Source: Aquibium carbonis (GTDB lineage: Bacteria > Pseudomonadota > Alphaproteobacteria > Rhizobiales > Rhizobiaceae). From it: DNA of 64,000 nucleotides. This document shows, piece by piece, positions 1 to 64,000 of this stretch (its first letter is position 1; every line of letters begins with the position of its first letter). The DNA lies in assembly GCF_003970795.1 (NCBI RefSeq), contig NZ_RWKW01000051.1:1-64000 (forward strand). Direction: 5' to 3'. A program made the translations under genes and the position numbers. The notes under the pieces were generated by a model that saw only the letters and a list, made by a program, of their open reading frames with translations, was not told the DNA's origin and searched no databases.

Positions 1-216
1 GAGGCGGACGCCGCACCGGTGGTGCGTCGCGAGCGCAAGGATGCGATCCGCTCCGACAATGCCGCGCGCCGCCCGGCCCCGCCGCGCCCCGTGCCGGCGC
101 CCAGCCGCGCGCCCGCCAATTCGAACCGGCACCGGCGCAACGACGACATGAACGACGGTATCGTCGGCTTCGGCGACGACCTGCCGGACTTCATGAAGGT
201 GGTGGTGAAGGTTTAG
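1..216 (+). CDS. C-terminal tail of a gene cut by the window edge, probably a DEAD-box RNA helicase
   Basis: Only the last 71 codons are visible; the reading frame is open from base 1, so the gene begins upstream. The tail is rich in Arg, Pro and Ala and ends in an acidic-hydrophobic segment (GFGDDLPDFMKVVVKV). Basic low-complexity tails followed by a short GFG-type acidic end are usual in rhizobial RhlE-like DEAD-box helicases, where they bind RNA. No helicase motif is inside the window, so the call rests on the tail alone. The gene converges on the minus-strand gene that ends only 6 bases downstream. Confidence 0.45.
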   Translation, partial: EADAAPVVRRERKDAIRSDNAARRPAPPRPVPAPSRAPANSNRHRRNDDMNDGIVGFGDDLPDFMKVVVKV

Positions 217-222
217 CGGCGC

Positions 223-930
223 CTATCTGGGCGCCGACGCTGCCAGGTCCTGCACGGCGTCCGTCACAAACTTCACGTCGGAATAGACATTCCATTCCGG
301 CGAGCCGGAAGCGATGACCTTCTCGCCCGCGGGCAGTCCCGGAACCATCGCCGACACCGCGAGCAGCAGGCGACCGTCGTCGGTCAGCGCGCCGGATTCG
401 CTGTAGCCCCTGGAGATGCCCCAGGAGATCGCATCATATGCGATCCGGTTAGCCTGATCGAGGTTCTGCTCGCCCGGCAGATCGAAGTCGGGCAGCAGCA
501 CGACAGGCGCTCCCATCAGGTTCTCGTCCGTTCGGTTTCTCGCAAGAACATAGACGACATATGGCCGGTCCTGGTCCGACGCGGCGCCGAGCAGCGTCGA
601 CAGCTCCTCTTCGCTGGAAATGTCGTACAGGAACAGAATTCGCGAGTTCTCCGCCTGCGCCCCGCCGACGAGCGACCCGGTAAGCTGGCCGAGCGTGTTG
701 CGGATGGTCGCCGGGCGCGCCGAGACGGAGGTGGACAGGGAGTAGCCGATCGGGTTGTTCCGTTCGTCAAGGAGAGGCAGAGCCGGCAGTACGCCATGCG
801 TCACCGGAATCGACTTGAAATCGGCGCGATCGGGAGGGGCGATCGCAGCCGTCGACACCGGCCCTCCCTGCTGTGCGAGGGCCGAGGCCGACATGACCAT
901 GAAGATGGCGCCGACGAATGCCAGTTTCAT
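223..930 (-). CDS. Secreted protein of unknown function
   Basis: This 235-residue protein has a clear Sec signal peptide (MKLAFVGAIFMVMSASALAQ, cleavage likely after ALA). The mature part has no motif I recognise. It is mixed alpha/beta with a hydrophobic strand around residues 90-130 (ILFLYDI, PYVVYVLA), which might form a Rossmann-like or TPM-like core. Its ATG follows the upstream gene's TGA by one base and sits behind GGAGG, so it is translationally coupled to the membrane protein at 932-1399. The pair probably forms a small periplasmic/membrane unit. Confidence 0.7.
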   Translation of the reverse strand: MKLAFVGAIFMVMSASALAQQGGPVSTAAIAPPDRADFKSIPVTHGVLPALPLLDERNNPIGYSLSTSVSARPATIRNTLGQLTGSLVGGAQAENSRILFLYDISSEEELSTLLGAASDQDRPYVVYVLARNRTDENLMGAPVVLLPDFDLPGEQNLDQANRIAYDAISWGISRGYSESGALTDDGRLLLAVSAMVPGLPAGEKVIASGSPEWNVYSDVKFVTDAVQDLAASAPR

Positions 931-931
931 C

Positions 932-1399
932 TCATCCTCCGAATCCGAGGGTTAGCAACAGAAGCTTCAAGATGGTGAAAACGAGAAACAGGATGGTGAT
1001 CAGCGCATAGAGCGTGATGAACAGGAACGGTGGCAGCAGGAAGCCTCGCATGAAGTGCTCGGAGAAGGCCCCCGCCTTCTGCAGCGAGGCGCAGACATGC
1101 GAATAGATACCCAGCAGGCCGAGGATCGGAGCCCCAGTGACCACCGGCGACTTGCCGACGACGTCGGCAAAGGCAAGCATCGAGTTGGGCGAATAGGCCC
1201 AGGTCGGCAGGACGACCATCAATGTCAGGATGACGAGGCCGGCTCCCGATGCGGTGCATCGCTCCCAATACGGCAGCCGGGTCTCCCGTTCGACCGCCAT
1301 CATGATGCGGTTCAGGGCGTTCCTGGCCCATTTGAAGACGAGCAGGAGAAACTTGAAGCGGCCTTCGGGCCCGTTCGCACCTCCGTCCCCCTGTGCCAT
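932..1399 (-). CDS. Small inner-membrane protein of unknown function
   Basis: The protein has 155 residues when started at the ATG at 1399 (MAQGDGG...). An in-frame start eight codons upstream is possible, but the promoter and leader fit the shorter form. There are two or three hydrophobic helices: about residues 50-68 (GAGLVILTLMVVLPTWAY), a weaker one near 85-105, and a long C-terminal one (PPFLFITLYALITILFLVFTI). No known family was recognised. It is the first gene of a two-gene unit with the secreted protein at 223-930 and lies behind a good sigma-70-like promoter. Confidence 0.65.
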   Translation of the reverse strand: MAQGDGGANGPEGRFKFLLLVFKWARNALNRIMMAVERETRLPYWERCTASGAGLVILTLMVVLPTWAYSPNSMLAFADVVGKSPVVTGAPILGLLGIYSHVCASLQKAGAFSEHFMRGFLLPPFLFITLYALITILFLVFTILKLLLLTLGFGG

Positions 1400-1432
1400 G
1401 CATGACCCCCGCCGCATTCGCAAAGAATGCTA

Positions 1433-1461
1433 CTTATACGCACATAATCATACACTGTCTA
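1433..1461 (-). promoter_or_regulatory. Probable sigma-70 promoter for the 1399-223 gene pair
   Basis: On the minus strand, TAGACA (1461-1456) and TATAAG (1438-1433) are separated by 17 bases inside an unusually AT-rich stretch (about 1420-1475). Transcription would begin near 1426, giving a leader of roughly 27 bases before the ATG at 1399. Confidence 0.5.
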
Positions 1462-1573
1462 TTATTAGTTGTATTCTTCCCTGGCCCAGCACCCTTGCGC
1501 CACTGGCGGGTAGAACGCGGGCTGCTCCTCCGCCATCGTCGATCCGGGGCGTTCAACGCTCCGGGAGGACTTC

Positions 1574-2809
1574 GTGACAAAAGCCGCTGCCCCCTCGCCC
1601 GGCCGCGCCTACGCGCCGGACGGGCCGTATTCCTGGTTCCGGCTCGGCATCGCCATGCTGCTCGGCACGATCGGCAGCGTCGGCATGTGGGCGATCGTGG
1701 TCATGCTGCCGGCCGCGCAGGCCGAGTTCGGCGTCGGCCGCGGCGAGGCATCGCTGCCCTACACGCTGACGATGGTGGGCTTTGCGGTCGGCAACGTCGT
1801 CATCGGCCGCTTCGTCGACCGGATGGGCGTGGCCGTGCCGGTGGCGGTCGCCGCCGTCATCTCGGCGGTGGGCTTTGCGGCGGCGGCCTATGCACCGAGC
1901 ATCTGGATGCTGGCGGCGGCGCAACTCCTGATCGGCATCGGCACGGCGGCGACCTTCGGGCCGCTGATGGCCGACGTCTCGCGCTGGTTCGAGAAGCAGC
2001 GCGGCATCGCGGTGGCCGCCTCGGCGACGGGCAACTACCTCGCCGGCGCGATCTGGCCCTTCGTGGTGCAATACGGACTGGAGAACGGCGGCTGGCGGGT
2101 GACATCGCTGGGGATCGGCATCTTCTGCGTCGTCACGATCGTGCCGCTGTCGATGCTGCTGCGCGGCCAGGCGCCGGAACCCGCCGGCGGCGCGGGCTTC
2201 GTTCCCAAGCCGAAATTCACCATCGACCTGTCGAACCGCGCCCTGCTGACGCTCCTGATCATCGCCGGCTTCGGCTGCTGCATGGCGATGGCGATGCCGC
2301 AGGTGCACATCGTCGCCTATTGCGCGGATCTCGGCTTCGGCGTGGCGCGCGGCGCCGAGATGCTGTCGCTGATGCTGGCCGCCGGCATCGTCAGCCGGTT
2401 GCTGTCGGGCTATGTCGCCGACCGGATCGGCGGGGTGAAGACGCTGCTCATCGGCTCGGTGCTGCAAGGGCTGTCGCTGCTGCTCTACATCCCGTTCGAC
2501 GGGCTGGCCTCGCTCTACGTCGTGTCCTTCGTCTTCGGCCTGTCGCAGGGCGGCATCGTGCCGTGCTACGCCATCATCGTGCGCGAATACCTGCCGCCGC
2601 GCGAGGCCGGCGAGCGGATCGGCATCGTCATCATGGCGACGATCGCCGGCATGGCCGTCGGCGGCTGGGCGTCGGGCGCGATCTACGACATGACCGGCTC
2701 CTATGCGGCGGCCTTCCTCAACGGCATCGCCTGGAACATGCTCAACGTCGCGGTGATGGTGGCGATCCTGATGCGCACGCGGACGCGGCGGGACTTGGCG
2801 CTGGCGTGA
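1574..2809 (+). CDS. Major facilitator superfamily (MFS) transporter
   Basis: This 411-residue protein has the size and the twelve hydrophobic segments of an MFS secondary transporter. The loop between helices 2 and 3 carries the family motif A region (GRFVDRMG, about residues 78-85), and the equivalent loop in the second half is GYVADRIGG (about 279-287). The two six-helix halves are joined by a cytoplasmic linker near residues 200-220. The overall pattern resembles the monocarboxylate/OFA-like MFS group, but the substrate cannot be read from sequence. The gene is monocistronic and followed by palindromic repeats. Confidence 0.85.
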   Translation: MTKAAAPSPGRAYAPDGPYSWFRLGIAMLLGTIGSVGMWAIVVMLPAAQAEFGVGRGEASLPYTLTMVGFAVGNVVIGRFVDRMGVAVPVAVAAVISAVGFAAAAYAPSIWMLAAAQLLIGIGTAATFGPLMADVSRWFEKQRGIAVAASATGNYLAGAIWPFVVQYGLENGGWRVTSLGIGIFCVVTIVPLSMLLRGQAPEPAGGAGFVPKPKFTIDLSNRALLTLLIIAGFGCCMAMAMPQVHIVAYCADLGFGVARGAEMLSLMLAAGIVSRLLSGYVADRIGGVKTLLIGSVLQGLSLLLYIPFDGLASLYVVSFVFGLSQGGIVPCYAIIVREYLPPREAGERIGIVIMATIAGMAVGGWASGAIYDMTGSYAAAFLNGIAWNMLNVAVMVAILMRTRTRRDLALA

Positions 2810-2837
2810 GCGGGGGTGGAGCGACGCTAAGCCCTTG

Positions 2838-3091
2838 AGGGGGAGATGGCCGGTAGGCCAGAGGGGGGCGCCGTAGATTGCACGCGGTGGTGGGTGACCC
2901 TGCAACGATCATCGAGCGGACATCAACGTCCCGTCAGCCAGTCGGAGAAGCCGCGCCCCTTCGCGCCCCCCTCTGCCTGCCGGCATCTCCCCCACGAGGG
3001 GGGAGATCATGCTCTCCGGCAGCTTCGCAAGGAGCGCGCCCCCTCCACCATGCTTCGCATGGTCCCCCTCCCCCGTGAACGGGGGAGGATC
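2838..3091. repeat. Rhizobial palindromic intergenic repeat, copy 1 (composite)
   Basis: The stretch is built of C/G-run palindromes. A GGGGGAGAT...GGGGGGCGCCGTAGA unit (to about 2877) is followed by its inverted partner CGCGCCCCCCTCTG near 2962, then CTCCCCC-acgag-GGGGGAG and CCCCCTCCCCC-GTGAAC-GGGGGAGG hairpins. The units GGGGGGCGCCGTAGA and CGCGCCCCCCTCTG recur at 9137-9213, so this is a dispersed family. No gene lies between the MFS transporter and the AsnC-like protein. Confidence 0.75.
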
Positions 3092-3098
3092 AAGAGCC

Positions 3099-3335
3099 TC
3101 AGAATGCCTTGAAGGTGAGCGTGGTCAAGGTGCGGAAGATGCCCGGCACGTTGGCGACGTTCTCGTCGATGAACTTGCCGATGTCGACGTCCTCGGGGAT
3201 GTAGAGCTTCATCAGGAGATCGTAGTCGCCGCTGGTCGAATAGAGCTCGGAGGCGATCTCGCGCTCGAACAGCGCGTCGGCGACCTCGTAGGTCTTGCCC
3301 GGGATACACTGGACCTGGACGAATACGGCTCGCAT
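3099..3335 (-). CDS. Stand-alone Lrp/AsnC ligand-binding (RAM) domain protein
   Basis: At 78 residues it covers only the effector-binding half of Lrp/AsnC regulators: a beta-alpha-beta-beta-alpha-beta fold beginning MRAVFVQVQC with the typical STSGDYDLLMKLYIPE segment (about residues 33-48) and a final TLTTLTFKAF strand. There is no helix-turn-helix. Such proteins usually oligomerise and bind amino acids, or modulate a full-length Lrp partner. The ATG at 3335 was chosen because it starts the first beta strand; longer readings in the frame lack homology-like content. It lies just downstream of the kynurenine-formamidase-type gene on the same strand, so it may sense tryptophan or kynurenine (inference). 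Confidence 0.8.
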   Translation of the reverse strand: MRAVFVQVQCIPGKTYEVADALFEREIASELYSTSGDYDLLMKLYIPEDVDIGKFIDENVANVPGIFRTLTTLTFKAF

Positions 3336-3403
3336 GGGCACTCCATCTGATGCACGCGACGACCGCCCGGCCGTCGCGCTGGTTCGACCTTCGGCGGATC
3401 GCG

Positions 3404-4234
3404 TCAGCCTGTCAACAGCGTGCGGGTCAGCACGTGCGATGCATCCGCCAACCCGTCGATGACGTTGAAATGGTGGCGGTCGGGCTCCTCTACGCAGCAT
3501 GTCTCGGCGCCGAGCCCGGTCCAGACATTGGCGAGCAGCGCGTTCTGGCGGATGAATTCGGCGCGTTCGCCCGCTCCGACCCAGCAGCAGATGCGCGTGC
3601 CCGGCGCCGGCGCGAGCAATGCCGGGCTCTCGGCCGCCGCTTCGGCGGCGTCGAGCCGCAGCGTCTCGTTCATGGCGGTGCGCATCAGCGGCCGAAGGTC
3701 GTGCACGCCCGAGATCGAGACCACGTTGCGGATGCGCTCGCGCAGGGCCGCCGGCAAGGGCGAGTTCTCGCAGACCATGCGCGAGGCGAGGTGCCCGCCG
3801 GCGGAATGGCCGGCCAGGAACATCGGTCCTCCGACGCCGGCCGCCGCGTGTTCGATCGCCTGGCCGACCTCGGCCGTGATGTCGCGGATGCGCACCTGCG
3901 GGCACAGCGTGTAGGACGGCATGGCGACCGCGAAACCGCTGTCGACCGCGCCGCGCGCCAGATGCGACCACAGCGCGCGCTCGAGGCGCATCCAGTAGCC
4001 GCCATGGACGAAGACGACGAGGCCGGTCGGCTCGACCTCCGGGAGAAAGAGATCGTAGGCGTTGCGCTCGCCCGGCCCATAGGCGACCCCCAGACGCGCG
4101 CGGCCGGCCGCCTCCAGTTCCTCGCGATAGGCGCGCGCCGGCTCCATCCACGCCGCCGGCCAGCGGTCGCCGCCCGGAATGTTGGGGCCATTGGCATAGG
4201 CGTCGTCCCAATCGGCGATGCGGCGGCTGATCAT
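3404..4234 (-). CDS. Alpha/beta-hydrolase, probable kynurenine formamidase (arylformamidase)
   Basis: This 276-residue cytoplasmic alpha/beta-hydrolase has the HGGYW oxyanion signature (about residues 74-78) diagnostic of AFMID/BNA7-type kynurenine formamidases and carboxylesterases. It also has the nucleophile elbow GHSAGGH (about 144-150), a probable acidic residue in VGAGERAEF and the catalytic His in DRHHF near the end. It would hydrolyse N-formylkynurenine to kynurenine and formate. This step is otherwise missing between kynA and kynU, which lie in the adjacent divergent operon. It is not the metal-dependent KynB family. The ATG at 4234 follows AGGGAGAG. A generic esterase role remains possible without the context. 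Confidence 0.75.
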   Translation of the reverse strand: MISRRIADWDDAYANGPNIPGGDRWPAAWMEPARAYREELEAAGRARLGVAYGPGERNAYDLFLPEVEPTGLVVFVHGGYWMRLERALWSHLARGAVDSGFAVAMPSYTLCPQVRIRDITAEVGQAIEHAAAGVGGPMFLAGHSAGGHLASRMVCENSPLPAALRERIRNVVSISGVHDLRPLMRTAMNETLRLDAAEAAAESPALLAPAPGTRICCWVGAGERAEFIRQNALLANVWTGLGAETCCVEEPDRHHFNVIDGLADASHVLTRTLLTG

Positions 4235-4408
4235 GATGCTCTCTCCCTGACGGCGGCGAACCGCCCTGTCCTTTGGCGCGATTGTAGCGGCTTGGCGAGC
4301 GCGGGGAACCGGCCCCGCGGATTTTTCGCGCGCCACGTTTCGACCGATCGCGTCGCTCCTTCCTTCGCTCACCCGACGGGCGAGAACGGCGGCGCAGCGG
4401 CACGGGCC

Positions 4409-4539
4409 GTCATCCTCGGCCTTGTACCGAGGATCCGCCCCGACCTCGGGTTTCACGCATATCCTGCCACGCGGCGGAGTGCCGGAACGCGCCGGACCCT
4501 CGACGGTCGGCAGATCCTCGGGACAAGCCCGAGGATGTC
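4409..4539. repeat. Rhizobial inverted repeat (CGTCATCCTCGG type)
   Basis: Two imperfect arms, GTCATCCTCGGCCTTGTACC at the left and GATCCTCGGGACAAGCCCGA reading into GGATGTC at the right, form a long cruciform-like unit with internal CCTCGG/CCGAGG hairpins. The CATCCTCGGGCTTGacCCGAGGAT pattern is a familiar intergenic repeat of Mesorhizobium-like genomes. Confidence 0.65.
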
Positions 4540-4596
4540 GGCGTCGAAGCCGCCGCAACTGTCGATGATCGGAGCCGCCACACTAATTCCTTCAAT

Positions 4597-4618
4597 CTTG
4601 AAATTTCAAGCTTGAAAT
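4597..4618. promoter_or_regulatory. Overlapping palindromic operators, candidate MarR sites
   Basis: Two perfect palindromes share bases: CTTGAAATTTCAAG (4597-4610) and ATTTCAAGCTTGAAAT (4603-4618). They lie 58-79 bases before the first gene of the operon, in an AT-rich patch of an otherwise GC-rich region. MarR-family regulators bind palindromes of this size, and a MarR gene is the third gene of the operon, so autoregulation is the simple inference. Confidence 0.6.
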
Positions 4619-4675
4619 AAAAAACGACCGCTGTCATGCTGCCGTCACGTCACAGGCAATGGAGACGAAGGCGAG

Positions 4676-6967
<2,292 letters not shown>

Positions 6968-7049
6968 TGGTGGCGGTTCAAATGGGTAGCGCCCGGAGCA
7001 TTTCCGGAAATTCTGGAACTCTGGCGCGCCCCCTCGAGAGGTCTCGCCC

Positions 7050-7802
7050 ATGACCATCTCCCTCTCCCACGCACTCGTCACCGGGGGCGCGACCGGCATC
7101 GGCAAGGCAACCGCGCTGGCGCTGGCGGAAGCGGGCGTCGAGGTGACGATCTGCGGCCGCCGGGCGGAGCCGCTGGAAGCCGTGGCGGCGCTGAACCCGC
7201 GCATCCATGCCATGACGGCCGACGTGACCGACGAGGCCTCCGTGGAGGCGCTCTACACGCAAGCGCAGGCCGCGCGCGGGCCGATCGAGATCGTGGTGGC
7301 CAATGCCGGGATCGCGTCGAGCGCGCCGGCGCACAAGACGACGCTCGCCGACTGGAACCGGATCCTCGACGTCAACCTGACCGGCGCGTTCCTGACCGTG
7401 CGCCCGGCGCTGGCCGGCATGGCGGAGCGCAAGCGCGGGCGGCTGATCTTCATCGCTTCGGTGGCGGGTCTGCGCGGCTCGGCCTATGTGGCGCCCTATG
7501 TCGCGTCCAAGCATGGCGTGGTGGGCCTGATGCGGGCACTGGCGGCGGAACTGCTGAAGACCGGCGTGACCGTCAATGCGATCTGCCCCGGCTATGTCGA
7601 GACCGAGATGCTGGAGGAGTCGATCGCCCGGGTGATGGAGAAGACCGGGCGGAGCGAAGAGCAGGCGCGTGAGGGTTTCGCCGCCTTCAACCCGAACCAC
7701 CGGCTGATCAAGCCCGAGGAGGTGGCGGGCGCGGTGCTGTGGCTGGCGAGCGACGCGGCGATCTCCGTCACCGGACAGCCGGTCGCGATCACGGGAGGCT
7801 GA
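7050..7802 (+). CDS. Short-chain dehydrogenase/reductase, probable 3-hydroxyacyl-CoA dehydrogenase of the anthraniloyl-CoA pathway
   Basis: This classical 250-residue SDR has the cofactor motif TGGATGIG (about residues 10-17), NAG in strand 4 (about 88-90), the catalytic Ser in IASVAG, YVASK containing the catalytic Tyr and Lys (about 151-155), and the C-terminal SVTGQPVAITGG. It should oxidise a hydroxyl group on the CoA-bound intermediate after ring reduction, with NAD(P). The substrate is inferred from position between the monooxygenase/reductase and other beta-oxidation-type genes. Its stop lies 2 bases before the MarR start. Confidence 0.8.
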   Translation: MTISLSHALVTGGATGIGKATALALAEAGVEVTICGRRAEPLEAVAALNPRIHAMTADVTDEASVEALYTQAQAARGPIEIVVANAGIASSAPAHKTTLADWNRILDVNLTGAFLTVRPALAGMAERKRGRLIFIASVAGLRGSAYVAPYVASKHGVVGLMRALAAELLKTGVTVNAICPGYVETEMLEESIARVMEKTGRSEEQAREGFAAFNPNHRLIKPEEVAGAVLWLASDAAISVTGQPVAITGG

Positions 7803-7804
7803 CG

Positions 7805-8281
7805 ATGGCGGACGCACCCCTCGCTGCGCTCGACGCACCGCCGGCCTCCAAGGAGCGGCTGAGGCTGTGGATCCGGCTGCTGCGCGCCTCGCGCATCGTC
7901 GAGAACGAGCTGCAGGGACGGCTGAAGCGCGAATTCGAGACCACCCTGCCCCGCTTCGACGTGATGGCGGCGCTGAACCGCACGCCGGACGGCATGCTGA
8001 TGAGCGACCTGTCGCGCACCCTGCTGGTGTCCAACGGCAACGTGACGGGCATCGTGGACCGTCTCGTCAATGACGGCTTCGTGGCGCGCACGCGTCGCGA
8101 CGGCGACCGCCGCACCTCGATCGTGACGCTGACCGAGCAAGGCGCCGAAGCGTTTCGCAGCATGGCGGCCGCGCATGAAGGCTGGATCGACGAGCTTCTG
8201 GGCGGTGTCGGCGAACAGGACGCGCGACGCCTGTCGACGATGCTGAAGACGTTTCGCAGCAACTGGGAGGATGAACATTGA
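7805..8281 (+). CDS. MarR-family transcriptional regulator
   Basis: The protein has 158 residues with a central winged helix-turn-helix: [53 protein letters not shown], roughly residues 40-95, is given here only as its span and key turns ([20 protein letters not shown]). The wing residues DGDRR are typical of MarR. The ATG at 7805 directly follows the SDR stop and GGAGG. MarR proteins in aromatic-CoA pathways usually repress until the CoA thioester binds. Embedded in the operon it presumably controls, it is the best candidate for the palindromes at 4597-4618. Confidence 0.88.
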
Positions 8282-9090
8282 CCGCGATGGCCGGGCTGAC
8301 CCCGCAGCACTTCCTCTGGGAGGCGAAGGACGGCGTGGCGCAGGTGCGCCTCAACCGTCCCGACCGCAAGAACCCGCTGACCTTCGAGAGCTATGCCGAG
8401 TTGCGCGACACGTTCCGGGCGCTGGTCTATGCCGACGACATCGACGTGGTGGTGTTCCTGCCCAATGGCGGCAACTTCTCGTCGGGCGGCGACGTGCACG
8501 AGATCATCGGCCCGCTGACGAAGATGGACATGAAGGGCCTCATCGCCTTCACGCGCATGACGGGCGATTTCGTCAAGGCGATGATCCATTGCGGCAAGCC
8601 GATCATCTCGGCGGTGGACGGCGTGGCGGTGGGCGCCGGCGCCATCATCACCATGGCCTCGGACATCCGGCTCGCGACGCCCGAGGCCAAGACCGCCTTC
8701 CTGTTCACCCGCGTCGGGCTGGCCGGCTGCGACATGGGCGCCTGCGCGATCCTGCCGAGGCTGATCGGCCAGGGCCGGGCGGCCGAACTGCTCTACACCG
8801 GCCGCTCGATGACGGCCGCCGAGGGCGAGCGCTGGGGCTATTACAACCGCATCGTCTCGGCCGAGGCGCTGGAAGCCGAGGCGCTGTCGCTCGCAGCGTC
8901 GATCGCCGCCGGCCCCACCTTCGCGCACGGGATCACCAAGACGCAGCTGAACCAGGAATGGTCGATGGGGCTCGACCAGGCGATCGAGGCCGAAGCGCAG
9001 GCGCAGGCGATCTGCATGCAGACCGGCGACTTCCGCCGCGCCTACGAAGCCTTCGTGGCGAAGGCGAAGCCGGTGTTTCAGGGGGATTGA
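8278..9090 (+). CDS. Enoyl-CoA hydratase/isomerase family protein
   Basis: The protein has 270 residues with the crotonase fold signatures: the CoA/oxyanion segment [14 protein letters not shown] (about residues 62-75), the second oxyanion loop [20 protein letters not shown] (about 118-137) and the downstream [20 protein letters not shown]. The start is TTG at 8278, overlapping the MarR stop by 4 bases with GGAGG at proper distance; the ATG at 8287 is too far from that site. It probably hydrates or hydrolytically opens a cyclic CoA intermediate in beta-oxidation of the dearomatised anthraniloyl-CoA product. Confidence 0.85.
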
Positions 9091-9136
9091 GAGATGGGAG
9101 GCTTTGGATTTCTACCTACTCGCGGACCTCGCGTTC

Positions 9137-9213
9137 CTTCGCGCCCCCCTCTGTCCTGCCGGGCGAGACGAGTGGCTCGCCCCGTCAGGCAGGACAAAGG
9201 GGGGCGCCGTAGA
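9137..9213. repeat. Rhizobial palindromic intergenic repeat, copy 2
   Basis: A long imperfect hairpin: CGCGCCCCCCTCTGTCCTGC on the left pairs with the right arm GCAGGACAAAGGGGGGCG, with an inner GGCGAG/CTCGCC stem. It ends in GGGGGGCGCCGTAGA (9199-9213), identical to the unit at 2863-2877. It occupies the gap inside the operon between the hydratase and the acyl-CoA dehydrogenase. Confidence 0.8.
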
Positions 9214-9244
9214 ACGCCGACGTCAAACCCGGGAGCGACGCAGC

Positions 9245-10399
<1,155 letters not shown>

Positions 10400-10428
10400 C
10401 GGCTTGTTCGAGAGACGGCGAGGCGAAG

Positions 10429-10568
10429 CATACCCCCACCCCTAACCCCTCCCCACAAGGGGGAGGGGGACATGGTCGCGTCCTTGGCAATGAGATGCTT
10501 CGCAGGCGAGAGGCGGGACGAGCGGGTTCCCCTCCCCCTTGTGGGGAGGGGTTAGGGGTGGGGGTATG
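10429..10568. repeat. Perfect 40-bp inverted repeat before the CoA ligase
   Basis: The arms 10429-10468 (starting CATACCCCCACCCCTAACCC) and 10529-10568 are exact reverse complements separated by 60 bases. Each arm itself contains CCCCTCCCC-ACAA-GGGGGAGGGG. The same family recurs at 12296-12432, so the ligase gene is bracketed by two copies. A very stable RNA structure would form between two genes of the operon. Confidence 0.85.
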
Positions 10569-10583
10569 CGCGGGAGCCCAGCC

Positions 10584-12203
10584 ATGATCCTCGGACCCTC
10601 CGGCCACGCCGACACGTTTGCCCGCGACAATCTTCCGCCTGCCGACCAGTGGCCGGAGCTTCCCCAGGCCGGCTTTGGCTACCCCGAATGGCTGAACGCG
10701 GGCGTCGAACTGACCGACCGGATGGTGGAACGCGGCTTCGGCGACCACACCGCGCTGATCGGCAACGGGCGGCGGCGCACCTACAAGGAACTCTCGGACT
10801 GGACCAACCGGCTGGCGCACGCGCTGGTGGAGGATTACGGCGTCAGGCCCGGCAACCGGATCCTGATCCGCGGGCCGAACAACCCGGCGGTGGTGGCCTG
10901 CTGGCTGGCCGCCACCAAGGCCGGGGCGGTGGTGGTCAACACCATGCCGATGCTGCGGGCGGGCGAACTGGGCAAGATCGTCGACAAGGCCGAGATCGCG
11001 CTGGCGCTCTGCGACACGCGGGCGCTCGACGAGATGGTGGCCTGCGCCAAGCAGAGCCGATTCCTGAAGCAGGTGATCGGCTTCGACGGGACGGCCAACC
11101 ATGATGCCGAACTCGACCGTGCGGCGCTGGACAAGCCGGTGCGGTTCGAGGCGGTGAAGACCGGCCGGGACGACGTCGCGCTGCTCGGCTTCACCTCCGG
11201 CACGACCGGCGTGCCGAAGGCGACGATGCATTTCCACCGCGACCTTCTGATCATCGCCGACGGCTACGCGAAAGAGGTGCTCGGCGTGACGCCGGACGAC
11301 GTGTTCGTCGGCTCGCCGCCGCTCGCCTTCACCTTCGGGCTGGGCGGGCTCGCGATCTTCCCGCTGCGCTTCGGCGCGGCGGCCGCACTTCTGGAGAATG
11401 CCTCGCCGCCCAACATGGTCGAGATCATCGAGAAGTACCGCGCCACGATCAGCTTCACCGCGCCGACCGCCTATCGCGCCATGCTGGCGGCCATGGACGA
11501 CGGCGCCGACCTCTCGTCGCTCAGGATCGCGGTGTCGGCCGGCGAGACGCTGCCCGGCCCGGTGTTCGAGGACTGGACGCGGAAGACCGGCAAGCCGATC
11601 CTCGACGGCATCGGCGCGACCGAGATGCTGCACATCTTCATCTCCAACCGGCTCGACGACCGGCATCCGGCGACGACCGGTCGGCCGGTGACGGGCTACG
11701 AGGCGAAGATCGTCGACAAGGACATGAACGAGGTGCCGCGCGGCACGATCGGCAAGCTTGCGGTGCGCGGGCCGACCGGCTGCCGCTACCTCGCCGACGA
11801 TCGCCAGGGCGATTATGTGCGGGAGGGCTGGAACATCACCGGCGACGCCTTCTGCCAAGACGAGGACGGCCGGTTCCATTTCGCCGCGCGCGCCGACGAC
11901 CTGATCGTCTCGGCCGGCTACAACATCGCCGGGCCGGAGGTGGAGGCGGCGCTGCTGTCGCATCCCGACGTCCTTGAATGCGCGGTGATCGGCGTCGCCG
12001 ACGAGGCGCGCGGCCAGATCGTGCAGGCGCATGTGGTGCTCATCCAGGGCTGCGCGCCAGACGAGGGGACGGCCAAGCGGCTGCAGGACCACGTCAAGGC
12101 CACCATCGCCCCGTTCAAATATCCCCGCTCGGTGATCTTCACCACCGCTCTGCCGAAGACGCAGACCGGCAAGATCCAGCGCTTCAGGCTGCGGGAAGGA
12201 TGA
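10584..12203 (+). CDS. abmG: 2-aminobenzoate-CoA ligase (benzoate-CoA ligase family)
   Basis: This 539-residue member of the ANL superfamily shows the AMP-binding P-loop GFTSGTTGVPKATMH (about residues 208-222), DGIGATEML (about 341-349), the hinge-region Asp in TGDAFCQDEDGRFHFAARADD and the C-terminal catalytic Lys in LPKTQTGKIQRF. It resembles the benzoate/2-aminobenzoate-CoA ligase group more than fatty-acid ligases. It would convert anthranilate, ATP and CoA to 2-aminobenzoyl-CoA, the substrate of the enzyme at 4676-6967. The ATG at 10584 follows the inverted repeat directly and has a poor ribosome-binding site, GGGAGCCCAGCC. Benzoate as an alternative substrate cannot be excluded. Confidence 0.8.
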   Translation: MILGPSGHADTFARDNLPPADQWPELPQAGFGYPEWLNAGVELTDRMVERGFGDHTALIGNGRRRTYKELSDWTNRLAHALVEDYGVRPGNRILIRGPNNPAVVACWLAATKAGAVVVNTMPMLRAGELGKIVDKAEIALALCDTRALDEMVACAKQSRFLKQVIGFDGTANHDAELDRAALDKPVRFEAVKTGRDDVALLGFTSGTTGVPKATMHFHRDLLIIADGYAKEVLGVTPDDVFVGSPPLAFTFGLGGLAIFPLRFGAAAALLENASPPNMVEIIEKYRATISFTAPTAYRAMLAAMDDGADLSSLRIAVSAGETLPGPVFEDWTRKTGKPILDGIGATEMLHIFISNRLDDRHPATTGRPVTGYEAKIVDKDMNEVPRGTIGKLAVRGPTGCRYLADDRQGDYVREGWNITGDAFCQDEDGRFHFAARADDLIVSAGYNIAGPEVEAALLSHPDVLECAVIGVADEARGQIVQAHVVLIQGCAPDEGTAKRLQDHVKATIAPFKYPRSVIFTTALPKTQTGKIQRFRLREG

Positions 12204-12295
12204 CGGGCATGGCGGTGGAGCAGCAGACGAACGGCAGTTTCGAACCGGCACCGTCGAGAGCATCAGCGGGCGCTGGGTTGTTCCTGCAAGGCCGC

Positions 12296-12432
12296 GTACC
12301 CCCACCCCTCACCCCTCCCCACAAGGGGGAGGGGGACGTCGGCGTGGGCGCCCCATCGACATCACGGCTGGCAAGCGGCGACGGCGGCAAATCCCCCTCC
12401 CCCTTGTGGGGAGGGGTGAGGGGTGGGGGTAC
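12296..12432. repeat. Perfect 41-bp inverted repeat after the CoA ligase
   Basis: The arms 12296-12336 (starting GTACCCCCACCCCTCACCCC) and 12392-12432 are exact reverse complements with a 55-base loop. It is the same family as 10429-10568, differing at one position (CTCACC versus CTAACC). It sits in the 382-base gap between the ligase and kynU (12204-12585); I see no gene in the rest of that gap. Confidence 0.85.
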
Positions 12433-12585
12433 CGCCCTGCGCGAAGACATCCAGCGCCGCAGAGGCAATCTCCCGGGCACCGGCACCCACCCCCGACAAG
12501 GCGACCACCCATGGCGGGAGAACCCCCGCGCTCCCCTCCCCCGCCGCCCGGCCCATCCCCGAACGCGAACGGCGGCAGTGTACCC

Positions 12586-13779
12586 ATGACCGATTTCACC
12601 GCGACCCGCGCCGCCTTCGACCTTCCCGACGGGATCGTCTATCTCGACGGCAACTCGCTCGGCCCCTTGCCGCGGGCCGCCCGCGAACGCGTGGCGCGCG
12701 AGGTCGAGGTCTCGTGGGGCCGGATGCTGATCCGCGGCTGGAACGAGGCCGGCTGGATGGACCTGCCCGAAGTCGTCGGCAAGAAGATCGGCCGGCTGGT
12801 CGGCGCGCCGACGGGCTCGGTGGTGGCGGGCGACTCGACATCGGTGAATCTGTTCAAGGCCTTGACGGCGGCTCTCGATCTGTCGGGCGAACGCAAGGTG
12901 GTGCTGTCGGACAGCGGCAACTTCCCGACCGACCTCTATGTGGCGCAGCAGGCGCTGGCGGCGCTCGGCCGCGGGCACGTGCTGAAGATCGTCGCGCCCG
13001 AGGAGGTGGACGGCGCGATCGACGAGACGGTGGCGGTGCTGATGCTGACGCAGGTCGACTATCGCAGCGGCCGGCTGCACGACATGGCCGCCCTCACCGC
13101 CAAGGCGCATGCGGCGGGCGTGATGACGGTCTGGGATCTCGCGCATTCGGCCGGCGCGCTGCCCGTCGACCTGTCGGGCACGGGCGCCGATTTCGCCATC
13201 GGCTGCGGCTACAAGTATCTCAACGGCGGCCCCGGCGCGCCGGCCTTCATCTACGTCCGTCCCGAGCATGCCGAACGGGTTTCGCCCGCGCTCGCCGGAT
13301 GGATGGGCCATGCGGCGCCCTTCGCCTTCGACCTCGGATACGTGCCGGCCGACGGCGTCAACCGCATGCGGGTGGGGACGCCGCCGATCCTGTCGATGGC
13401 CTCGCTCGACGCGGCGCTCGACGTCTGGGACGGCGTCTCGATGGCGGACCTCCGGGCGCGCTCGATCGAGCTGTCGCAGACCTTCATCGCCGAGGTGGAG
13501 GCGCGCTGCCCGCAGCTGACGCTCGCCTCGCCGCGCGATCCCGCGCTGCGCGGCAGCCAGGTGTCGTTCGCCTTTGCCGAGGGCTATGCGGCCATGCAGG
13601 CGGCGATCGCCCACGGCGTGGTCGGCGACTTCCGCGCGCCCGACATCATGCGCTTCGGCTTCACGCCGCTCTATGTCGGCCTCGACGACGTGGTGCGCGC
13701 CGCCGAGGTCCTGGAGCGCGTGATGGGCGAGCGGCTGTGGGACCGTCCGGAATTCAAGCAGCGGGCCAAGGTCACGTGA
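12586..13779 (+). CDS. kynU: Kynureninase
   Basis: This 397-residue PLP enzyme of the aminotransferase class V fold starts with the kynureninase signature [14 protein letters not shown] (about residues 19-32). It shows the [11 protein letters not shown] phosphate-binding region, DLAHSAGA with the PLP-N1-binding Asp, and the Schiff-base Lys at residue 210 in [12 protein letters not shown]. The later GWMGH and [11 protein letters not shown] segments are also family features. It cleaves kynurenine to anthranilate and alanine, supplying the ligase upstream. The start at 12586 matches the family N-terminus; sequence upstream is low-complexity proline-rich noise. The stop overlaps the kynA start by 3 bases (GTGA). 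Confidence 0.93.
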
Positions 13780-14612
13780 GCGCGCCGCACGATCCCTCGA
13801 CGGACGGCGCGGTGACCGATTTCGCGCGGCGGATGTCCTATTCGGACTATCTGAAGCTCGACGGCATCCTCGACGCGCAGGCGCCGCTGTCGTCCTCGCC
13901 CGACGAGATGCTGTTCATCATCCAGCACCAGACGTCGGAACTGTGGATGAAGCTCGCGATCCACGAACTGACGGCGGCGATGGCGGCCATCGCGCGCGAC
14001 GATTTGCGCCCCGCCTTCAAGATGCTGACGCGGGTGGCGCGCATCTTCGAGCAGCTGAACGGTGCCTGGGACGTGCTGCGCACCATGACGCCCAGCGAAT
14101 ACACGCGCTTTCGCTCCGCGCTCGGCCAGTCGTCGGGGTTCCAGTCCTGGCAGTACCGGGCGATCGAGTTCCTGGCGGGCAACCGCAACCTCGCGATGCT
14201 GAAGCCGCACGGCCACGACGCGACGACGACGGCGGTGCTGGAGGGCATCCTCGCCCGGCCGAGCCTCTATGACGAGGCGATCCGGCTGCTCGTGCGCGAG
14301 GGCTTCGACCTGTCGGGCGAGGCGGAGCGCGCCGACCTGCGCGAGCAGCGCGTTGCGAGCGACGCCGTCATGGGCGCCTGGAAGGCGGTCTACCAGGATC
14401 CCGAGCGCCATTGGGCGCTCTACGAACTGGCCGAGAAGCTGGTCGACTTCGAGGATTATTTCCGCCGCTGGCGCTTCAACCACGTGACGACGGTGGAGCG
14501 GATCATCGGGCTGAAGCGCGGCACCGGCGGCACCGGCGGGGTTTCCTATCTCAGGCGGATGCTGGAGGTGGAACTGTTCCCGGAATTGTGGAAAGTCAGA
14601 ACGGAACTTTGA
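13776..14612 (+). CDS. kynA: Tryptophan 2,3-dioxygenase
   Basis: The protein has 278 residues, the normal size for bacterial TDO. The active-site His51 is in [13 protein letters not shown] and the proximal heme ligand His236 in [14 protein letters not shown]; the tryptophan-contacting [10 protein letters not shown] segment is also present. It opens the indole ring of L-tryptophan with O2 to give N-formylkynurenine. The GTG start at 13776 overlaps the kynU stop, so the two are translationally coupled. The C-terminal [11 protein letters not shown] is the substrate-covering loop conserved in the family. Confidence 0.95.
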
Positions 14613-14707
14613 GCGGCTATCAGCCGCCGAAGCAGGGAATGCCGGACAAACGTCGCGCAAGGCGGCACCCGGTCGAAAGCCAGAGGGCAAGAAAAGGGAG
14701 ACTGAAC

Positions 14708-15844
14708 ATGAAGACCATCATTGCAGCGGGGATTGTGGGCCTCGCCATGAGCGTGAGCGGCCTGGCATTCGCCGAGCCGGTCAAGATCGGCATGATCACC
14801 ACGCTGTCGGGCGGCGGCGCCGGCCTCGGCATCGACGTGCGCGACGCCTTCGCGCTCGCCATGAAGCAGGCGAACAATCCCGACGTGACGGTCGTCACCG
14901 AGGACGACGCGATGAAGCCGGAGATCGCCGTCCAGATCGCCGACAAGATGATCCAGAGCGACAAGGTCGACATCCTGACCGGCATCATCTGGTCGAACCT
15001 CGCCATGGCCGTCGTGCCGAGCGCGACCGGCCAGGGCATCATCTACATCTCGCCGAATGCCGGCCCCTCGCCGCTGGCCGGCGCCAACTGCAACGCCAAC
15101 TATTTCAACGTCGCCTACCAGAACGACAATTTCCACGAGGCGATGGGCGAATATGCCAACAAGGACTACAAGAAGGTCTACATCCTGGCGCCGAACTATC
15201 CGGCCGGCAAGGATTCGCTGACCGGCTTCAAGCGCTTCTACAAGGGCGAGCTGGCCGGCGAGGTCTACACGCAGCTCGGCCAGACCGACTACGCGGCCGA
15301 AATCGCGCAGATCCGCGCCTCGGGCGCCGATTCGGTGTTCTTCTTCCTGCCGGGCGGCATGGGCATCGCCTTCACCAAGCAGTGGGCGCAGTCGGGCGTC
15401 GACCTGCCGCTGATGGGTCCGGCCTTCTCGTTCAGCCAGGACGTGCTGCCGGCGATCGGCGACGCGGCGCTCGGCGTCAAGAACTCGGCTTCCTGGTCGC
15501 CCGACCTCGACAACGAGGCCAACAAGGCCTTCGTCGAGGCCTTCCAGGCCGAATACGGCCGCCTGCCGTCGGTCTATGCCGCGCAGTCCTACGACACGGC
15601 CAACCTGATCCTCTCGGCCATGGGCAAGGCGGGCGTCTCCGACAAGGACGCCTTCAAGGCGGCGCTGAAGGAAGCGGACTTCGCCTCGGTACGCGGCTCG
15701 TTCAAATTCAACACCAACCAGCACCCGATCCAGAACATCTACGTGCGCGAGGTGGTGAAGGAGGGCGACGTGTTGACCAACAAGATCATCGACACCGCCT
15801 TCGAGAACCACGAGGACGCCTACGCCAAAGACTGCAAGATGTAG
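14708..15844 (+). CDS. ABC transporter periplasmic binding protein, LivK type (first cassette)
   Basis: This 378-residue protein has a Sec signal peptide (cleavage after GLAFA, about residue 22) and the type I periplasmic binding fold of branched-chain amino acid/amide receptors: VKIGMITTLSGGGAGLGIDV at the start, then two lobes crossing near residues 120 and 250. It lies 95 bases after kynA and is followed by two permeases and two ATPases. It presumably delivers tryptophan, kynurenine or anthranilate (inference from the operon). The RBS is AAAGGGAGA upstream of ATG 14708. Confidence 0.87.
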   Translation: MKTIIAAGIVGLAMSVSGLAFAEPVKIGMITTLSGGGAGLGIDVRDAFALAMKQANNPDVTVVTEDDAMKPEIAVQIADKMIQSDKVDILTGIIWSNLAMAVVPSATGQGIIYISPNAGPSPLAGANCNANYFNVAYQNDNFHEAMGEYANKDYKKVYILAPNYPAGKDSLTGFKRFYKGELAGEVYTQLGQTDYAAEIAQIRASGADSVFFFLPGGMGIAFTKQWAQSGVDLPLMGPAFSFSQDVLPAIGDAALGVKNSASWSPDLDNEANKAFVEAFQAEYGRLPSVYAAQSYDTANLILSAMGKAGVSDKDAFKAALKEADFASVRGSFKFNTNQHPIQNIYVREVVKEGDVLTNKIIDTAFENHEDAYAKDCKM

Positions 15845-15859
15845 GAAGTAGAAGAGAAG

Positions 15860-15915
15860 CACCCCTCACCGGTTCGCTTCGCGAACCACCTCTCCCCCTG
15901 CCCGGGGGAGAGGAT
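15860..15915. repeat. Palindromic repeat after the binding-protein gene
   Basis: CACCCCTCACC is followed by the hairpin GGTTCGC-ttc-GCGAACC and then CTCTCCCCC-TGCCC-GGGGGAGAG. This is another common rhizobial intergenic unit. Lying between receptor and permease genes, it could stabilise the upstream mRNA and so raise receptor levels (inference). The rest of the gap to 16043 holds nothing recognisable. Confidence 0.65.
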
Positions 15916-16043
15916 CAGCCAATCGCGAGAGCCGCGGTTCCTCGTCCCACGCAACCGGGGAGAGGTGCCGCGCCCCGCGGCCAACCGGCCGCAAGCGAGG
16001 CAGCGAGGGAACCGTTCGACCTCACGCACGCCCGGAAACAGAC

Positions 16044-16964
16044 TTGCAAACCGCCCTCCTCATCGAGCAGATCCTCAACGGCCTCCAGTTTGGCGTCATG
16101 CTGTTCCTGATGGCGGCCGGGCTGACGCTGATCTTCGGCGTCATGGGACTGATCAACCTCGCCCATGGCTCGCTCTACATGGTGGGCGCGTTCGCCTGCG
16201 CGACGGTGGCGGCGGCGACCGGCTCGTTCTGGCTCGGCCTCGTCGCCAGCCTGGCGGCGGCGGCCGCGGCCGGGGCGCTGATGGAAATCACCGTCATCCG
16301 GCGGCTCTACGAACGCGATCATCTGGACCAGGTGCTCGCGACCTTCGCGCTGATCCTCGTCTTCTCGGAAGGCACGCGCTGGATCTTCGGCTCCATTCCG
16401 CTCTATCTCAACATCCCGCCGCTTCTGGCCGGCGCCATCCCCCTGCCGGGCGGCTCGGCCTATCCGCTCTACCGCGTGGCCATCATCGGCGTGGGGATTG
16501 CGGTCGCCATCGGGCTGCACCTCCTGATCACGCGAACCCGGCTCGGCATGCGCATCCGCGCCGGCGAAAGCGACCGCGAGATGATCGGCGCGCTCGGCGT
16601 CGACATCCGCACGCTCTACACGGTCGTCTTCGCGCTCGGCGCGGCGCTGGCCGGGCTCGCCGGCGCCATGGTCGGCGCGCTTCAATCGGTGCAGGTGGGG
16701 ATGGGCGAGCCGGTGCTGATCCTCGCCTTCGTCGTCATCGTGATCGGCGGCATCGGCTCGATTCACGGCGCGCTGGTCGGCGCGCTGCTGGTCGGGCTGA
16801 TCGACACGCTCGGGCGCTTCCTGCTGCCCGTCGCGCTCGCCACCTTCATGGGGCCGTCGGCTGCGGCCAGCATCGGCGCCTCGGTGGCCTCGATGCTCAT
16901 CTACGTCTTCATGGCGCTGGTGCTGGCGATCCGCCCGCGCGGCCTGTTTGCCGCAGCCGGCTGA
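16044..16964 (+). CDS. ABC transporter permease, LivH type (first cassette)
   Basis: The protein has 306 residues with eight or so hydrophobic helices. LivH features are GLQFGVMLFLMAAGLTLIFGVMG at the N-terminus, INLAHGSLYMVGAF, and the EAA-like ATPase-contact loop LGMRIRAGESDREMIGALGVD (about residues 171-191). The first codon is TTG at 16044 with no strong ribosome-binding site; no ATG or GTG gives a better N-terminus. It forms the inner-membrane channel with the LivM-type protein encoded next. Confidence 0.85.
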   Translation: MQTALLIEQILNGLQFGVMLFLMAAGLTLIFGVMGLINLAHGSLYMVGAFACATVAAATGSFWLGLVASLAAAAAAGALMEITVIRRLYERDHLDQVLATFALILVFSEGTRWIFGSIPLYLNIPPLLAGAIPLPGGSAYPLYRVAIIGVGIAVAIGLHLLITRTRLGMRIRAGESDREMIGALGVDIRTLYTVVFALGAALAGLAGAMVGALQSVQVGMGEPVLILAFVVIVIGGIGSIHGALVGALLVGLIDTLGRFLLPVALATFMGPSAAASIGASVASMLIYVFMALVLAIRPRGLFAAAG

Positions 16965-16974
16965 GGATGCACAA

Positions 16975-17946
16975 GTGACCCGCGAAACCCTCATCAGCCT
17001 CGCCATCGTGCTCGCCCTGCTCGCCATCCCGCTGTGGGCGACGGCCGCGGGCGAGACCTTCTACATCACGCTCGCGACCCGCATGGCGATCCTGGCGCTG
17101 GCGGCCGTCGGCCTCAACATCGCGCTCGGCCTCGGCGGGCTGGTCTCCTTCGGGCACGCCGCCTTCTTCGGCATCGGCGGCTATGCGGCCGGCATCCTGG
17201 CCAGCCATGCCTTCAACATGGAGCCGCTGCCCTTCGGGCTCCCGGGCACGAACGCCATGCCCGTGATCTGGATCGTGGCGATCGTCGCGTCGGGCCTGGT
17301 GGCGCTGGCCATCGGCGCGATCAGCCTGCGGACGGCCGGCGTCTACTTCATCATGATCACGCTCGCCTTCGCGCAGATGATCTTCTATTTCGCCATCTCC
17401 TGGCCGGCCTATGGCGGCGAGGACGGGCTGTCGATCTTCGTCCGCAACCAGTTTCCGGGCGTCAACACGCTGAACGGGCTCTCCTTCTTCTTCGTCTGCT
17501 TCACGCTCCTGATCGCGTCGCTGGGCCTGTTTTCGCTGCTGCGCGCCTCGCGCTTCGGCGCGGCCTTGCAGGCGGCGCGCCAGAACGAGCAGCGGCTGGC
17601 CACCGTCGGCATCGCGCCCTACCGCATCCGCCTCGCCGCCTTCGTCATCTCGGCCATGGTGACGGGCCTGGCCGGCGCGCTGTTTGCCGATCTCAACCGC
17701 TTCGTCAGCCCCTCGATGCTGTCGTGGCACATGTCGGGCGAACTGATCGTGCTGATCATCCTCGGCGGCGTCGGGCGGCTGGCCGGTCCCGTGGCGGGCG
17801 CGATGCTCTATGTCGCGTTCGAATATTTCCTCGGCGGCATCACCGAGCGCTGGCAATTGTTCCTCGGGCTGCTGCTGCTCGCCGTCGTGCTGTTCGCGCG
17901 CGGCGGCGTGGTGGGGCTTCTTGCCGGAAAGGCGCGCCATGGCTGA
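16975..17946 (+). CDS. ABC transporter permease, LivM type (first cassette)
   Basis: The protein has 323 residues. LivM hallmarks are AVGLNIALGLGGLVSFGHAAFFGIGGY (about residues 41-67) and the cytoplasmic ATPase-contact loop RFGAALQAARQNEQRLATVGIAPYR (about 186-210). The GTG at 16975 is preceded by GAGGATGC; an upstream in-frame ATG would overlap livH further and lacks a site. Its stop lies inside the following ATPase gene (8-base overlap). Confidence 0.85.
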   Translation: MTRETLISLAIVLALLAIPLWATAAGETFYITLATRMAILALAAVGLNIALGLGGLVSFGHAAFFGIGGYAAGILASHAFNMEPLPFGLPGTNAMPVIWIVAIVASGLVALAIGAISLRTAGVYFIMITLAFAQMIFYFAISWPAYGGEDGLSIFVRNQFPGVNTLNGLSFFFVCFTLLIASLGLFSLLRASRFGAALQAARQNEQRLATVGIAPYRIRLAAFVISAMVTGLAGALFADLNRFVSPSMLSWHMSGELIVLIILGGVGRLAGPVAGAMLYVAFEYFLGGITERWQLFLGLLLLAVVLFARGGVVGLLAGKARHG

Positions 17947-18684
17947 GCCGGTCCTCAAGCTTTCGAACCTGACCAAGACCTTCGGCGCCCTGAAGGCGAC
18001 CGACGACGTCAGCCTCGACCTCAAGCCCGGCGAGATCCACGCGCTGATCGGCCCGAACGGCGCCGGCAAGTCGACGCTGATCCACCAGATCGCCGGCAGC
18101 CTGCGGCCCGACACCGGATCGATCCGCTTCCTCGGCCACGACGTCGGCGCGCTCGGCGTGCCCGAAAGGGCGCGGATGGGTCTTGGGCGGACGTTCCAGA
18201 TCTCGTCGCTGACGCCGGAGTTTTCCGCGCTGCGCAACGTCATGCTGGCGGTGCAGGCGCGGCAGGGCACGAGCTTCCGCTTCTTCAGGCCGGTAATGCG
18301 CGACCGCACGCTGACCGAACCGGCGATGGCGATGCTGGAGCGTGTCGGGCTTGCCGGCCGGGCAGCGGTTCCCGCCGCCGAACTCTCGCATGGCGAGCGG
18401 CGGCAGCTCGAGATCGCCATCGCGCTGGCGCTGGGCTCGAAAGCCTTCCTGCTCGACGAGCCGATGGCCGGCATGGATCCGGAGGGCTCGAAGACGCTCA
18501 CCGGCTTCCTCGACCAGTTGCGCGCGGAGGCGCCGATCCTGCTCGTCGAGCACGACATGGACGCCGTCTTCGCGCTCGCCGACCGCATCACCGTGCTGGT
18601 CTACGGCCGGGTGATCGCGACCGGCACGGTGGAGGACATCCGCAACGACGCGGACGTGCGCCGCGCCTATCTCGGAGAGGAGGC

Positions 18685-18688
<4 letters not shown>
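17939..18688 (+). CDS. ABC transporter ATP-binding protein, LivG type (first cassette)
   Basis: The 249-residue ATPase has Walker A GPNGAGKST (about residues 39-47), Q-loop FQISSLTPEFSALRNV, signature LSHGERRQLE (about 151-160), Walker B AFLLDEPMAGMDPEG and switch His in LLVEHDMD. The LSHGE variant of LSGGQ is unusual but appears in the LivG group. It energises the importer with the partner ATPase encoded next, with which it overlaps by 4 bases. Confidence 0.88.
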
Positions 18689-19374
<686 letters not shown>

Positions 19375-19389
19375 CTGGAGGAACCTTGA

Positions 19390-19800
19390 ATGGCGAACAC
19401 GCCCGAAAACCGGGAACTGCACCCGTCGACCTGGAAAGCCGCCAAGGGCTATGCCAACGGCATGCTGGCGGAGGGACGCACGATCTGGGTCGGGGGGCAG
19501 ATCGGCTGGAACGGCGACCAGGTCTTCGAGACCGACGATTTCGTCGGACAGGTGCGCCAGGCGCTGGACAACATCGCCGCCGTGCTGGCCGAGGCGGGCG
19601 CGGAACCGCGCCACGTCGTGCGGCTGACCTGGTACATCACCGACAAGGCCGAATACCTCGCCCGCCTGCCGGAGATCGGCCAGGCCTACCGCGCCGTGAT
19701 GGGCAAGCACTTTCCGGCGATGACCATGGTGCAGGTGGTGGCGCTGATCGAGGATCGCGCCAAGGTGGAGATCGAAGCGACGGCGGTGCTGCCGGGCTGA
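19390..19800 (+). CDS. Rid (YjgF/YER057c/UK114) family protein
   Basis: The 136-residue protein has the Rid chorismate-mutase-like fold: GGQIGWNGDQ (about residues 35-44), LDNIAAVLAEAGAEPRHVVRLTWY and KVEIEATAVL at the end. RidA proteins hydrolyse reactive enamines/imines. The pathway here produces a 2-amino-ene CoA ester, which is an enamine, so a deaminase role would fit. However, the catalytic Arg of RidA (in PARS) reads Met here (FPAMTMVQV), which places the protein outside the canonical imine deaminases. It is the last gene of the run, 15 bases after the LivF-type gene. Confidence 0.85.
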   Translation: MANTPENRELHPSTWKAAKGYANGMLAEGRTIWVGGQIGWNGDQVFETDDFVGQVRQALDNIAAVLAEAGAEPRHVVRLTWYITDKAEYLARLPEIGQAYRAVMGKHFPAMTMVQVVALIEDRAKVEIEATAVLPG

Positions 19801-19833
19801 AAAGCGGCGTTGTCGCAATCGACGCGCCCCGGC

Positions 19834-19874
19834 ATCCTTGCAAATTTAAAGCCAGCCTTTAAATTTGCAAGGAT
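19834..19874. terminator. AT-rich perfect 18-bp hairpin at the end of the operon, possible terminator
   Basis: ATCCTTGCAAATTTAAAG (19834-19851) and its exact reverse complement (19857-19874) are separated by a five-base loop, CCAGC. It begins 33 bases after the Rid stop. There is no T-run after the stem, but A/T-rich symmetric stems can act in both directions. Its low GC content is strikingly unlike the surroundings, so an operator or a mobile repeat is an alternative. Confidence 0.45.
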
Positions 19875-20042
19875 AGAGACACGGACGCCGCTGCCGGGGA
19901 CGAGCAGAAGGACATGTTCGTATCGGCGGCTCCGTCGCAGTGTCCGGTGGATCGAGACAACGAAGTCCCGCCTCGTTCTGGCCCAACATCCGTTCACATG
20001 CACAGGCTTGCGGCACCGTGCGGGCTTTGCCACACACGCGCG

Positions 20043-20945
20043 ATGAACAGTCAAGCCTCGATCCCCAAGGCCGCGCTCTGGATGGGCGGCTGGCTCGTCC
20101 TGATGCTGACCATGACGGTTGCGGGACGCGAAGCCACCCGCAACCTCGACCTGTTCCAGATCATGGTCATGCGCTCGGTGATCGGGCTTGTCATGCTGAT
20201 GCCCCTGGTCATGCTGGCCGGCGGCTTTCGTTCCGTGCGCACGACGGCGATCGGGCAGCATGTCGGCCGCAACGTCGTGCATTATGGCGGCCAGTATCTG
20301 TGGCTCTACGCCCTGACGCTGATCCCGATCGCGCAGCTGATCTCGATCGAGTTCACGATGCCGATCTGGACGGCGATCCTGGCCGCGCTGTTCCTTGGCG
20401 AACGCATCGGCTGGCGCAAGGCCGTCTCCATCGCGCTGGGGCTGGCCGGCGTCGCGATCATCGTGCGGCCGGGCGCCGACACGATCAATGTCGGCCAAGT
20501 GCTGGCGCTGGCCTCGGCGGTGGCTTTCGCGATCTCGGTGATCATGGTCAAGGCGCTGACGCGGCGCGACAGCGTCACCGCCATCATCTTCTGGATGCTG
20601 GTCATCCAGACCGTGCTCGGGCTGGTTCCGGCGCTGCTGGTCTGGACGACGCCGACGGCCGTCGACTGGCCGTGGATCCTGCTGGTGTCGTTCTGCGGCA
20701 CCTTCTCGCACTACTGCATGGCGCGCGCGATGGTGCATGCCGAAGCGACCATCGTCGTGCCGATGGACTTCCTGCGCGTGCCGCTCGCCGCCGTCCTCGG
20801 CTACCTCGTCTATGCCGAGGCGATCGACATGTTCACGGCGCTCGGCGGGGCGCTGATCCTGTTTGGCAACCTGTTGAACCTGCGGCGCGGCGGCACGGCG
20901 CGAATTCCCCCAAAGGAAAGCCACGCAGATGGGGAAAAGCCCTGA
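20043..20945 (+). CDS. DMT-superfamily (EamA) permease
   Basis: The 300-residue protein has ten hydrophobic helices in two EamA repeats: the first ends near LGLAGVAIIVRPG (about residues 135-147), the second near ALGGALILFGNLLNLRR (about 265-281). Such drug/metabolite transporters usually export or exchange small metabolites. It stands between the first transport operon and the second ABC cassette, 129 bases from the latter; the two may be cotranscribed. The start at 20043 gives the family-length first helix; no good ribosome-binding site is visible. Confidence 0.82.
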   Translation: MNSQASIPKAALWMGGWLVLMLTMTVAGREATRNLDLFQIMVMRSVIGLVMLMPLVMLAGGFRSVRTTAIGQHVGRNVVHYGGQYLWLYALTLIPIAQLISIEFTMPIWTAILAALFLGERIGWRKAVSIALGLAGVAIIVRPGADTINVGQVLALASAVAFAISVIMVKALTRRDSVTAIIFWMLVIQTVLGLVPALLVWTTPTAVDWPWILLVSFCGTFSHYCMARAMVHAEATIVVPMDFLRVPLAAVLGYLVYAEAIDMFTALGGALILFGNLLNLRRGGTARIPPKESHADGEKP

Positions 20946-21074
20946 AAGGGGCGCCCCAGGCCGGCTTTTCCTTGTCAACGCCGTCCGGGCCGGTCTATCA
21001 CCGGGCGACATCCGGGATGGCGAGAAATGGCGCGGGAAGCGCCCCGCCCGACCGAAGGGGAGCACGGCGGGAGC

Positions 21075-21857
21075 ATGCCGACCATCATTGACGTCCAGGA
21101 CGTGTCGAAGCGCTTCGGCAACGTGCTTGCGGTCGACCATTGCTCGCTGTCGGTCGAGAAGGGCTCGATCACAGGATTGATCGGTCCCAACGGCGCCGGC
21201 AAGACGACGCTCTTCAACATGGTGGCGGGTGCGTTTCCCCCCTCTTCCGGCCGCATCCTGCTCGACGGCGAGGACGTGACCGGGCTGAAGGCGCATGAAC
21301 TGTTCGGGCGCGGCCTGCTGCGCACGTTCCAGATCGCGCAGGACTTTTCCAACATGACGGCGATCGAGAACCTGATGATGGTTCCGGCCGGCCAGGCGGG
21401 CGAGAACCTTTTCTCCGCCTGCTTTCGCCGCGGCGCGGTGTTGCGGGAGGAGGCGGAGGTGCGCCGCCGCGCCGAGGAGGTCATCGACGTCATCCGGCTC
21501 GAGCACGTGAAGAACGAGCGGGCGGGCAATCTCTCCGGCGGGCAAAAGAAGCTGCTCGAACTGGGCCGCGTGATGATGACGAAACCGCGCGTCGTGCTGC
21601 TCGACGAGATCGCGGCCGGCGTCAACCGCACGCTTCTCAACGACCTCGCCGCGGTGGTGCAGCGTCTCAACCGCGAGGAAGGCCTCACCTTCTTCGTCAT
21701 CGAGCACGACATGGACCTGATCGCCCGGCTGTGCGACCCGGTGATCGTGATGGCAGCCGGCAGCGTGATGATGCAGGGGCCGATGTCGCAGATCCGCAAC
21801 GATCCCGAGGTGATCGAGGCCTATTTCGGCGGTTCGCCGGCCGTGGAGGCGCATTGA
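21075..21857 (+). CDS. ABC transporter ATP-binding protein, LivG type (second cassette)
   Basis: The 260-residue ATPase has Walker A GPNGAGKTT (about residues 39-47), Q-loop TFQIAQDFSNMTAIENL, a short insertion rich in charged residues (about 115-140), signature LSGGQKKLLELG, Walker B VVLLDEIAAGVN and switch His in FFVIEHDMD. In the D-loop region, AAGVN replaces the common PTAGLNP, which is typical of LivG. The start follows GGCGGGAGC. Its TGA shares one base with the next ATG. Confidence 0.88.
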   Translation: MPTIIDVQDVSKRFGNVLAVDHCSLSVEKGSITGLIGPNGAGKTTLFNMVAGAFPPSSGRILLDGEDVTGLKAHELFGRGLLRTFQIAQDFSNMTAIENLMMVPAGQAGENLFSACFRRGAVLREEAEVRRRAEEVIDVIRLEHVKNERAGNLSGGQKKLLELGRVMMTKPRVVLLDEIAAGVNRTLLNDLAAVVQRLNREEGLTFFVIEHDMDLIARLCDPVIVMAAGSVMMQGPMSQIRNDPEVIEAYFGGSPAVEAH

Positions 21858-22576
21858 TGCCGCTGCTGGAGATGACGAACATCCATGGCGGCTACGGCGG
21901 CGCCAACATCCTCAACGGCGTGTCGATCGCCATCGAGGCCAACCAGATCGGCGTCATCGTCGGCCCCAACGGCGCCGGCAAGTCGACGACGCTGAAGGCG
22001 CTCTTCGGGCTGCTGACGGTCAGCGAAGGCAGCATCGTCTTCGACGGCAAGACGGTCACCAACATGGCGCCGGAAAAGCTGGTGCTGCAAGGCCTGTCCT
22101 ACGTGCCGCAGGAGTTCAACGTCTTCCCGACCATGTCGGTGGAGGAAAACCTGGAGATGGGCGCCTATGTGCGCCGCGATTCCTTCCGCCACCTGATCGA
22201 CCAGGTCTACGACTACTTTCCGCCGCTGAAGGACAAGCGCCGGCAGCCGGCCGGCGAACTGTCGGGCGGCCAGCGCCAGATGGTGGCGATCGGCCGCGCG
22301 CTGATGACGGAGCCGCGCCTGCTTCTCCTCGACGAGCCGACGGCTGGGCTTTCGCCGCGCTACATGGGCGAGATCTTCGACCGCATCATCGCGGTGAACA
22401 AGGCCGGCGTCGGCATCCTGATGGTCGAGCAGAATGCCCGCCAGGCGCTGGCGCTGGCGCATCGCGGCTTCGTGCTGGCCGGCGGCCAGAACCGCTTCAC
22501 CGGGACAGGAGCCGAGCTGCTCGCCGATCCCGAGGTGGCGAAGAGCTTTCTGGGCGGAGGAGCCGACCATGCCTGA
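21857..22576 (+). CDS. ABC transporter ATP-binding protein, LivF type (second cassette)
   Basis: The 239-residue ATPase has Walker A GPNGAGKSTTL, Q-loop VPQEFNVFPTMSVEENLEMG (LivF pattern), signature LSGGQRQMVAIG, Walker B LLLLDEPTAGLSP and MVEQNARQAL at the switch region, where Gln replaces the expected His-type motif as in many LivF proteins. It overlaps the next permease gene by 8 bases. Confidence 0.88.
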   Translation: MPLLEMTNIHGGYGGANILNGVSIAIEANQIGVIVGPNGAGKSTTLKALFGLLTVSEGSIVFDGKTVTNMAPEKLVLQGLSYVPQEFNVFPTMSVEENLEMGAYVRRDSFRHLIDQVYDYFPPLKDKRRQPAGELSGGQRQMVAIGRALMTEPRLLLLDEPTAGLSPRYMGEIFDRIIAVNKAGVGILMVEQNARQALALAHRGFVLAGGQNRFTGTGAELLADPEVAKSFLGGGADHA

Positions 22577-23600
22577 AGCCGGCCTGCTTGCCATCCTGCC
22601 GATGAACGAACTCGTGTTCTTCCTCAACAAGGTGGTCATCGCCGGGCTGATCATCGGTTCGGTCTATGCGCTCGGCGCCGTCGGCGTGACGCTGATCTTC
22701 GGCATCCTGCGCTTCGCCCATTTCCCGCATGGCGACATGATGACGGCCGGCGCCTTCGTGGCGCTCGTCCTCTTGTGGATGTTCCCGGGCGTGGGCGCGG
22801 CCGTCGGCCTGCCGACCGCCTTCGTGCTGATGCCGATCGCCATGGCGGTGACGGCCCTCCTTGCCGTCGGGCTCGACCGGATGTTCTACCGGCCGATGCG
22901 CAAGTCAGGCGTGAAGCCGGTCGTCATGGTGATGACCTCGATCGGCGTCATGCTGATGATGCAGGGGCTGCTGCGCCTGTTTGCCGGCACCGGCACGCGC
23001 CAGCTCTACGCCGACACCGACGACAAGGACATCTACCGCATCCCGCTCGGCGGACGCGACCTCGTCATCACCGAGCCGCAACTCATGCTCTTCGCCACGA
23101 CGATCGTCGCCGTCGTGGCGCTGCACATGTTCCTCACCCGCTCGCGCATGGGCAAGGCGATGCGGGCCGTCTCCGACAATCCCGACCTCGCGCGGGTCTC
23201 GGGCATCTCGATCGACCATGTCGTGCGCACCACCTGGCTGATCGCAGGCGCGCTGGCCGCGGCCGGCGGAACGCTGCTGGCGCTCGACGTGACGCTGAAG
23301 CCCGACCTCTCCTACAACATCATCCTGCCGATCTTCGCGGCCGCCATCGTCGGCGGCGTCGGCCAACCCTACGGCGCGATCGCCGGCGGGCTGCTCGTCG
23401 GCTTCAGCGAGACGCTGGCCGTGTTCAACTGGTCGGTGCTGCTGCGCCCGATGAGGCCCTACCTGCCCGAATTCATCGAGATCCCGGCCAAGCTCGCCTT
23501 CGTGCCGACGGAGTACAAGATCGTCGTTCCCTTCTTCATCCTGATCGCGGTGCTGATCTGGCGCCCGACCGGCCTCTTCAAGGGGAGGGTCAACAATTGA
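22569..23600 (+). CDS. ABC transporter permease, LivH type (second cassette)
   Basis: The 343-residue membrane protein has LivH features: VYALGAVGVTLIFGILRFAHFPHGDMMTAGAF (about residues 35-66) and the ATPase-contact loop RMGKAMRAVSDNPDLARVSGI (about 192-212). The N-terminal extension MPEAGLLAILPMNELVF is normal for this subgroup. Several residues of the last helix match LivH ends (VLIWRPTGLFKG). The following permease starts within its stop codon. Confidence 0.87.
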   Translation: MPEAGLLAILPMNELVFFLNKVVIAGLIIGSVYALGAVGVTLIFGILRFAHFPHGDMMTAGAFVALVLLWMFPGVGAAVGLPTAFVLMPIAMAVTALLAVGLDRMFYRPMRKSGVKPVVMVMTSIGVMLMMQGLLRLFAGTGTRQLYADTDDKDIYRIPLGGRDLVITEPQLMLFATTIVAVVALHMFLTRSRMGKAMRAVSDNPDLARVSGISIDHVVRTTWLIAGALAAAGGTLLALDVTLKPDLSYNIILPIFAAAIVGGVGQPYGAIAGGLLVGFSETLAVFNWSVLLRPMRPYLPEFIEIPAKLAFVPTEYKIVVPFFILIAVLIWRPTGLFKGRVNN

Positions 23601-24862
23601 ACCCGTCGCTGCGCGAAGCCGGCCTTTTTGCCGGGCTCATCCTCCTCGTCGCCGGCATCTTCGCCTGGCTCGGCGCCGCCTATGGCGTGCGCATGCTGGT
23701 GGAAGCGTCCTGCTATGCCATCATCGCGCTCGGCCTCACCATCCAGTGGGGCTATGCCGGGCTGTTCAACGTCGGCCTGATGGGCTTCGTGGCGATCGCA
23801 GCCTTCACCACGGTTCTCATTTCCTACCCGGTGAACGACGTCTTCTGGAGCGGCGACGGGCCGTGGATGCTGGGCCAGGCCGCGCTGACGCTCGCGATCG
23901 GCGTGGCCATCACCCTCCTCCTGTCGCGCTCGACGCGCATCGGCGTCCCGAAGGGCCTGCGGACGGCGCTGACGCTGGTGGCCGCCGCGATCACCTATCT
24001 CGCCGTGCAGGGCCAGCTCGACCCGGCCGCCACGCTGATCGAGCGCGAGGCGGGCTTCATCGGCGGCTTCGGCCTGCCGGTCTGGATGGGCTGGGCGGCG
24101 GGCGGCGTCGTTGCCGGGCTGCTCGGCTGGGCCATGGGGCGCATCACGCTCGGGCTCAGGGCCGACTACATGGCCATCGCCACGCTCGGCATCGCCGAGA
24201 TCGTCAAGGCCTTCCTCAAGAACGCCGACTGGCTGACGCGCGGCACGCTGACCGTCTCGCCCCTGCCCTGGCCGGTGCCGACGCCGCAGGAGCTGGGCTT
24301 CGTCGCCTCGCGCTCGGCCTACCTGGCCGTGACGGCGGTGATGATCGTCGTGCTCTACGTGCTCCTGGAACGCGCCTGGCACTCGCCCTGGGGCCGCATG
24401 ATGCGCGCCATCCGCGACAACGAGGTCTCGGCGGCCGCGATGGGCAAGGACATCAACCGGCGGCGGCTGGAGATGTTCGTCGTCGGCAATTTCATCATCG
24501 GCCTCGGCGGCGCCGCGCTCATCACCTTCACGACGATCTTCGATCCCTCGTCCTTCGCGCCGCTCAACCACACCTTCCTGATCTGGGTGATGGTCATCCT
24601 CGGCGGCGCCGGCAACAATCTGGGCGCGATCTTCGGCGCCCTGCTGGTCTACGTCATCTGGATCATGTCGGAGCCGGTGGCGATCTTCCTGTTCACCAAT
24701 GCCGAGCAACTGGGCGAGCGCCTGTTCGGATGGGAGGCGCCCGCCGATCTCTACACCCGCGCGTTGCAGATGCGGGTCTTCGTGATCGGGCTGACCATCA
24801 CGCTGGTGCTGCGCTTCGCGCCGAAGGGCCTGCTGCCGGAGAAGGTGGTCAAGTACGACTGA
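23597..24862 (+). CDS. ABC transporter permease, LivM type (second cassette)
   Basis: At 421 residues it is about 100 longer than a typical LivM; the extra length lies in the middle (about residues 75-160) and adds hydrophobic helices. LivM features are GYAGLFNVGLMGFVAIAAF, LGLRADYMAIATLGIAEIV and the ATPase-contact loop WGRMMRAIRDNEVSAAAMGKD. The TTG start at 23597 overlaps the preceding stop and lies 8 bases after AAGGGGAGGG. Long LivM proteins of this kind occur in amide/urea-type or uncharacterised alphaproteobacterial systems. Confidence 0.85.
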   Translation: MNPSLREAGLFAGLILLVAGIFAWLGAAYGVRMLVEASCYAIIALGLTIQWGYAGLFNVGLMGFVAIAAFTTVLISYPVNDVFWSGDGPWMLGQAALTLAIGVAITLLLSRSTRIGVPKGLRTALTLVAAAITYLAVQGQLDPAATLIEREAGFIGGFGLPVWMGWAAGGVVAGLLGWAMGRITLGLRADYMAIATLGIAEIVKAFLKNADWLTRGTLTVSPLPWPVPTPQELGFVASRSAYLAVTAVMIVVLYVLLERAWHSPWGRMMRAIRDNEVSAAAMGKDINRRRLEMFVVGNFIIGLGGAALITFTTIFDPSSFAPLNHTFLIWVMVILGGAGNNLGAIFGALLVYVIWIMSEPVAIFLFTNAEQLGERLFGWEAPADLYTRALQMRVFVIGLTITLVLRFAPKGLLPEKVVKYD

Positions 24863-24889
24863 CGAGACCGACGCGGGATACGGTCGGGC

Positions 24890-25258
24890 TCAGGCCGGGT
24901 CGCGCTCCTGGCGCAGGCGGGCGACCTGCGCAGTGACGATCAGTTCGATGACGTCGTAGGGAACCTCCGTCTCCAGCGGGAAGCGGACGGTGTCCTTCCA
25001 GTCGCGCCACGGCGCGATCTTCTCCTCGTAATCGGGCGAACCGCGATAGACCGGATAGAGGCCGACATGCCTCTTCCACGCGGCATAGTAGACGATGCTG
25101 GCGCCGTCGAGCAGCGCGGTCGGCATGCCGTAGCGGATCGCCTCCTGCGCGCCCGGCGCAACGCTTGCGATCAGTTCCCTGATCCGGACCATGATGGTGC
25201 GCGGGAGTTCCGGAAGCGCTTCAAGGTAGGTGTCTACGGATTCGAACGTCTCTGCCAT
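24890..25258 (-). CDS. DUF1801 domain protein
   Basis: This 122-residue soluble protein is of the DUF1801/YdhG type: the motif EAIRYGMPTALLDGASIVYYAAWKRHVGLYP (about residues 38-68) is the family core, followed by GTVRF-like DTVRFPLETEVPYDVIELIV. The fold resembles frataxin and iron chaperones, but the function is unknown. It is convergent with the second ABC cassette and separated from the binding-protein gene by a terminator, so it is probably transcribed separately. Confidence 0.8.
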   Translation of the reverse strand: MAETFESVDTYLEALPELPRTIMVRIRELIASVAPGAQEAIRYGMPTALLDGASIVYYAAWKRHVGLYPVYRGSPDYEEKIAPWRDWKDTVRFPLETEVPYDVIELIVTAQVARLRQERDPA

Positions 25259-25350
25259 GGCCTGCCCCGATCACGGTTGGCGGATCATAAGCAGGACTCC
25301 ACCGGCGCGTCCATCGGCAGATTGCAACCGGGGGATGACGCATCGGCATG

Positions 25351-25384
25351 AAAAGGCCGGAGCATCGGCAAGGATGCTCCGGCC
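25351..25384 (-). terminator. Rho-independent terminator of the binding-protein gene
   Basis: On the minus strand GGCCGGAGCATC pairs perfectly with GATGCTCCGGCC across a six-base loop and is followed at once by TTTT. It stands 32 bases after the stop codon of the gene at 25416-26627. Confidence 0.85.
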
Positions 25385-25415
25385 CCGATCGATCGGCGAT
25401 CGGCCTGGCGGCGGG

Positions 25416-26627
25416 CTACTTGACCTCGCCGACTTCCTTGAAGCCCGAGCCCTCGACGACCATCTCGATGATGACGCCGGGCACGTCGCCGGCCTCGTCG
25501 AACTCGAGCGCGCCGGAGGCGCCTTCGTAGTTGATGTCCGCACCTTCGGCGATCAGCTTCTTCGCTTTTTCCCACTCGCCCGGATAGATCGGCTCGCCGG
25601 GCGCGCTGGCGACCTCGCGCAGGGCCGCGCTGAGGCCGGCACGATCGGCCGAACCGTTCTTCTGGATCGCAAGCGCCAGAAGGAAGGCGGCGTCGTAGGA
25701 CTGCGGGCCGAAGGAGGCGTTGGGATCGATGCCGCCGGCCTGGGCGAGATCGGCGTAGAGCGCCGTTCCGGGCGTCTCGGAGCGTCCGATCTTGGTGCCG
25801 ATGAAGCCGTCGAGCTTGCCCTCGCCGATGGCGGTGACGAGGCTGTCGCCGACCATGCCGTCGCCGCCCGCGAAGTTGGCGAAGTCGCCGCTTTCCAGCG
25901 CCTGGCGGACGATGGTCTGGCCGGACCCGTCGACATAGGCGAGCACCACCAGCATGTCGGCGCCCGACGATGCGAGCGAGCCGATCTCGGCGCGATAGTC
26001 GGCCTTGCCGTCCTCATGCGCCTCGTTTGCCGCAACCGTGCCGCCCAGCGCCTCGAAGGACGACTTCAGCGCGTCGGCATAGCCCTTGCCGTAATCGTTG
26101 TTGACGTAGGTGACCGCGATGGTGTCGTGGCCCTTCGCCTTGAGGATCTTGGCCAGCACCTCGCCCGAATAGGCGTCGGACGGCGTGGTGCGGAACAGGA
26201 GGTCGTTGTCGTCGACCGACGTGACGGCCGGCGAGGTGGCCGAGGGCGACACGATGACGACGCCGCCGGGGATGGCGGCGCTGTTGGCGGCCGCGATCGT
26301 CTCGCCCGAGCAGAGCGGACCGACCAGCGCGGTCACCTTCTCGGCGTTGACCATCCGGTCGGCGGCGTTCGAGGCGGCCGTGGCGTCGATGCAGGTGGAG
26401 TCGGCCGACACGATCGACAGTTGACCGCCGAGGATGCCGCCCTGGGCATTGACGTGGTCGACGGCCAGCTTCGCCGCGTCGAAGATCGGCGGCACGAGGC
26501 TTTCGATCGGACCAGTGAAGCCGCCGAGGAAGCCGAGCTTGACGTCCTCGGCCTGAGCCGCGCCGGCCGCAACGAGCGCCGTCGTCGCGACGGTGGCCGC
26601 GATCAGGCTGCGAAACGCGTTACGCAT
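25416..26627 (-). CDS. ABC transporter periplasmic binding protein, LivK type (probably for the second cassette)
   Basis: The 403-residue receptor has a signal peptide (cleavage after GAAQA, about residue 26) and the type I periplasmic binding fold: VKLGFLGGFTGPIESLVPPI at the start, LVGPLCSGETIAAANSAAIPGGV, and YVNNDYGKGYADALKSSFEALGG at the first crossover. Two Cys (about residues 78 and 107) may form the usual disulfide. It is encoded opposite to the G-F-H-M genes at 21075-24862, which lack a receptor, so it is the natural partner. It has its own terminator. Confidence 0.87.
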   Translation of the reverse strand: MRNAFRSLIAATVATTALVAAGAAQAEDVKLGFLGGFTGPIESLVPPIFDAAKLAVDHVNAQGGILGGQLSIVSADSTCIDATAASNAADRMVNAEKVTALVGPLCSGETIAAANSAAIPGGVVIVSPSATSPAVTSVDDNDLLFRTTPSDAYSGEVLAKILKAKGHDTIAVTYVNNDYGKGYADALKSSFEALGGTVAANEAHEDGKADYRAEIGSLASSGADMLVVLAYVDGSGQTIVRQALESGDFANFAGGDGMVGDSLVTAIGEGKLDGFIGTKIGRSETPGTALYADLAQAGGIDPNASFGPQSYDAAFLLALAIQKNGSADRAGLSAALREVASAPGEPIYPGEWEKAKKLIAEGADINYEGASGALEFDEAGDVPGVIIEMVVEGSGFKEVGEVK

Positions 26628-26813
26628 GAAATGTCTCTCCCATCATGTCCGTGATTGTCTGTCCGGTTGCCGGACTGCCGTTCCCGCGCGCCGGACCTGC
26701 GGCGAAAACCGTGGCGCGATATTGGGTTGGCGCTTGTCGTTTGTAAAGCGCCACACACCGCAAGCCGATCGCCATCGAGGGCGGGCCGAAGGCGCAAGGA
26801 CACCGCTTCGCAC

Positions 26814-26835
26814 TTGACGTATGTAATAACATTAC
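26814..26835 (+). promoter_or_regulatory. Probable promoter with a Zur-like operator
   Basis: A TTGACG -35-like element (26814-26819) is followed by the dyad GTAATAACATTAC (26823-26835) in an AT-rich patch, 68 bases before the metal-receptor ATG. Zur boxes of alphaproteobacteria have a TGTTATaacATAAC-like core; this site is close but not identical. Repression by zinc-loaded Zur is inferred. Confidence 0.5.
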
Positions 26836-26902
26836 GTTAGTTCAGGCGGTTCGGTCCAAGCCCTGCCGTCGTGGCTGGACCCCGTCGAACAAGGAGCACA
26901 TC

Positions 26903-27931
26903 ATGCGTTCATTCGCGCTTGCCCTCGCGGGCTCGGTTTTTCTCGCCCCGGCCATGCTGTCCGCCGCCGCGGCGGAACCGCTGAAAGTGGTCGCCAGCTT
27001 TTCCATCATCGGCGATTTCGCCCAGAACGTCGGCGGCGACCGGATCGAGCTGATCACGCTGGTCGGCCCCAATGGCGACGCGCATGTCTACGAGCCGCGG
27101 CCGGCCGATGCGGCGGCGGTGTCGAGGGCCGACGTGGTGCTGGTCAACGGGCTGCATTTCGAAGGTTTTCTGACGCGCCTGACCGAAGCGAGCGGCAAGG
27201 ACGTGCCGGTGGTGGAGCTGACGCGCGGCGTGACGCCGATTTCCATGTCCGGGGACGCCCATCACGAGGACGAAGCCAAGGCCGACGACGACCACGACCA
27301 TGGCCACGATCATGCCGAAGACGACCACGGTCACGACCATGGCAAGGAGGCATCGCACGACCATGACCATGCGTCCGGGCATGGGCATCATCACCATGGC
27401 GACCTCGATCCGCACGCCTTCCAGTCGGTGCCGAACGCGAAGATCTACGTGCGCAACATCGCCGACGCCTTCTGCGAACTCGATTCCGAGGGATGCGAAA
27501 GCTACCGGCAGAACGCCGCCGCCTACACGGCCGAACTGGACGCGCTCGATGCGGAGCTGCGGGCGACGGTCGCGTCGATCCCCGACGACAAGCGCACGCT
27601 GATCAGCTCGCACGACGCCTTCGGCTACCTTGCCGCCACCTATGGCCTGACCTTCCTCGCGCCCGAAGGCATCTCCACCGAATCCGAGGCGTCTGCCACG
27701 GACGTGGCGGCGCTGATCCGCCAGATCCGCGAAGACAAGGCATCGGCCGTCTTCGTCGAGAACATCACCAACACGCGGCTCATCGAGCAGATCGCCAGCG
27801 AGACCAACCTGACGATCGGCGGGACGCTCTACTCCGACGCGCTGTCGGACCCCGACGGGCCGGCCGGCACCTATATCGAGCTCATGCGCCACAACATCGA
27901 GACCATCGCAGCGGCCATTTCCGGCAGCTGA
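26903..27931 (+). CDS. Zinc ABC transporter substrate-binding protein with His-rich loop (ZnuA/AztC-like)
   Basis: The 342-residue periplasmic protein has a signal peptide (cleavage after SAAAA, about residue 24) and the cluster A-I metal receptor fold: VVASFSIIGDFAQNVGGDRI, PNGDAHVYEPRPAD with the first metal His (about residue 60), NGLHFEGFL, LDPHAFQSVPNAKIYVRNI with another metal His, and SSHDAFGYLA. Between about residues 115 and 168 is an Asp/His-rich loop (HDHGHDHAEDDHGHDHG type) found in ZnuA/AztC proteins that scavenge zinc. No permease or ATPase gene accompanies it here. A hairpin terminator follows. Confidence 0.88.
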   Translation: MRSFALALAGSVFLAPAMLSAAAAEPLKVVASFSIIGDFAQNVGGDRIELITLVGPNGDAHVYEPRPADAAAVSRADVVLVNGLHFEGFLTRLTEASGKDVPVVELTRGVTPISMSGDAHHEDEAKADDDHDHGHDHAEDDHGHDHGKEASHDHDHASGHGHHHHGDLDPHAFQSVPNAKIYVRNIADAFCELDSEGCESYRQNAAAYTAELDALDAELRATVASIPDDKRTLISSHDAFGYLAATYGLTFLAPEGISTESEASATDVAALIRQIREDKASAVFVENITNTRLIEQIASETNLTIGGTLYSDALSDPDGPAGTYIELMRHNIETIAAAISGS

Positions 27932-27949
27932 TCCCTTTCCGCAGCCTTG

Positions 27950-27985
27950 GGGGCGGCTCGCCTGCGCGGCCGCCCCGCTTTTCTT
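27950..27985 (+). terminator. Rho-independent terminator after the zinc receptor gene
   Basis: GGGGCGGC (27950-27957) pairs with GCCGCCCC (27969-27976) over an 11-base loop and is followed by GCTTTTCTT. It lies between the receptor gene and the convergent Lrp gene. Confidence 0.7.
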
Positions 27986-28017
27986 GACGGTCGCGCTGTG
28001 CGTCCGGATAAGCCCCG

Positions 28018-28479
28018 TCAGAGCGCGATCGCCGTTTCCTGCTTGATCTCCTTGAGCACGAGATTGGTGCGCACGTTGGCGATGCCCGGCAGGCGGAAGA
28101 GAAAGCGCTCCAGGAACTCGTTGTAGGCGGCGAGATCCGTGCACACCACGCGCAAATGATAGTCCGCCTCGCCGGTGGTGGCGTGGCAGTCGAGCACCTC
28201 CGGGCGGCGGCGAACCTCCGAAATGAATGTCTCGACATGGCGTTCGTCGTGGCGCGACAAGGTCACGTGGACGATGGCGTGGAACGTCATGCCGACCGCC
28301 GGCGGATCCACGATCGCGCAATAGCGGCGGATGATCCCCGCATCCTCCAGCGCCCGGACCCGGCGCCAGCAGGCGGATGCCGACATGCCGGCGCGCTGGG
28401 CCAGGTCCTGGTTGGACAGGCGGCTGTCGGCCTGCAGCGCATTCAGGATGCGACGATCCTGCTCTTCCAGCTTTTCCAC
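28018..28479 (-). CDS. Lrp/AsnC-family transcriptional regulator
   Basis: The 153-residue protein has an N-terminal helix-turn-helix (LEEQDRRILNALQADSRLS, then NQDLAQRAGMSASACWRRVRALEDAGII) and a C-terminal RAM ligand domain (VLDCHATTGEADYHLRVVC, LPGIANVRTNLVLKEIK). The GTG at 28479 gives the family-standard start VEKLEEQDRRIL and lies behind GGGAGA; a longer form from 28581 is unlikely. It is divergent from the indolepyruvate oxidoreductase gene, 145 bases away, the usual arrangement for an Lrp activator of amino-acid catabolism. Confidence 0.88.
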   Translation of the reverse strand: MEKLEEQDRRILNALQADSRLSNQDLAQRAGMSASACWRRVRALEDAGIIRRYCAIVDPPAVGMTFHAIVHVTLSRHDERHVETFISEVRRRPEVLDCHATTGEADYHLRVVCTDLAAYNEFLERFLFRLPGIANVRTNLVLKEIKQETAIAL

Positions 28480-28624
28480 CCAGATGTCTCCCTGTGGTAA
28501 ATCCTGCCGCCTTGCAGCCTTCCAGCGGACTATGTCTCCCGATTGCGGTCGATCCTGCGCCATTCTGGTGAAACATTCCACCGCTTGGCGGGTAGAATGT
28601 CGCGCTTACCCAATGGGAGGTCCC

Positions 28625-31600
28625 ATGACGGCACACGACCCCATCCGCGATCTGTCCCGCTACCGCCTGCAGGACCGCTACACGCAGCCGGCCGGGCGCG
28701 TGTTCATGACCGGCACGCAGGCGCTGGTGCGCATCGTGCTCGACCAGGCGCGGCGCGACCGGGCGGCGGGCCTGAACACCGCCGGCTTCGTGTCGGGCTA
28801 TCGCGGATCGCCGCTCGGCGGCCTCGATCTCGAACTCTGGCGCTCGAAGAAACTGATCGCGGACAGCCGCATCGAGTTCCTGCCGGCCGTCAACGAGGAT
28901 CTGGCGGCCACCGCGGTGCTCGGATCGCAGCAGGTCGAGACCAACCCCGACCGCACCGTCGAGGGCGTCTTCGCGCTCTGGTACGGCAAGGGGCCGGGCG
29001 TCGACCGGGCCGGCGACGCGCTGAAGCACGGCAATGCCTATGGCTCCTCGCCGCATGGCGGCGTGCTGGTGGTGGCCGGCGACGACCATGGCTGCGTTTC
29101 CTCCTCCATGCCGCACCAGTCCGACGTCGCCTTCATGGCCTGGTTCATGCCGACGCTGAACCCGGCGAGCGTTGCCGAATATCTCGCCTTCGGCGAATGG
29201 GGCTACGCGCTGTCGCGCTTTTCGGGCATGTGGGTCGGCTTCAAGGCGATTTCGGAGACGGTGGAATCGGCCGCCTCCGTCGCGCTATCGCCCGACCGCG
29301 CCTTCGTCGCTCCGGATTTCACGCCGCCGGCCGGCGGGCTGCACTACCGGTGGCCCGACCTGCCCGGCCCGCAGATCGAGGAACGCATGGAGGCCAAGAA
29401 GCAGGCCGTCCACGCCTTCGCCGAGGCCAATCCGATCGATCGCCACATTTACGACGTGAAGGGCGCCCGCTTCGGCATCGTCACCACCGGCAAGGGCCAT
29501 CTCGACCTGATGGAGGCGTTGCGCCTGCTCGGCATCGGCGAGGCGGAATGCCGCGAACTCGGCATCGACATCTACAAGGTCGGCATGGTGTGGCCGCTGG
29601 CGCGCCGCGACGCGCTCGACTTCGTGCGCGGCAAGGAGGAGGTGCTGGTCGTCGAGGAAAAGCGCGGCATCATCGAAAGCCAGTTCAAGGAGTATTTCTA
29701 CGACTGGCCGGGCCACAAGCCGCGCGCCATGGTGGGCAAGCGCGACGAAGCCGGCGAGCGGCTGGTGCCGTGGACGGGCGAACTGTCGCCGCGCCTGCTC
29801 GTTCCGATCGTGGCGAAGCGGCTCGAAGGGCTGTTCCCGGGCCGGGGATTTGCCGAACGCGCCGCCGTCATCACCGGCGAAACCGCGCCCGCGATCTCGG
29901 TGCCCGGCGCGACGCGCACGCCCTATTTCTGCTCCGGCTGTCCGCACAACACCTCCACGAAGGTGCCGGAAGGCTCGAAGGCGCTGGCCGGCATCGGCTG
30001 CCACTTCATGGCAAGCTGGATGGACCGCGAGACCAGTTCGCTGATCCAGATGGGCGGCGAGGGCGTGAACTGGGCCGCGTCCTCGCGCTTTACCGGTAAG
30101 GGCCACGTCTTCCAGAACCTCGGCGAAGGCACCTGGTATCATTCCGGCTCGATGGCGATCCGCCAGGCGGTCGCGGCCGGGGCCAACATCACCTACAAGA
30201 TCCTCTACAACGACGCGGTGGCCATGACCGGCGGCCAGCCGGTGGACGGCCCGGTCTCGGTGCAGGCGATCGCGCAGTCGGTCCGGGCCGAGGGCGTGGA
30301 ACGCATCGCGCTGGTCTCGGACGCGCCGGACAAGTTCCAGCCGGGCGACTTTCCGTCGGGCACGACCATCCACCATCGCCGCGACCTCGACGCCGTGCAG
30401 CGCGAGCTGCGGGACATCGAAGGCGTCACCGCGCTGATCTACGAACAGACCTGCGCCACCGAGAAGCGGCGGCGACGCAAGCGCGGCACCATGGAGGACC
30501 CGAAGACCTTCGCGGTGATCAACGAACTGGTCTGCGAGGGCTGCGGCGACTGCTCGGTGGAATCGAACTGCCTGTCGGTGGAGCCGGTCGAGACCGAATT
30601 CGGCCGCAAGCGGCGCATCAACCAGTCGTCCTGCAACAAGGACATGTCGTGCCTCAACGGCTTCTGCCCGAGCTTCGTGACGGTGGAAGGGGCGACGCGT
30701 CGGAAGACGACCGGCGTCGAGATCGACCTCGCGGCATTGTCGGCCGACCTGCCCTCGCCCGACCTGCCGGCGCTCGAGCAGCCCTACGACCTTTTGATCA
30801 CCGGCGTCGGCGGCACCGGCGTCGTGACGGTCGGGCAACTGGTCACCATGGCCGCGCATCTGGAGGCGAAGGGCGCCACGGTGCTCGACTTCACCGGCTT
30901 CGCGCAGAAATTCGGGCCGGTGCTCTCCTTCGTGCGGCTGGCGCGCACGCCGCAGGCCATCAACCAGGTCCGTGTCGACGCCTGCTCGGCCGACGCGCTG
31001 ATCGGCTGCGACATCGTCGTGTCGTCCTCGCCGAAGGCGTCGGCGACCTACCGGCCGGGCATGAAGGCGGCGGTGAACCTGGCGAAGATGCCGACCGGCG
31101 ACATCGTGCGTCGCCGCGACGCCGACCTCGCCATCGACCAGCGGCTGTCGGCGATCGCAAGCATCGTCGGACGCGACGCGCTTGCCGCGATCGACGCCAA
31201 CCACCTGTCGGAAAGGCTCTTCGGCGACAGCGTCTTCGCCAATGTGCTGATGCTCGGCTTCGCCTGGCAGCAGAGGCTGGTGCCGGTTTCGCTGGACGCT
31301 TTGCGGCAGGCGATCGAGCTCAACGGCGTCGCCGTCGAGGCCAATCACCGCGCCTTCCTGATCGGCCGGATCGCGCAGGCCATGCCGGAACGGCTGGAGG
31401 GATTGCTGGCGCCGAAGACGCCCGCGAAGGAAACGCTCGACCAGACGATCGCGCGGCGCGAGGCGTTTCTCGTCGACTACCAGGACGCCCGCTACGCGGC
31501 GCGCTATCGCCGGACGGTCGACCGCGTGCGAAGGCTCGAGCGCGAAATCGGCGGCGAGCGGCTGACCACCGCGGTGGCGAGGTCGCTGTTCAAGCTGATG

Positions 31601-32050
31601 GCCTACAAGGACGAGTACGAGGTGGCGCGGCTGCACACGCAGACGGGCTTCGCCGACCGGCTGAAGCAGGACTTCGAGGGCGATTTCCGGATCGTGCATC
31701 ACCTGGCGCCGCCCATGCTTGCCGCGGGCCACGACGCGCGCGGGCGGCCGCTGAAGCGCGCCTTCGGACCCTGGATCCGGGTGCCACTCAACGCGCTCGC
31801 GCGGCTGAAGCGGCTGCGCGGGACGGTGCTCGATCCCTTCGGCTACACGGCCGAGCGGCGCATGGAGCGGGGCCTGGTGGCCTGGTACGAAGCCAAGGTC
31901 GACGCGGCCGTGGGCCGCCTGACCCGCGACAACCAGGCAAGCCTTGCCGAGGCGCTGGCGCTGCCGATGCAGATCCGCGGCTACGGGCCGGTCAAGGAGG
32001 AAGCGGCGGCGCGGATCAAGGCGCAGATGGAGCGCCTGCTTCCTGGCTGA
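28625..32050 (+). CDS. Indolepyruvate ferredoxin oxidoreductase family protein (fused alpha and beta/gamma chains)
   Basis: The 1141-residue enzyme fuses the subunits that are separate in archaea. The N-terminal part has the pyruvate:ferredoxin oxidoreductase pyrimidine domain (GFVSGYRGSPLGGLD, about residues 55-69). The TPP-binding domain follows (FCSGCPHNTSTKVPEG near 436, GIGCHFM, GGEGVNW). A Cys cluster around 636 (VCEGCGDCSVESNC, then CNKDMSC and CP) should bind iron-sulfur centres. The gamma-type domain begins near 724 (LLITGVGGTGVVTVGQL). It would oxidatively decarboxylate aryl-pyruvates (from Trp, Phe, Tyr) to aryl-acetyl-CoA. The RBS is GGGAGG before ATG 28625. The electron acceptor is not encoded nearby. 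Confidence 0.88.
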   Translation: MTAHDPIRDLSRYRLQDRYTQPAGRVFMTGTQALVRIVLDQARRDRAAGLNTAGFVSGYRGSPLGGLDLELWRSKKLIADSRIEFLPAVNEDLAATAVLGSQQVETNPDRTVEGVFALWYGKGPGVDRAGDALKHGNAYGSSPHGGVLVVAGDDHGCVSSSMPHQSDVAFMAWFMPTLNPASVAEYLAFGEWGYALSRFSGMWVGFKAISETVESAASVALSPDRAFVAPDFTPPAGGLHYRWPDLPGPQIEERMEAKKQAVHAFAEANPIDRHIYDVKGARFGIVTTGKGHLDLMEALRLLGIGEAECRELGIDIYKVGMVWPLARRDALDFVRGKEEVLVVEEKRGIIESQFKEYFYDWPGHKPRAMVGKRDEAGERLVPWTGELSPRLLVPIVAKRLEGLFPGRGFAERAAVITGETAPAISVPGATRTPYFCSGCPHNTSTKVPEGSKALAGIGCHFMASWMDRETSSLIQMGGEGVNWAASSRFTGKGHVFQNLGEGTWYHSGSMAIRQAVAAGANITYKILYNDAVAMTGGQPVDGPVSVQAIAQSVRAEGVERIALVSDAPDKFQPGDFPSGTTIHHRRDLDAVQRELRDIEGVTALIYEQTCATEKRRRRKRGTMEDPKTFAVINELVCEGCGDCSVESNCLSVEPVETEFGRKRRINQSSCNKDMSCLNGFCPSFVTVEGATRRKTTGVEIDLAALSADLPSPDLPALEQPYDLLITGVGGTGVVTVGQLVTMAAHLEAKGATVLDFTGFAQKFGPVLSFVRLARTPQAINQVRVDACSADALIGCDIVVSSSPKASATYRPGMKAAVNLAKMPTGDIVRRRDADLAIDQRLSAIASIVGRDALAAIDANHLSERLFGDSVFANVLMLGFAWQQRLVPVSLDALRQAIELNGVAVEANHRAFLIGRIAQAMPERLEGLLAPKTPAKETLDQTIARREAFLVDYQDARYAARYRRTVDRVRRLEREIGGERLTTAVARSLFKLMAYKDEYEVARLHTQTGFADRLKQDFEGDFRIVHHLAPPMLAAGHDARGRPLKRAFGPWIRVPLNALARLKRLRGTVLDPFGYTAERRMERGLVAWYEAKVDAAVGRLTRDNQASLAEALALPMQIRGYGPVKEEAAARIKAQMERLLPG

Positions 32051-32420
32051 GGGCCGGTCCGGCTCCAACGGAGAGTCCGCGTTGCCGCGTAAGCCTCTGT
32101 TTTCGAACGGCTTTGCGGCGGCACTCCGTGCAGACGCTGGATCCGGCGGGCCGATGCCGCACGCAGCCGGCGCATGCCGAGGTTTCGCAGATAAAACGTT
32201 GACAATTTGTCATCGTGTGACAGGATCGTGATCAAGAACGCCTGACGCAGGGGAGCGAACGGGCCAGACGACCGCTCTCGTCCGCAAGGTCGCGCGCGGT
32301 TCGTTTCGGGCGGGGTCGCAACATAGACCTTGCGCCGGGCGCTCCTTCGGGCTTCCAATGAGAACAAGCGAAAGACCACCGGGAACGTCATCCAACGACC
32401 AGAACAATGGGAGAAAGACC
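32051..32420. other. Intergenic region before the first TRAP operon
   Basis: No gene is supported here. It contains the promoter-like dyad near 32199 and an untranslated leader of roughly 190 bases before the receptor gene. I see no terminator hairpin for the oxidoreductase gene. Confidence 0.6.
32199..32227 (+). promoter_or_regulatory. Probable promoter/operator of the first TRAP operon
   Basis: TTGACA (32199-32204) overlaps a dyad TGACAATTTGTCA (32200-32212), and a second TGTGACA follows. A clear -10 is missing; AGGATC at 32222-32227 is at the right spacing. TGACA/TGTCA dyads are common operators of GntR-type regulators of TRAP operons, but no such gene is in the window. Confidence 0.4.
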
Positions 32421-33398
32421 ATGATGAAGAGCTTCAAGACGCTTCTTGCCGCCACCGCGCTGACGGGCATGGCCGCAAGCGCCGCCACGGCCGAGACCTG
32501 GGACATGCCGATGGCCTATCCGGCCACGAACTTCCATTCCGAGAACGCCTCGCAGTTTGCGGCCTGCGTGAAGGAGGCCACCGGCGGGGCGCTCGACATC
32601 GTCACCCATGCGGGCGGGTCGCTTTTCTCGGGCAGCGACATCAAGCGCGCGGTGCAGACCGGCCAGGCGCCGATCGGCGAGCGGCTGATCTCGGCACACG
32701 CCAACGAGAACCCGCTGTTCGGGGTCGATTCCATCCCGTTCCTCGCCACCTCCTTCGCCGATTCCGACAAGCTGTGGGCAGCTGCACGCCCGCAGCTGGA
32801 AAAGGTCCTGGCCGACCAGAACCTGGTCTACATCTACGCCGTGCCGTGGCCGCCGCAGGGCTTCTACTTCAAGAAGGACGTGAACTCGGTCGCCGACATG
32901 GCCGGCATCAAGTTCCGGGCCTACAATGCCGCCACCGCGCGCATTGCCGAGCTGGCCGGCATGGCGCCGGTGCAGATCGAGGCCGCCGAACTCAGCCAGG
33001 CGCTGGCCACGGGCGTCGCCGAGGCCTTCATCTCGTCGGGCGCGACCGGCGTCGATTCGAAGGTTTGGGAAAGCCTGACGCATTTCTACGACGTGCAGGC
33101 CTGGCTGCCGCGCAACGTGGTCTTCGCCAACAAGGATGCGTTCGACGCGCTCGACGACGCGGCGAAGAAGGCCCTGACGGACTGCGGCGACACGGCGGCG
33201 GCAAGCGGTGCGGCCAAGTCGGAAGAACTGACCGCCGGCTACCTGAAGACGCTGGCCGACAACGGCATGACGGTCAGCGGCCCCAGCGAGCAGCTCGAGG
33301 CCGACCTCGCCGCCTTCGGCACGACGATGTCGGACGAGTGGGTGAGTTCGGCCGGCGAGGACGGCAAGGCGATCATCGACGCCTACAGGGGCCAGTAG
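32421..33398 (+). CDS. TRAP transporter substrate-binding protein, DctP type (first TRAP system)
   Basis: The 325-residue periplasmic receptor has a signal peptide (cleavage after AATA, about residue 23). DctP features are HSENASQFAACVKEATGG, HAGGSLFSGSDIKRAVQTGQ (about residues 58-77) and the Arg-containing binding strand AGIKFRAYNAATARIAEL (about 155-172), where Arg normally grips a carboxylate. The substrate is unknown; acidic metabolites or sulfonates are plausible. The RBS is GGGAGAAAG. A GC-rich hairpin (about 33424-33452) follows and may limit read-through to the permeases. Confidence 0.88.
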   Translation: MMKSFKTLLAATALTGMAASAATAETWDMPMAYPATNFHSENASQFAACVKEATGGALDIVTHAGGSLFSGSDIKRAVQTGQAPIGERLISAHANENPLFGVDSIPFLATSFADSDKLWAAARPQLEKVLADQNLVYIYAVPWPPQGFYFKKDVNSVADMAGIKFRAYNAATARIAELAGMAPVQIEAAELSQALATGVAEAFISSGATGVDSKVWESLTHFYDVQAWLPRNVVFANKDAFDALDDAAKKALTDCGDTAAASGAAKSEELTAGYLKTLADNGMTVSGPSEQLEADLAAFGTTMSDEWVSSAGEDGKAIIDAYRGQ

Positions 33399-33478
33399 CC
33401 TCCCGCACATGCTCATGACGCGCTCCGGCCCGGCGTGAAAGCCGCGCCGGAACGCCCATCCACTTGCGGGGACCCATC

Positions 33479-34000
33479 ATGGCTTCAGCAATCCGGCGCG
33501 CGCTCGACGCGGTCTACGACCTTGCCGCCATGCTCGCGGCGCTCTGCCTCGTGCTCATCCTGGCGGTCATCGTGCTCCAGATGGCCTCGCGCTGGACCGG
33601 CATCCCCTTCCCCGGCTCGTCCGAATATGCCGGCTACCTGATGGCCACCGCGTCCTTCCTCGCCTTCGCGCATGCGCTGAACCGGGGCGCGCACATCCGC
33701 GTCAGCCTGTTCCTGACCGCGCTCGGGCCGCGGCGCTTCTGGGGCGAGCTCTGGGGCCTGGCGATCGGCACCGCGGCGAGCGGCTATCTGGCATGGTACG
33801 CCGTGCGGACGGTCCAGCTGTCGATCAAGTTCAACGACGTCAGCCAGGGCCAGGACGCGACCCCGATCTGGATCCCGCAGGTGCCGATGGCGGCGGGCGC
33901 GGTGCTGCTGGCGGTCTGCTTCGCCGACAACCTGATCACCCTGATCGCGACGCGCCGGGACAACATCCGCGCCTCGGCGATCGAAGACGCGGCGGAGTAG
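33479..34000 (+). CDS. TRAP transporter small permease, DctQ type (first TRAP system)
   Basis: The 173-residue protein has four transmembrane helices (about residues 12-35, 48-65, 85-108 and 130-150) and DctQ-type motifs (FPGSSEYAGYLMATASFLAFAHAL, GAHIRVSLFL). The ATG at 33479 has GCGGGGACC in front; a TTG five codons upstream is the alternative. It couples to the large permease encoded 5 bases downstream. Confidence 0.87.
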   Translation: MASAIRRALDAVYDLAAMLAALCLVLILAVIVLQMASRWTGIPFPGSSEYAGYLMATASFLAFAHALNRGAHIRVSLFLTALGPRRFWGELWGLAIGTAASGYLAWYAVRTVQLSIKFNDVSQGQDATPIWIPQVPMAAGAVLLAVCFADNLITLIATRRDNIRASAIEDAAE

Positions 34001-34005
34001 GCGCC

Positions 34006-35319
34006 TTGGAACAGCTCCTGCCCATCGCGATCTTCCTCTTCGTCCTTTTCCTCCTGCTTGGAACCGGCGTGTGGGTGGGTCTCGCCTTGCTCGGCGTCGC
34101 CTTCGTAGGCATGGAGCTGTTCACGACGCGGCCGGCTGGCGACGCGATGATGACCGTCATCTGGCGTTCGGCCTCGTCATGGACCCTGACGGCGCTGCCG
34201 CTGTTCATCTGGATGGGCGAGATCCTGTTTCGCACGCGCCTGTCGGAGGACATGTTCAAGGGGCTGTCGCCCTGGATGGCGAAGCTGCCGGGCGGCCTCC
34301 TGCACACCAACATCGTCGGCTGCACGGTGTTTGCCGCCGTCTCCGGCTCGTCGGCCGCGACGCTGACGACCGTGGGCAAGATGTCGATCCCGGAACTGCG
34401 CAAGCGCAACTATCCCGAAAAGCACGTCATCGGCACGCTGGCCGGCGCGGCCACGCTCGGCCTGATGATCCCGCCCTCGCTGACGCTCATCGTCTATGGC
34501 GTGACGATCAACGAATCCATCACCAAGCTCTTCATCGCAGGCATCGTTCCGGGGCTCGTGCTGGCAGGCATGTTCATGCTCTATGTCGTTGCGGTGTCGC
34601 GCTTTTCGCCGGGCTACCGCCCCGATCCGGAGCCGCCGATGAGCTTTTCGCAGCGGGTTGCGAATTCGCGCTTCCTCATCCCCGTGCTGCTGCTGATCAT
34701 GGCCGTCATCGGATCGATGTATCTGGGCCTGGCGACAGCCACGGAGGCCGCCGCCATCGGCGTCATCGGCGCGCTCGCGCTGGCCGCCGCGCAAGGGTCG
34801 CTGACCTGGACGAACTTCGTCGAAAGCCTGCTCGGGGCCACGCGCACCTCGGCCATGATCGCGCTCATCCTGGCCGGCGCGGCCTTCCTGTCGCTGTCGA
34901 TGGGCTTCACCGGGCTGCCGCGGCACCTGGCCGAGTGGATCGCCGCGATGCAGCTGTCGCGCTTCGAGCTCCTGATGATGCTGCTCGTCTTCTACATCAT
35001 CATCGGCTGCTTCCTGGACGGCATCTCCTCGGTCGTTCTCACCATCGCCGTCGTCGAACCGATGATCCGGGCGGCGGGCATCGACATCATCTGGTTCGGC
35101 ATCTTCATCGTGGTGGTGGTGGAGATGGCGCAGATCACGCCGCCCATCGGCTTCAACCTGTTCGTGCTGCAGGGCATGACGCGCCACGAGATGAGCTTCA
35201 TCGCGCGGGCCGCCTTCCCGATGTTCCTGATCATGGTGGTGATGGTGTTCGTGCTGATCGCCTTCCCCCAGCTGGCCACCTGGCTGCCCGACAACATGCG
35301 CCCCAGCGCGGCGGGCTGA
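34006..35319 (+). CDS. TRAP transporter large permease, DctM type (first TRAP system)
   Basis: The 437-residue permease has about twelve helices. DctM signatures are PLFIWMGEILFRT, CTVFAAVSGSSAATLTTVG (about residues 105-123), LGLMIPPSLTLIVYGV and the C-terminal repeat ITPPIGFNLFVLQG. The Na+-coupled large subunit does the translocation. It starts with TTG at 34006, five bases after the DctQ stop; the usual DctM N-terminus begins exactly there. Confidence 0.88.
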   Translation: MEQLLPIAIFLFVLFLLLGTGVWVGLALLGVAFVGMELFTTRPAGDAMMTVIWRSASSWTLTALPLFIWMGEILFRTRLSEDMFKGLSPWMAKLPGGLLHTNIVGCTVFAAVSGSSAATLTTVGKMSIPELRKRNYPEKHVIGTLAGAATLGLMIPPSLTLIVYGVTINESITKLFIAGIVPGLVLAGMFMLYVVAVSRFSPGYRPDPEPPMSFSQRVANSRFLIPVLLLIMAVIGSMYLGLATATEAAAIGVIGALALAAAQGSLTWTNFVESLLGATRTSAMIALILAGAAFLSLSMGFTGLPRHLAEWIAAMQLSRFELLMMLLVFYIIIGCFLDGISSVVLTIAVVEPMIRAAGIDIIWFGIFIVVVVEMAQITPPIGFNLFVLQGMTRHEMSFIARAAFPMFLIMVVMVFVLIAFPQLATWLPDNMRPSAAG

Positions 35320-35333
35320 CGGGCGCGGACGAC

Positions 35334-36074
35334 ATGGACCTCGTGGCCTTTACGGGACTTGGCGCGCCATGGCTCGTGGTCGTCGGCCTGATCATCGTCC
35401 TGGCCGCGATCGTGCAGCTCGGGCTGGGCATGGGCTTCGGGCTGACGGCGGCGCCGCTGCTGGCCCTGATCGACCCCGCGCTGGTGCCCGGACCGACGCT
35501 CATCCTCGGCATGCTGAGCTCGACATGGGGCGCGATCGGCGAGCGCCAGGCGATCGCCTGGAACGAGGTCGGCATCGGCTCGATCGGCCGGGCGGCAGGC
35601 GTCGTCATCGCGACGGGCGTCCTGACCGTGCTGGCGGGCGGGCGGGGCTTTTCCATCGCCTTCGGCCTGATGGTGGGTCTTGCGGTGGCGATGTCGATCT
35701 ACGGCCGGCGGATCCCCTTCACCCGGCGCAACCTCATCGGCATGTCGACGCTGTCGGGGCTGATGGCCACCATCACCTCGGTCGGCGCGCCGCCGCTCGC
35801 GCTGATGTACCAGGACCGGCCCTCCGCCGAGGCTCGCCCCACGCTCGCCGCCTTCTTCGCGCTCGGCTGCCTGTTCTCGCTGGCCGGGCTGGCCGCGAGC
35901 GGTCACGCGGGGAGCCGCGACCTGGTGCTGGCCGGGCTGATGCTGCCGCCGATGCTTGCCGGCATCGTCGTCGCCCGGGGCCTGCGTGGACGCTTCGACC
36001 GCCGCTATCGGCCAGCCCTGCTCACCGTGGCCGGGGTCGCCGCGGCGCTGCTCGTGCTGCGGGGGCTGGCGTGA
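35334..36074 (+). CDS. TauE/SafE-type sulfite exporter family permease
   Basis: The 246-residue protein has seven to eight hydrophobic helices, of the TSUP family. The N-terminal repeat IVQLGLGMGFGLTAAPLLALIDPALVPGPTLILGML (about residues 22-57) carries the family's GxGxGxxxxP-like turn, and LIGMSTLSGLMATITSVGAPPLALM is the second-repeat equivalent. TauE/SafE proteins export sulfite or organosulfonates. It lies 14 bases after the TRAP genes and overlaps the next gene by 4 bases, so it belongs to that operon. Confidence 0.8.
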   Translation: MDLVAFTGLGAPWLVVVGLIIVLAAIVQLGLGMGFGLTAAPLLALIDPALVPGPTLILGMLSSTWGAIGERQAIAWNEVGIGSIGRAAGVVIATGVLTVLAGGRGFSIAFGLMVGLAVAMSIYGRRIPFTRRNLIGMSTLSGLMATITSVGAPPLALMYQDRPSAEARPTLAAFFALGCLFSLAGLAASGHAGSRDLVLAGLMLPPMLAGIVVARGLRGRFDRRYRPALLTVAGVAAALLVLRGLA

Positions 36075-37009
36075 ACAGGCTCGCGGCGCTGCTTTCGCTC
36101 GCCGGACGGCATGGCCGCGCCGTGCTGGTGGTCGGCCTTCTCGCCGGCATCGCCCTGCCCGGTCTCGCCCTCGCCATGAAGCCGTGGATCGCCGAGCTGG
36201 TGGCGGGGCTGCTCTTCATCGCCGCGCTCAGGGTGGGGCCACGCCAGGCCTTCGGCGCGCTGGCCGACATCCGGGCCTCGCTCGGCGTCGCGCTGGTCTA
36301 CCAGGTGGCGCTGCCGGTGGTGCTGCTGGTCGCCTTCGGCCTTCTGGGCTGGCACGGCGCGCTGGCCACCGGGCTGGTGCTGATGGCGGCGGCGGCGCCG
36401 ATCTCGGGCAGCCCCAACCTGACGGTGATGACGGGAAACGATCCGGCGCCGGCGCTGCGGCTGATGGTGCTCGGCACCGCGATCCTGCCCCTGACGGTCA
36501 TCCCGGTGTTCTGGCTGGCGCCGGTGCTCGGCGAACCCGGCGCCGTGGTCGGCTCGGCCGCGCGGCTGCTCGTCATCATCGGCGGCGCGGCGGGCGCCGC
36601 CTTCCTGATCCGCGGCCTGCTGGTGAAGAACCCCGCGCCCGCCACGATCGCGGCCTTCGACGGCTTGTCGGCGATCGCCATGGCCATCGTGGTGGTGGGG
36701 CTGATGTCGGCCGTTGGCCCCGCCATCCGCGAACGGCCGGCCGATCTGGCGCTGGCGCTCGGCGCCGCCGTCGCCGGCAATTTCGGGCTCCAGATCGCGG
36801 CGGCGACGGTCTTGAAGCGAATCGCGGCGCAGCCGGCCGTCGCCGCGCTCGGCATCATCGCCGGGAACCGCAACATCGCGCTGTTCCTCACCGCCCTGCC
36901 CGCTGCCGTGACCGATCCGCTGCTGCTGTTCATCGGCTGCTACCAGGTGCCGATGTACCTGACGCCGATCCTGCTGCGCCGGCTCTATCCGCCGCCGCGG
37001 GCGGAGTGA
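36071..37009 (+). CDS. Bile-acid:Na+ symporter (BASS)-like permease
   Basis: The 312-residue protein has about nine to ten hydrophobic helices. Motifs such as AAAAPISGSPNLTVMTGNDPAPALRLMVLGTAILPLTVIPVF (about residues 110-151) and ALGIIAGNRNIALFL (about 257-271) fit the BASS/Arsenical-resistance-3-like fold with its two discontinuous helices. The GTG start at 36071 overlaps the preceding stop. The substrate is unknown; together with the TRAP and TauE genes it may move an organic anion. Confidence 0.65.
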   Translation: MNRLAALLSLAGRHGRAVLVVGLLAGIALPGLALAMKPWIAELVAGLLFIAALRVGPRQAFGALADIRASLGVALVYQVALPVVLLVAFGLLGWHGALATGLVLMAAAAPISGSPNLTVMTGNDPAPALRLMVLGTAILPLTVIPVFWLAPVLGEPGAVVGSAARLLVIIGGAAGAAFLIRGLLVKNPAPATIAAFDGLSAIAMAIVVVGLMSAVGPAIRERPADLALALGAAVAGNFGLQIAAATVLKRIAAQPAVAALGIIAGNRNIALFLTALPAAVTDPLLLFIGCYQVPMYLTPILLRRLYPPPRAE

Positions 37010-37019
37010 CCGTCCTGCC

Positions 37020-38597
37020 TCAATCGGGCCAGGGCATCTTCGCCGACGAAAAGGCTTTCCAGCGTAGCCGCAGGTCGGCCTCCATCGCCGCGAGATCGCG
37101 CGCCTGCCAGCCGCGGATCTCGCCACAGGCGCGGTGCACGCTGGGAGGCGCCTCGGGGCCGGCCAGCCGGTCGAGCAGCTGGTCCGTGGTGGCGATGTCG
37201 TTGTAGCGGCCAAGCCCGTCCTGAATGCGCGAGAGCGCCTTGGCGAAGCCGGCCGCCTTCTTGTCGCGCGCGCAGAGCGGCAGCAGGAAGTCGCTGAGAT
37301 AGCGCAGCTTCTTGACCGCGAGACGGACCTCGTGGCGGCCCTCCGCATCGAGCCTGGCGAAGCGGCGGCCCCGCTTGAGCGCCTTGCGCACCTGCCGGTC
37401 GAGAACCGTGCCGGCGAAACCGGCGGCGGGCGCCCCCAGCACCGCCAGGGCGTCGGCGTCCGCCTCCCCGCGCCAGCCATGGCCTTCGATCCAGCGGGCG
37501 AGCGCCAGCGGCAGACGAAGCGCGCGCCTGTCGGCGAGCGCCGCGCGGGCCCGGGCATAGGCGGCCTCGTGCAGCGGCTGGACGGCAGCCCGGACGGCTG
37601 CAAAGCCGGACGGATCGGCGCAGGCCTCTTCCACCGGCGGAATGGTCTCGGCCAGGAACACGTCGAAGCCGCGCGCATCGCCCTGTTCGCCGGCCAGCCA
37701 CCGGGCGTCCTGCGCGAAGCCGGTCGCGGCGGCGCTGCCCGTCGCGTCGGCGATCACCTTCAGGATCGACCGCAGGCGCCGCAGCGCGACACGGGTCTGG
37801 TGAATGCCCTCCGGATGACGCCCGTCCATGGCCGCCGGCCGGTTGTCCAGAAAGTGCCGCAGCGATTCCGACAGCATGACGGCGAAGGCGTCGTCGAGCG
37901 CGACGCTGCGCGACACCGCGGGCCGGAGCGGCTTTCGCCAGGCGGGCGGGCGGTCGAAGGCGAGATCGAAGCCGCGGGCGGCCTTGGAATAGAGGCTCAT
38001 CTCGGCGGGGCCGTGTTCGAGCATGTCGAGGGCCACGTCGTAGAGCGCGCCCACCTCGCCCGAGACGAGCTCGAGCTCGATCTCGCTCAGCGCCACCACG
38101 CGGCCGCCCGCCTCGACCGTCCCCGAATCGATGGCCAGCTCGATGCAGGCGTTCGGGAGGTCGAGCTTGCGGGCGCGGCGACGCACCGTCGTGGTCACGA
38201 CCGGCTCGAGCGGCGCATCGGCGACGAGGGCGCGGAAGGCCTTCGGCACGCCGTCGGGAAGGACGCCGAGATCGGGCGCGTCGCCGAGGATCCCGACCTC
38301 CCACTCGCCACGCCCGACGAGCCCGTCGCCGGCGCCGCCCCCGGCCGACTTCACCGTCATGATGCGGCTGCGGCCGACGCTGCGCACGCGCAGCGCGAAG
38401 CCGGCGGCCGTCAGCGCGCGGTCGGGCGTGTCGAAATAGACGGAGCCGAGGTTGCGCACGGTGCCCATGTTGCGCGCATGCGCCACGACCATCCCCGCCT
38501 TGGCGAGATCGTCGATGGCGGCCGGCGGCGCCACGAGCTTGAGCTCGATCTCGCGCGCGGCGGCAGGCGCCGCTGGCTTGCGTCGCGGGGCTGCCAT
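37020..38597 (-). CDS. CYTH and CHAD domain protein (inorganic triphosphatase type)
   Basis: The 525-residue protein starts with a CYTH domain (about residues 15-215). The EIELKL motif near residue 16 supplies the paired acidic residues of the triphosphate tunnel, and YFDTPDRALTAAGFALRVR is the second strand pair. A CHAD domain follows (about 235-515) with the conserved His-Lys/Arg helices IHQTRVALRRLRSILKV and RHEVRLAVKKLRYLSDFLLP, which bind polyphosphate. E. coli YgiF has the same order and hydrolyses tripolyphosphate. The ATG at 38597 was chosen over a TTG at 38630; neither has a good ribosome-binding site. Confidence 0.88.
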   Translation of the reverse strand: MAAPRRKPAAPAAAREIELKLVAPPAAIDDLAKAGMVVAHARNMGTVRNLGSVYFDTPDRALTAAGFALRVRSVGRSRIMTVKSAGGGAGDGLVGRGEWEVGILGDAPDLGVLPDGVPKAFRALVADAPLEPVVTTTVRRRARKLDLPNACIELAIDSGTVEAGGRVVALSEIELELVSGEVGALYDVALDMLEHGPAEMSLYSKAARGFDLAFDRPPAWRKPLRPAVSRSVALDDAFAVMLSESLRHFLDNRPAAMDGRHPEGIHQTRVALRRLRSILKVIADATGSAAATGFAQDARWLAGEQGDARGFDVFLAETIPPVEEACADPSGFAAVRAAVQPLHEAAYARARAALADRRALRLPLALARWIEGHGWRGEADADALAVLGAPAAGFAGTVLDRQVRKALKRGRRFARLDAEGRHEVRLAVKKLRYLSDFLLPLCARDKKAAGFAKALSRIQDGLGRYNDIATTDQLLDRLAGPEAPPSVHRACGEIRGWQARDLAAMEADLRLRWKAFSSAKMPWPD

Positions 38598-38732
38598 GCG
38601 CGGCGACGCCGTGTCGGAAATCCCGTCCAAACTTCACCGATCCGTTGCCGTTGCACCGGCCGGAAGCGTCGGGGATTTCGCATGGCGGGTCAAGGGCGCG
38701 CGGACAAGCGACCGTGGCGCGACGACGTCTGC

Positions 38733-38812
38733 GGGCTTCCGGACGGTCATGGGCTTCCGGAAAGTCATCCGCCCTCGGGAGGTCATGCGCTCTCGGGAGG
38801 CGGGACTTGCGG
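38733..38812. repeat. Short imperfect tandem repeat upstream of the CYTH-CHAD gene
   Basis: Four degenerate units of about 18-20 bases follow one another: GGGCTTCCGGACGGTCAT, GGGCTTCCGGAAAGTCATCC, GCCCTCGGGAGGTCATGC and GCTCTCGGGAGGCGGG. They lie in the 290-base gap between the CYTH-CHAD gene and tRNA-Asp, which holds no gene. Confidence 0.5.
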
Positions 38813-38887
38813 CAGCGCAGCACCGGCGGCACGGCCGCCTGGCGGATCATGATCCGCTGGCGTGAAAAACCATTTCGGGACAGAAAA

Positions 38888-38964
38888 TGGCGCGAGTGAC
38901 GGGGCTCGAACCCGCGACCTCCGGCGTGACAGGCCGGCACTCTAACCGACTGAGCTACACCCGC
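38888..38964 (-). tRNA. tRNA-Asp: tRNA-Asp (anticodon GTC)
   Basis: A 77-base cloverleaf on the minus strand with encoded CCA. The acceptor stem GCGGGTG pairs with CACTCGC (one G-U). The D arm is GCTCAGTCGGTTAGAGT, the anticodon loop CTGTCAC between CCGGC and GCCGG, and the T arm GCGGGTTCGAGCCCCGT. Confidence 0.96.
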
Positions 38965-39006
38965 GCATCCGACATCGGCGCCTCGGCGCCCGTTGTCGTG
39001 GCGGGT

Positions 39007-39034
39007 GATTACGGGGTTCGGCTGGGTGTGTCAA
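39007..39034 (-). promoter_or_regulatory. Probable promoter of tRNA-Asp
   Basis: On the minus strand TTGACA (39034-39029) and GTAATC (39012-39007) are 16 bases apart. Transcription would begin near 39000, about 36 bases before the tRNA. Confidence 0.45.
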
Positions 39035-39215
39035 GCGCATTCGGGAGGCTCGTCGAACTTGTTGTCCGGCTGTCCGAAACCCGTGCGCGGACCAGCGCGG
39101 AAACAGGGCGTTCGCCGGCGCGACCGCCACCCGCGCGGACGCGCTTGCGGCCTTGCCCAACCATGTGGATGCGGAGACGCGGTCTCCCGGGAGATGAAAT
39201 CCGGTCCGGCGCGGC

Positions 39216-39243
39216 TTGCGCGGACGGCGCAATGCGCTTAAAT
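39216..39243 (+). promoter_or_regulatory. Probable promoter of tRNA-Val
   Basis: TTGCGC (39216-39221) and TTAAAT (39238-39243) are 16 bases apart; transcription would start a few bases before the tRNA at 39255. The rest of the 290-base gap between the two divergent tRNAs is without a recognisable gene. Confidence 0.4.
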
Positions 39244-39254
39244 CGCACCGGGTA

Positions 39255-39330
<76 letters not shown>

Positions 39331-39875
39331 TGTTTTCAAAGACTTGGGTCTCTTTCGGCGGACCGGCGCCGCCGAAACCGCCGCCGGATCGGGGTGGCGG
39401 GCTTGCCACGATGGTGTGAGATTTCCGGGCTTTCGGCCCATTGGTTCGCCCATTTCCGTTGGGATCTGCAGTCGGGCGCAGCGGCAGAGGCCGGTCGGGC
39501 CGTCTGGCGCGTGCGGCGCGAAGCGGCAGAAGCCGGGCGAGGCGGCGATCATCGAAGCGGCCCTCACCCGGGGTCAGCGCCTTTGGCGCCGGTTCTTCGA
39601 TCGAGACCGGCGCCCACGGATCACCGAGCACGCCGTTGAACGCCTTTGCGTCGACGCCCGCCGCGAGCGAGCCTGTCCGTTCGCCGCGAAGGCCGTGCGC
39701 CGTCTCGCGACGGCGAAACCGCCGGCACAGTTCCTGGACCGACAGCGATGATCCTTCCTTCCAAGGGTGACGCTACAGGAGGACCGGTCCGCCGCGCGTG
39801 AGCACGGCCTCGCCAGATCGATGGCGGAGAAGCCGTTCGACGTCTCGCCGCCACCAGGCGCAGGGATCCGGAGCG
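39331..39875. other. 545-base region after tRNA-Val without a supported gene
   Basis: Open frames exist on both strands but none has a ribosome-binding site, a recognisable domain or membrane/secretion features. One minus-strand frame runs backwards through the tRNA and is spurious. Short GC palindromes occur (CGGCGGACCGGCGCCGCCG near 39357). The stretch may be decayed sequence downstream of a tRNA, a common island boundary. Confidence 0.5.
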
Positions 39876-41156
39876 TCACCGCCCCAGGATCATCTCCACC
39901 GGCCAAAGGGTGATCGCCGGCACGTAGGTGATCACCATGAGCGCCGCCAGCACCGTCAGGACGAACCAGATCAGCTGTGGAATGATCCTGGCCACCGGGA
40001 TGTTTGCGACCGCGCATGCGGCGAACAGGTTCACACCCAAAGGCGGCGTGATCATGCCAACGGCGAGGTTCACCACGATAATCAGGCCGAAATGCACCGG
40101 ATCGACCCCATAGGCCACCGCGATCGGTGCGAGGATCGGCGCCAGCACCAGGATGGCGGCCGCGGTCTCGATGAACATGCCGACGATGAGAAGCAGCACA
40201 TTGACCGCGAGCAGGAACACGACACGGCTTTCGAACATCTCCTTGAACCAGGCCGCGATGTCGTTGGGCAGACCGGACCGGGCAATCAGGAAGGAAAACA
40301 GCGCAGCCGCCGAGATGATGATCATGATCGCGCTGGTCGATATGACCGTGCGCTTCAGGATGTCCGACAGGTCGGACAGCTTGAGCTCCCGATAGACAAG
40401 AAGCCCCACGACCAGCGCCGAGGCAACGGCGGCGGCCGACGCTTCGGTCGGCGTGAAAATTCCGGTGTAGATGCCGCCGAGAATGACGAAGGGCACGACC
40501 AGCGCCGGCAACGCCGCCACGAATGCCTTGCCGACGGGCAATCGACCCTCGCCGTCATTCTGGCCGATGCCCCGCATGTGACAGATAACCAGCACCAGAG
40601 CCATCAGCGACCCGGCGACCAGGACACCCGGGCCGAGCCCGGCGACAAACAATTGTCCGATCGACGTGTCGGTGGCCACGCCATAGAGGATCAACGGAAT
40701 GGACGGCGGTATCAGCACGCCGAGTTCTGCCGAACTGGCCTGGATCGAAGCGGCGAGCGGTACGGGATAGCCGTGCCGCGCCATGGCGGGAATGAGGATC
40801 GCGCCGATCGCGAAGGTGGTGGCGACACTCGAGCCGGAGACGGAGGCGAACATCATGCATGTTAGCACGCAGGTGCATGCCAGCCCGCCCTGAACGCCCC
40901 CGACCAGCGACTTTGCCAGTTCCACCAGACGAAGCGAAATGCCGCCTGCCGACATCAGATTGCCGGCGAGGATGAAGAGCGGAATCGCCATCAAGGGGAA
41001 GCTGTCCAGCCCCGTGAACATGCGCTGGGCGACCAGAAGCAGCGGCAGACGCCCGTGCACCTCGATACCGATGATCGAGGCAAGCCCGATGGCTACGGCG
41101 ATCGGCACGCCAAGCAGGAACAGGATCGTCAGCGAAAGTCCCAGCGCCATGTTCAT
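39876..41156 (-). CDS. TRAP transporter large permease, DctM type (second TRAP system)
   Basis: The 426-residue permease has about twelve helices and strong DctM motifs: PLMAIPLFILAGNLMSAGG (about residues 54-72), MMFASVSGSSVATTFAIGAILIPAM, ELGVLIPPSIPLILYGV, GIFTPTEASAAAVASALVVG and MITPPLGVNLFAAC. It matches the DctM consensus more closely than the first TRAP large permease in this window. The ATG overlaps the DctQ stop by 4 bases. Confidence 0.92.
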   Translation of the reverse strand: MNMALGLSLTILFLLGVPIAVAIGLASIIGIEVHGRLPLLLVAQRMFTGLDSFPLMAIPLFILAGNLMSAGGISLRLVELAKSLVGGVQGGLACTCVLTCMMFASVSGSSVATTFAIGAILIPAMARHGYPVPLAASIQASSAELGVLIPPSIPLILYGVATDTSIGQLFVAGLGPGVLVAGSLMALVLVICHMRGIGQNDGEGRLPVGKAFVAALPALVVPFVILGGIYTGIFTPTEASAAAVASALVVGLLVYRELKLSDLSDILKRTVISTSAIMIIISAAALFSFLIARSGLPNDIAAWFKEMFESRVVFLLAVNVLLLIVGMFIETAAAILVLAPILAPIAVAYGVDPVHFGLIIVVNLAVGMITPPLGVNLFAACAVANIPVARIIPQLIWFVLTVLAALMVITYVPAITLWPVEMILGR

Positions 41157-41665
41157 GACGCCACCTCGCTTGGGTGCCCCTGCCCTTCATCGGCGTCGCC
41201 AAGAAGGCTGCGCACAATGCAGGCCAAAAGCGCAATGATCGTGAAGACCGCGCCGACGGGCAACGCGGCATAGGCCCAGGCGATCGAGACATCGAGTGCG
41301 GCGAGCTTCTGATTGACGACCCGAAGCGTCATCGCCCAGCCCTGCCAGAACAGAAACGCAAAGAAAACGACAGACAGAACGTTCGCGCCGACATGCAACG
41401 ACAGGCCCACGCGCGGCGGCAGCATGTGGCGGATGATGTCGACCGAGATCATCGAGCCGTACCGGAACGCAGGCGCAGCGCCAAGGAACACGGACCAGAT
41501 CATCGCGGAGCGGGTGATCACCTCGGACCATGTCGACGGCTCGCCGAAAGCGAAGCGTGTGATCACCTGGAACAGCGCAAGCGCCGTCGCGGTGACGAGA
41601 AAAGCCATCGACAGCCGCATCGCAAGGCCAGTCGTCAGGTCTTCGAGCTTGAGAAAGAGCCACAT
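41153..41665 (-). CDS. TRAP transporter small permease, DctQ type (second TRAP system)
   Basis: The 170-residue protein has four transmembrane helices. The DctQ motif is TWSEVITRSAMIWSVFLGAAPAFRYGSMISVDII (about residues 44-77), with the Glu and Arg usual in loop 2. It is encoded between the receptor gene and the large permease, overlapping the latter. Confidence 0.9.
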   Translation of the reverse strand: MWLFLKLEDLTTGLAMRLSMAFLVTATALALFQVITRFAFGEPSTWSEVITRSAMIWSVFLGAAPAFRYGSMISVDIIRHMLPPRVGLSLHVGANVLSVVFFAFLFWQGWAMTLRVVNQKLAALDVSIAWAYAALPVGAVFTIIALLACIVRSLLGDADEGQGHPSEVAS

Positions 41666-41733
41666 GCCGCCAACTTCCGCCTGTGAAAAGGCCGGCGCTG
41701 GTGTCGCGCCGACCCATACTGTTCGGGAAGTGG

Positions 41734-42699
41734 CTACTCTACGGCCTGGATGCGCTCGACCATTTCGGTGCCGTACTGGTCGGTGTAGACCGCGTAGGAC
41801 GAACGGGCGAGTTCGGCGAACGGCGCCTTGTCGATGTCGGTGATGACCTCCATGCCGTTCTGCCGCAACAGTTCCACGCCTGTTTCCTCGAGGCGGTTGA
41901 CCTCGTCGCGGGTCGCCTGCACCGAGGCGGCCGCCGCTTCATAGAACCAGCCACGTTCCTCGTCGCTCAAACCGTCCATGACGCTCGGCGACGCAAGCAC
42001 CAGAGCCGGCGAATAGACGTGCCCGGTCAGCGAGACATATTTCTGCACTTCCCAGAACTTGGTGGCCGTGATGACCGTAATCGGGTTTTCCTGGCCGTCG
42101 ATCACGCCCTGCTGCAGGGCGGCGAAGAGTTCGGGGAACGCCATCGGCGTCGGCGCGGCACCCATGCCGCTGAAGGCCTCCATGTGCACCCTGTTTTCCA
42201 TGGTGCGCAGCTTGAGACCCTTCAGGTCGTCCGGTGTGCGAATGGGGCGCTCGGAATTGGTGACATGGCGAAAGCCGTTCTCCGACCAGGCCAGGCCGAC
42301 GAGCTGGTTCTCGTCGATCTTGGCGAGAAGCTCCTTGCCGATGTCGCCGTCCAGCACCTTGCGTGCATGGTCGTAGTCGCGGAACAGGAACGGCAGGTCG
42401 AGGGCGTAGACCTCGGGCACGAAGTTGCCCATCGGTCCAGACGAGGTGATGACGATATCGACCGACCCGATCTGCAGCCCCTCGATCATGTCCCGCTCGC
42501 CACCAAGCTGGCCAGAAGGCGAAATTTCGCCGGTGAAGGCGCCGCCCGACAGGTCTTCGAGAACTTCGAGAAATTTCTGCGCCCCGACGCCGTAGTGCGA
42601 CGTGGTCGTTGTCGCCAGGCCCAGGACGAGTTTCTGCTGGGCCTCGGCGGACGTCACCATGAGCGCTGCGGCAAACAGGCCCGAAATCAAAAGCTTCAT
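41734..42699 (-). CDS. TRAP transporter substrate-binding protein, DctP type (second TRAP system)
   Basis: The 321-residue receptor has a signal peptide (cleavage after AEA, about residue 20). DctP features are GVGAQKFLEVLEDLSGG, ISPSGQLGGERDMIEGLQIGSVDI (about residues 58-81), GLKLRTMENRVHMEAFSGMGAAPTPMAFPELFAALQQGVIDGQENP (about 150-195, with the carboxylate-binding Arg) and a long final helix. The ATG at 42699 lies behind GGGAGGAGAACCA. The close fit to the C4-dicarboxylate/sugar-acid subgroup suggests an organic acid substrate. Confidence 0.92.
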   Translation of the reverse strand: MKLLISGLFAAALMVTSAEAQQKLVLGLATTTTSHYGVGAQKFLEVLEDLSGGAFTGEISPSGQLGGERDMIEGLQIGSVDIVITSSGPMGNFVPEVYALDLPFLFRDYDHARKVLDGDIGKELLAKIDENQLVGLAWSENGFRHVTNSERPIRTPDDLKGLKLRTMENRVHMEAFSGMGAAPTPMAFPELFAALQQGVIDGQENPITVITATKFWEVQKYVSLTGHVYSPALVLASPSVMDGLSDEERGWFYEAAAASVQATRDEVNRLEETGVELLRQNGMEVITDIDKAPFAELARSSYAVYTDQYGTEMVERIQAVE

Positions 42700-43244
42700 T
42701 TGGTTCTCCTCCCAAAAATTCACGCAGTTCATTGTCATTTTCGTTCGAACGGCAAGCTGCGTCCCCGCCGGTGGACCGTCTCAATACTTCAGAGTCATCG
42801 GAAACAAGAATGTACAAGGCTGGGATCACCGCGTGGGATGCCGGCTCGCAAACAAGCTTCCGATCAGTTCCGAAGAACGGCGTGGCCGACAATCGGGCAA
42901 CGCCGAACAGATCATTGTCCGGATAAAATTGACCTCCCGAGCGGGAAGCTTGCACCTCGAGATTGCTATGTCAAATTGGGAGCGAGCCGCGCTTTGTCAC
43001 TCTTCACCGACCCTTCCGTGTCGAAAGGGTGGCGGCCGCCGGGAGATGCGCATGCGGGAGGGTTTTACCCCCGGCTCCGCAGGCCGACGACACGCTGGTC
43101 AAGGCGCGATCAGAAGGAGGCTTCACTCGCCTGTCATTTCGGTCGCGGGCTTCCGCGATACGCCCCTCGACGCCGCATGCGAGAGCGTTTTTCCGTGGCC
43201 TGCGATAGCAGCCTTGTGCCTTGGAGCATGGGACGCGACACGCT
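42700..43244. other. 545-base region before the second TRAP operon without a supported gene
   Basis: It should contain the TRAP promoter on the minus strand. I saw no regulator gene, no repeat family member and no confident promoter. Two long open frames on the plus strand have no recognisable content and no ribosome-binding site. Confidence 0.5.
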
Positions 43245-44420
43245 TTAGCTTCCGATCGCCTCGAGATAGCGGCCGGGAACGAACCCGGTGATGTCATCGT
43301 GACTAATCTCGCACCACGACGCGTCGAGCACCCGTCTTTTCCCGGCGTCGGTCAGTTCTTCGTACCGGTAGGCTTCCATGTATGGCTCGCAGCCGAGCAC
43401 CAGGATGTCCGTGGCATCGCCCGGGATCGAGCCGACGCTGGCCGCATCGCGATTTCCAGCGCTCCGCGCCGCAAGCCGCTTTCCCGCGGGCACGCCGATC
43501 AGCCGGTAGGCGGGGCCGGATACGCCGACACCCGGCAGATCGTCCTCGTATGGCTCGTCCGCGGCGAGATCGTCCAGCGGCGTCGCGGCGCCGCCCACCC
43601 GTTCGAGAGTGACCGGGTCCGAGAACCCCTCGCCCGCAAGCGTTGCTTCCATACGCCCGGAAGCGAGGCCGGCAAGCCGGATCGCCAGCCTGTACTCACC
43701 GTCGAACTCGCTGCTGCGGATGAACACGACGAGTTCGTCGCGCGTGAAACGCAGCGTGCCGATCTCGCCCTCGTGCGCGACGTTGCCGCCCATGCTCAGC
43801 CACACCCCGAGGGTCCCGTGGACTTCGCCGAGCGACCGGCTGGAGCGTCTGATGTCGAGCGTGCCGTGCTGGCGACCGGACCCGATGAGGTTCCACATGC
43901 CGACGAGCTGGGAATCAACCGGACCGGCTCCGCTCATGCCGGCGTGGTCGATGAAGGTTTCGAAGGCGGCGGTCGGCGCCTCGTACATCGGGATCGGCCA
44001 GTAGACCGGTGCATCCACCGCTTGCGTCAGGCGCGGCCTCCGAGACGACGTCAGGCGCGCGTTCCAGTCGCCCTGTCGAAGGGTGGTGTCGTCGTTCCAG
44101 CCCCAGCGCCCGGTCCAGGCCCTGCCGTCCTTCGTCAGTTCGAACTGAAAAAGACCCCAGTCGCCGTCATGGCGATTGAACGCGCCGCGCAACGTTCTGC
44201 CGTCGGGCGAGACGCGTGCCTCGATCATGCCGGTCGTGTCATAATCGCCGTAGACACGATCATCGCCCTGCAGAAGACGAAGTTCGCCGAAATCGGTGTT
44301 CCAGCGTCCTTCCCACGGTCCTGCCGCGGAAGCCGCGGCAACCAGTGCGAGGATGAAAGTGGCCATCGCCAGCGCGGTCGCAGCGAGGCGGAAGGCAAAG
44401 CCGGTGAAATTGCGGATCAT
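43245..44420 (-). CDS. Secreted protein with GxW modules and a C-terminal SH3-like domain (envelope cluster)
   Basis: The 391-residue protein has a signal peptide (hydrophobic core about residues 10-30, cleavage after ASAA). Residues about 34-110 form a beta-rich unit with GPWEGRWNTDFGELRL and WTGRWGW; a second GMWNLIGSG unit begins near 175. GxW-type strands recall the first strand of lipocalin-like barrels. The last 85 residues (AYRLIGVPAGKRLAARSAG ... DDITGFVPGRYLEAIG) look like a bacterial SH3 domain. The ATG shares a base with the upstream gene's TGA, so it is the third gene of the operon read from 47706. Function unknown. Confidence 0.7.
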   Translation of the reverse strand: MIRNFTGFAFRLAATALAMATFILALVAAASAAGPWEGRWNTDFGELRLLQGDDRVYGDYDTTGMIEARVSPDGRTLRGAFNRHDGDWGLFQFELTKDGRAWTGRWGWNDDTTLRQGDWNARLTSSRRPRLTQAVDAPVYWPIPMYEAPTAAFETFIDHAGMSGAGPVDSQLVGMWNLIGSGRQHGTLDIRRSSRSLGEVHGTLGVWLSMGGNVAHEGEIGTLRFTRDELVVFIRSSEFDGEYRLAIRLAGLASGRMEATLAGEGFSDPVTLERVGGAATPLDDLAADEPYEDDLPGVGVSGPAYRLIGVPAGKRLAARSAGNRDAASVGSIPGDATDILVLGCEPYMEAYRYEELTDAGKRRVLDASWCEISHDDITGFVPGRYLEAIGS

Positions 44421-47164
44421 CACGGTCGCCCTGCCCGTTCCAGCCCCGGCCCGCCATCGGGCCGCGTCAATATGTGGTCGAGCCAATGGCGACCGTCAGG
44501 CGCGGGCAGATCGCCGGCGAAGGCCGCACGGGGGTCGCGGCACTGCTGCATCGAAAAGCAGTCCCCCGAGACGCACAGCTCGATCATGTCGCCCGGCTTC
44601 GAGGCAAGTTGGATCGGCGCCGGGACGGGCGCGCCGTCGGGATACGCGCCCTGCCTGGCGTCGCACGCGGCGACCTGCGCGGTTCCGCGGCACATCATGT
44701 GCATGGAGGCAACGGGCGGGGTCGTCGTGCCCTCCCGCGTCTCCGCCGAAATGTTCTCGCGGAACCCCTGGGCGAAGCCGCCCGCGTAGAGGACGAGGCC
44801 GTTGTAGTAGCAAGCGTCGAGGAGATCGTCGCCCTGCTTCGGTTCTCCGCTGGAACCAAGGCGCCCATACAGTCCGGCGATTGCGCCGAAATCGCCGCCT
44901 GGCTCGGGTGCCGGGGACGGCGGCCTTGCCTCGACCGCCCTGGACCCCAGGTATTCGCCGCTGTCCGAGTAGCTCAGTTCGGGGCCTCCGTCCGCGCGTG
45001 ACATGATGTGGTCGATCGCCCTTCGGCCATCGGGCAGCGTTTCGGTAGCCGACATCTCGCCACCCTGCCGCACGCAGGCATAGAGCATGCCTTCCTGGTT
45101 GCCGCGGGTTCGGTTGACGAGACGGACATGGCCGTCGGCAGCCGGCGTGACGGAGAACTCCCTTGTCTGGACGCTGTCGGGCGCTTCGGGTTGCCACATC
45201 CGGCAGCTTGCGCCCCCATCGATCGCCTTACACTGGCCGATGATGCTGGTTCGGTAGGGAATGCCGGTTGCGTCTGCGACGGGCGAACGGACCTTCGATT
45301 GAACGTAGCCGTCGGGGTAGGCGACGAATGGCGACATCGCGCATATGGCGACCGCCTCGCTGATGTCGGCACCGTTCGCAAGGTCGAAACCGGCACGCTC
45401 GACCAGGCCGTAGATGCCAGGCGGAAGCGGCGCGGATGTTCCCGTATCCTCGTTGGCGTAGGGGTTGGGCTGGCCGTCTATCGACACCTCGTCGGACCCC
45501 GGTTGCAAGCCGGCAGAGAACTCCACTTTCTCGACGATGCAGGCGTTGCGGCCATGCTCCGTGCCGCCAAAGCCGAGGCATCCGGTTCGGCCTCCATCGG
45601 ACATCCTGGCAATGTCGGCGTCACTCAGACGCTGACCTTCCGTCGGGCTGAGCGTGATCTCCTCGCCGGGGCGGGCGACGGTCACGACGAGCTGGGCGCG
45701 CTTGCCGCCGCTGCCCTCGTGTCCCGTTTCCAGCCGCCACGAGCCGACCGGCAGGTACCAGGGCAGTTTCTCGTTGTTCATCACATCCCGGCCCGAAGCG
45801 AAGAACGCGGAGCCGGCCGGCTTGTCGGACGCGCGCGTGTAGGGGCGCGCGGCGGGAAACCCGCCTGCGTCCCGGAACTCGACCCAGACCCGGGCAAGCT
45901 CGAAATCGAAATCGATCTCCTTGGTCTCGCCCGGCGCGATGCTGATCAGCTTCTCGCGGGTGATCGACCGCGCGAAGGTGCCCCGGAGCACGTAGTCGCC
46001 CGGGCCGATCGCTATGTCGAGGTCTGCCCGATAGGCAAAGCCGATCCTGGCGCCCTCGTCGGCAACGCCGCCGGAAACGGGCACCAGCTCGTAGACGCCA
46101 TAGCCGGTGCCCCTCTTGTTTGCCGTGCGCACACCCTTGCCGTGCTCGATCCGCTGGCCCGCATGAACCAGCGTGTTGACCTTGAGCCGCGCGGCGATGG
46201 CCCGGTCGACGACCAGAGTGTCGCCTCCTTCGGGCACCTCGATCTCGAAGCGTGCGCGCAAGGTGGCGCGGTCCTTTTCGCGGATGACTATCACATCGTA
46301 GACGCCGGGATCGAACATGCCTTCGGCAGTGTAGTCACGCTCGTGCCTCCAGCCGAGCCATTCGTCATATGCGGCCTCGCCGCGCGGCTCGATCACGATG
46401 TGAAGCTCGTTCACCTGAAGCTTCGGTCCGTCGGCCGCGTCTCGAAAGGTGAACTCGACGCGGCGCCTTGCCGGCGGGGCCGGCTCCTCCTCCACGAAGT
46501 CCTCCTCCTCTTCGACGAAGTCGTTTTCGTCCGCCATGATCGTGTCGCGCAACGCATCGACGAGCTGGTCGGCATCGCCGGCGGGGACGTAGCGTCCGCC
46601 GGTGTTTTCGGCGAGGCATGCCACCTGCCGCCCCTCGTCGCCCGTCAGGCCGAAGCCGACCACATGAGCGGTGAAGTCGATGCCGGCGGCTTCCAGCTCA
46701 CGCCCGAGCGCGCATGGGTCGGCGTCGCAGGTCTCGATCCCGTCGGTGATCAGCACCACGGTTGCCGCGCGTTCCGTATAGAGCATCTCCTCGGCCGCCT
46801 TGCGCACGGCATCCGAAAGCGGCGTCATGCCACGCGGGCTGATGCGGTTGGCCGCGTCGATCATGCGCGGCACCGTCTGGCCGGCCGGTCCCATCGGCAC
46901 CAGCGTTTCGATGTCGGAGCACTGGCCGCGCACACGATGGCCGTAGGCGATCATGCCGATGTTCATGCTCGGGGAGACCTCGGACAGCACGGAGGACAGT
47001 GTCTCGCGCGCGATATCGATCTTGGTGCGGCCGTCTATCTGGCCCCACATCGAACCGGATCCGTCGAGCACGATCAGCGTATCGGGCGCTGTCTGGGCGA
47101 TGGCGGGCGACACCGTGAAGGACGCAGCCACAAAGCCGAGGGCGGTGACGAGATGGCGGATCAT
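44420..47164 (-). CDS. Secreted von Willebrand factor A domain protein (envelope cluster)
   Basis: The 914-residue protein has a signal peptide (cleavage after AIAQ, about residue 24) and then a VWA domain (about residues 27-212) with a complete MIDAS: DGSGS (Asp34, Ser36, Ser38), Thr114 in GMTPL and Asp141 in ITDG. An acidic stretch (EEEEDFVEEE, about 218-227) links to beta-rich, carboxypeptidase-regulatory-like repeats (about 235-500) and a Cys-rich C-terminus. The C-terminal half repeats the motif PDGRxxxDHIxxRxDGGPxL twice, at 711-730 and 889-908. A metal-dependent adhesion or scaffold role in the periplasm or on the surface is inferred. It overlaps both neighbours (ATGA junctions). Confidence 0.82.
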   Translation of the reverse strand: MIRHLVTALGFVAASFTVSPAIAQTAPDTLIVLDGSGSMWGQIDGRTKIDIARETLSSVLSEVSPSMNIGMIAYGHRVRGQCSDIETLVPMGPAGQTVPRMIDAANRISPRGMTPLSDAVRKAAEEMLYTERAATVVLITDGIETCDADPCALGRELEAAGIDFTAHVVGFGLTGDEGRQVACLAENTGGRYVPAGDADQLVDALRDTIMADENDFVEEEEDFVEEEPAPPARRRVEFTFRDAADGPKLQVNELHIVIEPRGEAAYDEWLGWRHERDYTAEGMFDPGVYDVIVIREKDRATLRARFEIEVPEGGDTLVVDRAIAARLKVNTLVHAGQRIEHGKGVRTANKRGTGYGVYELVPVSGGVADEGARIGFAYRADLDIAIGPGDYVLRGTFARSITREKLISIAPGETKEIDFDFELARVWVEFRDAGGFPAARPYTRASDKPAGSAFFASGRDVMNNEKLPWYLPVGSWRLETGHEGSGGKRAQLVVTVARPGEEITLSPTEGQRLSDADIARMSDGGRTGCLGFGGTEHGRNACIVEKVEFSAGLQPGSDEVSIDGQPNPYANEDTGTSAPLPPGIYGLVERAGFDLANGADISEAVAICAMSPFVAYPDGYVQSKVRSPVADATGIPYRTSIIGQCKAIDGGASCRMWQPEAPDSVQTREFSVTPAADGHVRLVNRTRGNQEGMLYACVRQGGEMSATETLPDGRRAIDHIMSRADGGPELSYSDSGEYLGSRAVEARPPSPAPEPGGDFGAIAGLYGRLGSSGEPKQGDDLLDACYYNGLVLYAGGFAQGFRENISAETREGTTTPPVASMHMMCRGTAQVAACDARQGAYPDGAPVPAPIQLASKPGDMIELCVSGDCFSMQQCRDPRAAFAGDLPAPDGRHWLDHILTRPDGGPGLERAGRP

Positions 47165-47706
47165 TGGCCGAACGCCTTCCGGTAGCTGTCGAGCGGAAAC
47201 GTCGCGAACAATGCCTTGGTGGCCGGGTAGTCGATGGAGCCACCGCCCGAGAAATCCGTCGCGGTGAACTGGACGGCGGCGCTGCCGATCAGGCAGTTGA
47301 TCATGTTCTGGTCGACGACGCCGACGCATTCGGCGTCAGCCAGAACTTCCGTGTCGGCTGCCCACCCGCCCGGCAGATTTCCGGAGGCGGCCATCGAAAG
47401 AATGTTGGCGATCAACCCGGTTGTGGCTTCGCGCTCGCTCACGAGCAGCGAGATCGTGACATTCGGGTAATCGGGCAACGCGATGTCGAACGTCGCCTGG
47501 AAGGGTCGTCCGGCATCGTTCGACGCCACCTCCGCCCGCAAGTTGAACGGATTGGTGATCGCTTCAAGGATTGCGGCGGGCACGAGATCGCGGAGCGCAA
47601 GCTCCGGGGCTTTCGCAATCGGATCGGTCAGCTGGGCGTCCTCGGCAAGCGCCGGTGCATGCAGGAAGACCACAGCCGAGAAGAGAGGGAACAATCGAAA
47701 TTTCAT
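47161..47706 (-). CDS. Small secreted protein, first gene of the VWA operon
   Basis: The 181-residue protein has a signal peptide (MKFRLFPLFSAVVFLHAPALA). The mature part has two Cys in ADAECVGVVDQNMINCLIG (probable disulfide) and no recognised domain. Two ATGs stand side by side at 47709 and 47706; the second has better spacing from GAGG. An 18-bp palindrome lies about 52 bases upstream. It overlaps the VWA gene by 4 bases. Confidence 0.7.
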   Translation of the reverse strand: MKFRLFPLFSAVVFLHAPALAEDAQLTDPIAKAPELALRDLVPAAILEAITNPFNLRAEVASNDAGRPFQATFDIALPDYPNVTISLLVSEREATTGLIANILSMAASGNLPGGWAADTEVLADAECVGVVDQNMINCLIGSAAVQFTATDFSGGGSIDYPATKALFATFPLDSYRKAFGQ

Positions 47707-47758
47707 CATGAGCCTCGCAGGGTTTGGCGCCACGCTAGCGGCCGCTCCGTCCCCTTGC

Positions 47759-47776
47759 GTCACTCATATGAGTGAC
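47759..47776. promoter_or_regulatory. Cluster palindrome 1 (operator candidate)
   Basis: GTCACTCATATGAGTGAC is a perfect 18-bp palindrome, 20 bp with its flanking C/G. It lies 52 bases before the three-gene VWA operon. Three related sites occur at 52724, 55335 and 56079. Confidence 0.8.
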
Positions 47777-47955
47777 GACGAAGCGGGGTTGGGAGGGAAA
47801 AGCTCTCGGGGCAACGTTCCTGGAGACCATCGCCATGATGAGAGGGACCGCTGCCGGATGCCGAGCTCCAGGAGCACGGCTTCGGCGGTCGACCGGTTCC
47901 GGGGCATTCTCCTAGACCGATGGCGGCATCATCGCCGGTACGACGGCGAGCCGTC

Positions 47956-50900
47956 TCATCGCGCTTCGCCCGACAGCCGCATCCGGAACGGCCCGGCGAC
48001 GCCGCCCGTTCGGTGGTTCCAGACGAGGAAGCTGCCGGCCGGCACGACGTATCCGGTGACGGCGGCGACAATATCGGGGGTCGTCACGACCGCGCGCCAG
48101 GGATGGGTCTCGGTCGGCTCGGGCTCGCGCAGCATCGCGCCGACCGTCCGGCCGGCGATCTGGCGGTCGTCCGCGCCGAGGCCCACGCCGTCGAGACGCC
48201 GGTCGAGGATGACGGACACGAACTCGTCCTCGCCATGCGCGAAACTCGGGTCGCCCATGGTCGCGAAGGCCATTTCCGTCGCGACCTCAACCAAGACGCA
48301 ATCGCGGCCCGAAAGGATCGAACCGGGCGGCACGAAATGGCGCATCAGCTCGCGCATCGCCGCCCAGGCACGGAAACTCTCATCGCGCGTCAGGCGACGG
48401 CGGTCCATGCAGGCAGTCCGGTCCCCCGGCCGCGCGTGGTCGCCGCCGAGAAGCCCTTCGGGCGGCGTGACGAAGGCGACGACGCCGGCAAGTTCGCCGA
48501 TCTGCTGAAGCTCGCCCGTCATCGGCACCGCGTAGGTGTAGGGCGCGCCGGACAGCCAGTTGGCCAGCTCGATCTCCGGCTCGGGCCGCGCGTCATAGGC
48601 GACGGCCCGGTCGGCGCGGGCCGGCGACGGGACAGGCTCGGCCGGCAGAAAGTCCGAGGCGAAGGAGAAGCCGCCGTCCGGCAAATCGGGGTCCAGCCCG
48701 AGATCGCGCAGCTCCGCCAGCATGCGGGCGCAGTCGGCCGGCGAGGGATCGCGGGTGGAGCCCATGCCAAAACCCTGGTCGATCGCGTAGCCGCGCAGGA
48801 ACTGAACCATCTCCGTGCCGCCTTTCGCCAGGAGCTTCGAAGTGAACGCGGTGTAGGCGCGGCAGGCACGGCTTTCGGCCGGATCGCGACCGGGCCGGCG
48901 AAGTTGACCATCGACATCGATCAGCACCCGGACGACGCCCCAGCCGCCATCGTCAAGCGCCGGATCGACGCCGTAGTCCCACAGATGGAGCATCGCGTCG
49001 TAGCAGAGGTCCGGACGCCGCTGCCCCGAAAGCGAGAGGCCGACCTCAACGAACAGGCCGTCGATGAACCCGCCCATGCCCATGCCGCCCGAGAATGTCA
49101 GCGTGGCCGCGAAGGCGTCGAGCGTGGCGCACGGGTCCGGCGCGTCCGGCGCGGACCAGTTGCCGCCATTGTCGACGAAGGTGTTGAAGACGTTCACCGA
49201 ATTGTCGACCAGGTAGACATTGCCCTGCCTTGGGCCGCCACCCGTTTGGCCCGACTGGCCGTTGTTGCGCGTGTCGGGCACGAGCACGATGGCGTTGAGC
49301 CGGTCGAGGGCGCGCTGGCACTTGGCCTCGGTCTGCTCGCCGCCGAAGGCAAGCCCGACATCGGCATAGATCGAGCGAATGGCCTGGACCAGTTCCGATC
49401 CGGCCTCTGCATTCATCTCGGCGGTGCGGCGCTCGAGCGACTCGCAGACGGCGTTCGGTTCCGGCTTCGGCGGCACGGGGATATTGACCGGATCGGTGTT
49501 GGCGACGTCCCGGTTGTCCGCTGCGGGCTTCGGATCGGGGCCAGGCACTGGGTCAGGCATGGGGCCAGAGCTCGTAGTGCGCGCTCCCAGCCAGATATCA
49601 TGCCCGGGACTGTGCGTGGGAAATCTCTCGATCTCGAGAAAGCGGTTCCCATCCCTGGACAGGAAAAGCATCCTCTCGGTTTCCAGAACGACGGCACCGG
49701 GGGGGGTGTAGGAATACGCTTTCGCCTCCCCGCCGACAAAGTCGCGGAACGACTGGCCCGCGAGTTCGGGAAACACGTCGGGGATCGTCTGATGACGGAC
49801 GGTGAAGTCGTCCGGGGCGTAGGCGCCGAGCACGCTGTCCAGCGTGCCGCGACCGACATCGACATGGCGTTCATCCGTGTTGACCACTTTGCCGGCCCGC
49901 ACGGGGCGCATCTCGATCCGGTCGCCGAAGACAGTCAGCCTGGCGACCAGGTCATCCATGACGCCAAAGGCCTTCCCGTAGCTCGCGACTTGTCTGTAAT
50001 TCCGGACCTTGAAGTCGCCGGTGCTCCCGGCCGCCTCCTGAGGCTTCGGATCCGGCGCGTCGGTCCTTGTCCGCTCGAAGGCCGCCACGACCACGTTTCT
50101 CGGCGGCTGCCCGATCGTGGCGAAATCCATCATGCTTCCGGCGAGCCGCGGTCCATCGGTGAACAGCAGCGCTCTGTCGCCCGCGACCAACAGCACGGTT
50201 TCATCGCCAAGAACATTCTGCTCGTCCACCCACCCCAGCCTCGTGCCGCCGCCGCCGGCCAGAAGCGCTTCCGGCGTGCCGATCCACTCCATGAGGGAAG
50301 CCGCGCCCGTTCCCGGCATCGGTTTTTCGAGATGGGAGCGGAACTGTTCGATATCGGCATTGAGCGTCGCGAAGGTCGAAACGAAAGGTCCGTTCGTCTC
50401 GACAGCCGAATACTGGCCGCTCTGGCCGGACATCTCGAAGCCGGACAGGGTCGGCCTGAGCGCAGCTGCGGTCTGCCAGATGCCCATCGCCGGCAGTGAT
50501 TCATGCGGCTGGCCGACCATCCGCCACGTGCCGACGACCGGACCCGCAGCCACCGGATCCTGCGGCTTCGGGCCCGCGCTGCCGCTGCCCATGCCGCCGT
50601 CATCCTTTGCCGGATCGAGGCCGGCCTCGGCCATGTCGTCGAGCATCTGCTTGCACTGGTCATCGAGGGGGTGGCCGGACGCGCCGATCTTCTGGTTCGC
50701 GAGGATCGCGTCGAGCCTGGCCGTCAGCGCAGGCAGGTTCTTCTGCCGGCGCAACGAATCGTCCCTGGCCCACGCCTCGCAAGCGCCGGGCGCGGGATCG
50801 TCCGGCCGCGCGACATAGGCCCGGTCGTCCAGGGAAGGCGCCAGCAAGGTCTCGCTGGCGCCGAGTTTCTCGAACAGATAGGTGTTGTCGGGCTGCGCGC

Positions 50901-52644
50901 CGAAGGCTGCGGCGGCCGTCATCTGCACCATCAGAGTTCCGGTCCCGGACGGGCGCAGGCGCATGCGCAGGTCGGAATAGGCCGGAAAATCCTTGCCGAA
51001 GGCCCGCAGGCCCTCCAGCGCATCATAGGGCCACCGGTCGTCGCCCGTCGGGTCGAGCCGAACCGCATTCGCGAGGGGACCGTCGTCCCGGCCGAGTTCG
51101 CAAAGCGCCTGGGTGCGCGGGAACGTCTCGCAGGTGCCGTCCGTGTTCCAGACCTTGATCGCGCCCGAGATCGGACCGAGATCATCGCCGGCAAGCTCCA
51201 GCAGGATGACATTGCCGCGCCGGTTCGGTCCCGATGACCAGACCCATGATCCTGCAAGCGGGGACTCCACGGCTGGTTTCGCCTCGGCGCCGTCGAACGA
51301 AGGCACCGGGCGAAGCGGCGTCGCGCGCCGCACCAGGCGGATCGGCTGTCCGTCGAAGACGTCGTCGGTCGGGTGCGCCGCCGACAGTGACAGCTCGTCC
51401 ACGGCGACCCGCCTGATGCGCATGTTGGCGTCGATGCCGAAGTCCTTCGTCTTGACGCTCTCGCCGCGCCCGGCGACGAAACCTGCCCGGCCGTCCCACG
51501 ACCCCTCGAAACTCAACGCGAAGGGCTGGCGCTTCTCGACGACCTCGTGGAACCAGATGAAGGCGCGGGACGGATTGCGAGGAAAGCTCCCCTTGGCCTG
51601 ATCGTCGAAGGCGTGGAAGGTCGCCGTCGCCTCGCCCTCCCCGTTCATCTCGATGTCGGCTTCGATGACCAGCGGCCCGACGTTTCCGATCCACTGGCCG
51701 TTCATCATGTCGGGCGCGCTTCGCGTCGGCGCGACCTGGCGGAGGGGCCGGTCGGCCCGCGCGAAGGTGACGTAGACCGGCGGCACGCCGCCCAGCCCCG
51801 CCCCGGTGAAGACGATCTGCAGGTTCCCGGACGGCGTCGGCTTCAACTCGGCGCCGGCGCCGATGCGGTCGGGGAACTCGCCTTCGCGCGTCAGCACCGT
51901 CGTCCAGAATGCGTGCGGCTGGTCGGGCTGGCGGGCCGCGGTGGCGCTCATCGAGAACGCACGCTCCGAGCCGGCGATCCGGTGCCATTCGTCGAGAGGC
52001 CGGCTTGACGGGACAGGCAGGGCCCGGTCGGCAAAGGCCGACACGGTCACCGCCACCCGGTCGTCATCGACCGCCTCGATGCGGGTTTCGAGCGTCAGCC
52101 CGCCATCGGCGCCGATCCAGTTGCCAACGAGCGCCTGCGGAGCGGTGCGCACGTCGCGCTTGCGCGCGACCAGGGTCATGGTGTCCGTCGCACCATCAAA
52201 CCGCTCCAGCGTGATCAGAAGCTTGGCGAGCGGAGCCGCCGTTCCCTCTTCCAACGTCAACTCAAGCGTCGCCCCGGAATTGATGTCCGCGCCGGTGAGG
52301 ACCGGCTGACCGCGCGCCGTGCTCATATTGGCGTCAAGCGCAAACGGCCCGTCCTTGCTCAGCCGCTCGCAGACATAGAGATGGAACCGGTCGCCCGGTC
52401 TGGCTCGCCCGCAGTCCGCGTCGAACGTGCCCGTGGGCGTGATCTCTCCCGATAGCGTCCGCATCCCGCCAGGGGAGCCCGACTGAACCTGAACGTCGAA
52501 GGTGAAGGTGAAGCCCGGGCCGTTGAAGGTCTGCCAGCGGCCAAGCATTTCGGCTGCGGCCGGCCCGTTCATGGCCACGAGCGACAGGGAAAGGGCCAGG
52601 ATGAGCGCGGCGGCTCTCGTCAGGCACGCAATCGAAGCAAGCAT
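47956..52644 (-). CDS. Giant secreted protein with GxW modules and a four-fold Cys repeat (envelope cluster)
   Basis: The 1562-residue protein has a signal peptide (hydrophobic residues 10-25, cleavage after PAAA, about 31). Five GxW-type beta modules begin near residues 35, 174, 316, 465 and 705. A roughly 60-residue unit occurs four times: Cys622/Cys664, Cys1067/Cys1109, Cys1172/Cys1214 and Cys1261/Cys1305. The first Cys is 42 (once 44) residues before the second, and GLDPxxDDGG follows 11 residues after the second Cys in three copies. A Pro/Asp-rich linker (about 1028-1064) separates the halves. No family is recognised. The ATG at 52644 lies behind GGAGGACC; the promoter palindrome is 79 bases upstream. 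Confidence 0.8.
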   Translation of the reverse strand: MLASIACLTRAAALILALSLSLVAMNGPAAAEMLGRWQTFNGPGFTFTFDVQVQSGSPGGMRTLSGEITPTGTFDADCGRARPGDRFHLYVCERLSKDGPFALDANMSTARGQPVLTGADINSGATLELTLEEGTAAPLAKLLITLERFDGATDTMTLVARKRDVRTAPQALVGNWIGADGGLTLETRIEAVDDDRVAVTVSAFADRALPVPSSRPLDEWHRIAGSERAFSMSATAARQPDQPHAFWTTVLTREGEFPDRIGAGAELKPTPSGNLQIVFTGAGLGGVPPVYVTFARADRPLRQVAPTRSAPDMMNGQWIGNVGPLVIEADIEMNGEGEATATFHAFDDQAKGSFPRNPSRAFIWFHEVVEKRQPFALSFEGSWDGRAGFVAGRGESVKTKDFGIDANMRIRRVAVDELSLSAAHPTDDVFDGQPIRLVRRATPLRPVPSFDGAEAKPAVESPLAGSWVWSSGPNRRGNVILLELAGDDLGPISGAIKVWNTDGTCETFPRTQALCELGRDDGPLANAVRLDPTGDDRWPYDALEGLRAFGKDFPAYSDLRMRLRPSGTGTLMVQMTAAAAFGAQPDNTYLFEKLGASETLLAPSLDDRAYVARPDDPAPGACEAWARDDSLRRQKNLPALTARLDAILANQKIGASGHPLDDQCKQMLDDMAEAGLDPAKDDGGMGSGSAGPKPQDPVAAGPVVGTWRMVGQPHESLPAMGIWQTAAALRPTLSGFEMSGQSGQYSAVETNGPFVSTFATLNADIEQFRSHLEKPMPGTGAASLMEWIGTPEALLAGGGGTRLGWVDEQNVLGDETVLLVAGDRALLFTDGPRLAGSMMDFATIGQPPRNVVVAAFERTRTDAPDPKPQEAAGSTGDFKVRNYRQVASYGKAFGVMDDLVARLTVFGDRIEMRPVRAGKVVNTDERHVDVGRGTLDSVLGAYAPDDFTVRHQTIPDVFPELAGQSFRDFVGGEAKAYSYTPPGAVVLETERMLFLSRDGNRFLEIERFPTHSPGHDIWLGARTTSSGPMPDPVPGPDPKPAADNRDVANTDPVNIPVPPKPEPNAVCESLERRTAEMNAEAGSELVQAIRSIYADVGLAFGGEQTEAKCQRALDRLNAIVLVPDTRNNGQSGQTGGGPRQGNVYLVDNSVNVFNTFVDNGGNWSAPDAPDPCATLDAFAATLTFSGGMGMGGFIDGLFVEVGLSLSGQRRPDLCYDAMLHLWDYGVDPALDDGGWGVVRVLIDVDGQLRRPGRDPAESRACRAYTAFTSKLLAKGGTEMVQFLRGYAIDQGFGMGSTRDPSPADCARMLAELRDLGLDPDLPDGGFSFASDFLPAEPVPSPARADRAVAYDARPEPEIELANWLSGAPYTYAVPMTGELQQIGELAGVVAFVTPPEGLLGGDHARPGDRTACMDRRRLTRDESFRAWAAMRELMRHFVPPGSILSGRDCVLVEVATEMAFATMGDPSFAHGEDEFVSVILDRRLDGVGLGADDRQIAGRTVGAMLREPEPTETHPWRAVVTTPDIVAAVTGYVVPAGSFLVWNHRTGGVAGPFRMRLSGEAR

Positions 52645-52723
52645 CGTCGGTCCTCCGGCAACAGGGAATCTCCGGCCTTGCCGGATCGTGAAACCCATGT
52701 CGCGCGATCGCCTGCCGCCGCGC

Positions 52724-52741
52724 GTCACTCAAATGAGTGAC
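52724..52741. promoter_or_regulatory. Cluster palindrome 2 (operator candidate, divergent promoter)
   Basis: GTCACTCAAATGAGTGAC matches palindrome 1 except at the central pair; symmetry extends three more bases each side (CGC/GCG). It stands between two divergent genes: the giant protein (start 79 bases away) and the lipoprotein (59 bases away). Confidence 0.8.
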
Positions 52742-52800
52742 GCGCGCAAGTCCCCCGAAAGGCCATGAAGGCGTCATGACACCAACCTGGGAGCGACATC

Positions 52801-53265
52801 ATGAAATCCTGGAAAAAGAAGGCGCTGGCCGTCGCGGGACTGCTCGGGCTCGCGCCCGCCATCGCGGCGTGCAGCGGAAGCGAAGCCGCCTCCGACCCGA
52901 ACAGCCTGACGATCAAGGTTTCGACCGAGCTGTCCGGCGCGGCTTGCCGCCCCGTCGCCGACTACTCGATCGGCAAGGATCACGCGCTGCGACTCGTGAA
53001 CTATCGGGTCACGATGACCGGCCCCGGCGAACAGGACACGACGCGGATCCCGACCGGCGAGGTGCTGCACCTGTCCGGCGCTGTGAAGAAGGCGCGCGGC
53101 ATCTCGCTCCACAACCACGACGCCAAATGCGCCGAGATGACCGTCGTTTGGGACCAGTTCGAGTGCGAGAACGAGGACCGGCAGAAAATGGCGTGTCCGT
53201 CGATCGTGCTGACCGGCGGCAGCGAGTTCAAGAGCGTGGAGGTCGTGCCGCCTCAACCGGAATGA
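52801..53265 (+). CDS. Predicted lipoprotein (envelope cluster)
   Basis: This 154-residue protein has a lipoprotein signal: a basic N-terminus MKSWKKK, a hydrophobic core and a lipobox AIAAC with Cys24. The mature part has three further Cys pairs or singles (CRPV, KCAE, ECEN, ACPS) and is beta-rich (TIKVSTELSGAACRPV, LRLVNYRVTMTG). No family is recognised. It is the only plus-strand structural gene of the cluster and shares the palindrome with the giant protein. The RBS is GGGAGCGAC before ATG 52801. Confidence 0.75.
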   Translation: MKSWKKKALAVAGLLGLAPAIAACSGSEAASDPNSLTIKVSTELSGAACRPVADYSIGKDHALRLVNYRVTMTGPGEQDTTRIPTGEVLHLSGAVKKARGISLHNHDAKCAEMTVVWDQFECENEDRQKMACPSIVLTGGSEFKSVEVVPPQPE

Positions 53266-53284
53266 CCGGAGGGCCGCAGCGCCG

Positions 53285-53854
53285 TCAAAGCTCGATCCGG
53301 GGCCGCTCGTAGGTGACGGCACGCTCTGCCTCAGTCATCTCGAACGGCTTTGCCTGTCGGAAACGATGGAGCGCAGCGACGATGTTGCCGGGAAACGTCA
53401 CGATGCGTGCGTTCAGGTTCTGGACATTTCCGTTGTAGAGCCGCCGGGATGCAGCGATCTGATCTTCCGTTTCCTCAAGCTGCTTCTGGAACGTCGCGAC
53501 GTTTGCCGTGGCGGTGATGTCCGGATTGTCCTCGGCATAGGCGATCAGCCCCCGGAGCGAACCGGCGAGCGCCGCTTCGGCCTGCGCCATCGTCTCGGGG
53601 TCGTGGCCCGCCATGGCCTTCACGGCTTCCATCCGCGCATCGAGGATGCGGTCGAAGATCGCGTTCTCGTGCCTGAGCGCCGATTTCACCGCCGTCACCA
53701 GGCCGGGCACCAAGTCATGACGCCGCTTGAGCTGCACCTCGATGCCTGCCCAGCCCTGGTCGACCTGCGTCACGGCGCGACCGAGGCCGTTGTGGACAAG
53801 GATGTAGGCGCCGAGCAGCACGACGAGCAGCAGGATCAGGACGAGACCGGTCAA
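53285..53854 (-). CDS. LemA family protein
   Basis: The 189-residue protein has one N-terminal transmembrane helix (about residues 3-22) followed by the LemA coiled four-helix body. The signature VDQGWAGIEVQLKRRHDLVPGLVTAVK (about residues 36-62) matches the family, as do YNGNVQNLNARIVTFPGNIVA and FRQAKPF near the end. LemA proteins are membrane anchored with a helical domain facing outward; their role is unclear, but they often accompany DUF3137 proteins, as here. It is the last gene of the operon 55275-53285. Confidence 0.9.
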   Translation of the reverse strand: MTGLVLILLLVVLLGAYILVHNGLGRAVTQVDQGWAGIEVQLKRRHDLVPGLVTAVKSALRHENAIFDRILDARMEAVKAMAGHDPETMAQAEAALAGSLRGLIAYAEDNPDITATANVATFQKQLEETEDQIAASRRLYNGNVQNLNARIVTFPGNIVAALHRFRQAKPFEMTEAERAVTYERPRIEL

Positions 53855-53863
53855 ATCGACCTC

Positions 53864-54835
53864 CTATTCGACGAAACGCTTGAACGACACGGCCGCTTCG
53901 GCGAACTGCTCGACCAGCGCACCGAAACGGGCGGCGACGACCTCATCCTCGTCGCTCATGATGCGGTCATTGCCGGCGAAGTAGACGGTCGCTCCATCGA
54001 TTATGAGTTGCGCCTGATAGCGGTCGTGCAGGTCGATCAGCATCGACTGCGTCGCCGGCGTCAGAGCGCGCAGCAGCGCCAACTGGCCGCCGTCGCCGAC
54101 ACGATCATCCGCGATCGAGATGTTGAACCGGTCGTTGAACTCGACGGATTCCGTCTTGATGTCGCGCCATCCGTCCCGGTCGAAGGCTTCGGCCAGAAGG
54201 TGCGCGCGGATGCCGGTGTCGCGCTCGAGATCGTAGGCGACGACCATGTTGAACAGCTTGCCCTGAAGGCCGCGGCCGCCGAAGCCGTCCTTCCTGATGG
54301 TCTCCACGGCGATCGTCGCGTCGACCTCGTACTGCTGGAGGCCCAGCCAGAACGGTATTTTGGCTTCCGTGTCGCCCCAGTACATCGCCTGGAGCTGCAA
54401 GGGGATGAGCTGGCCGGCGCGCGGCCTGCACAGGTCCGGGATCGTCTGGTAGACGCGTGCGGCGAAAGGATCGACCGGTCTTCGGCGACGCGTGCCCTTC
54501 CGGGGTCTCATCTGCGGTTCGATCAGCCGGAAGCCCCAATCGTTCTTCTCAGCGAGCCGGAAGAACAGCCGGTCACGCCTGGCCGCCGTCCTGGCGAGCA
54601 AGTCGCCGCCGAACAGGCCGACGACGGAAACCACGAGAGCCGGAACGCCGAACCATGCCGCCGGCCGCCAGAAGAACGCGATCACGATCGCGATGGAGGC
54701 GGCGATGGCCAGCAGGCCGAACACCGTGTTGACCCAGCCGGGCAGCTTGACGCCCTCGCCCGGCTCGGCGACATGCTGTCTCTCGAAGGGAAGCGTTCCG
54801 GCGAACGGATCCCAGACCTTGCGACCGACCGCCAT
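53864..54835 (-). CDS. DUF3137 domain membrane protein
   Basis: The 323-residue protein has two adjacent transmembrane helices near residues 36-80 (VNTVFGLLAIAASIAIVIAFFW and GVPALVVSVVGLFGGDLL) and then a large soluble domain (about 90-323). That domain contains DLCRPRAGQLIPLQLQAMYWG and LQGKLFNMVVAYDLERDTG, resembling the DUF3137 family commonly paired with LemA. The start at 54835 lies 2 bases after the preceding gene's stop. Probably forms a membrane complex with LemA (inference). Confidence 0.75.
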   Translation of the reverse strand: MAVGRKVWDPFAGTLPFERQHVAEPGEGVKLPGWVNTVFGLLAIAASIAIVIAFFWRPAAWFGVPALVVSVVGLFGGDLLARTAARRDRLFFRLAEKNDWGFRLIEPQMRPRKGTRRRRPVDPFAARVYQTIPDLCRPRAGQLIPLQLQAMYWGDTEAKIPFWLGLQQYEVDATIAVETIRKDGFGGRGLQGKLFNMVVAYDLERDTGIRAHLLAEAFDRDGWRDIKTESVEFNDRFNISIADDRVGDGGQLALLRALTPATQSMLIDLHDRYQAQLIIDGATVYFAGNDRIMSDEDEVVAARFGALVEQFAEAAVSFKRFVE

Positions 54836-54837
54836 GA

Positions 54838-55275
54838 TCACCGCGCCTCGAAGACGAGGACGACTTTGCGATAGCCGCCGACCGAGCAGCCGCTCCGCCG
54901 GACGGGCGCGCGCCCTTCCATCGTGATGACACCTGAATCGTCCATCCATCCAACGACACCGAAGGACGCCGGCTGACATCCCCGCCGGAAGACATGCGCC
55001 CGGCCATCGATCCTGGCGCCTCCCGCTAGGTCGTGGATCCGGCCGCGGAACAGCACGGTGCCCGGGCGAACCCCCTGATCGGCGATCCCGCTGCGCGGCC
55101 GATCGTATTCGATCACCATCCGGCCGTCGCAGACGTGCACGTCCATCGGCGAGCCGTTGTGATCGTAGCTGGCGCTGTCGCAAGCGGCATGGGCGGCGGA
55201 GCCCGACGCCAGCAATGCCAGCATGCACGCAACGAACAGCCCGAAAACGCCCGCGCGGTTCTTCCAGCCCATCAT
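54838..55275 (-). CDS. Small secreted Cys-rich protein, first gene of the LemA operon
   Basis: The 145-residue protein has a signal peptide (cleavage after AAHA, about residue 30). The mature part has four Cys (CDSASYD, HVCDG, RRGCQP, RSGCSV), probably two disulfides, and is mostly beta: DVHVCDGRMVIEYDRPR, GTVLFRGRI, GVITMEGRAP. I know similar small exported proteins in rhizobia but no function. The ATG at 55275 lies six bases behind GGAGG; the palindrome is 59 bases upstream. Confidence 0.7.
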   Translation of the reverse strand: MMGWKNRAGVFGLFVACMLALLASGSAAHAACDSASYDHNGSPMDVHVCDGRMVIEYDRPRSGIADQGVRPGTVLFRGRIHDLAGGARIDGRAHVFRRGCQPASFGVVGWMDDSGVITMEGRAPVRRSGCSVGGYRKVVLVFEAR

Positions 55276-55334
55276 CACCCACCTCCATCGCCCACCGGTT
55301 GGGGCCAATCTGCGTTCGGTGCGACGGGTCCTGC

Positions 55335-55352
55335 GTCACACATTTGAGTGAC
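55335..55352. promoter_or_regulatory. Cluster palindrome 3 (operator candidate)
   Basis: GTCACACATTTGAGTGAC matches the other cluster sites. It stands 59 bases before the LemA operon and just past the end of the gene at 55363-55986. Confidence 0.75.
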
Positions 55353-55362
55353 AGGCACGGTT

Positions 55363-55986
55363 CTACTGTTCCGAGAAGGCCTGGAGGACCGCCTCGTAGT
55401 GGATGAGTCGCGGCTGCTCGTCAGAGCCGAACTCCTGGAACTGGCCGGAATAGGACAGTTTGAGGGCGCTGCGCGAAAGCTGCTCGACGCCGAAATGCGG
55501 CGATCCGACCGGATAGTAGCCGACGCCCTCAACCTCGACGCTCCCGGGCATCGGGCCGGTGATGTAGTAGTTGGTCTCGTCGTTCTGTGGCTCGTCGCCA
55601 CGCGGGAGAAGCATGCCGGTCGTGCTGAACACCGGCTGCCCGCCAAGGGCCGACGCGCTGAGCCCGGTCAGCGCATACTTGCAGCCGGCGCCTGCGATCA
55701 TCGCGGCCATTCCGATCATCCGGTCCTGAGACAAGGAATAGCTGACGTCGCCGGCGACCTGGATCGTCAGCCGACCCGGCACCTGAAAGAGCTCGATGCC
55801 CGGCGCGGACATCACGTGCTTCACGGCCATGCCTCGCTCGAAGAAGGTGACGCAGGCACGGACGGGCGAAGCCTGCTCCGGCCTGGCCGGGGATGCGGGA
55901 AGCGCGGCGAAGGCGCTCGCCAGCGCGATCAGGGGGAGTGCCTTCTTCCGGCGCGCCGTTCCGGGCGCCTGCCTGCAACTGGACAT
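55363..55986 (-). CDS. Secreted protein of unknown function (envelope cluster)
   Basis: The 207-residue protein has a signal peptide with a basic N-terminus (GTARRKKALPLIALASAFAALPASPA). The mature domain is beta-rich with two Cys (RACVTF, AGCKYA). Segments such as LFQVPGRLTIQVAGDVSYSLSQDRMIGMAAMIAGAGCKY show no known motif. The start at 55986 is provisional; an alternative start was not evident. It is divergent from the LuxR-type regulator with a palindrome between them. Confidence 0.65.
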   Translation of the reverse strand: MSSCRQAPGTARRKKALPLIALASAFAALPASPARPEQASPVRACVTFFERGMAVKHVMSAPGIELFQVPGRLTIQVAGDVSYSLSQDRMIGMAAMIAGAGCKYALTGLSASALGGQPVFSTTGMLLPRGDEPQNDETNYYITGPMPGSVEVEGVGYYPVGSPHFGVEQLSRSALKLSYSGQFQEFGSDEQPRLIHYEAVLQAFSEQ

Positions 55987-56078
55987 TCCGTTCCCGTTCC
56001 TTTTCGATCCGGACCTCGATGGACGACGCGACCCGATCCCGTCGCGGGAACAGTTACGCGCACAACCCGACGTCCTGC

Positions 56079-56096
56079 GTCACCCATTTGGGGGAC
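56079..56096. promoter_or_regulatory. Cluster palindrome 4 (operator candidate, regulator promoter)
   Basis: GTCACCCATTTGGGGGAC is the most diverged copy. It lies between the divergent secreted-protein gene (92 bases) and the LuxR-type regulator gene (83 bases), as expected for autoregulation. Confidence 0.7.
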
Positions 56097-56179
56097 CTGT
56101 CATCTCCCGATAAAAAAGCCCGTTCATTTGCAGTTCAGCTTCGCGCGTCAGATAGTATCGTCAAGACTTGGGGAGAACG

Positions 56180-58000
56180 ATGCGAACGCTTGAAGCATCA
56201 TCGCGGTATCTGGTCGGCAGCGGCAACGAATTGCTGCTGTTCCGCTCGTGGCGTGCCGGTTCGCGCGCCCCCGTCGCCTATATCGGCCACAGCCAGCCGA
56301 CGCATTCCGGCAACGTGGTCGCGCTCGCCGAATCGCTTTGCCGCCTCGGCTTGAATGTCCATGCGGGCGACCTGCGCGGCCACGGGGCCTCGGTGTCCGC
56401 GCGCCAGCCGCTCGGGCATCTCGACCGCGACGACGGATGGGAACGCCTGATCGGGGACATGCGCCAGTTCCTCTCGGTCTCCTTCGAAGGCGTGCCGTGG
56501 GAAGACCGGCTGATCGTGGCGCCCAACATCAGCGGTCTCCTGACCCTCGAACTGCTCAAGACCGAGCCCGACCTCGCCCGCAACATCGTGCTGATATCGC
56601 CTCCCCCGAACCAGAGGGCGCTCTGGATGCTCGCGCGGTCCTTCGCCAAGGCGCGCTCGCTGATCCGCGATCCCGACCTGCCGGACGAGCATACGCTGCA
56701 TCACCTCTACACCTTCCTCGGAGCACAGCTCGAGGACCGAAAGCACCTGGCCGACGTCGTATCCGCCGATCGCGGCATCGTCGATTCGCTCATCAGAGAC
56801 CCGGCTGCATGGCCGACGCCGACGCTCTCGTACTGGCTCTCGATCTTCAGAGGGTTTCAGCAGGCGTGGGACTGGCCGCGGGCGGACCGCATCCGTGACG
56901 GCACGCGCATCCTGCTGATGTATGGCGCGGAAGACCCGATGATGGGGAATGGCGGCTTCGTGACACCGATGCGCGACTGGTTTCGCGCGCGCGGCGCGGG
57001 CGATGTGCAGTCCTATCGTGTCGAAGGCGCGCGGTCGGCCGTTTTCCTCGACGAGCGGCGCTTGAACGTGTCCGAGGCGATCATGGCGTGGTTCCGGGAC
57101 GGCGCCTTGCCGAAGCAGATCGGCGAAAGGGAAACCGCCAATCTGGAAGACATTTCATCCCGCCTCCTGTCCAAACTCGGCAATCCGGATCTCGAGGCAG
57201 AGCTCAGCGCCGATGCGCTGGTCGAGCTTTGCTACAACGCGATCCAGGACGAAGAGCGCTGGACGGAGATGATCTACCGTATCGCACTCGCCATCGCGCG
57301 CAGCGAGCGCGGCAATGCCCAGCAGATCGAGATGCTGGTTACGACCCTGATGCCGCACTGGGATCGCGCCTACGAGCTCAACCGCCAGATCATGACCAAC
57401 GCCGCGCTCGGCGTGGTGCTGCAGGACGTCATCGAACGTTTCGGTATCGGGATCGGGCTGATGACGAACGATTTCGGCATCGTCCACTGCAACGCGGCCT
57501 TCAGGGAGGCGCTCGGCCGCTGCGCGCCCGGCGGCCATGTCGGCGACGACATCCAGTCCGTCGAGGGCGCGCTGCGCGCCATCGCCTCGCCGCAGTTCAG
57601 GAGCGACGTCGAGCGGGGGCGCGGCGAGACGGTGCTCGTCGTCGACGGCGAGCCCGTCGGCATCCATTTCCGTCCGCAGACATTGCGCCAGACCGGGCTG
57701 CTCCGCGGCGGACCGTCCGGGGTCCTCGTCCTGCGCAAGCCGGACACCGATCCCGGCGAACGCGACGACTCGCGCACCGCGCTGCTGCAGCTGGCCTACG
57801 GGCTGACACAGCAGGAGGCCAATGTCGCGCTTCGCATCGCGGCGGGCCGCTCGCCCGAAGAGATCTGCACGGATCTGAGCCTTTCGATCCACACCGTCCG
57901 GACGCATCTCAAGCGCAGCTACGAAAAGGTCGGCGTGCAGGGGCAGACGGAGCTCGGGACCCGCATCATGGCCGGCCCCGTCGGCTGGCTCAGCGCATAA
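56180..58000 (+). CDS. LuxR-type regulator with degenerate alpha/beta-hydrolase and PAS-like domains
   Basis: The 606-residue protein has three parts. Residues about 10-310 are an alpha/beta-hydrolase fold of the S33 (monoglyceride lipase-like) group, shown by DLRGHGAS at 64-71 and YGAEDP with Asp252. The nucleophile elbow reads VAPNISG with Asn116 where Ser is expected, and the His position reads EGARS with Ser286, so it should be catalytically dead and may instead bind a ligand. Residues about 415-520 resemble a PAS domain (FGIGIGLMTNDFGIVHCNAAF). Residues about 535-600 are a LuxR/GerE helix-turn-helix (LTQQEANVALRIAAGRSPEE ... SIHTVRTHLKRSYEKV). The ATG at 56180 follows GGGGAGA. It is the likely regulator of the four cluster palindromes. 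Confidence 0.88.
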   Translation: MRTLEASSRYLVGSGNELLLFRSWRAGSRAPVAYIGHSQPTHSGNVVALAESLCRLGLNVHAGDLRGHGASVSARQPLGHLDRDDGWERLIGDMRQFLSVSFEGVPWEDRLIVAPNISGLLTLELLKTEPDLARNIVLISPPPNQRALWMLARSFAKARSLIRDPDLPDEHTLHHLYTFLGAQLEDRKHLADVVSADRGIVDSLIRDPAAWPTPTLSYWLSIFRGFQQAWDWPRADRIRDGTRILLMYGAEDPMMGNGGFVTPMRDWFRARGAGDVQSYRVEGARSAVFLDERRLNVSEAIMAWFRDGALPKQIGERETANLEDISSRLLSKLGNPDLEAELSADALVELCYNAIQDEERWTEMIYRIALAIARSERGNAQQIEMLVTTLMPHWDRAYELNRQIMTNAALGVVLQDVIERFGIGIGLMTNDFGIVHCNAAFREALGRCAPGGHVGDDIQSVEGALRAIASPQFRSDVERGRGETVLVVDGEPVGIHFRPQTLRQTGLLRGGPSGVLVLRKPDTDPGERDDSRTALLQLAYGLTQQEANVALRIAAGRSPEEICTDLSLSIHTVRTHLKRSYEKVGVQGQTELGTRIMAGPVGWLSA

Positions 58001-58061
58001 GTCGAGGACGCGCGCCCGCCGCCGATTCAGGACTTGATCCGCGACTGCCGTTGGCCCGTAG

Positions 58062-59372
58062 ATGCCACAGTGCCAACCGTGCGGGGTGAGCGTTCTGTCG
58101 GGCTTTGTTCTTGCTGCGGTGATGGCCTTTCCCATCGCGATCGCCATCTTCCGGTCGCAAAGGATGGATGTGCCTGCCTTCGTGTTCAACGCCGGACGCA
58201 ACTCTCTCTCGCAGATCACGGCAAGCGTGATCTGCGGCAACATCGGCATCGGCACCTTCGTCGCGATTTTCCTGTTCACGCGGGCGAGCCTGACGATCGG
58301 AATCTCGATCGCCATCGCCTACACGATGGGGTTGGTCGTCTGCGCGATCCTCGCCCGGCGCATTCACGAACTCTCGTCGCGACACGACACCTTCGGACTG
58401 GTCGATCTCATCGTCGTGACGCATGGGGTGCGCCATCCGCTGCTGATCTGGATGCCCGTGGCGGTCGTCTTCGTCCTGCGCATCATGGTCCAGATTGCTG
58501 CGCTGGCCCTTATCCTGACCGAGGCTTTCGGCCTTTCGCCGACGGCCTCGCTCGCCGTGGCGACCATCTCGTCCGGCAGCTACGTCGTCATCGGAGGATA
58601 CAGGGCGGCGACGGAGACGGATATGTTCCACGCCTCGGTCATCCTCTCGATCCTGCTTTTCGTGGCCGCGACGATGCCCGCCGCCGGCGGGGAGATCGAC
58701 CTTCTGGATCTCGGGCCATACACGCCCGTCCTGCTCGTCGGCATCTTCCTGTTTCTGCCATTCAGCGCCGTGCTCGGCATCGACAACTGGCAGCGGATCG
58801 CAACCGCCCGGACCGCAGAGGTCGCCACAAAGGCCTATGGTATCTGTGCGGTGGTCTGCGGCTTCTGCTATGCGACGATCGTCGCGGTGGCGGCGCTGCC
58901 CGGCGGCGGGACGGACGTCCTGGCGAGCTTCCGGGCACTGATGCCGCCCGGTGCGCCGTGGCTGGCCGATCTCCTCTTCGCCTGCGCGATCATATCCACG
59001 ATCGACACCTTCATGGTGCCGCTGACCACCACTTTCGCGAGGCTCGGGCTGAACTTGAGTCAGCTCCGATGGCTGGTCGCGGGCCTTTTTGGCCTGGTGG
59101 CGGTGTTGACCGGCATGATGGGCGACCTGTTGTCGAACATCATCGCCGCCTTCAACAGCCTCGCCGTGTTTCTGCCTGCCGTCTTCGGCGCGCTGGTGCT
59201 GCGCGCCCCCAAGCCCCAAGCCGCGATCTCATCCATGGTCATCGGCGTGGCTGCCAGCCTGCTGCTCACGACGATCGATGTGAGCTCCTCGGCTCCGATC
59301 GGCTTTGCCGTCAGCGTTGCGACCTACTGGCTGGTCCATCAGGCCCGCCTCCTTCGGCGGGCGACCGACTGA
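58062..59372 (+). CDS. Sodium:solute symporter (SSS)-like permease
   Basis: The 436-residue protein has about eleven hydrophobic helices. The conserved region near residues 45-75 (LSQITASVICGNIGIGTFVAIF), FGLVDLIVVTHGVRHP and SGSYVVIGGYRAATETDMFHA (about 182-202, resembling the SSS sodium-site loop) support the family. It is shorter than typical SSS members (about 500 residues). The first ATG (58062) has no good ribosome-binding site; the GTG nine codons later is an alternative. Substrate unknown. It lies 61 bases after the regulator and may or may not belong to that cluster. Confidence 0.65.
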   Translation: MPQCQPCGVSVLSGFVLAAVMAFPIAIAIFRSQRMDVPAFVFNAGRNSLSQITASVICGNIGIGTFVAIFLFTRASLTIGISIAIAYTMGLVVCAILARRIHELSSRHDTFGLVDLIVVTHGVRHPLLIWMPVAVVFVLRIMVQIAALALILTEAFGLSPTASLAVATISSGSYVVIGGYRAATETDMFHASVILSILLFVAATMPAAGGEIDLLDLGPYTPVLLVGIFLFLPFSAVLGIDNWQRIATARTAEVATKAYGICAVVCGFCYATIVAVAALPGGGTDVLASFRALMPPGAPWLADLLFACAIISTIDTFMVPLTTTFARLGLNLSQLRWLVAGLFGLVAVLTGMMGDLLSNIIAAFNSLAVFLPAVFGALVLRAPKPQAAISSMVIGVAASLLLTTIDVSSSAPIGFAVSVATYWLVHQARLLRRATD

Positions 59373-59599
59373 ATCCGTGAGCGATGAACCCATGTCGGGT
59401 CTTCTCCGCACCGGTCTGGTCGGCGACCTCAAGCGCAGCCTCCACGGACTGCTTCACTACCGGGGCGACGGTGGCTTCCGGCTTCGGACAGGACGCCGAA
59501 GCCCAACGCGATCGCCGGCTTTTTCGGGATGGACGTGCAGATCCCGATCGACGGTTGCGCACACCACGACCCGGATGTCCAGAGCGAGATCGGGATGCG

Positions 59600-60967
59600 T
59601 CAGCCTCGGGACCGAAGCCGCGCCTCGATCCGACCGGCCAGGGCCAGCAGGTGCGAATCGCTGCCGTGGGCGCCCGTCAGCATGAAGCCGACCGGCGCCT
59701 CCTGTCCGAGCCGGATCGGCAGGGAGATGGACGCCCCGTCGAGACAGTTGGCGATGGCCGTGGTGCGCAACACGGTTCTGTTCAGCCTCCGGTAGTCCTC
59801 GTCGCGCTCGAGCTCGGACAGACGCGGAGGGAGGATCGAGACCGTCGGCGTGGCGAGGAACGTGTTTTCGCCGAATTCGTCCCGGAACTGCCGCGCCAGC
59901 GCCCGCCGGCGATTCATGATGTCGTCGTAGCGGGTTTCGCTCACGCCGGCGCCGGCCATCATCCGGGCGCGGACCCTCGGATCGTAGGGGCTGTCGGGGT
60001 CCGCGAGATGGCGGGCGTGATGGCGATAGGATTCATAGATGGAGATGACGCTTTCGGCATTCATGCGGTCGACGTCGTCCAGCAGGCCGATGCGCGAGTG
60101 GCCGATCGCGAAGCCCGCATCGCGCAGCGCGCGCAGCGCCTGTTCGAACGCCGCGCCGACCACATCGTCGACACCCCAGCGCAGGACGTTGTCGGGAACG
60201 ATGATGGTGGGGGTATCGGCCGGCGTCGGCGTCGTCGGTGGACCGCCGTGCAGGATTTCGTCGAGAGCCGCACAGCACGCGACCGTGTTCGCCAGCGGCC
60301 CGACGCTGTCGAGCGTGGCGGACAAGGGAAAGCAGCCGACGCTCGAGACCCGGCTCGCCGTCGGCTTGAAGCCGACGATGCCGTTGAAGGCCGCCGGGAT
60401 CCGGCACGATCCGCCGGTGTCCGTGCCGATCGCCGCGGCGGCCATCCCCCAGGCGACGCTGGTTGCCGCCCCCGACGAGGACCCTCCGGGAATGCGCCCG
60501 CCTTGCCGATCCCAGGCATTGAGCGGCGTGCCGAAATGCGGATTGAGGCCGAGGCCCGAATAGGCGAATTCGGTCATGTTGGTCCTGCCGATGACGATGA
60601 ATCCCGCCCGCCTCAGCCGCGCGATCGCGTCGGCATCCTTCGCGGCGGGAGGCGCCCCTCGCAGCAGCAGCGATCCGGCCCGGGTCACCTCGCCGGCCAG
60701 ATCGAACAGATCCTTGACGGTCACGGGAATGCCGGCGAAGGGCGGCAGCGTGGCTCCTGCCGCCCGCGCCTCGTCGATCGCTTCGGCCTCCGCGCGCGCC
60801 TTGTCGAGGCGGAGCGCGGTGAAGCTGCACTGTCCGTCCTCGCCCGCCGCCTCGATCCGGCGCGCCGCGTGGTCGACGAGGACGCGGCTCGACAGATCGC
60901 CTGCCGCGAGCCTGCCGGCGAGCGTGCGCAGATCGTCGAACCGGATGGCGGCTTCGGGCGAGTTCAT
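59600..60967 (-). CDS. Amidase signature family hydrolase
   Basis: The 455-residue protein has the Ser-cisSer-Lys triad region: VTVKDLFDLAG with the catalytic Lys (about residue 84), the glycine-rich GGSSSGAATSVAWGM (about 157-171) and GTDTGGSCRIPAAFNG with the nucleophile Ser. A C-terminal substrate region (NRTVLRTTAIANCLDGASISLPI) is also typical. Amide substrates range widely in this family, and its neighbours (LacI, M20 hydrolase, peptide receptor) suggest a nitrogenous amide or carbamoylated compound. The ATG at 60967 follows the LacI gene by 17 bases, so the two form an operon. Confidence 0.87.
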   Translation of the reverse strand: MNSPEAAIRFDDLRTLAGRLAAGDLSSRVLVDHAARRIEAAGEDGQCSFTALRLDKARAEAEAIDEARAAGATLPPFAGIPVTVKDLFDLAGEVTRAGSLLLRGAPPAAKDADAIARLRRAGFIVIGRTNMTEFAYSGLGLNPHFGTPLNAWDRQGGRIPGGSSSGAATSVAWGMAAAAIGTDTGGSCRIPAAFNGIVGFKPTASRVSSVGCFPLSATLDSVGPLANTVACCAALDEILHGGPPTTPTPADTPTIIVPDNVLRWGVDDVVGAAFEQALRALRDAGFAIGHSRIGLLDDVDRMNAESVISIYESYRHHARHLADPDSPYDPRVRARMMAGAGVSETRYDDIMNRRRALARQFRDEFGENTFLATPTVSILPPRLSELERDEDYRRLNRTVLRTTAIANCLDGASISLPIRLGQEAPVGFMLTGAHGSDSHLLALAGRIEARLRSRG

Positions 60968-60984
60968 GATCGTGACACCCTGTT

Positions 60985-62031
60985 TCAGGAGCTTCCGCGG
61001 ACGACGAGATCGTAGCCGACGTCGCGCAAGGGAATCTCGGCCCGCGGCTGGTTGATGCGGGTGACGAGCATCTCGGCGGCGTTCCAACCGATCTGATAGC
61101 CATGGGTGCGGATGGTCGTCAGACCCGGCGGCACCTCGGCTGCGATCTCGAAATCGCCGAAGCCGGCCACGGCAAGCTGGTCGGGAACCCGCACGCCCTG
61201 CCTCTGGCACTCGAAAAGCACGCCGACGGCGAGAATGTCGGACGCGCACAGCACGGCATCGATGTCGCGGCTCGCTTCCTGCAATTTCCGCAGGCCCAGC
61301 GCGCCACCCCGAAAGCTCGACGCATCCTGATAGAGATCGCCGGCATCGAGCGGCGAGACGACGCTCGTCGGTTCGAGACCGGCGGACCCGAGCTCGTCCT
61401 TCAGGCCGCGAAGGCGTTCGAGATAGCGGTCGAGACCGATCGCGGGGTAATCGATGTAGCCGATCGTCCGGTAGCCGCGATCGACGAGATGCCGCGTGAT
61501 CCGGCGCGCGGCTTCGTAGTTGTCGAATCCGGTGGCCATGTCGATGAACGGCCCCCGGGTTTCCCAGGTCTCGACCACCGGCATGTGCGCCGCCTTCAGC
61601 AGATCGATCGTCTCGTGCCCGTGCCGCGTGCCGGTCAGCACCATCCCGTCCGGACGCCGCTGCATGAAGGCCTTCACCACGGCGGCTTCATCCTCCATCG
61701 AATAGCCGGTGTTGGCGATCATGAAATGATAGGAGGCCTGCCGCAGGTAGTCGGCCATGCCCTGGATGCTGGTGGCGTTGTTGGAGTTGCGCAGCGACGG
61801 CACGACGATGCCGATCATGCTCGTTCGCCCCGAGGCGAGGTTGCCGGCGATGCTGTTGGGCGAGAAGCCGAGCCTGCGGCCTGTCTCGAGCACCTTCTCG
61901 CGGGTACGCTGCGCGACCGAGTCCGGACGCTTGTAGACGCGCGACACCGTCATCAGGGAAACACCGGCTTCGCGGGCGACGTCGGCCATCGTCGACCACC
62001 CCATCCCCCGCCTCATCGAACCGTCGGACAT
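60985..62031 (-). CDS. LacI-family transcriptional regulator
   Basis: The 348-residue regulator has an N-terminal LacI helix-turn-helix (TMADVAREAGVSLMTVSRVYKRPD, about residues 13-36) and hinge helix (NSIAGNLASGRTSMIGIVVP). The periplasmic-binding-protein-like effector domain follows, with the family ends AVLCASDILAVGVLFECQRQG and VAGFGDFEIAAEVPPGLTTIR. The ATG at 62031 is 9 bases behind GGGAGCGTG. It is divergent from the M20 gene and the perfect palindrome at 62096-62113 is its likely operator. It probably represses amidase and M20/transporter genes until a metabolite binds. Confidence 0.92.
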   Translation of the reverse strand: MSDGSMRRGMGWSTMADVAREAGVSLMTVSRVYKRPDSVAQRTREKVLETGRRLGFSPNSIAGNLASGRTSMIGIVVPSLRNSNNATSIQGMADYLRQASYHFMIANTGYSMEDEAAVVKAFMQRRPDGMVLTGTRHGHETIDLLKAAHMPVVETWETRGPFIDMATGFDNYEAARRITRHLVDRGYRTIGYIDYPAIGLDRYLERLRGLKDELGSAGLEPTSVVSPLDAGDLYQDASSFRGGALGLRKLQEASRDIDAVLCASDILAVGVLFECQRQGVRVPDQLAVAGFGDFEIAAEVPPGLTTIRTHGYQIGWNAAEMLVTRINQPRAEIPLRDVGYDLVVRGSS

Positions 62032-62095
62032 CACGCTCCCTCGAATCTTATTTCCCAACCTACTTGACATCGTCGATTCGTTGAAGCGAAATGTG

Positions 62096-62113
62096 AGCGC
62101 TAACGTTAGCGCT
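62096..62113. promoter_or_regulatory. LacI-type operator
   Basis: AGCGCTAACGTTAGCGCT is a perfect 18-bp palindrome with the CG-centred core typical of LacI-family sites. It lies 19 bases before the M20 gene and 65 before the LacI gene; a TTGACA -35 element for the M20 transcript is at 62064-62069, so bound repressor would cover the start. Confidence 0.8.
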
Positions 62114-62131
62114 AACAATTCAGGGGACGCC

Positions 62132-63406
62132 ATGCCGACGGCGACGGACATCACCCGCCAGATCGAGGACTGGATCGAGGAGGACCGCGACGAGATCGTC
62201 GCCTTCCTCAGCGGGTTCCTGCAGGCGAAGTCGCCCAACCCGCCGGGCGACACCCGCGAGGCGAGCGCCTATGTCGAAGCGTTCCTGACGCGGAACGCGC
62301 TGCCCTACCGCCTGGTGTCGGCGCAGGACCACCTGCCCAACATCGTCGGGTCCATCGACGGCGCCAGCGCCGGCCGCCACCTGGTTCTCAACGGACACAT
62401 GGACGTGTTTCCCGCCATCGAGGACATTCCCGGCGAGCGCGGCCAGTGGAGCGGCGACGTCACCGAGGGGCGCGTTTACGGCCGCGGCGCCGCCGACATG
62501 AAGTGCGGCACGACCGCCGCGCTCTTCGCCTATCGCTACGCCGCCCGCCTCAAGGACAGGCTGACCGGACGCCTCACCCTGACCGTGGTTTCCGACGAGG
62601 AGACGGGCGGCCGCTGGGGCACCGGCTACCTGATGGAGACGATCCCCGACGAGGTGGTCGGCGACTGCTGCCTCGACGGCGAGCCGAGCGGCCTGGCGAC
62701 GCTGCGCTTCGGCGAAAAGGGCGCCCTGCGCGCCGTCCTGACGACGAAGACCAAGGGCGCGCATGGCGCCTATCCGCATCTCAGCGAGAGCGCGGTGAAG
62801 ATCGCCGCCATGCTGGTGCGGGATCTCGAAAGCCTCGCCGAGCTGGAGCCGGAGCTTCCCGACCACATCGTCCGCATTCTCGCGCAGCCCGACACGCAGA
62901 CAGCGATGGATGCCAGCCTGGGCGACGGCGCCGCCGCCATCGTCGGCAAGGCGACGGTGAATGTCGGCGTCATCCGGGGCGGCCTGAAGGTGAACATGAT
63001 GCCCGACGAATGCGTGCTGGAGGTCGAGATCCGGATGCCGCCGGGACTGGCGCGGGCCCGCGTGGAAAAGGCGCTCGGCGACGTGCTGGCGCGCTATCCA
63101 TCCACCAGCTGCCAGATCCGGAACGACCACAGCTACGAATCGAGCTGGTGCGACCCCGACCACGAGATGGCGGCGATCCTGCAGGACGTCGCGGAAGGCG
63201 TGACCGGGCGCCGGCCCTTGCCGATCATCAGCCTGGGCGGCTCGGACGCGCGCTACTGGCGCTATCGCGGCGTGCCCGCCTATCTCTACGGCCCCTCCCC
63301 CAAGACGATGGGCCGGCGCAACGAGCACGTGACGATCGACGAGCTTCTGACGGTCGTGAAGGTCCACGCAATCAGCGCGGTCCGCTATCTCTGCCGTGAG
63401 AATTGA
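62132..63406 (+). CDS. M20-family amidohydrolase/peptidase (ArgE/DapE/ACY1-like)
   Basis: The 424-residue di-zinc hydrolase shows the family metal sites: HMD in LNGHMDVFP (about residues 87-95), the bridging Asp in GRGAADMKCGTTAAL and the EE pair in VVSDEETGGRWGTGYL. The central dimerisation lobe (about 190-310, GAHGAYPHLSESAVKIAA) and the final metal His region (NEHVTIDELL) complete the fold. It would deacylate an N-acyl amino acid or hydrolyse a dipeptide-like amide. ATG 62132 follows AGGGGACG. It is the first gene after the operator and is followed 36 bases later by a peptide-type receptor gene. Confidence 0.9.
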   Translation: MPTATDITRQIEDWIEEDRDEIVAFLSGFLQAKSPNPPGDTREASAYVEAFLTRNALPYRLVSAQDHLPNIVGSIDGASAGRHLVLNGHMDVFPAIEDIPGERGQWSGDVTEGRVYGRGAADMKCGTTAALFAYRYAARLKDRLTGRLTLTVVSDEETGGRWGTGYLMETIPDEVVGDCCLDGEPSGLATLRFGEKGALRAVLTTKTKGAHGAYPHLSESAVKIAAMLVRDLESLAELEPELPDHIVRILAQPDTQTAMDASLGDGAAAIVGKATVNVGVIRGGLKVNMMPDECVLEVEIRMPPGLARARVEKALGDVLARYPSTSCQIRNDHSYESSWCDPDHEMAAILQDVAEGVTGRRPLPIISLGGSDARYWRYRGVPAYLYGPSPKTMGRRNEHVTIDELLTVVKVHAISAVRYLCREN

Positions 63407-63442
63407 AGACCACCACCACCACCACAAGAAAAGGGGAATGAC

Positions 63443-64000
63443 ATGAGAAAGACAAGTCTACTGCTGCTGGCACTGTCGGTGTCCGCCGCCGCGCTGATGG
63501 GTCCTGCCCAGGCGCAGGACACGGTCACGGTCCTGGTGCGAAACGATTCCGTCGGCTTCGATCCGCACAAGGTCACCGGACGCGGCGCGGCCGAAATCCT
63601 GTTCATGATGGCCGACACGCTGGTCGCCGTCGAGGACGACCAGAAGACGCTGCATCCGTTGCTGGCGAAGTCGTGGGACGTTTCCGAGGACGGACTGGAA
63701 TACACCTTCCACATCCGCGACGACGCATCCTTCTGCGACGGCAAGAAGCTCACCGCGGCGGACGTCGCCTATTCGCTGAACCGCCTCGTCGATCCCGCGA
63801 CGCGTTCGCCGGCGGCATGGCGTCTCGGTTCGGTCAAGGAGATCGTCGCCGCCGACGATTACACGGTGCGCTACACGCTGAACAAGCCGCACAACGAACT
63901 GCTTCTGCACCTCGCGCAGAGCTTCGGTTCGATCATCGACAAGGACGACGTCGAACGGCTGGGCGCGGATTTCGGCGTCAAGGGCCTCAACGGCACGGGA
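63443..64000 (+). CDS. Peptide-type ABC transporter substrate-binding protein (SBP_bac_5), cut by the window edge
   Basis: The first 186 residues are visible: a signal peptide (MRKTSLLLLALSVSAAALMG, cleavage after AQA, about 25), then the DppA/OppA-type start DTVTVLVRNDSVGFDPHKVTG. The family signature region LLAKSWDVSEDGLEYTFHIRDDASFCDGKKLTAADVAYSLNRL is here given by position (about residues 74-116). Such receptors feed oligopeptide or related amide substrates to Dpp/Opp-type permeases expected downstream. ATG 63443 follows AAGGGGAATGAC. Its placement after the M20 gene suggests that the imported molecule is the M20/amidase substrate. Confidence 0.9.
   Translation, partial: MRKTSLLLLALSVSAAALMGPAQAQDTVTVLVRNDSVGFDPHKVTGRGAAEILFMMADTLVAVEDDQKTLHPLLAKSWDVSEDGLEYTFHIRDDASFCDGKKLTAADVAYSLNRLVDPATRSPAAWRLGSVKEIVAADDYTVRYTLNKPHNELLLHLAQSFGSIIDKDDVERLGADFGVKGLNGTG

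Follow-up and report, generated by a model that had tools for sequence, protein, structure and literature searches.

The genome of Aquibium carbonis carries, in the stretch of 64,000 nucleotides that was analysed (the window), a run of genes for secreted and membrane proteins beside a single regulator, raising the question of whether these genes form one envelope system and what would switch it. The comparisons described here show that the envelope gene system is genuine and conserved, though patchily distributed, and that it has a single predicted regulator. The parts can be placed in, or likened to, known families; the combination and the sensor type are undescribed in the literature searched. 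We favour, with reasonable though far from full confidence, a ligand-switched envelope module controlled by a pseudo-hydrolase LuxR-type activator. The nine structural ORFs and the regulator of a first-pass annotation all exist at or near the coordinates given there, the giant protein having the reported length (Table 1). They are arranged not in the four units proposed but in six, flanked by four operators: S181-VWA-C391, the giant gene, the lipoprotein gene, S144-DUF3137-like-LemA, S207, and the regulator, perhaps with the SSS-type transporter gene. This last gene lies outside the interval first annotated (43245-58000) and belongs to the island, so that the system is larger than first described.

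Table 1. Features of the island, with positions in the window
Feature	Position	Strand	Remark
C391, secreted, N-terminal domain of ~90 aa	43245..44420	-	last gene of the VWA operon
VWA914, secreted VWA protein	44420..47164	-	Pfam VWA_2 38.6 bits
S181, small secreted protein	47161..47706	-	first gene of the VWA operon
Operator 1, perfect 18-bp palindrome	47759..47776	.	heads S181-VWA-C391
Giant secreted protein, 1562 aa, degenerate beta and helical repeats	47956..52644	-	
Operator 2	52724..52741	.	between giant (-) and lipoprotein (+)
Lipoprotein, 154 aa	52801..53265	+	lipobox IAAC (by eye)
LemA	53285..53854	-	PF04011 144 bits (cut-off 26.2)
DUF3137-like membrane protein	53864..54835	-	PF11335 11.8 bits, below cut-off (26.1)
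S144, small secreted protein	54838..55272	-	relatives in six other loci
Operator 3	55335..55352	.	heads S144-DUF3137-like-LemA
S207, secreted protein	55363..55986	-	sequence
Operator 4, degenerate (3 mismatches)	56079..56096	.	between S207 and regulator
Regulator, 606 aa: dead alpha/beta hydrolase, helical linker, GerE HTH	56180..58000	+	
SSS-type transporter	58062..59372	+	61 nt after regulator, same strand

Two tight operons lie on the minus strand, that of the VWA gene and a second spanning 53285-55272, while the giant, lipoprotein, S207 and regulator genes stand alone. Coupling by ATGA overlaps, proposed in the plural, is found once, between S181 and VWA914 (47161-47164); the VWA/C391 junction reads TGATG (44418-44422), and at the remaining two within-operon junctions the genes are 2 and 9 nt apart. 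An N-terminus of the Sec type can be recognised by eye in seven of the nine structural proteins, in keeping with the earlier view that nearly all are exported, and LemA and the DUF3137-like protein have transmembrane stretches. Also as first reported, no secretion, pilus or toxin family is represented among the ten island proteins (Pfam, NCBIfam).

The metal site of VWA914, DxSxS...T...D, is complete (D34, S36, S38, T114, D141) and invariant in all four aligned rows. The structure model of this protein (mean pLDDT 47.3) is reliable in the VWA domain and part of the following beta region and poor beyond about residue 430; fold searches with it return VWA proteins, headed, with poor superposition, by the pilus adhesin SpaC. 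The C-terminal part of C391 is weakly SH3-like (SH3_3 13.4 bits, below cut-off). Relatives of C391 and of S144 are present in the same six other regulator loci (L006, L007, L012, L124, L125 and L132), S144 twice in L012, where one copy is annotated as SH3 domain-containing, and a relative of S181 directly precedes the VWA gene in L132 (E 8e-45). LemA is a true member of its Pfam family; the first-pass identification of its neighbour as DUF3137 does not hold at the Pfam cut-off, and the name DUF3137-like therefore denotes resemblance. Its relatives in L095 and L008 score 16 and 18.6 bits against PF11335, and L095 also has a true DUF3137 protein (103.5 bits) adjoining its SSS gene. The SSS transporter exceeds the cut-off of its own family (PF00474, 24.4 against 22.8 bits); with the SSS protein of L095 it shares 46.5% identity.

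Regulator scans of genome contigs identified loci in Nitratireductor sp. B36, Loktanella sp. D2R18 and Pseudooceanicola marinus; in all three the regulator has a VWA relative as a neighbour. A plasmid search added one further locus, from Roseibium aggregatum (1 of 72,556 records). Profile searches matched the regulator in 2/345, 9/326 and 5/199 genomes, each count including one genome already known, which leaves 13 new. Nineteen loci (the window, L006, L007, L008, L012, L095, L120+L121 and L122-L133) were profile-annotated, having been chosen by the regulator with no use of the neighbours; L095, first met through its operator, is also a regulator hit. Around these regulators VWA genes occur in 17/19 loci, DUF3137-like genes in 14 (all 13 with LemA, and L012), LemA in 13, SSS genes in 10 with a remnant in L007, and C391 and S144 in seven each; ten loci encode a domain that we take to be lectin-like, for which no convincing Pfam hit was obtained. 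Since several loci are near copies (L095/L122, L124/L125 and L127/L128), the independent cases number at most 16. The expectation that the neighbours would co-occur with the regulator was thus borne out for the VWA, LemA, DUF3137-like, SSS, C391 and S144 families, and is weakly supported for the giant protein, originally named with the VWA protein and the regulator as a trio: the sole relative found is a 552-aa protein in L132 (E 1e-26). The giant, which has weak internal repeats (hhalign, single segments), was matched in one of 151 genomes, its own, is absent from all four congeners and has no match in the plasmids searched, so that its role as a conserved core is unsupported. No relatives of the lipoprotein or of S207 were found in the 19 loci. 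The alternative of scattered homologues is thus not borne out for the six recurring families, which are met together in a number of alphaproteobacteria, and a conserved operator heads such genes.

The association runs largely one way. Forty regions around VWA relatives were drawn from other genomes of the class, and some were short contigs; they contained no window-type regulators and four matches to a permuted type considered below. The VWA family hence also lives without the regulator, and the regulator mostly implies a VWA gene but not the reverse. Exceptions on the regulator side are L120+L121, with a regulator and an SSS gene but no VWA or LemA gene within 29 kb, and L133, with no VWA gene within 19.9 kb.

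Two layouts account for most loci. In type A (L006, L007, L012, L124, L125) the order is VWA, C391, S144; in L124 and L125 an additional ORF separates VWA from C391. Type B (L008, L095, L122, L123, L126-L131) comprises a lectin-like protein, a VWA protein with a lectin-like tail, LemA and the DUF3137-like protein, together with SSS in six of ten loci, and contains neither C391 nor S144. Elements of both layouts are present in the window and in L132, whose regulators pair as sister branches in the tree (support 0.991). Neither LemA nor an intact SSS is obligate, as type A loci lack both in the DNA examined. Such modular content, with type A devoid of LemA and type B of C391 and S144, and with the giant, S207 and the lipoprotein rare or unique, would be expected if the envelope proteins shared their regulation but acted independently of one another, and did not form one assembly. 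This we consider a serious possibility that falls somewhat short of an even chance, as the VWA gene is nearly constant (17/19) and the order VWA, C391, S144 is kept throughout the five type A loci. In the favoured reading of a single module the secreted VWA, SH3-like and repeat proteins would, with the LemA/DUF3137-like pair, probably build or remodel a metal-dependent adhesive surface layer or complex.

The genes are further tied together by the palindrome GTCACTCATWTGAGTGAC, which at up to 3 mismatches has four sites in the 5.34-Mb genome, all in this island. The reversed pattern gives no site in the whole genome at the same limit; against the 7 strand-hits at the four sites, 100 shuffles gave 0.03 on average and never more than 2. 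The first-pass proposal of one operator type at the island is accordingly upheld, the matches exceeding chance and none lying elsewhere in the genome. Variants are present in 17 of the 18 other regulator loci, against a chance expectation of 0 to 0.4 per locus (mononucleotide shuffles), and in 15 of the 18 they stand at the head of a profile-annotated gene; those of L127 and L128 lie close to where an ORF for a different kind of secreted protein begins, and L120+L121 has no operator within 29 kb. The window motif itself is found again in L006, L007, L008 and L012, whereas L095 and L122-L133 have a form of it whose third base varies. The L007 sites come from earlier motif scans, were missed by the later per-locus criterion used for other loci, and are included in the operator weight matrix.

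A query of the Nitratireductor genome with the operator alone pointed to L095, a second complete locus that has a regulator of its own. Across four genomes or records of relatives, 29 operator-like sites were found at up to 2 mismatches (7, 12, 8 and 2), with 3, 0, 0 and 0 for the reversed control; given the Nitratireductor control of 3 against 7, single two-mismatch sites elsewhere are weak, and three of the relatives' genomes do have such matches elsewhere. Seven of the 29 sites are at already known loci. Eleven of the other 22 were inspected: two marked L095, seven are inside unrelated ORFs and two (L099, L102) are at, or close to, the spaces separating unrelated genes. Where the regulator recognition helix reads THLK, the third half-site base is A in 29/30 halves, versus 4/54 for GHLK. 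This covariation supports binding of the palindrome by the regulator but does not prove it, as L133 combines a THLK helix with TCCC halves and the THLK/GHLK change is close to a single event on the regulator tree. Conservation, location and covariation, all features of sequence, together suggest that the regulator's HTH would bind the palindrome TCACYCAWWTGRGTGA.

One spacing between the operator and a putative promoter element also recurs. Of 44 oriented box-to-gene rows, taken from 32 of 43 sites with divergent sites counted on both sides, 17 have a -10-like TA starting exactly 22 nt past the box; every other offset accounts for fewer than 5 rows, and the mean over all offsets is 0.95. When the four near-copy loci are dropped the figure is 11/34 rows versus 0.65. 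At operator 1 the sequence TAGCGT starts 22 nt past the box. If this TA is read as a -10 element, the box is centred at -42.5, where the lux box lies and where class II LuxR-type activators sit. The spacing therefore has class II geometry, and activation is predicted from it: at promoters of the S181-VWA-C391 type the bound box near -42.5 would recruit RNA polymerase. Should the regulator instead be a repressor, or act in both senses, the palindrome would hold promoters off until a ligand lifts the block. Within the window just two of six rows come that close to the 22-nt spacing of the TA, S181 fitting exactly and S207 being one nt off, with no TA at 22 nt in the giant, lipoprotein, S144 and regulator rows, and operator 4, between S207 and the regulator, would allow autoregulation. 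The TA peak across loci nonetheless places the box upstream of the -10 element, at -42.5, and not over it, and repression appears rather unlikely.

The regulator joins a GerE HTH (PF00196, 33.2 bits, cut-off 23.5) to an N-terminal part that matches Hydrolase_4 (57.1 bits), through a linker with a weak match to PAS_8 (15.3 bits, cut-off 21.8); no autoinducer-binding domain is listed by Pfam at E <=1, weak matches having been filtered. A PDB fold search with the structure model (mean pLDDT 67.5) places monoglyceride lipases at the top (6eic, E 6e-12, TM 0.67 by target length). The regulators do not have the Ser-Asp-His triad of an active S33 alpha/beta hydrolase. With residue equivalence assigned by motif position and not by residue-level structure alignment, the catalytic Ser is replaced by Ile in 18/19, in a nucleophile elbow reading PNI or similar, and by Met in L120+L121, the catalytic His is Arg in 19/19, and the Asp is kept in 18/19. 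The description of the regulator as a pseudo-hydrolase is thereby substantiated, two triad residues having been lost across all 19. The motifs PPPNQ (exact in 16/19) and RGHG (19/19) argue that the sensor domain has kept its pocket, a probable binding site for a small molecule of hydrophobic or anionic character.

In the activator reading the regulator would be a one-component protein, the signal binding in the dead alpha/beta-hydrolase pocket; the signal-bound form would probably dimerise via the helical linker, allowing the LuxR-type HTH to engage the palindrome, and the SSS-type transporter encoded beside the regulator would probably take up the ligand or share in sensing it. The HTH and a box near -42.5 are features that this regulator has in common with LuxR-type quorum regulators and LuxR solos. 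One of them, LuxR402 of Novosphingobium, is linked to the envelope: according to PMC10413115, the proteins altered in the LuxR402 mutant include one of the LemA family. The same paper refers to an AHL-binding domain, in contrast to the dead alpha/beta-hydrolase sensor here, which rules LuxR402 out as a member of this regulator group. Monoglyceride lipases and S33 hydrolases (Rv0183, 6eic) have the fold of the sensor domain and, unlike it, the catalytic Ser and His. The plant hormone receptors GID1 and D14/KAI2 are likewise of alpha/beta-hydrolase fold, D14 keeping its catalytic triad; they too sense a ligand with a hydrolase fold, which in the window regulator is fused to a bacterial HTH. Sensors with an SSS domain, such as CbrA, tie an SSS-type transporter to a regulator, whereas the island SSS is a separate protein with no kinase domain. 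The island LemA scores 63.7 bits against the NCBIfam model for MamQ, the LemA family protein of magnetosomes (cut-off 250), and no other magnetosome family is found among the ten island proteins (NCBIfam). No description of the combination of regulator, operator and gene set was found in open-licence PMC, among the matches listed.

The distribution of the system is patchy. At a stricter limit (E <=1e-60) the regulator is found in 1/385 genomes of a class sample, its own; SSS is absent from 3/3 congeners searched and the giant, as noted, from all four, and one copy of the locus is on the Roseibium plasmid. Such a distribution would suit a mobile accessory island used against competing cells or against phages; we think this reading improbable, as PADLOC gives weak and partial hits on the island and nothing more, and no toxin, nuclease, transposase or integrase family occurs among the ten proteins (Pfam, NCBIfam). 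A defence island in particular is unsupported, with no hallmark of a known defence system in the same ten proteins by the same searches. The flanking TRAP-P protein and amidase are matched (E <=1e-60) in one of four congeners each, at 50% and 40% identity, and, these being two different congeners, no empty insertion site is shown. Although single families are common, with VWA-domain relatives in 35/385 class genomes, a chance neighbourhood of unrelated genes is ruled out, to near certainty, by recurrence across 19 loci and the shared operator. These explanations partly overlap with the favoured one, and our confidences in them do not sum to one.

A second, permuted arrangement of hydrolase and HTH-like parts exists beside the same VWA family. 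The regulators of L013 and L014, which match the window regulator profile weakly, combine a hydrolase domain with an HTH-like stretch, the latter read by eye with no GerE listed by Pfam, and are encoded beside a VWA gene; unlike the window regulator they have the reversed domain order and keep the Ser elbow. No strong window-type operator was found in L013-L015. It is conceivable, and we offer it as a tentative and on balance doubtful extension, that the island represents a new class of bacterial signalling in which a dead lipase-like receptor joined to a LuxR HTH would respond to an anionic or lipid-like ligand, imported by a dedicated SSS transporter and captured by the invariant Arg that replaces the catalytic His, and would build a new VWA/LemA surface machine, receptors of two domain orders having arisen beside one VWA family. 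The regulator would also be a bacterial parallel to the hormone receptors built from hydrolase folds. The system lends itself to direct testing, having a single palindrome, a single regulator and a local regulon of compact size. To our knowledge LemA and DUF3137-like proteins have no settled function; they gain here a candidate regulator, operator and partners. In the literature searched, one paper (PMC10434189) is listed for LemA together with DUF3137.

The regulators of two plasmid loci, L013 and L014, have a domain order reversed relative to that of the window regulator, with a stretch that by eye is PAS-like and HTH-like placed first and the alpha/beta hydrolase after it. The serine elbow, GLS[DN]G, is retained in both proteins, and the catalytic histidine seems to have been lost. 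Further ORFs, in five other loci, are candidate regulators of this type by their match to the permuted-regulator profile; L047, a contig, and L015, a plasmid, are equal in length and probably represent one molecule.

Regulators of permuted domain order, candidates matching their profile, and the tRNA genes near the window island
Feature	Location	Context
Permuted regulator	L013 4917-6686, Peteryoungia plasmid	adjoins VWA gene
Permuted regulator	L014 6566-8323, Pseudosulfitobacter plasmid	adjoins VWA gene
Profile match	L068 6879-8489	adjoins VWA gene
Profile match	L015 7079-8707	adjoins VWA gene
Profile match	L047 10089-11717	adjoins VWA gene
Profile match	L048 10377-12005	adjoins VWA gene
Profile match	L049 7489-9117	adjoins VWA gene
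tRNA-Asp	window 38888-38964	few kb ahead of island
tRNA-Val	window 39255-39330	few kb ahead of island

At L014 the immediate neighbours of the regulator and VWA gene are TniB family and Mu transposase-like genes (3748-6394), an adjacency which suggests that the pair is carried by a transposon. The TRAP and amidase proteins flanking the window island are each matched in only one of four congeners (E up to 1e-60).

Two other kinds of ORF were noted in loci with close relatives of the window regulator. L008 encodes a secreted protein (7552-8220) with an FFPGDSF-like motif in repeats, relatives of which occur in L123, L127, L128 and L130, and in several loci the genes of this repeat protein lie at or close to operator-like sites. 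An ORF of 1941 residues in L006 (14908-20733), autotransporter-like by eye, follows an operator-headed gene pair (11929-14569).
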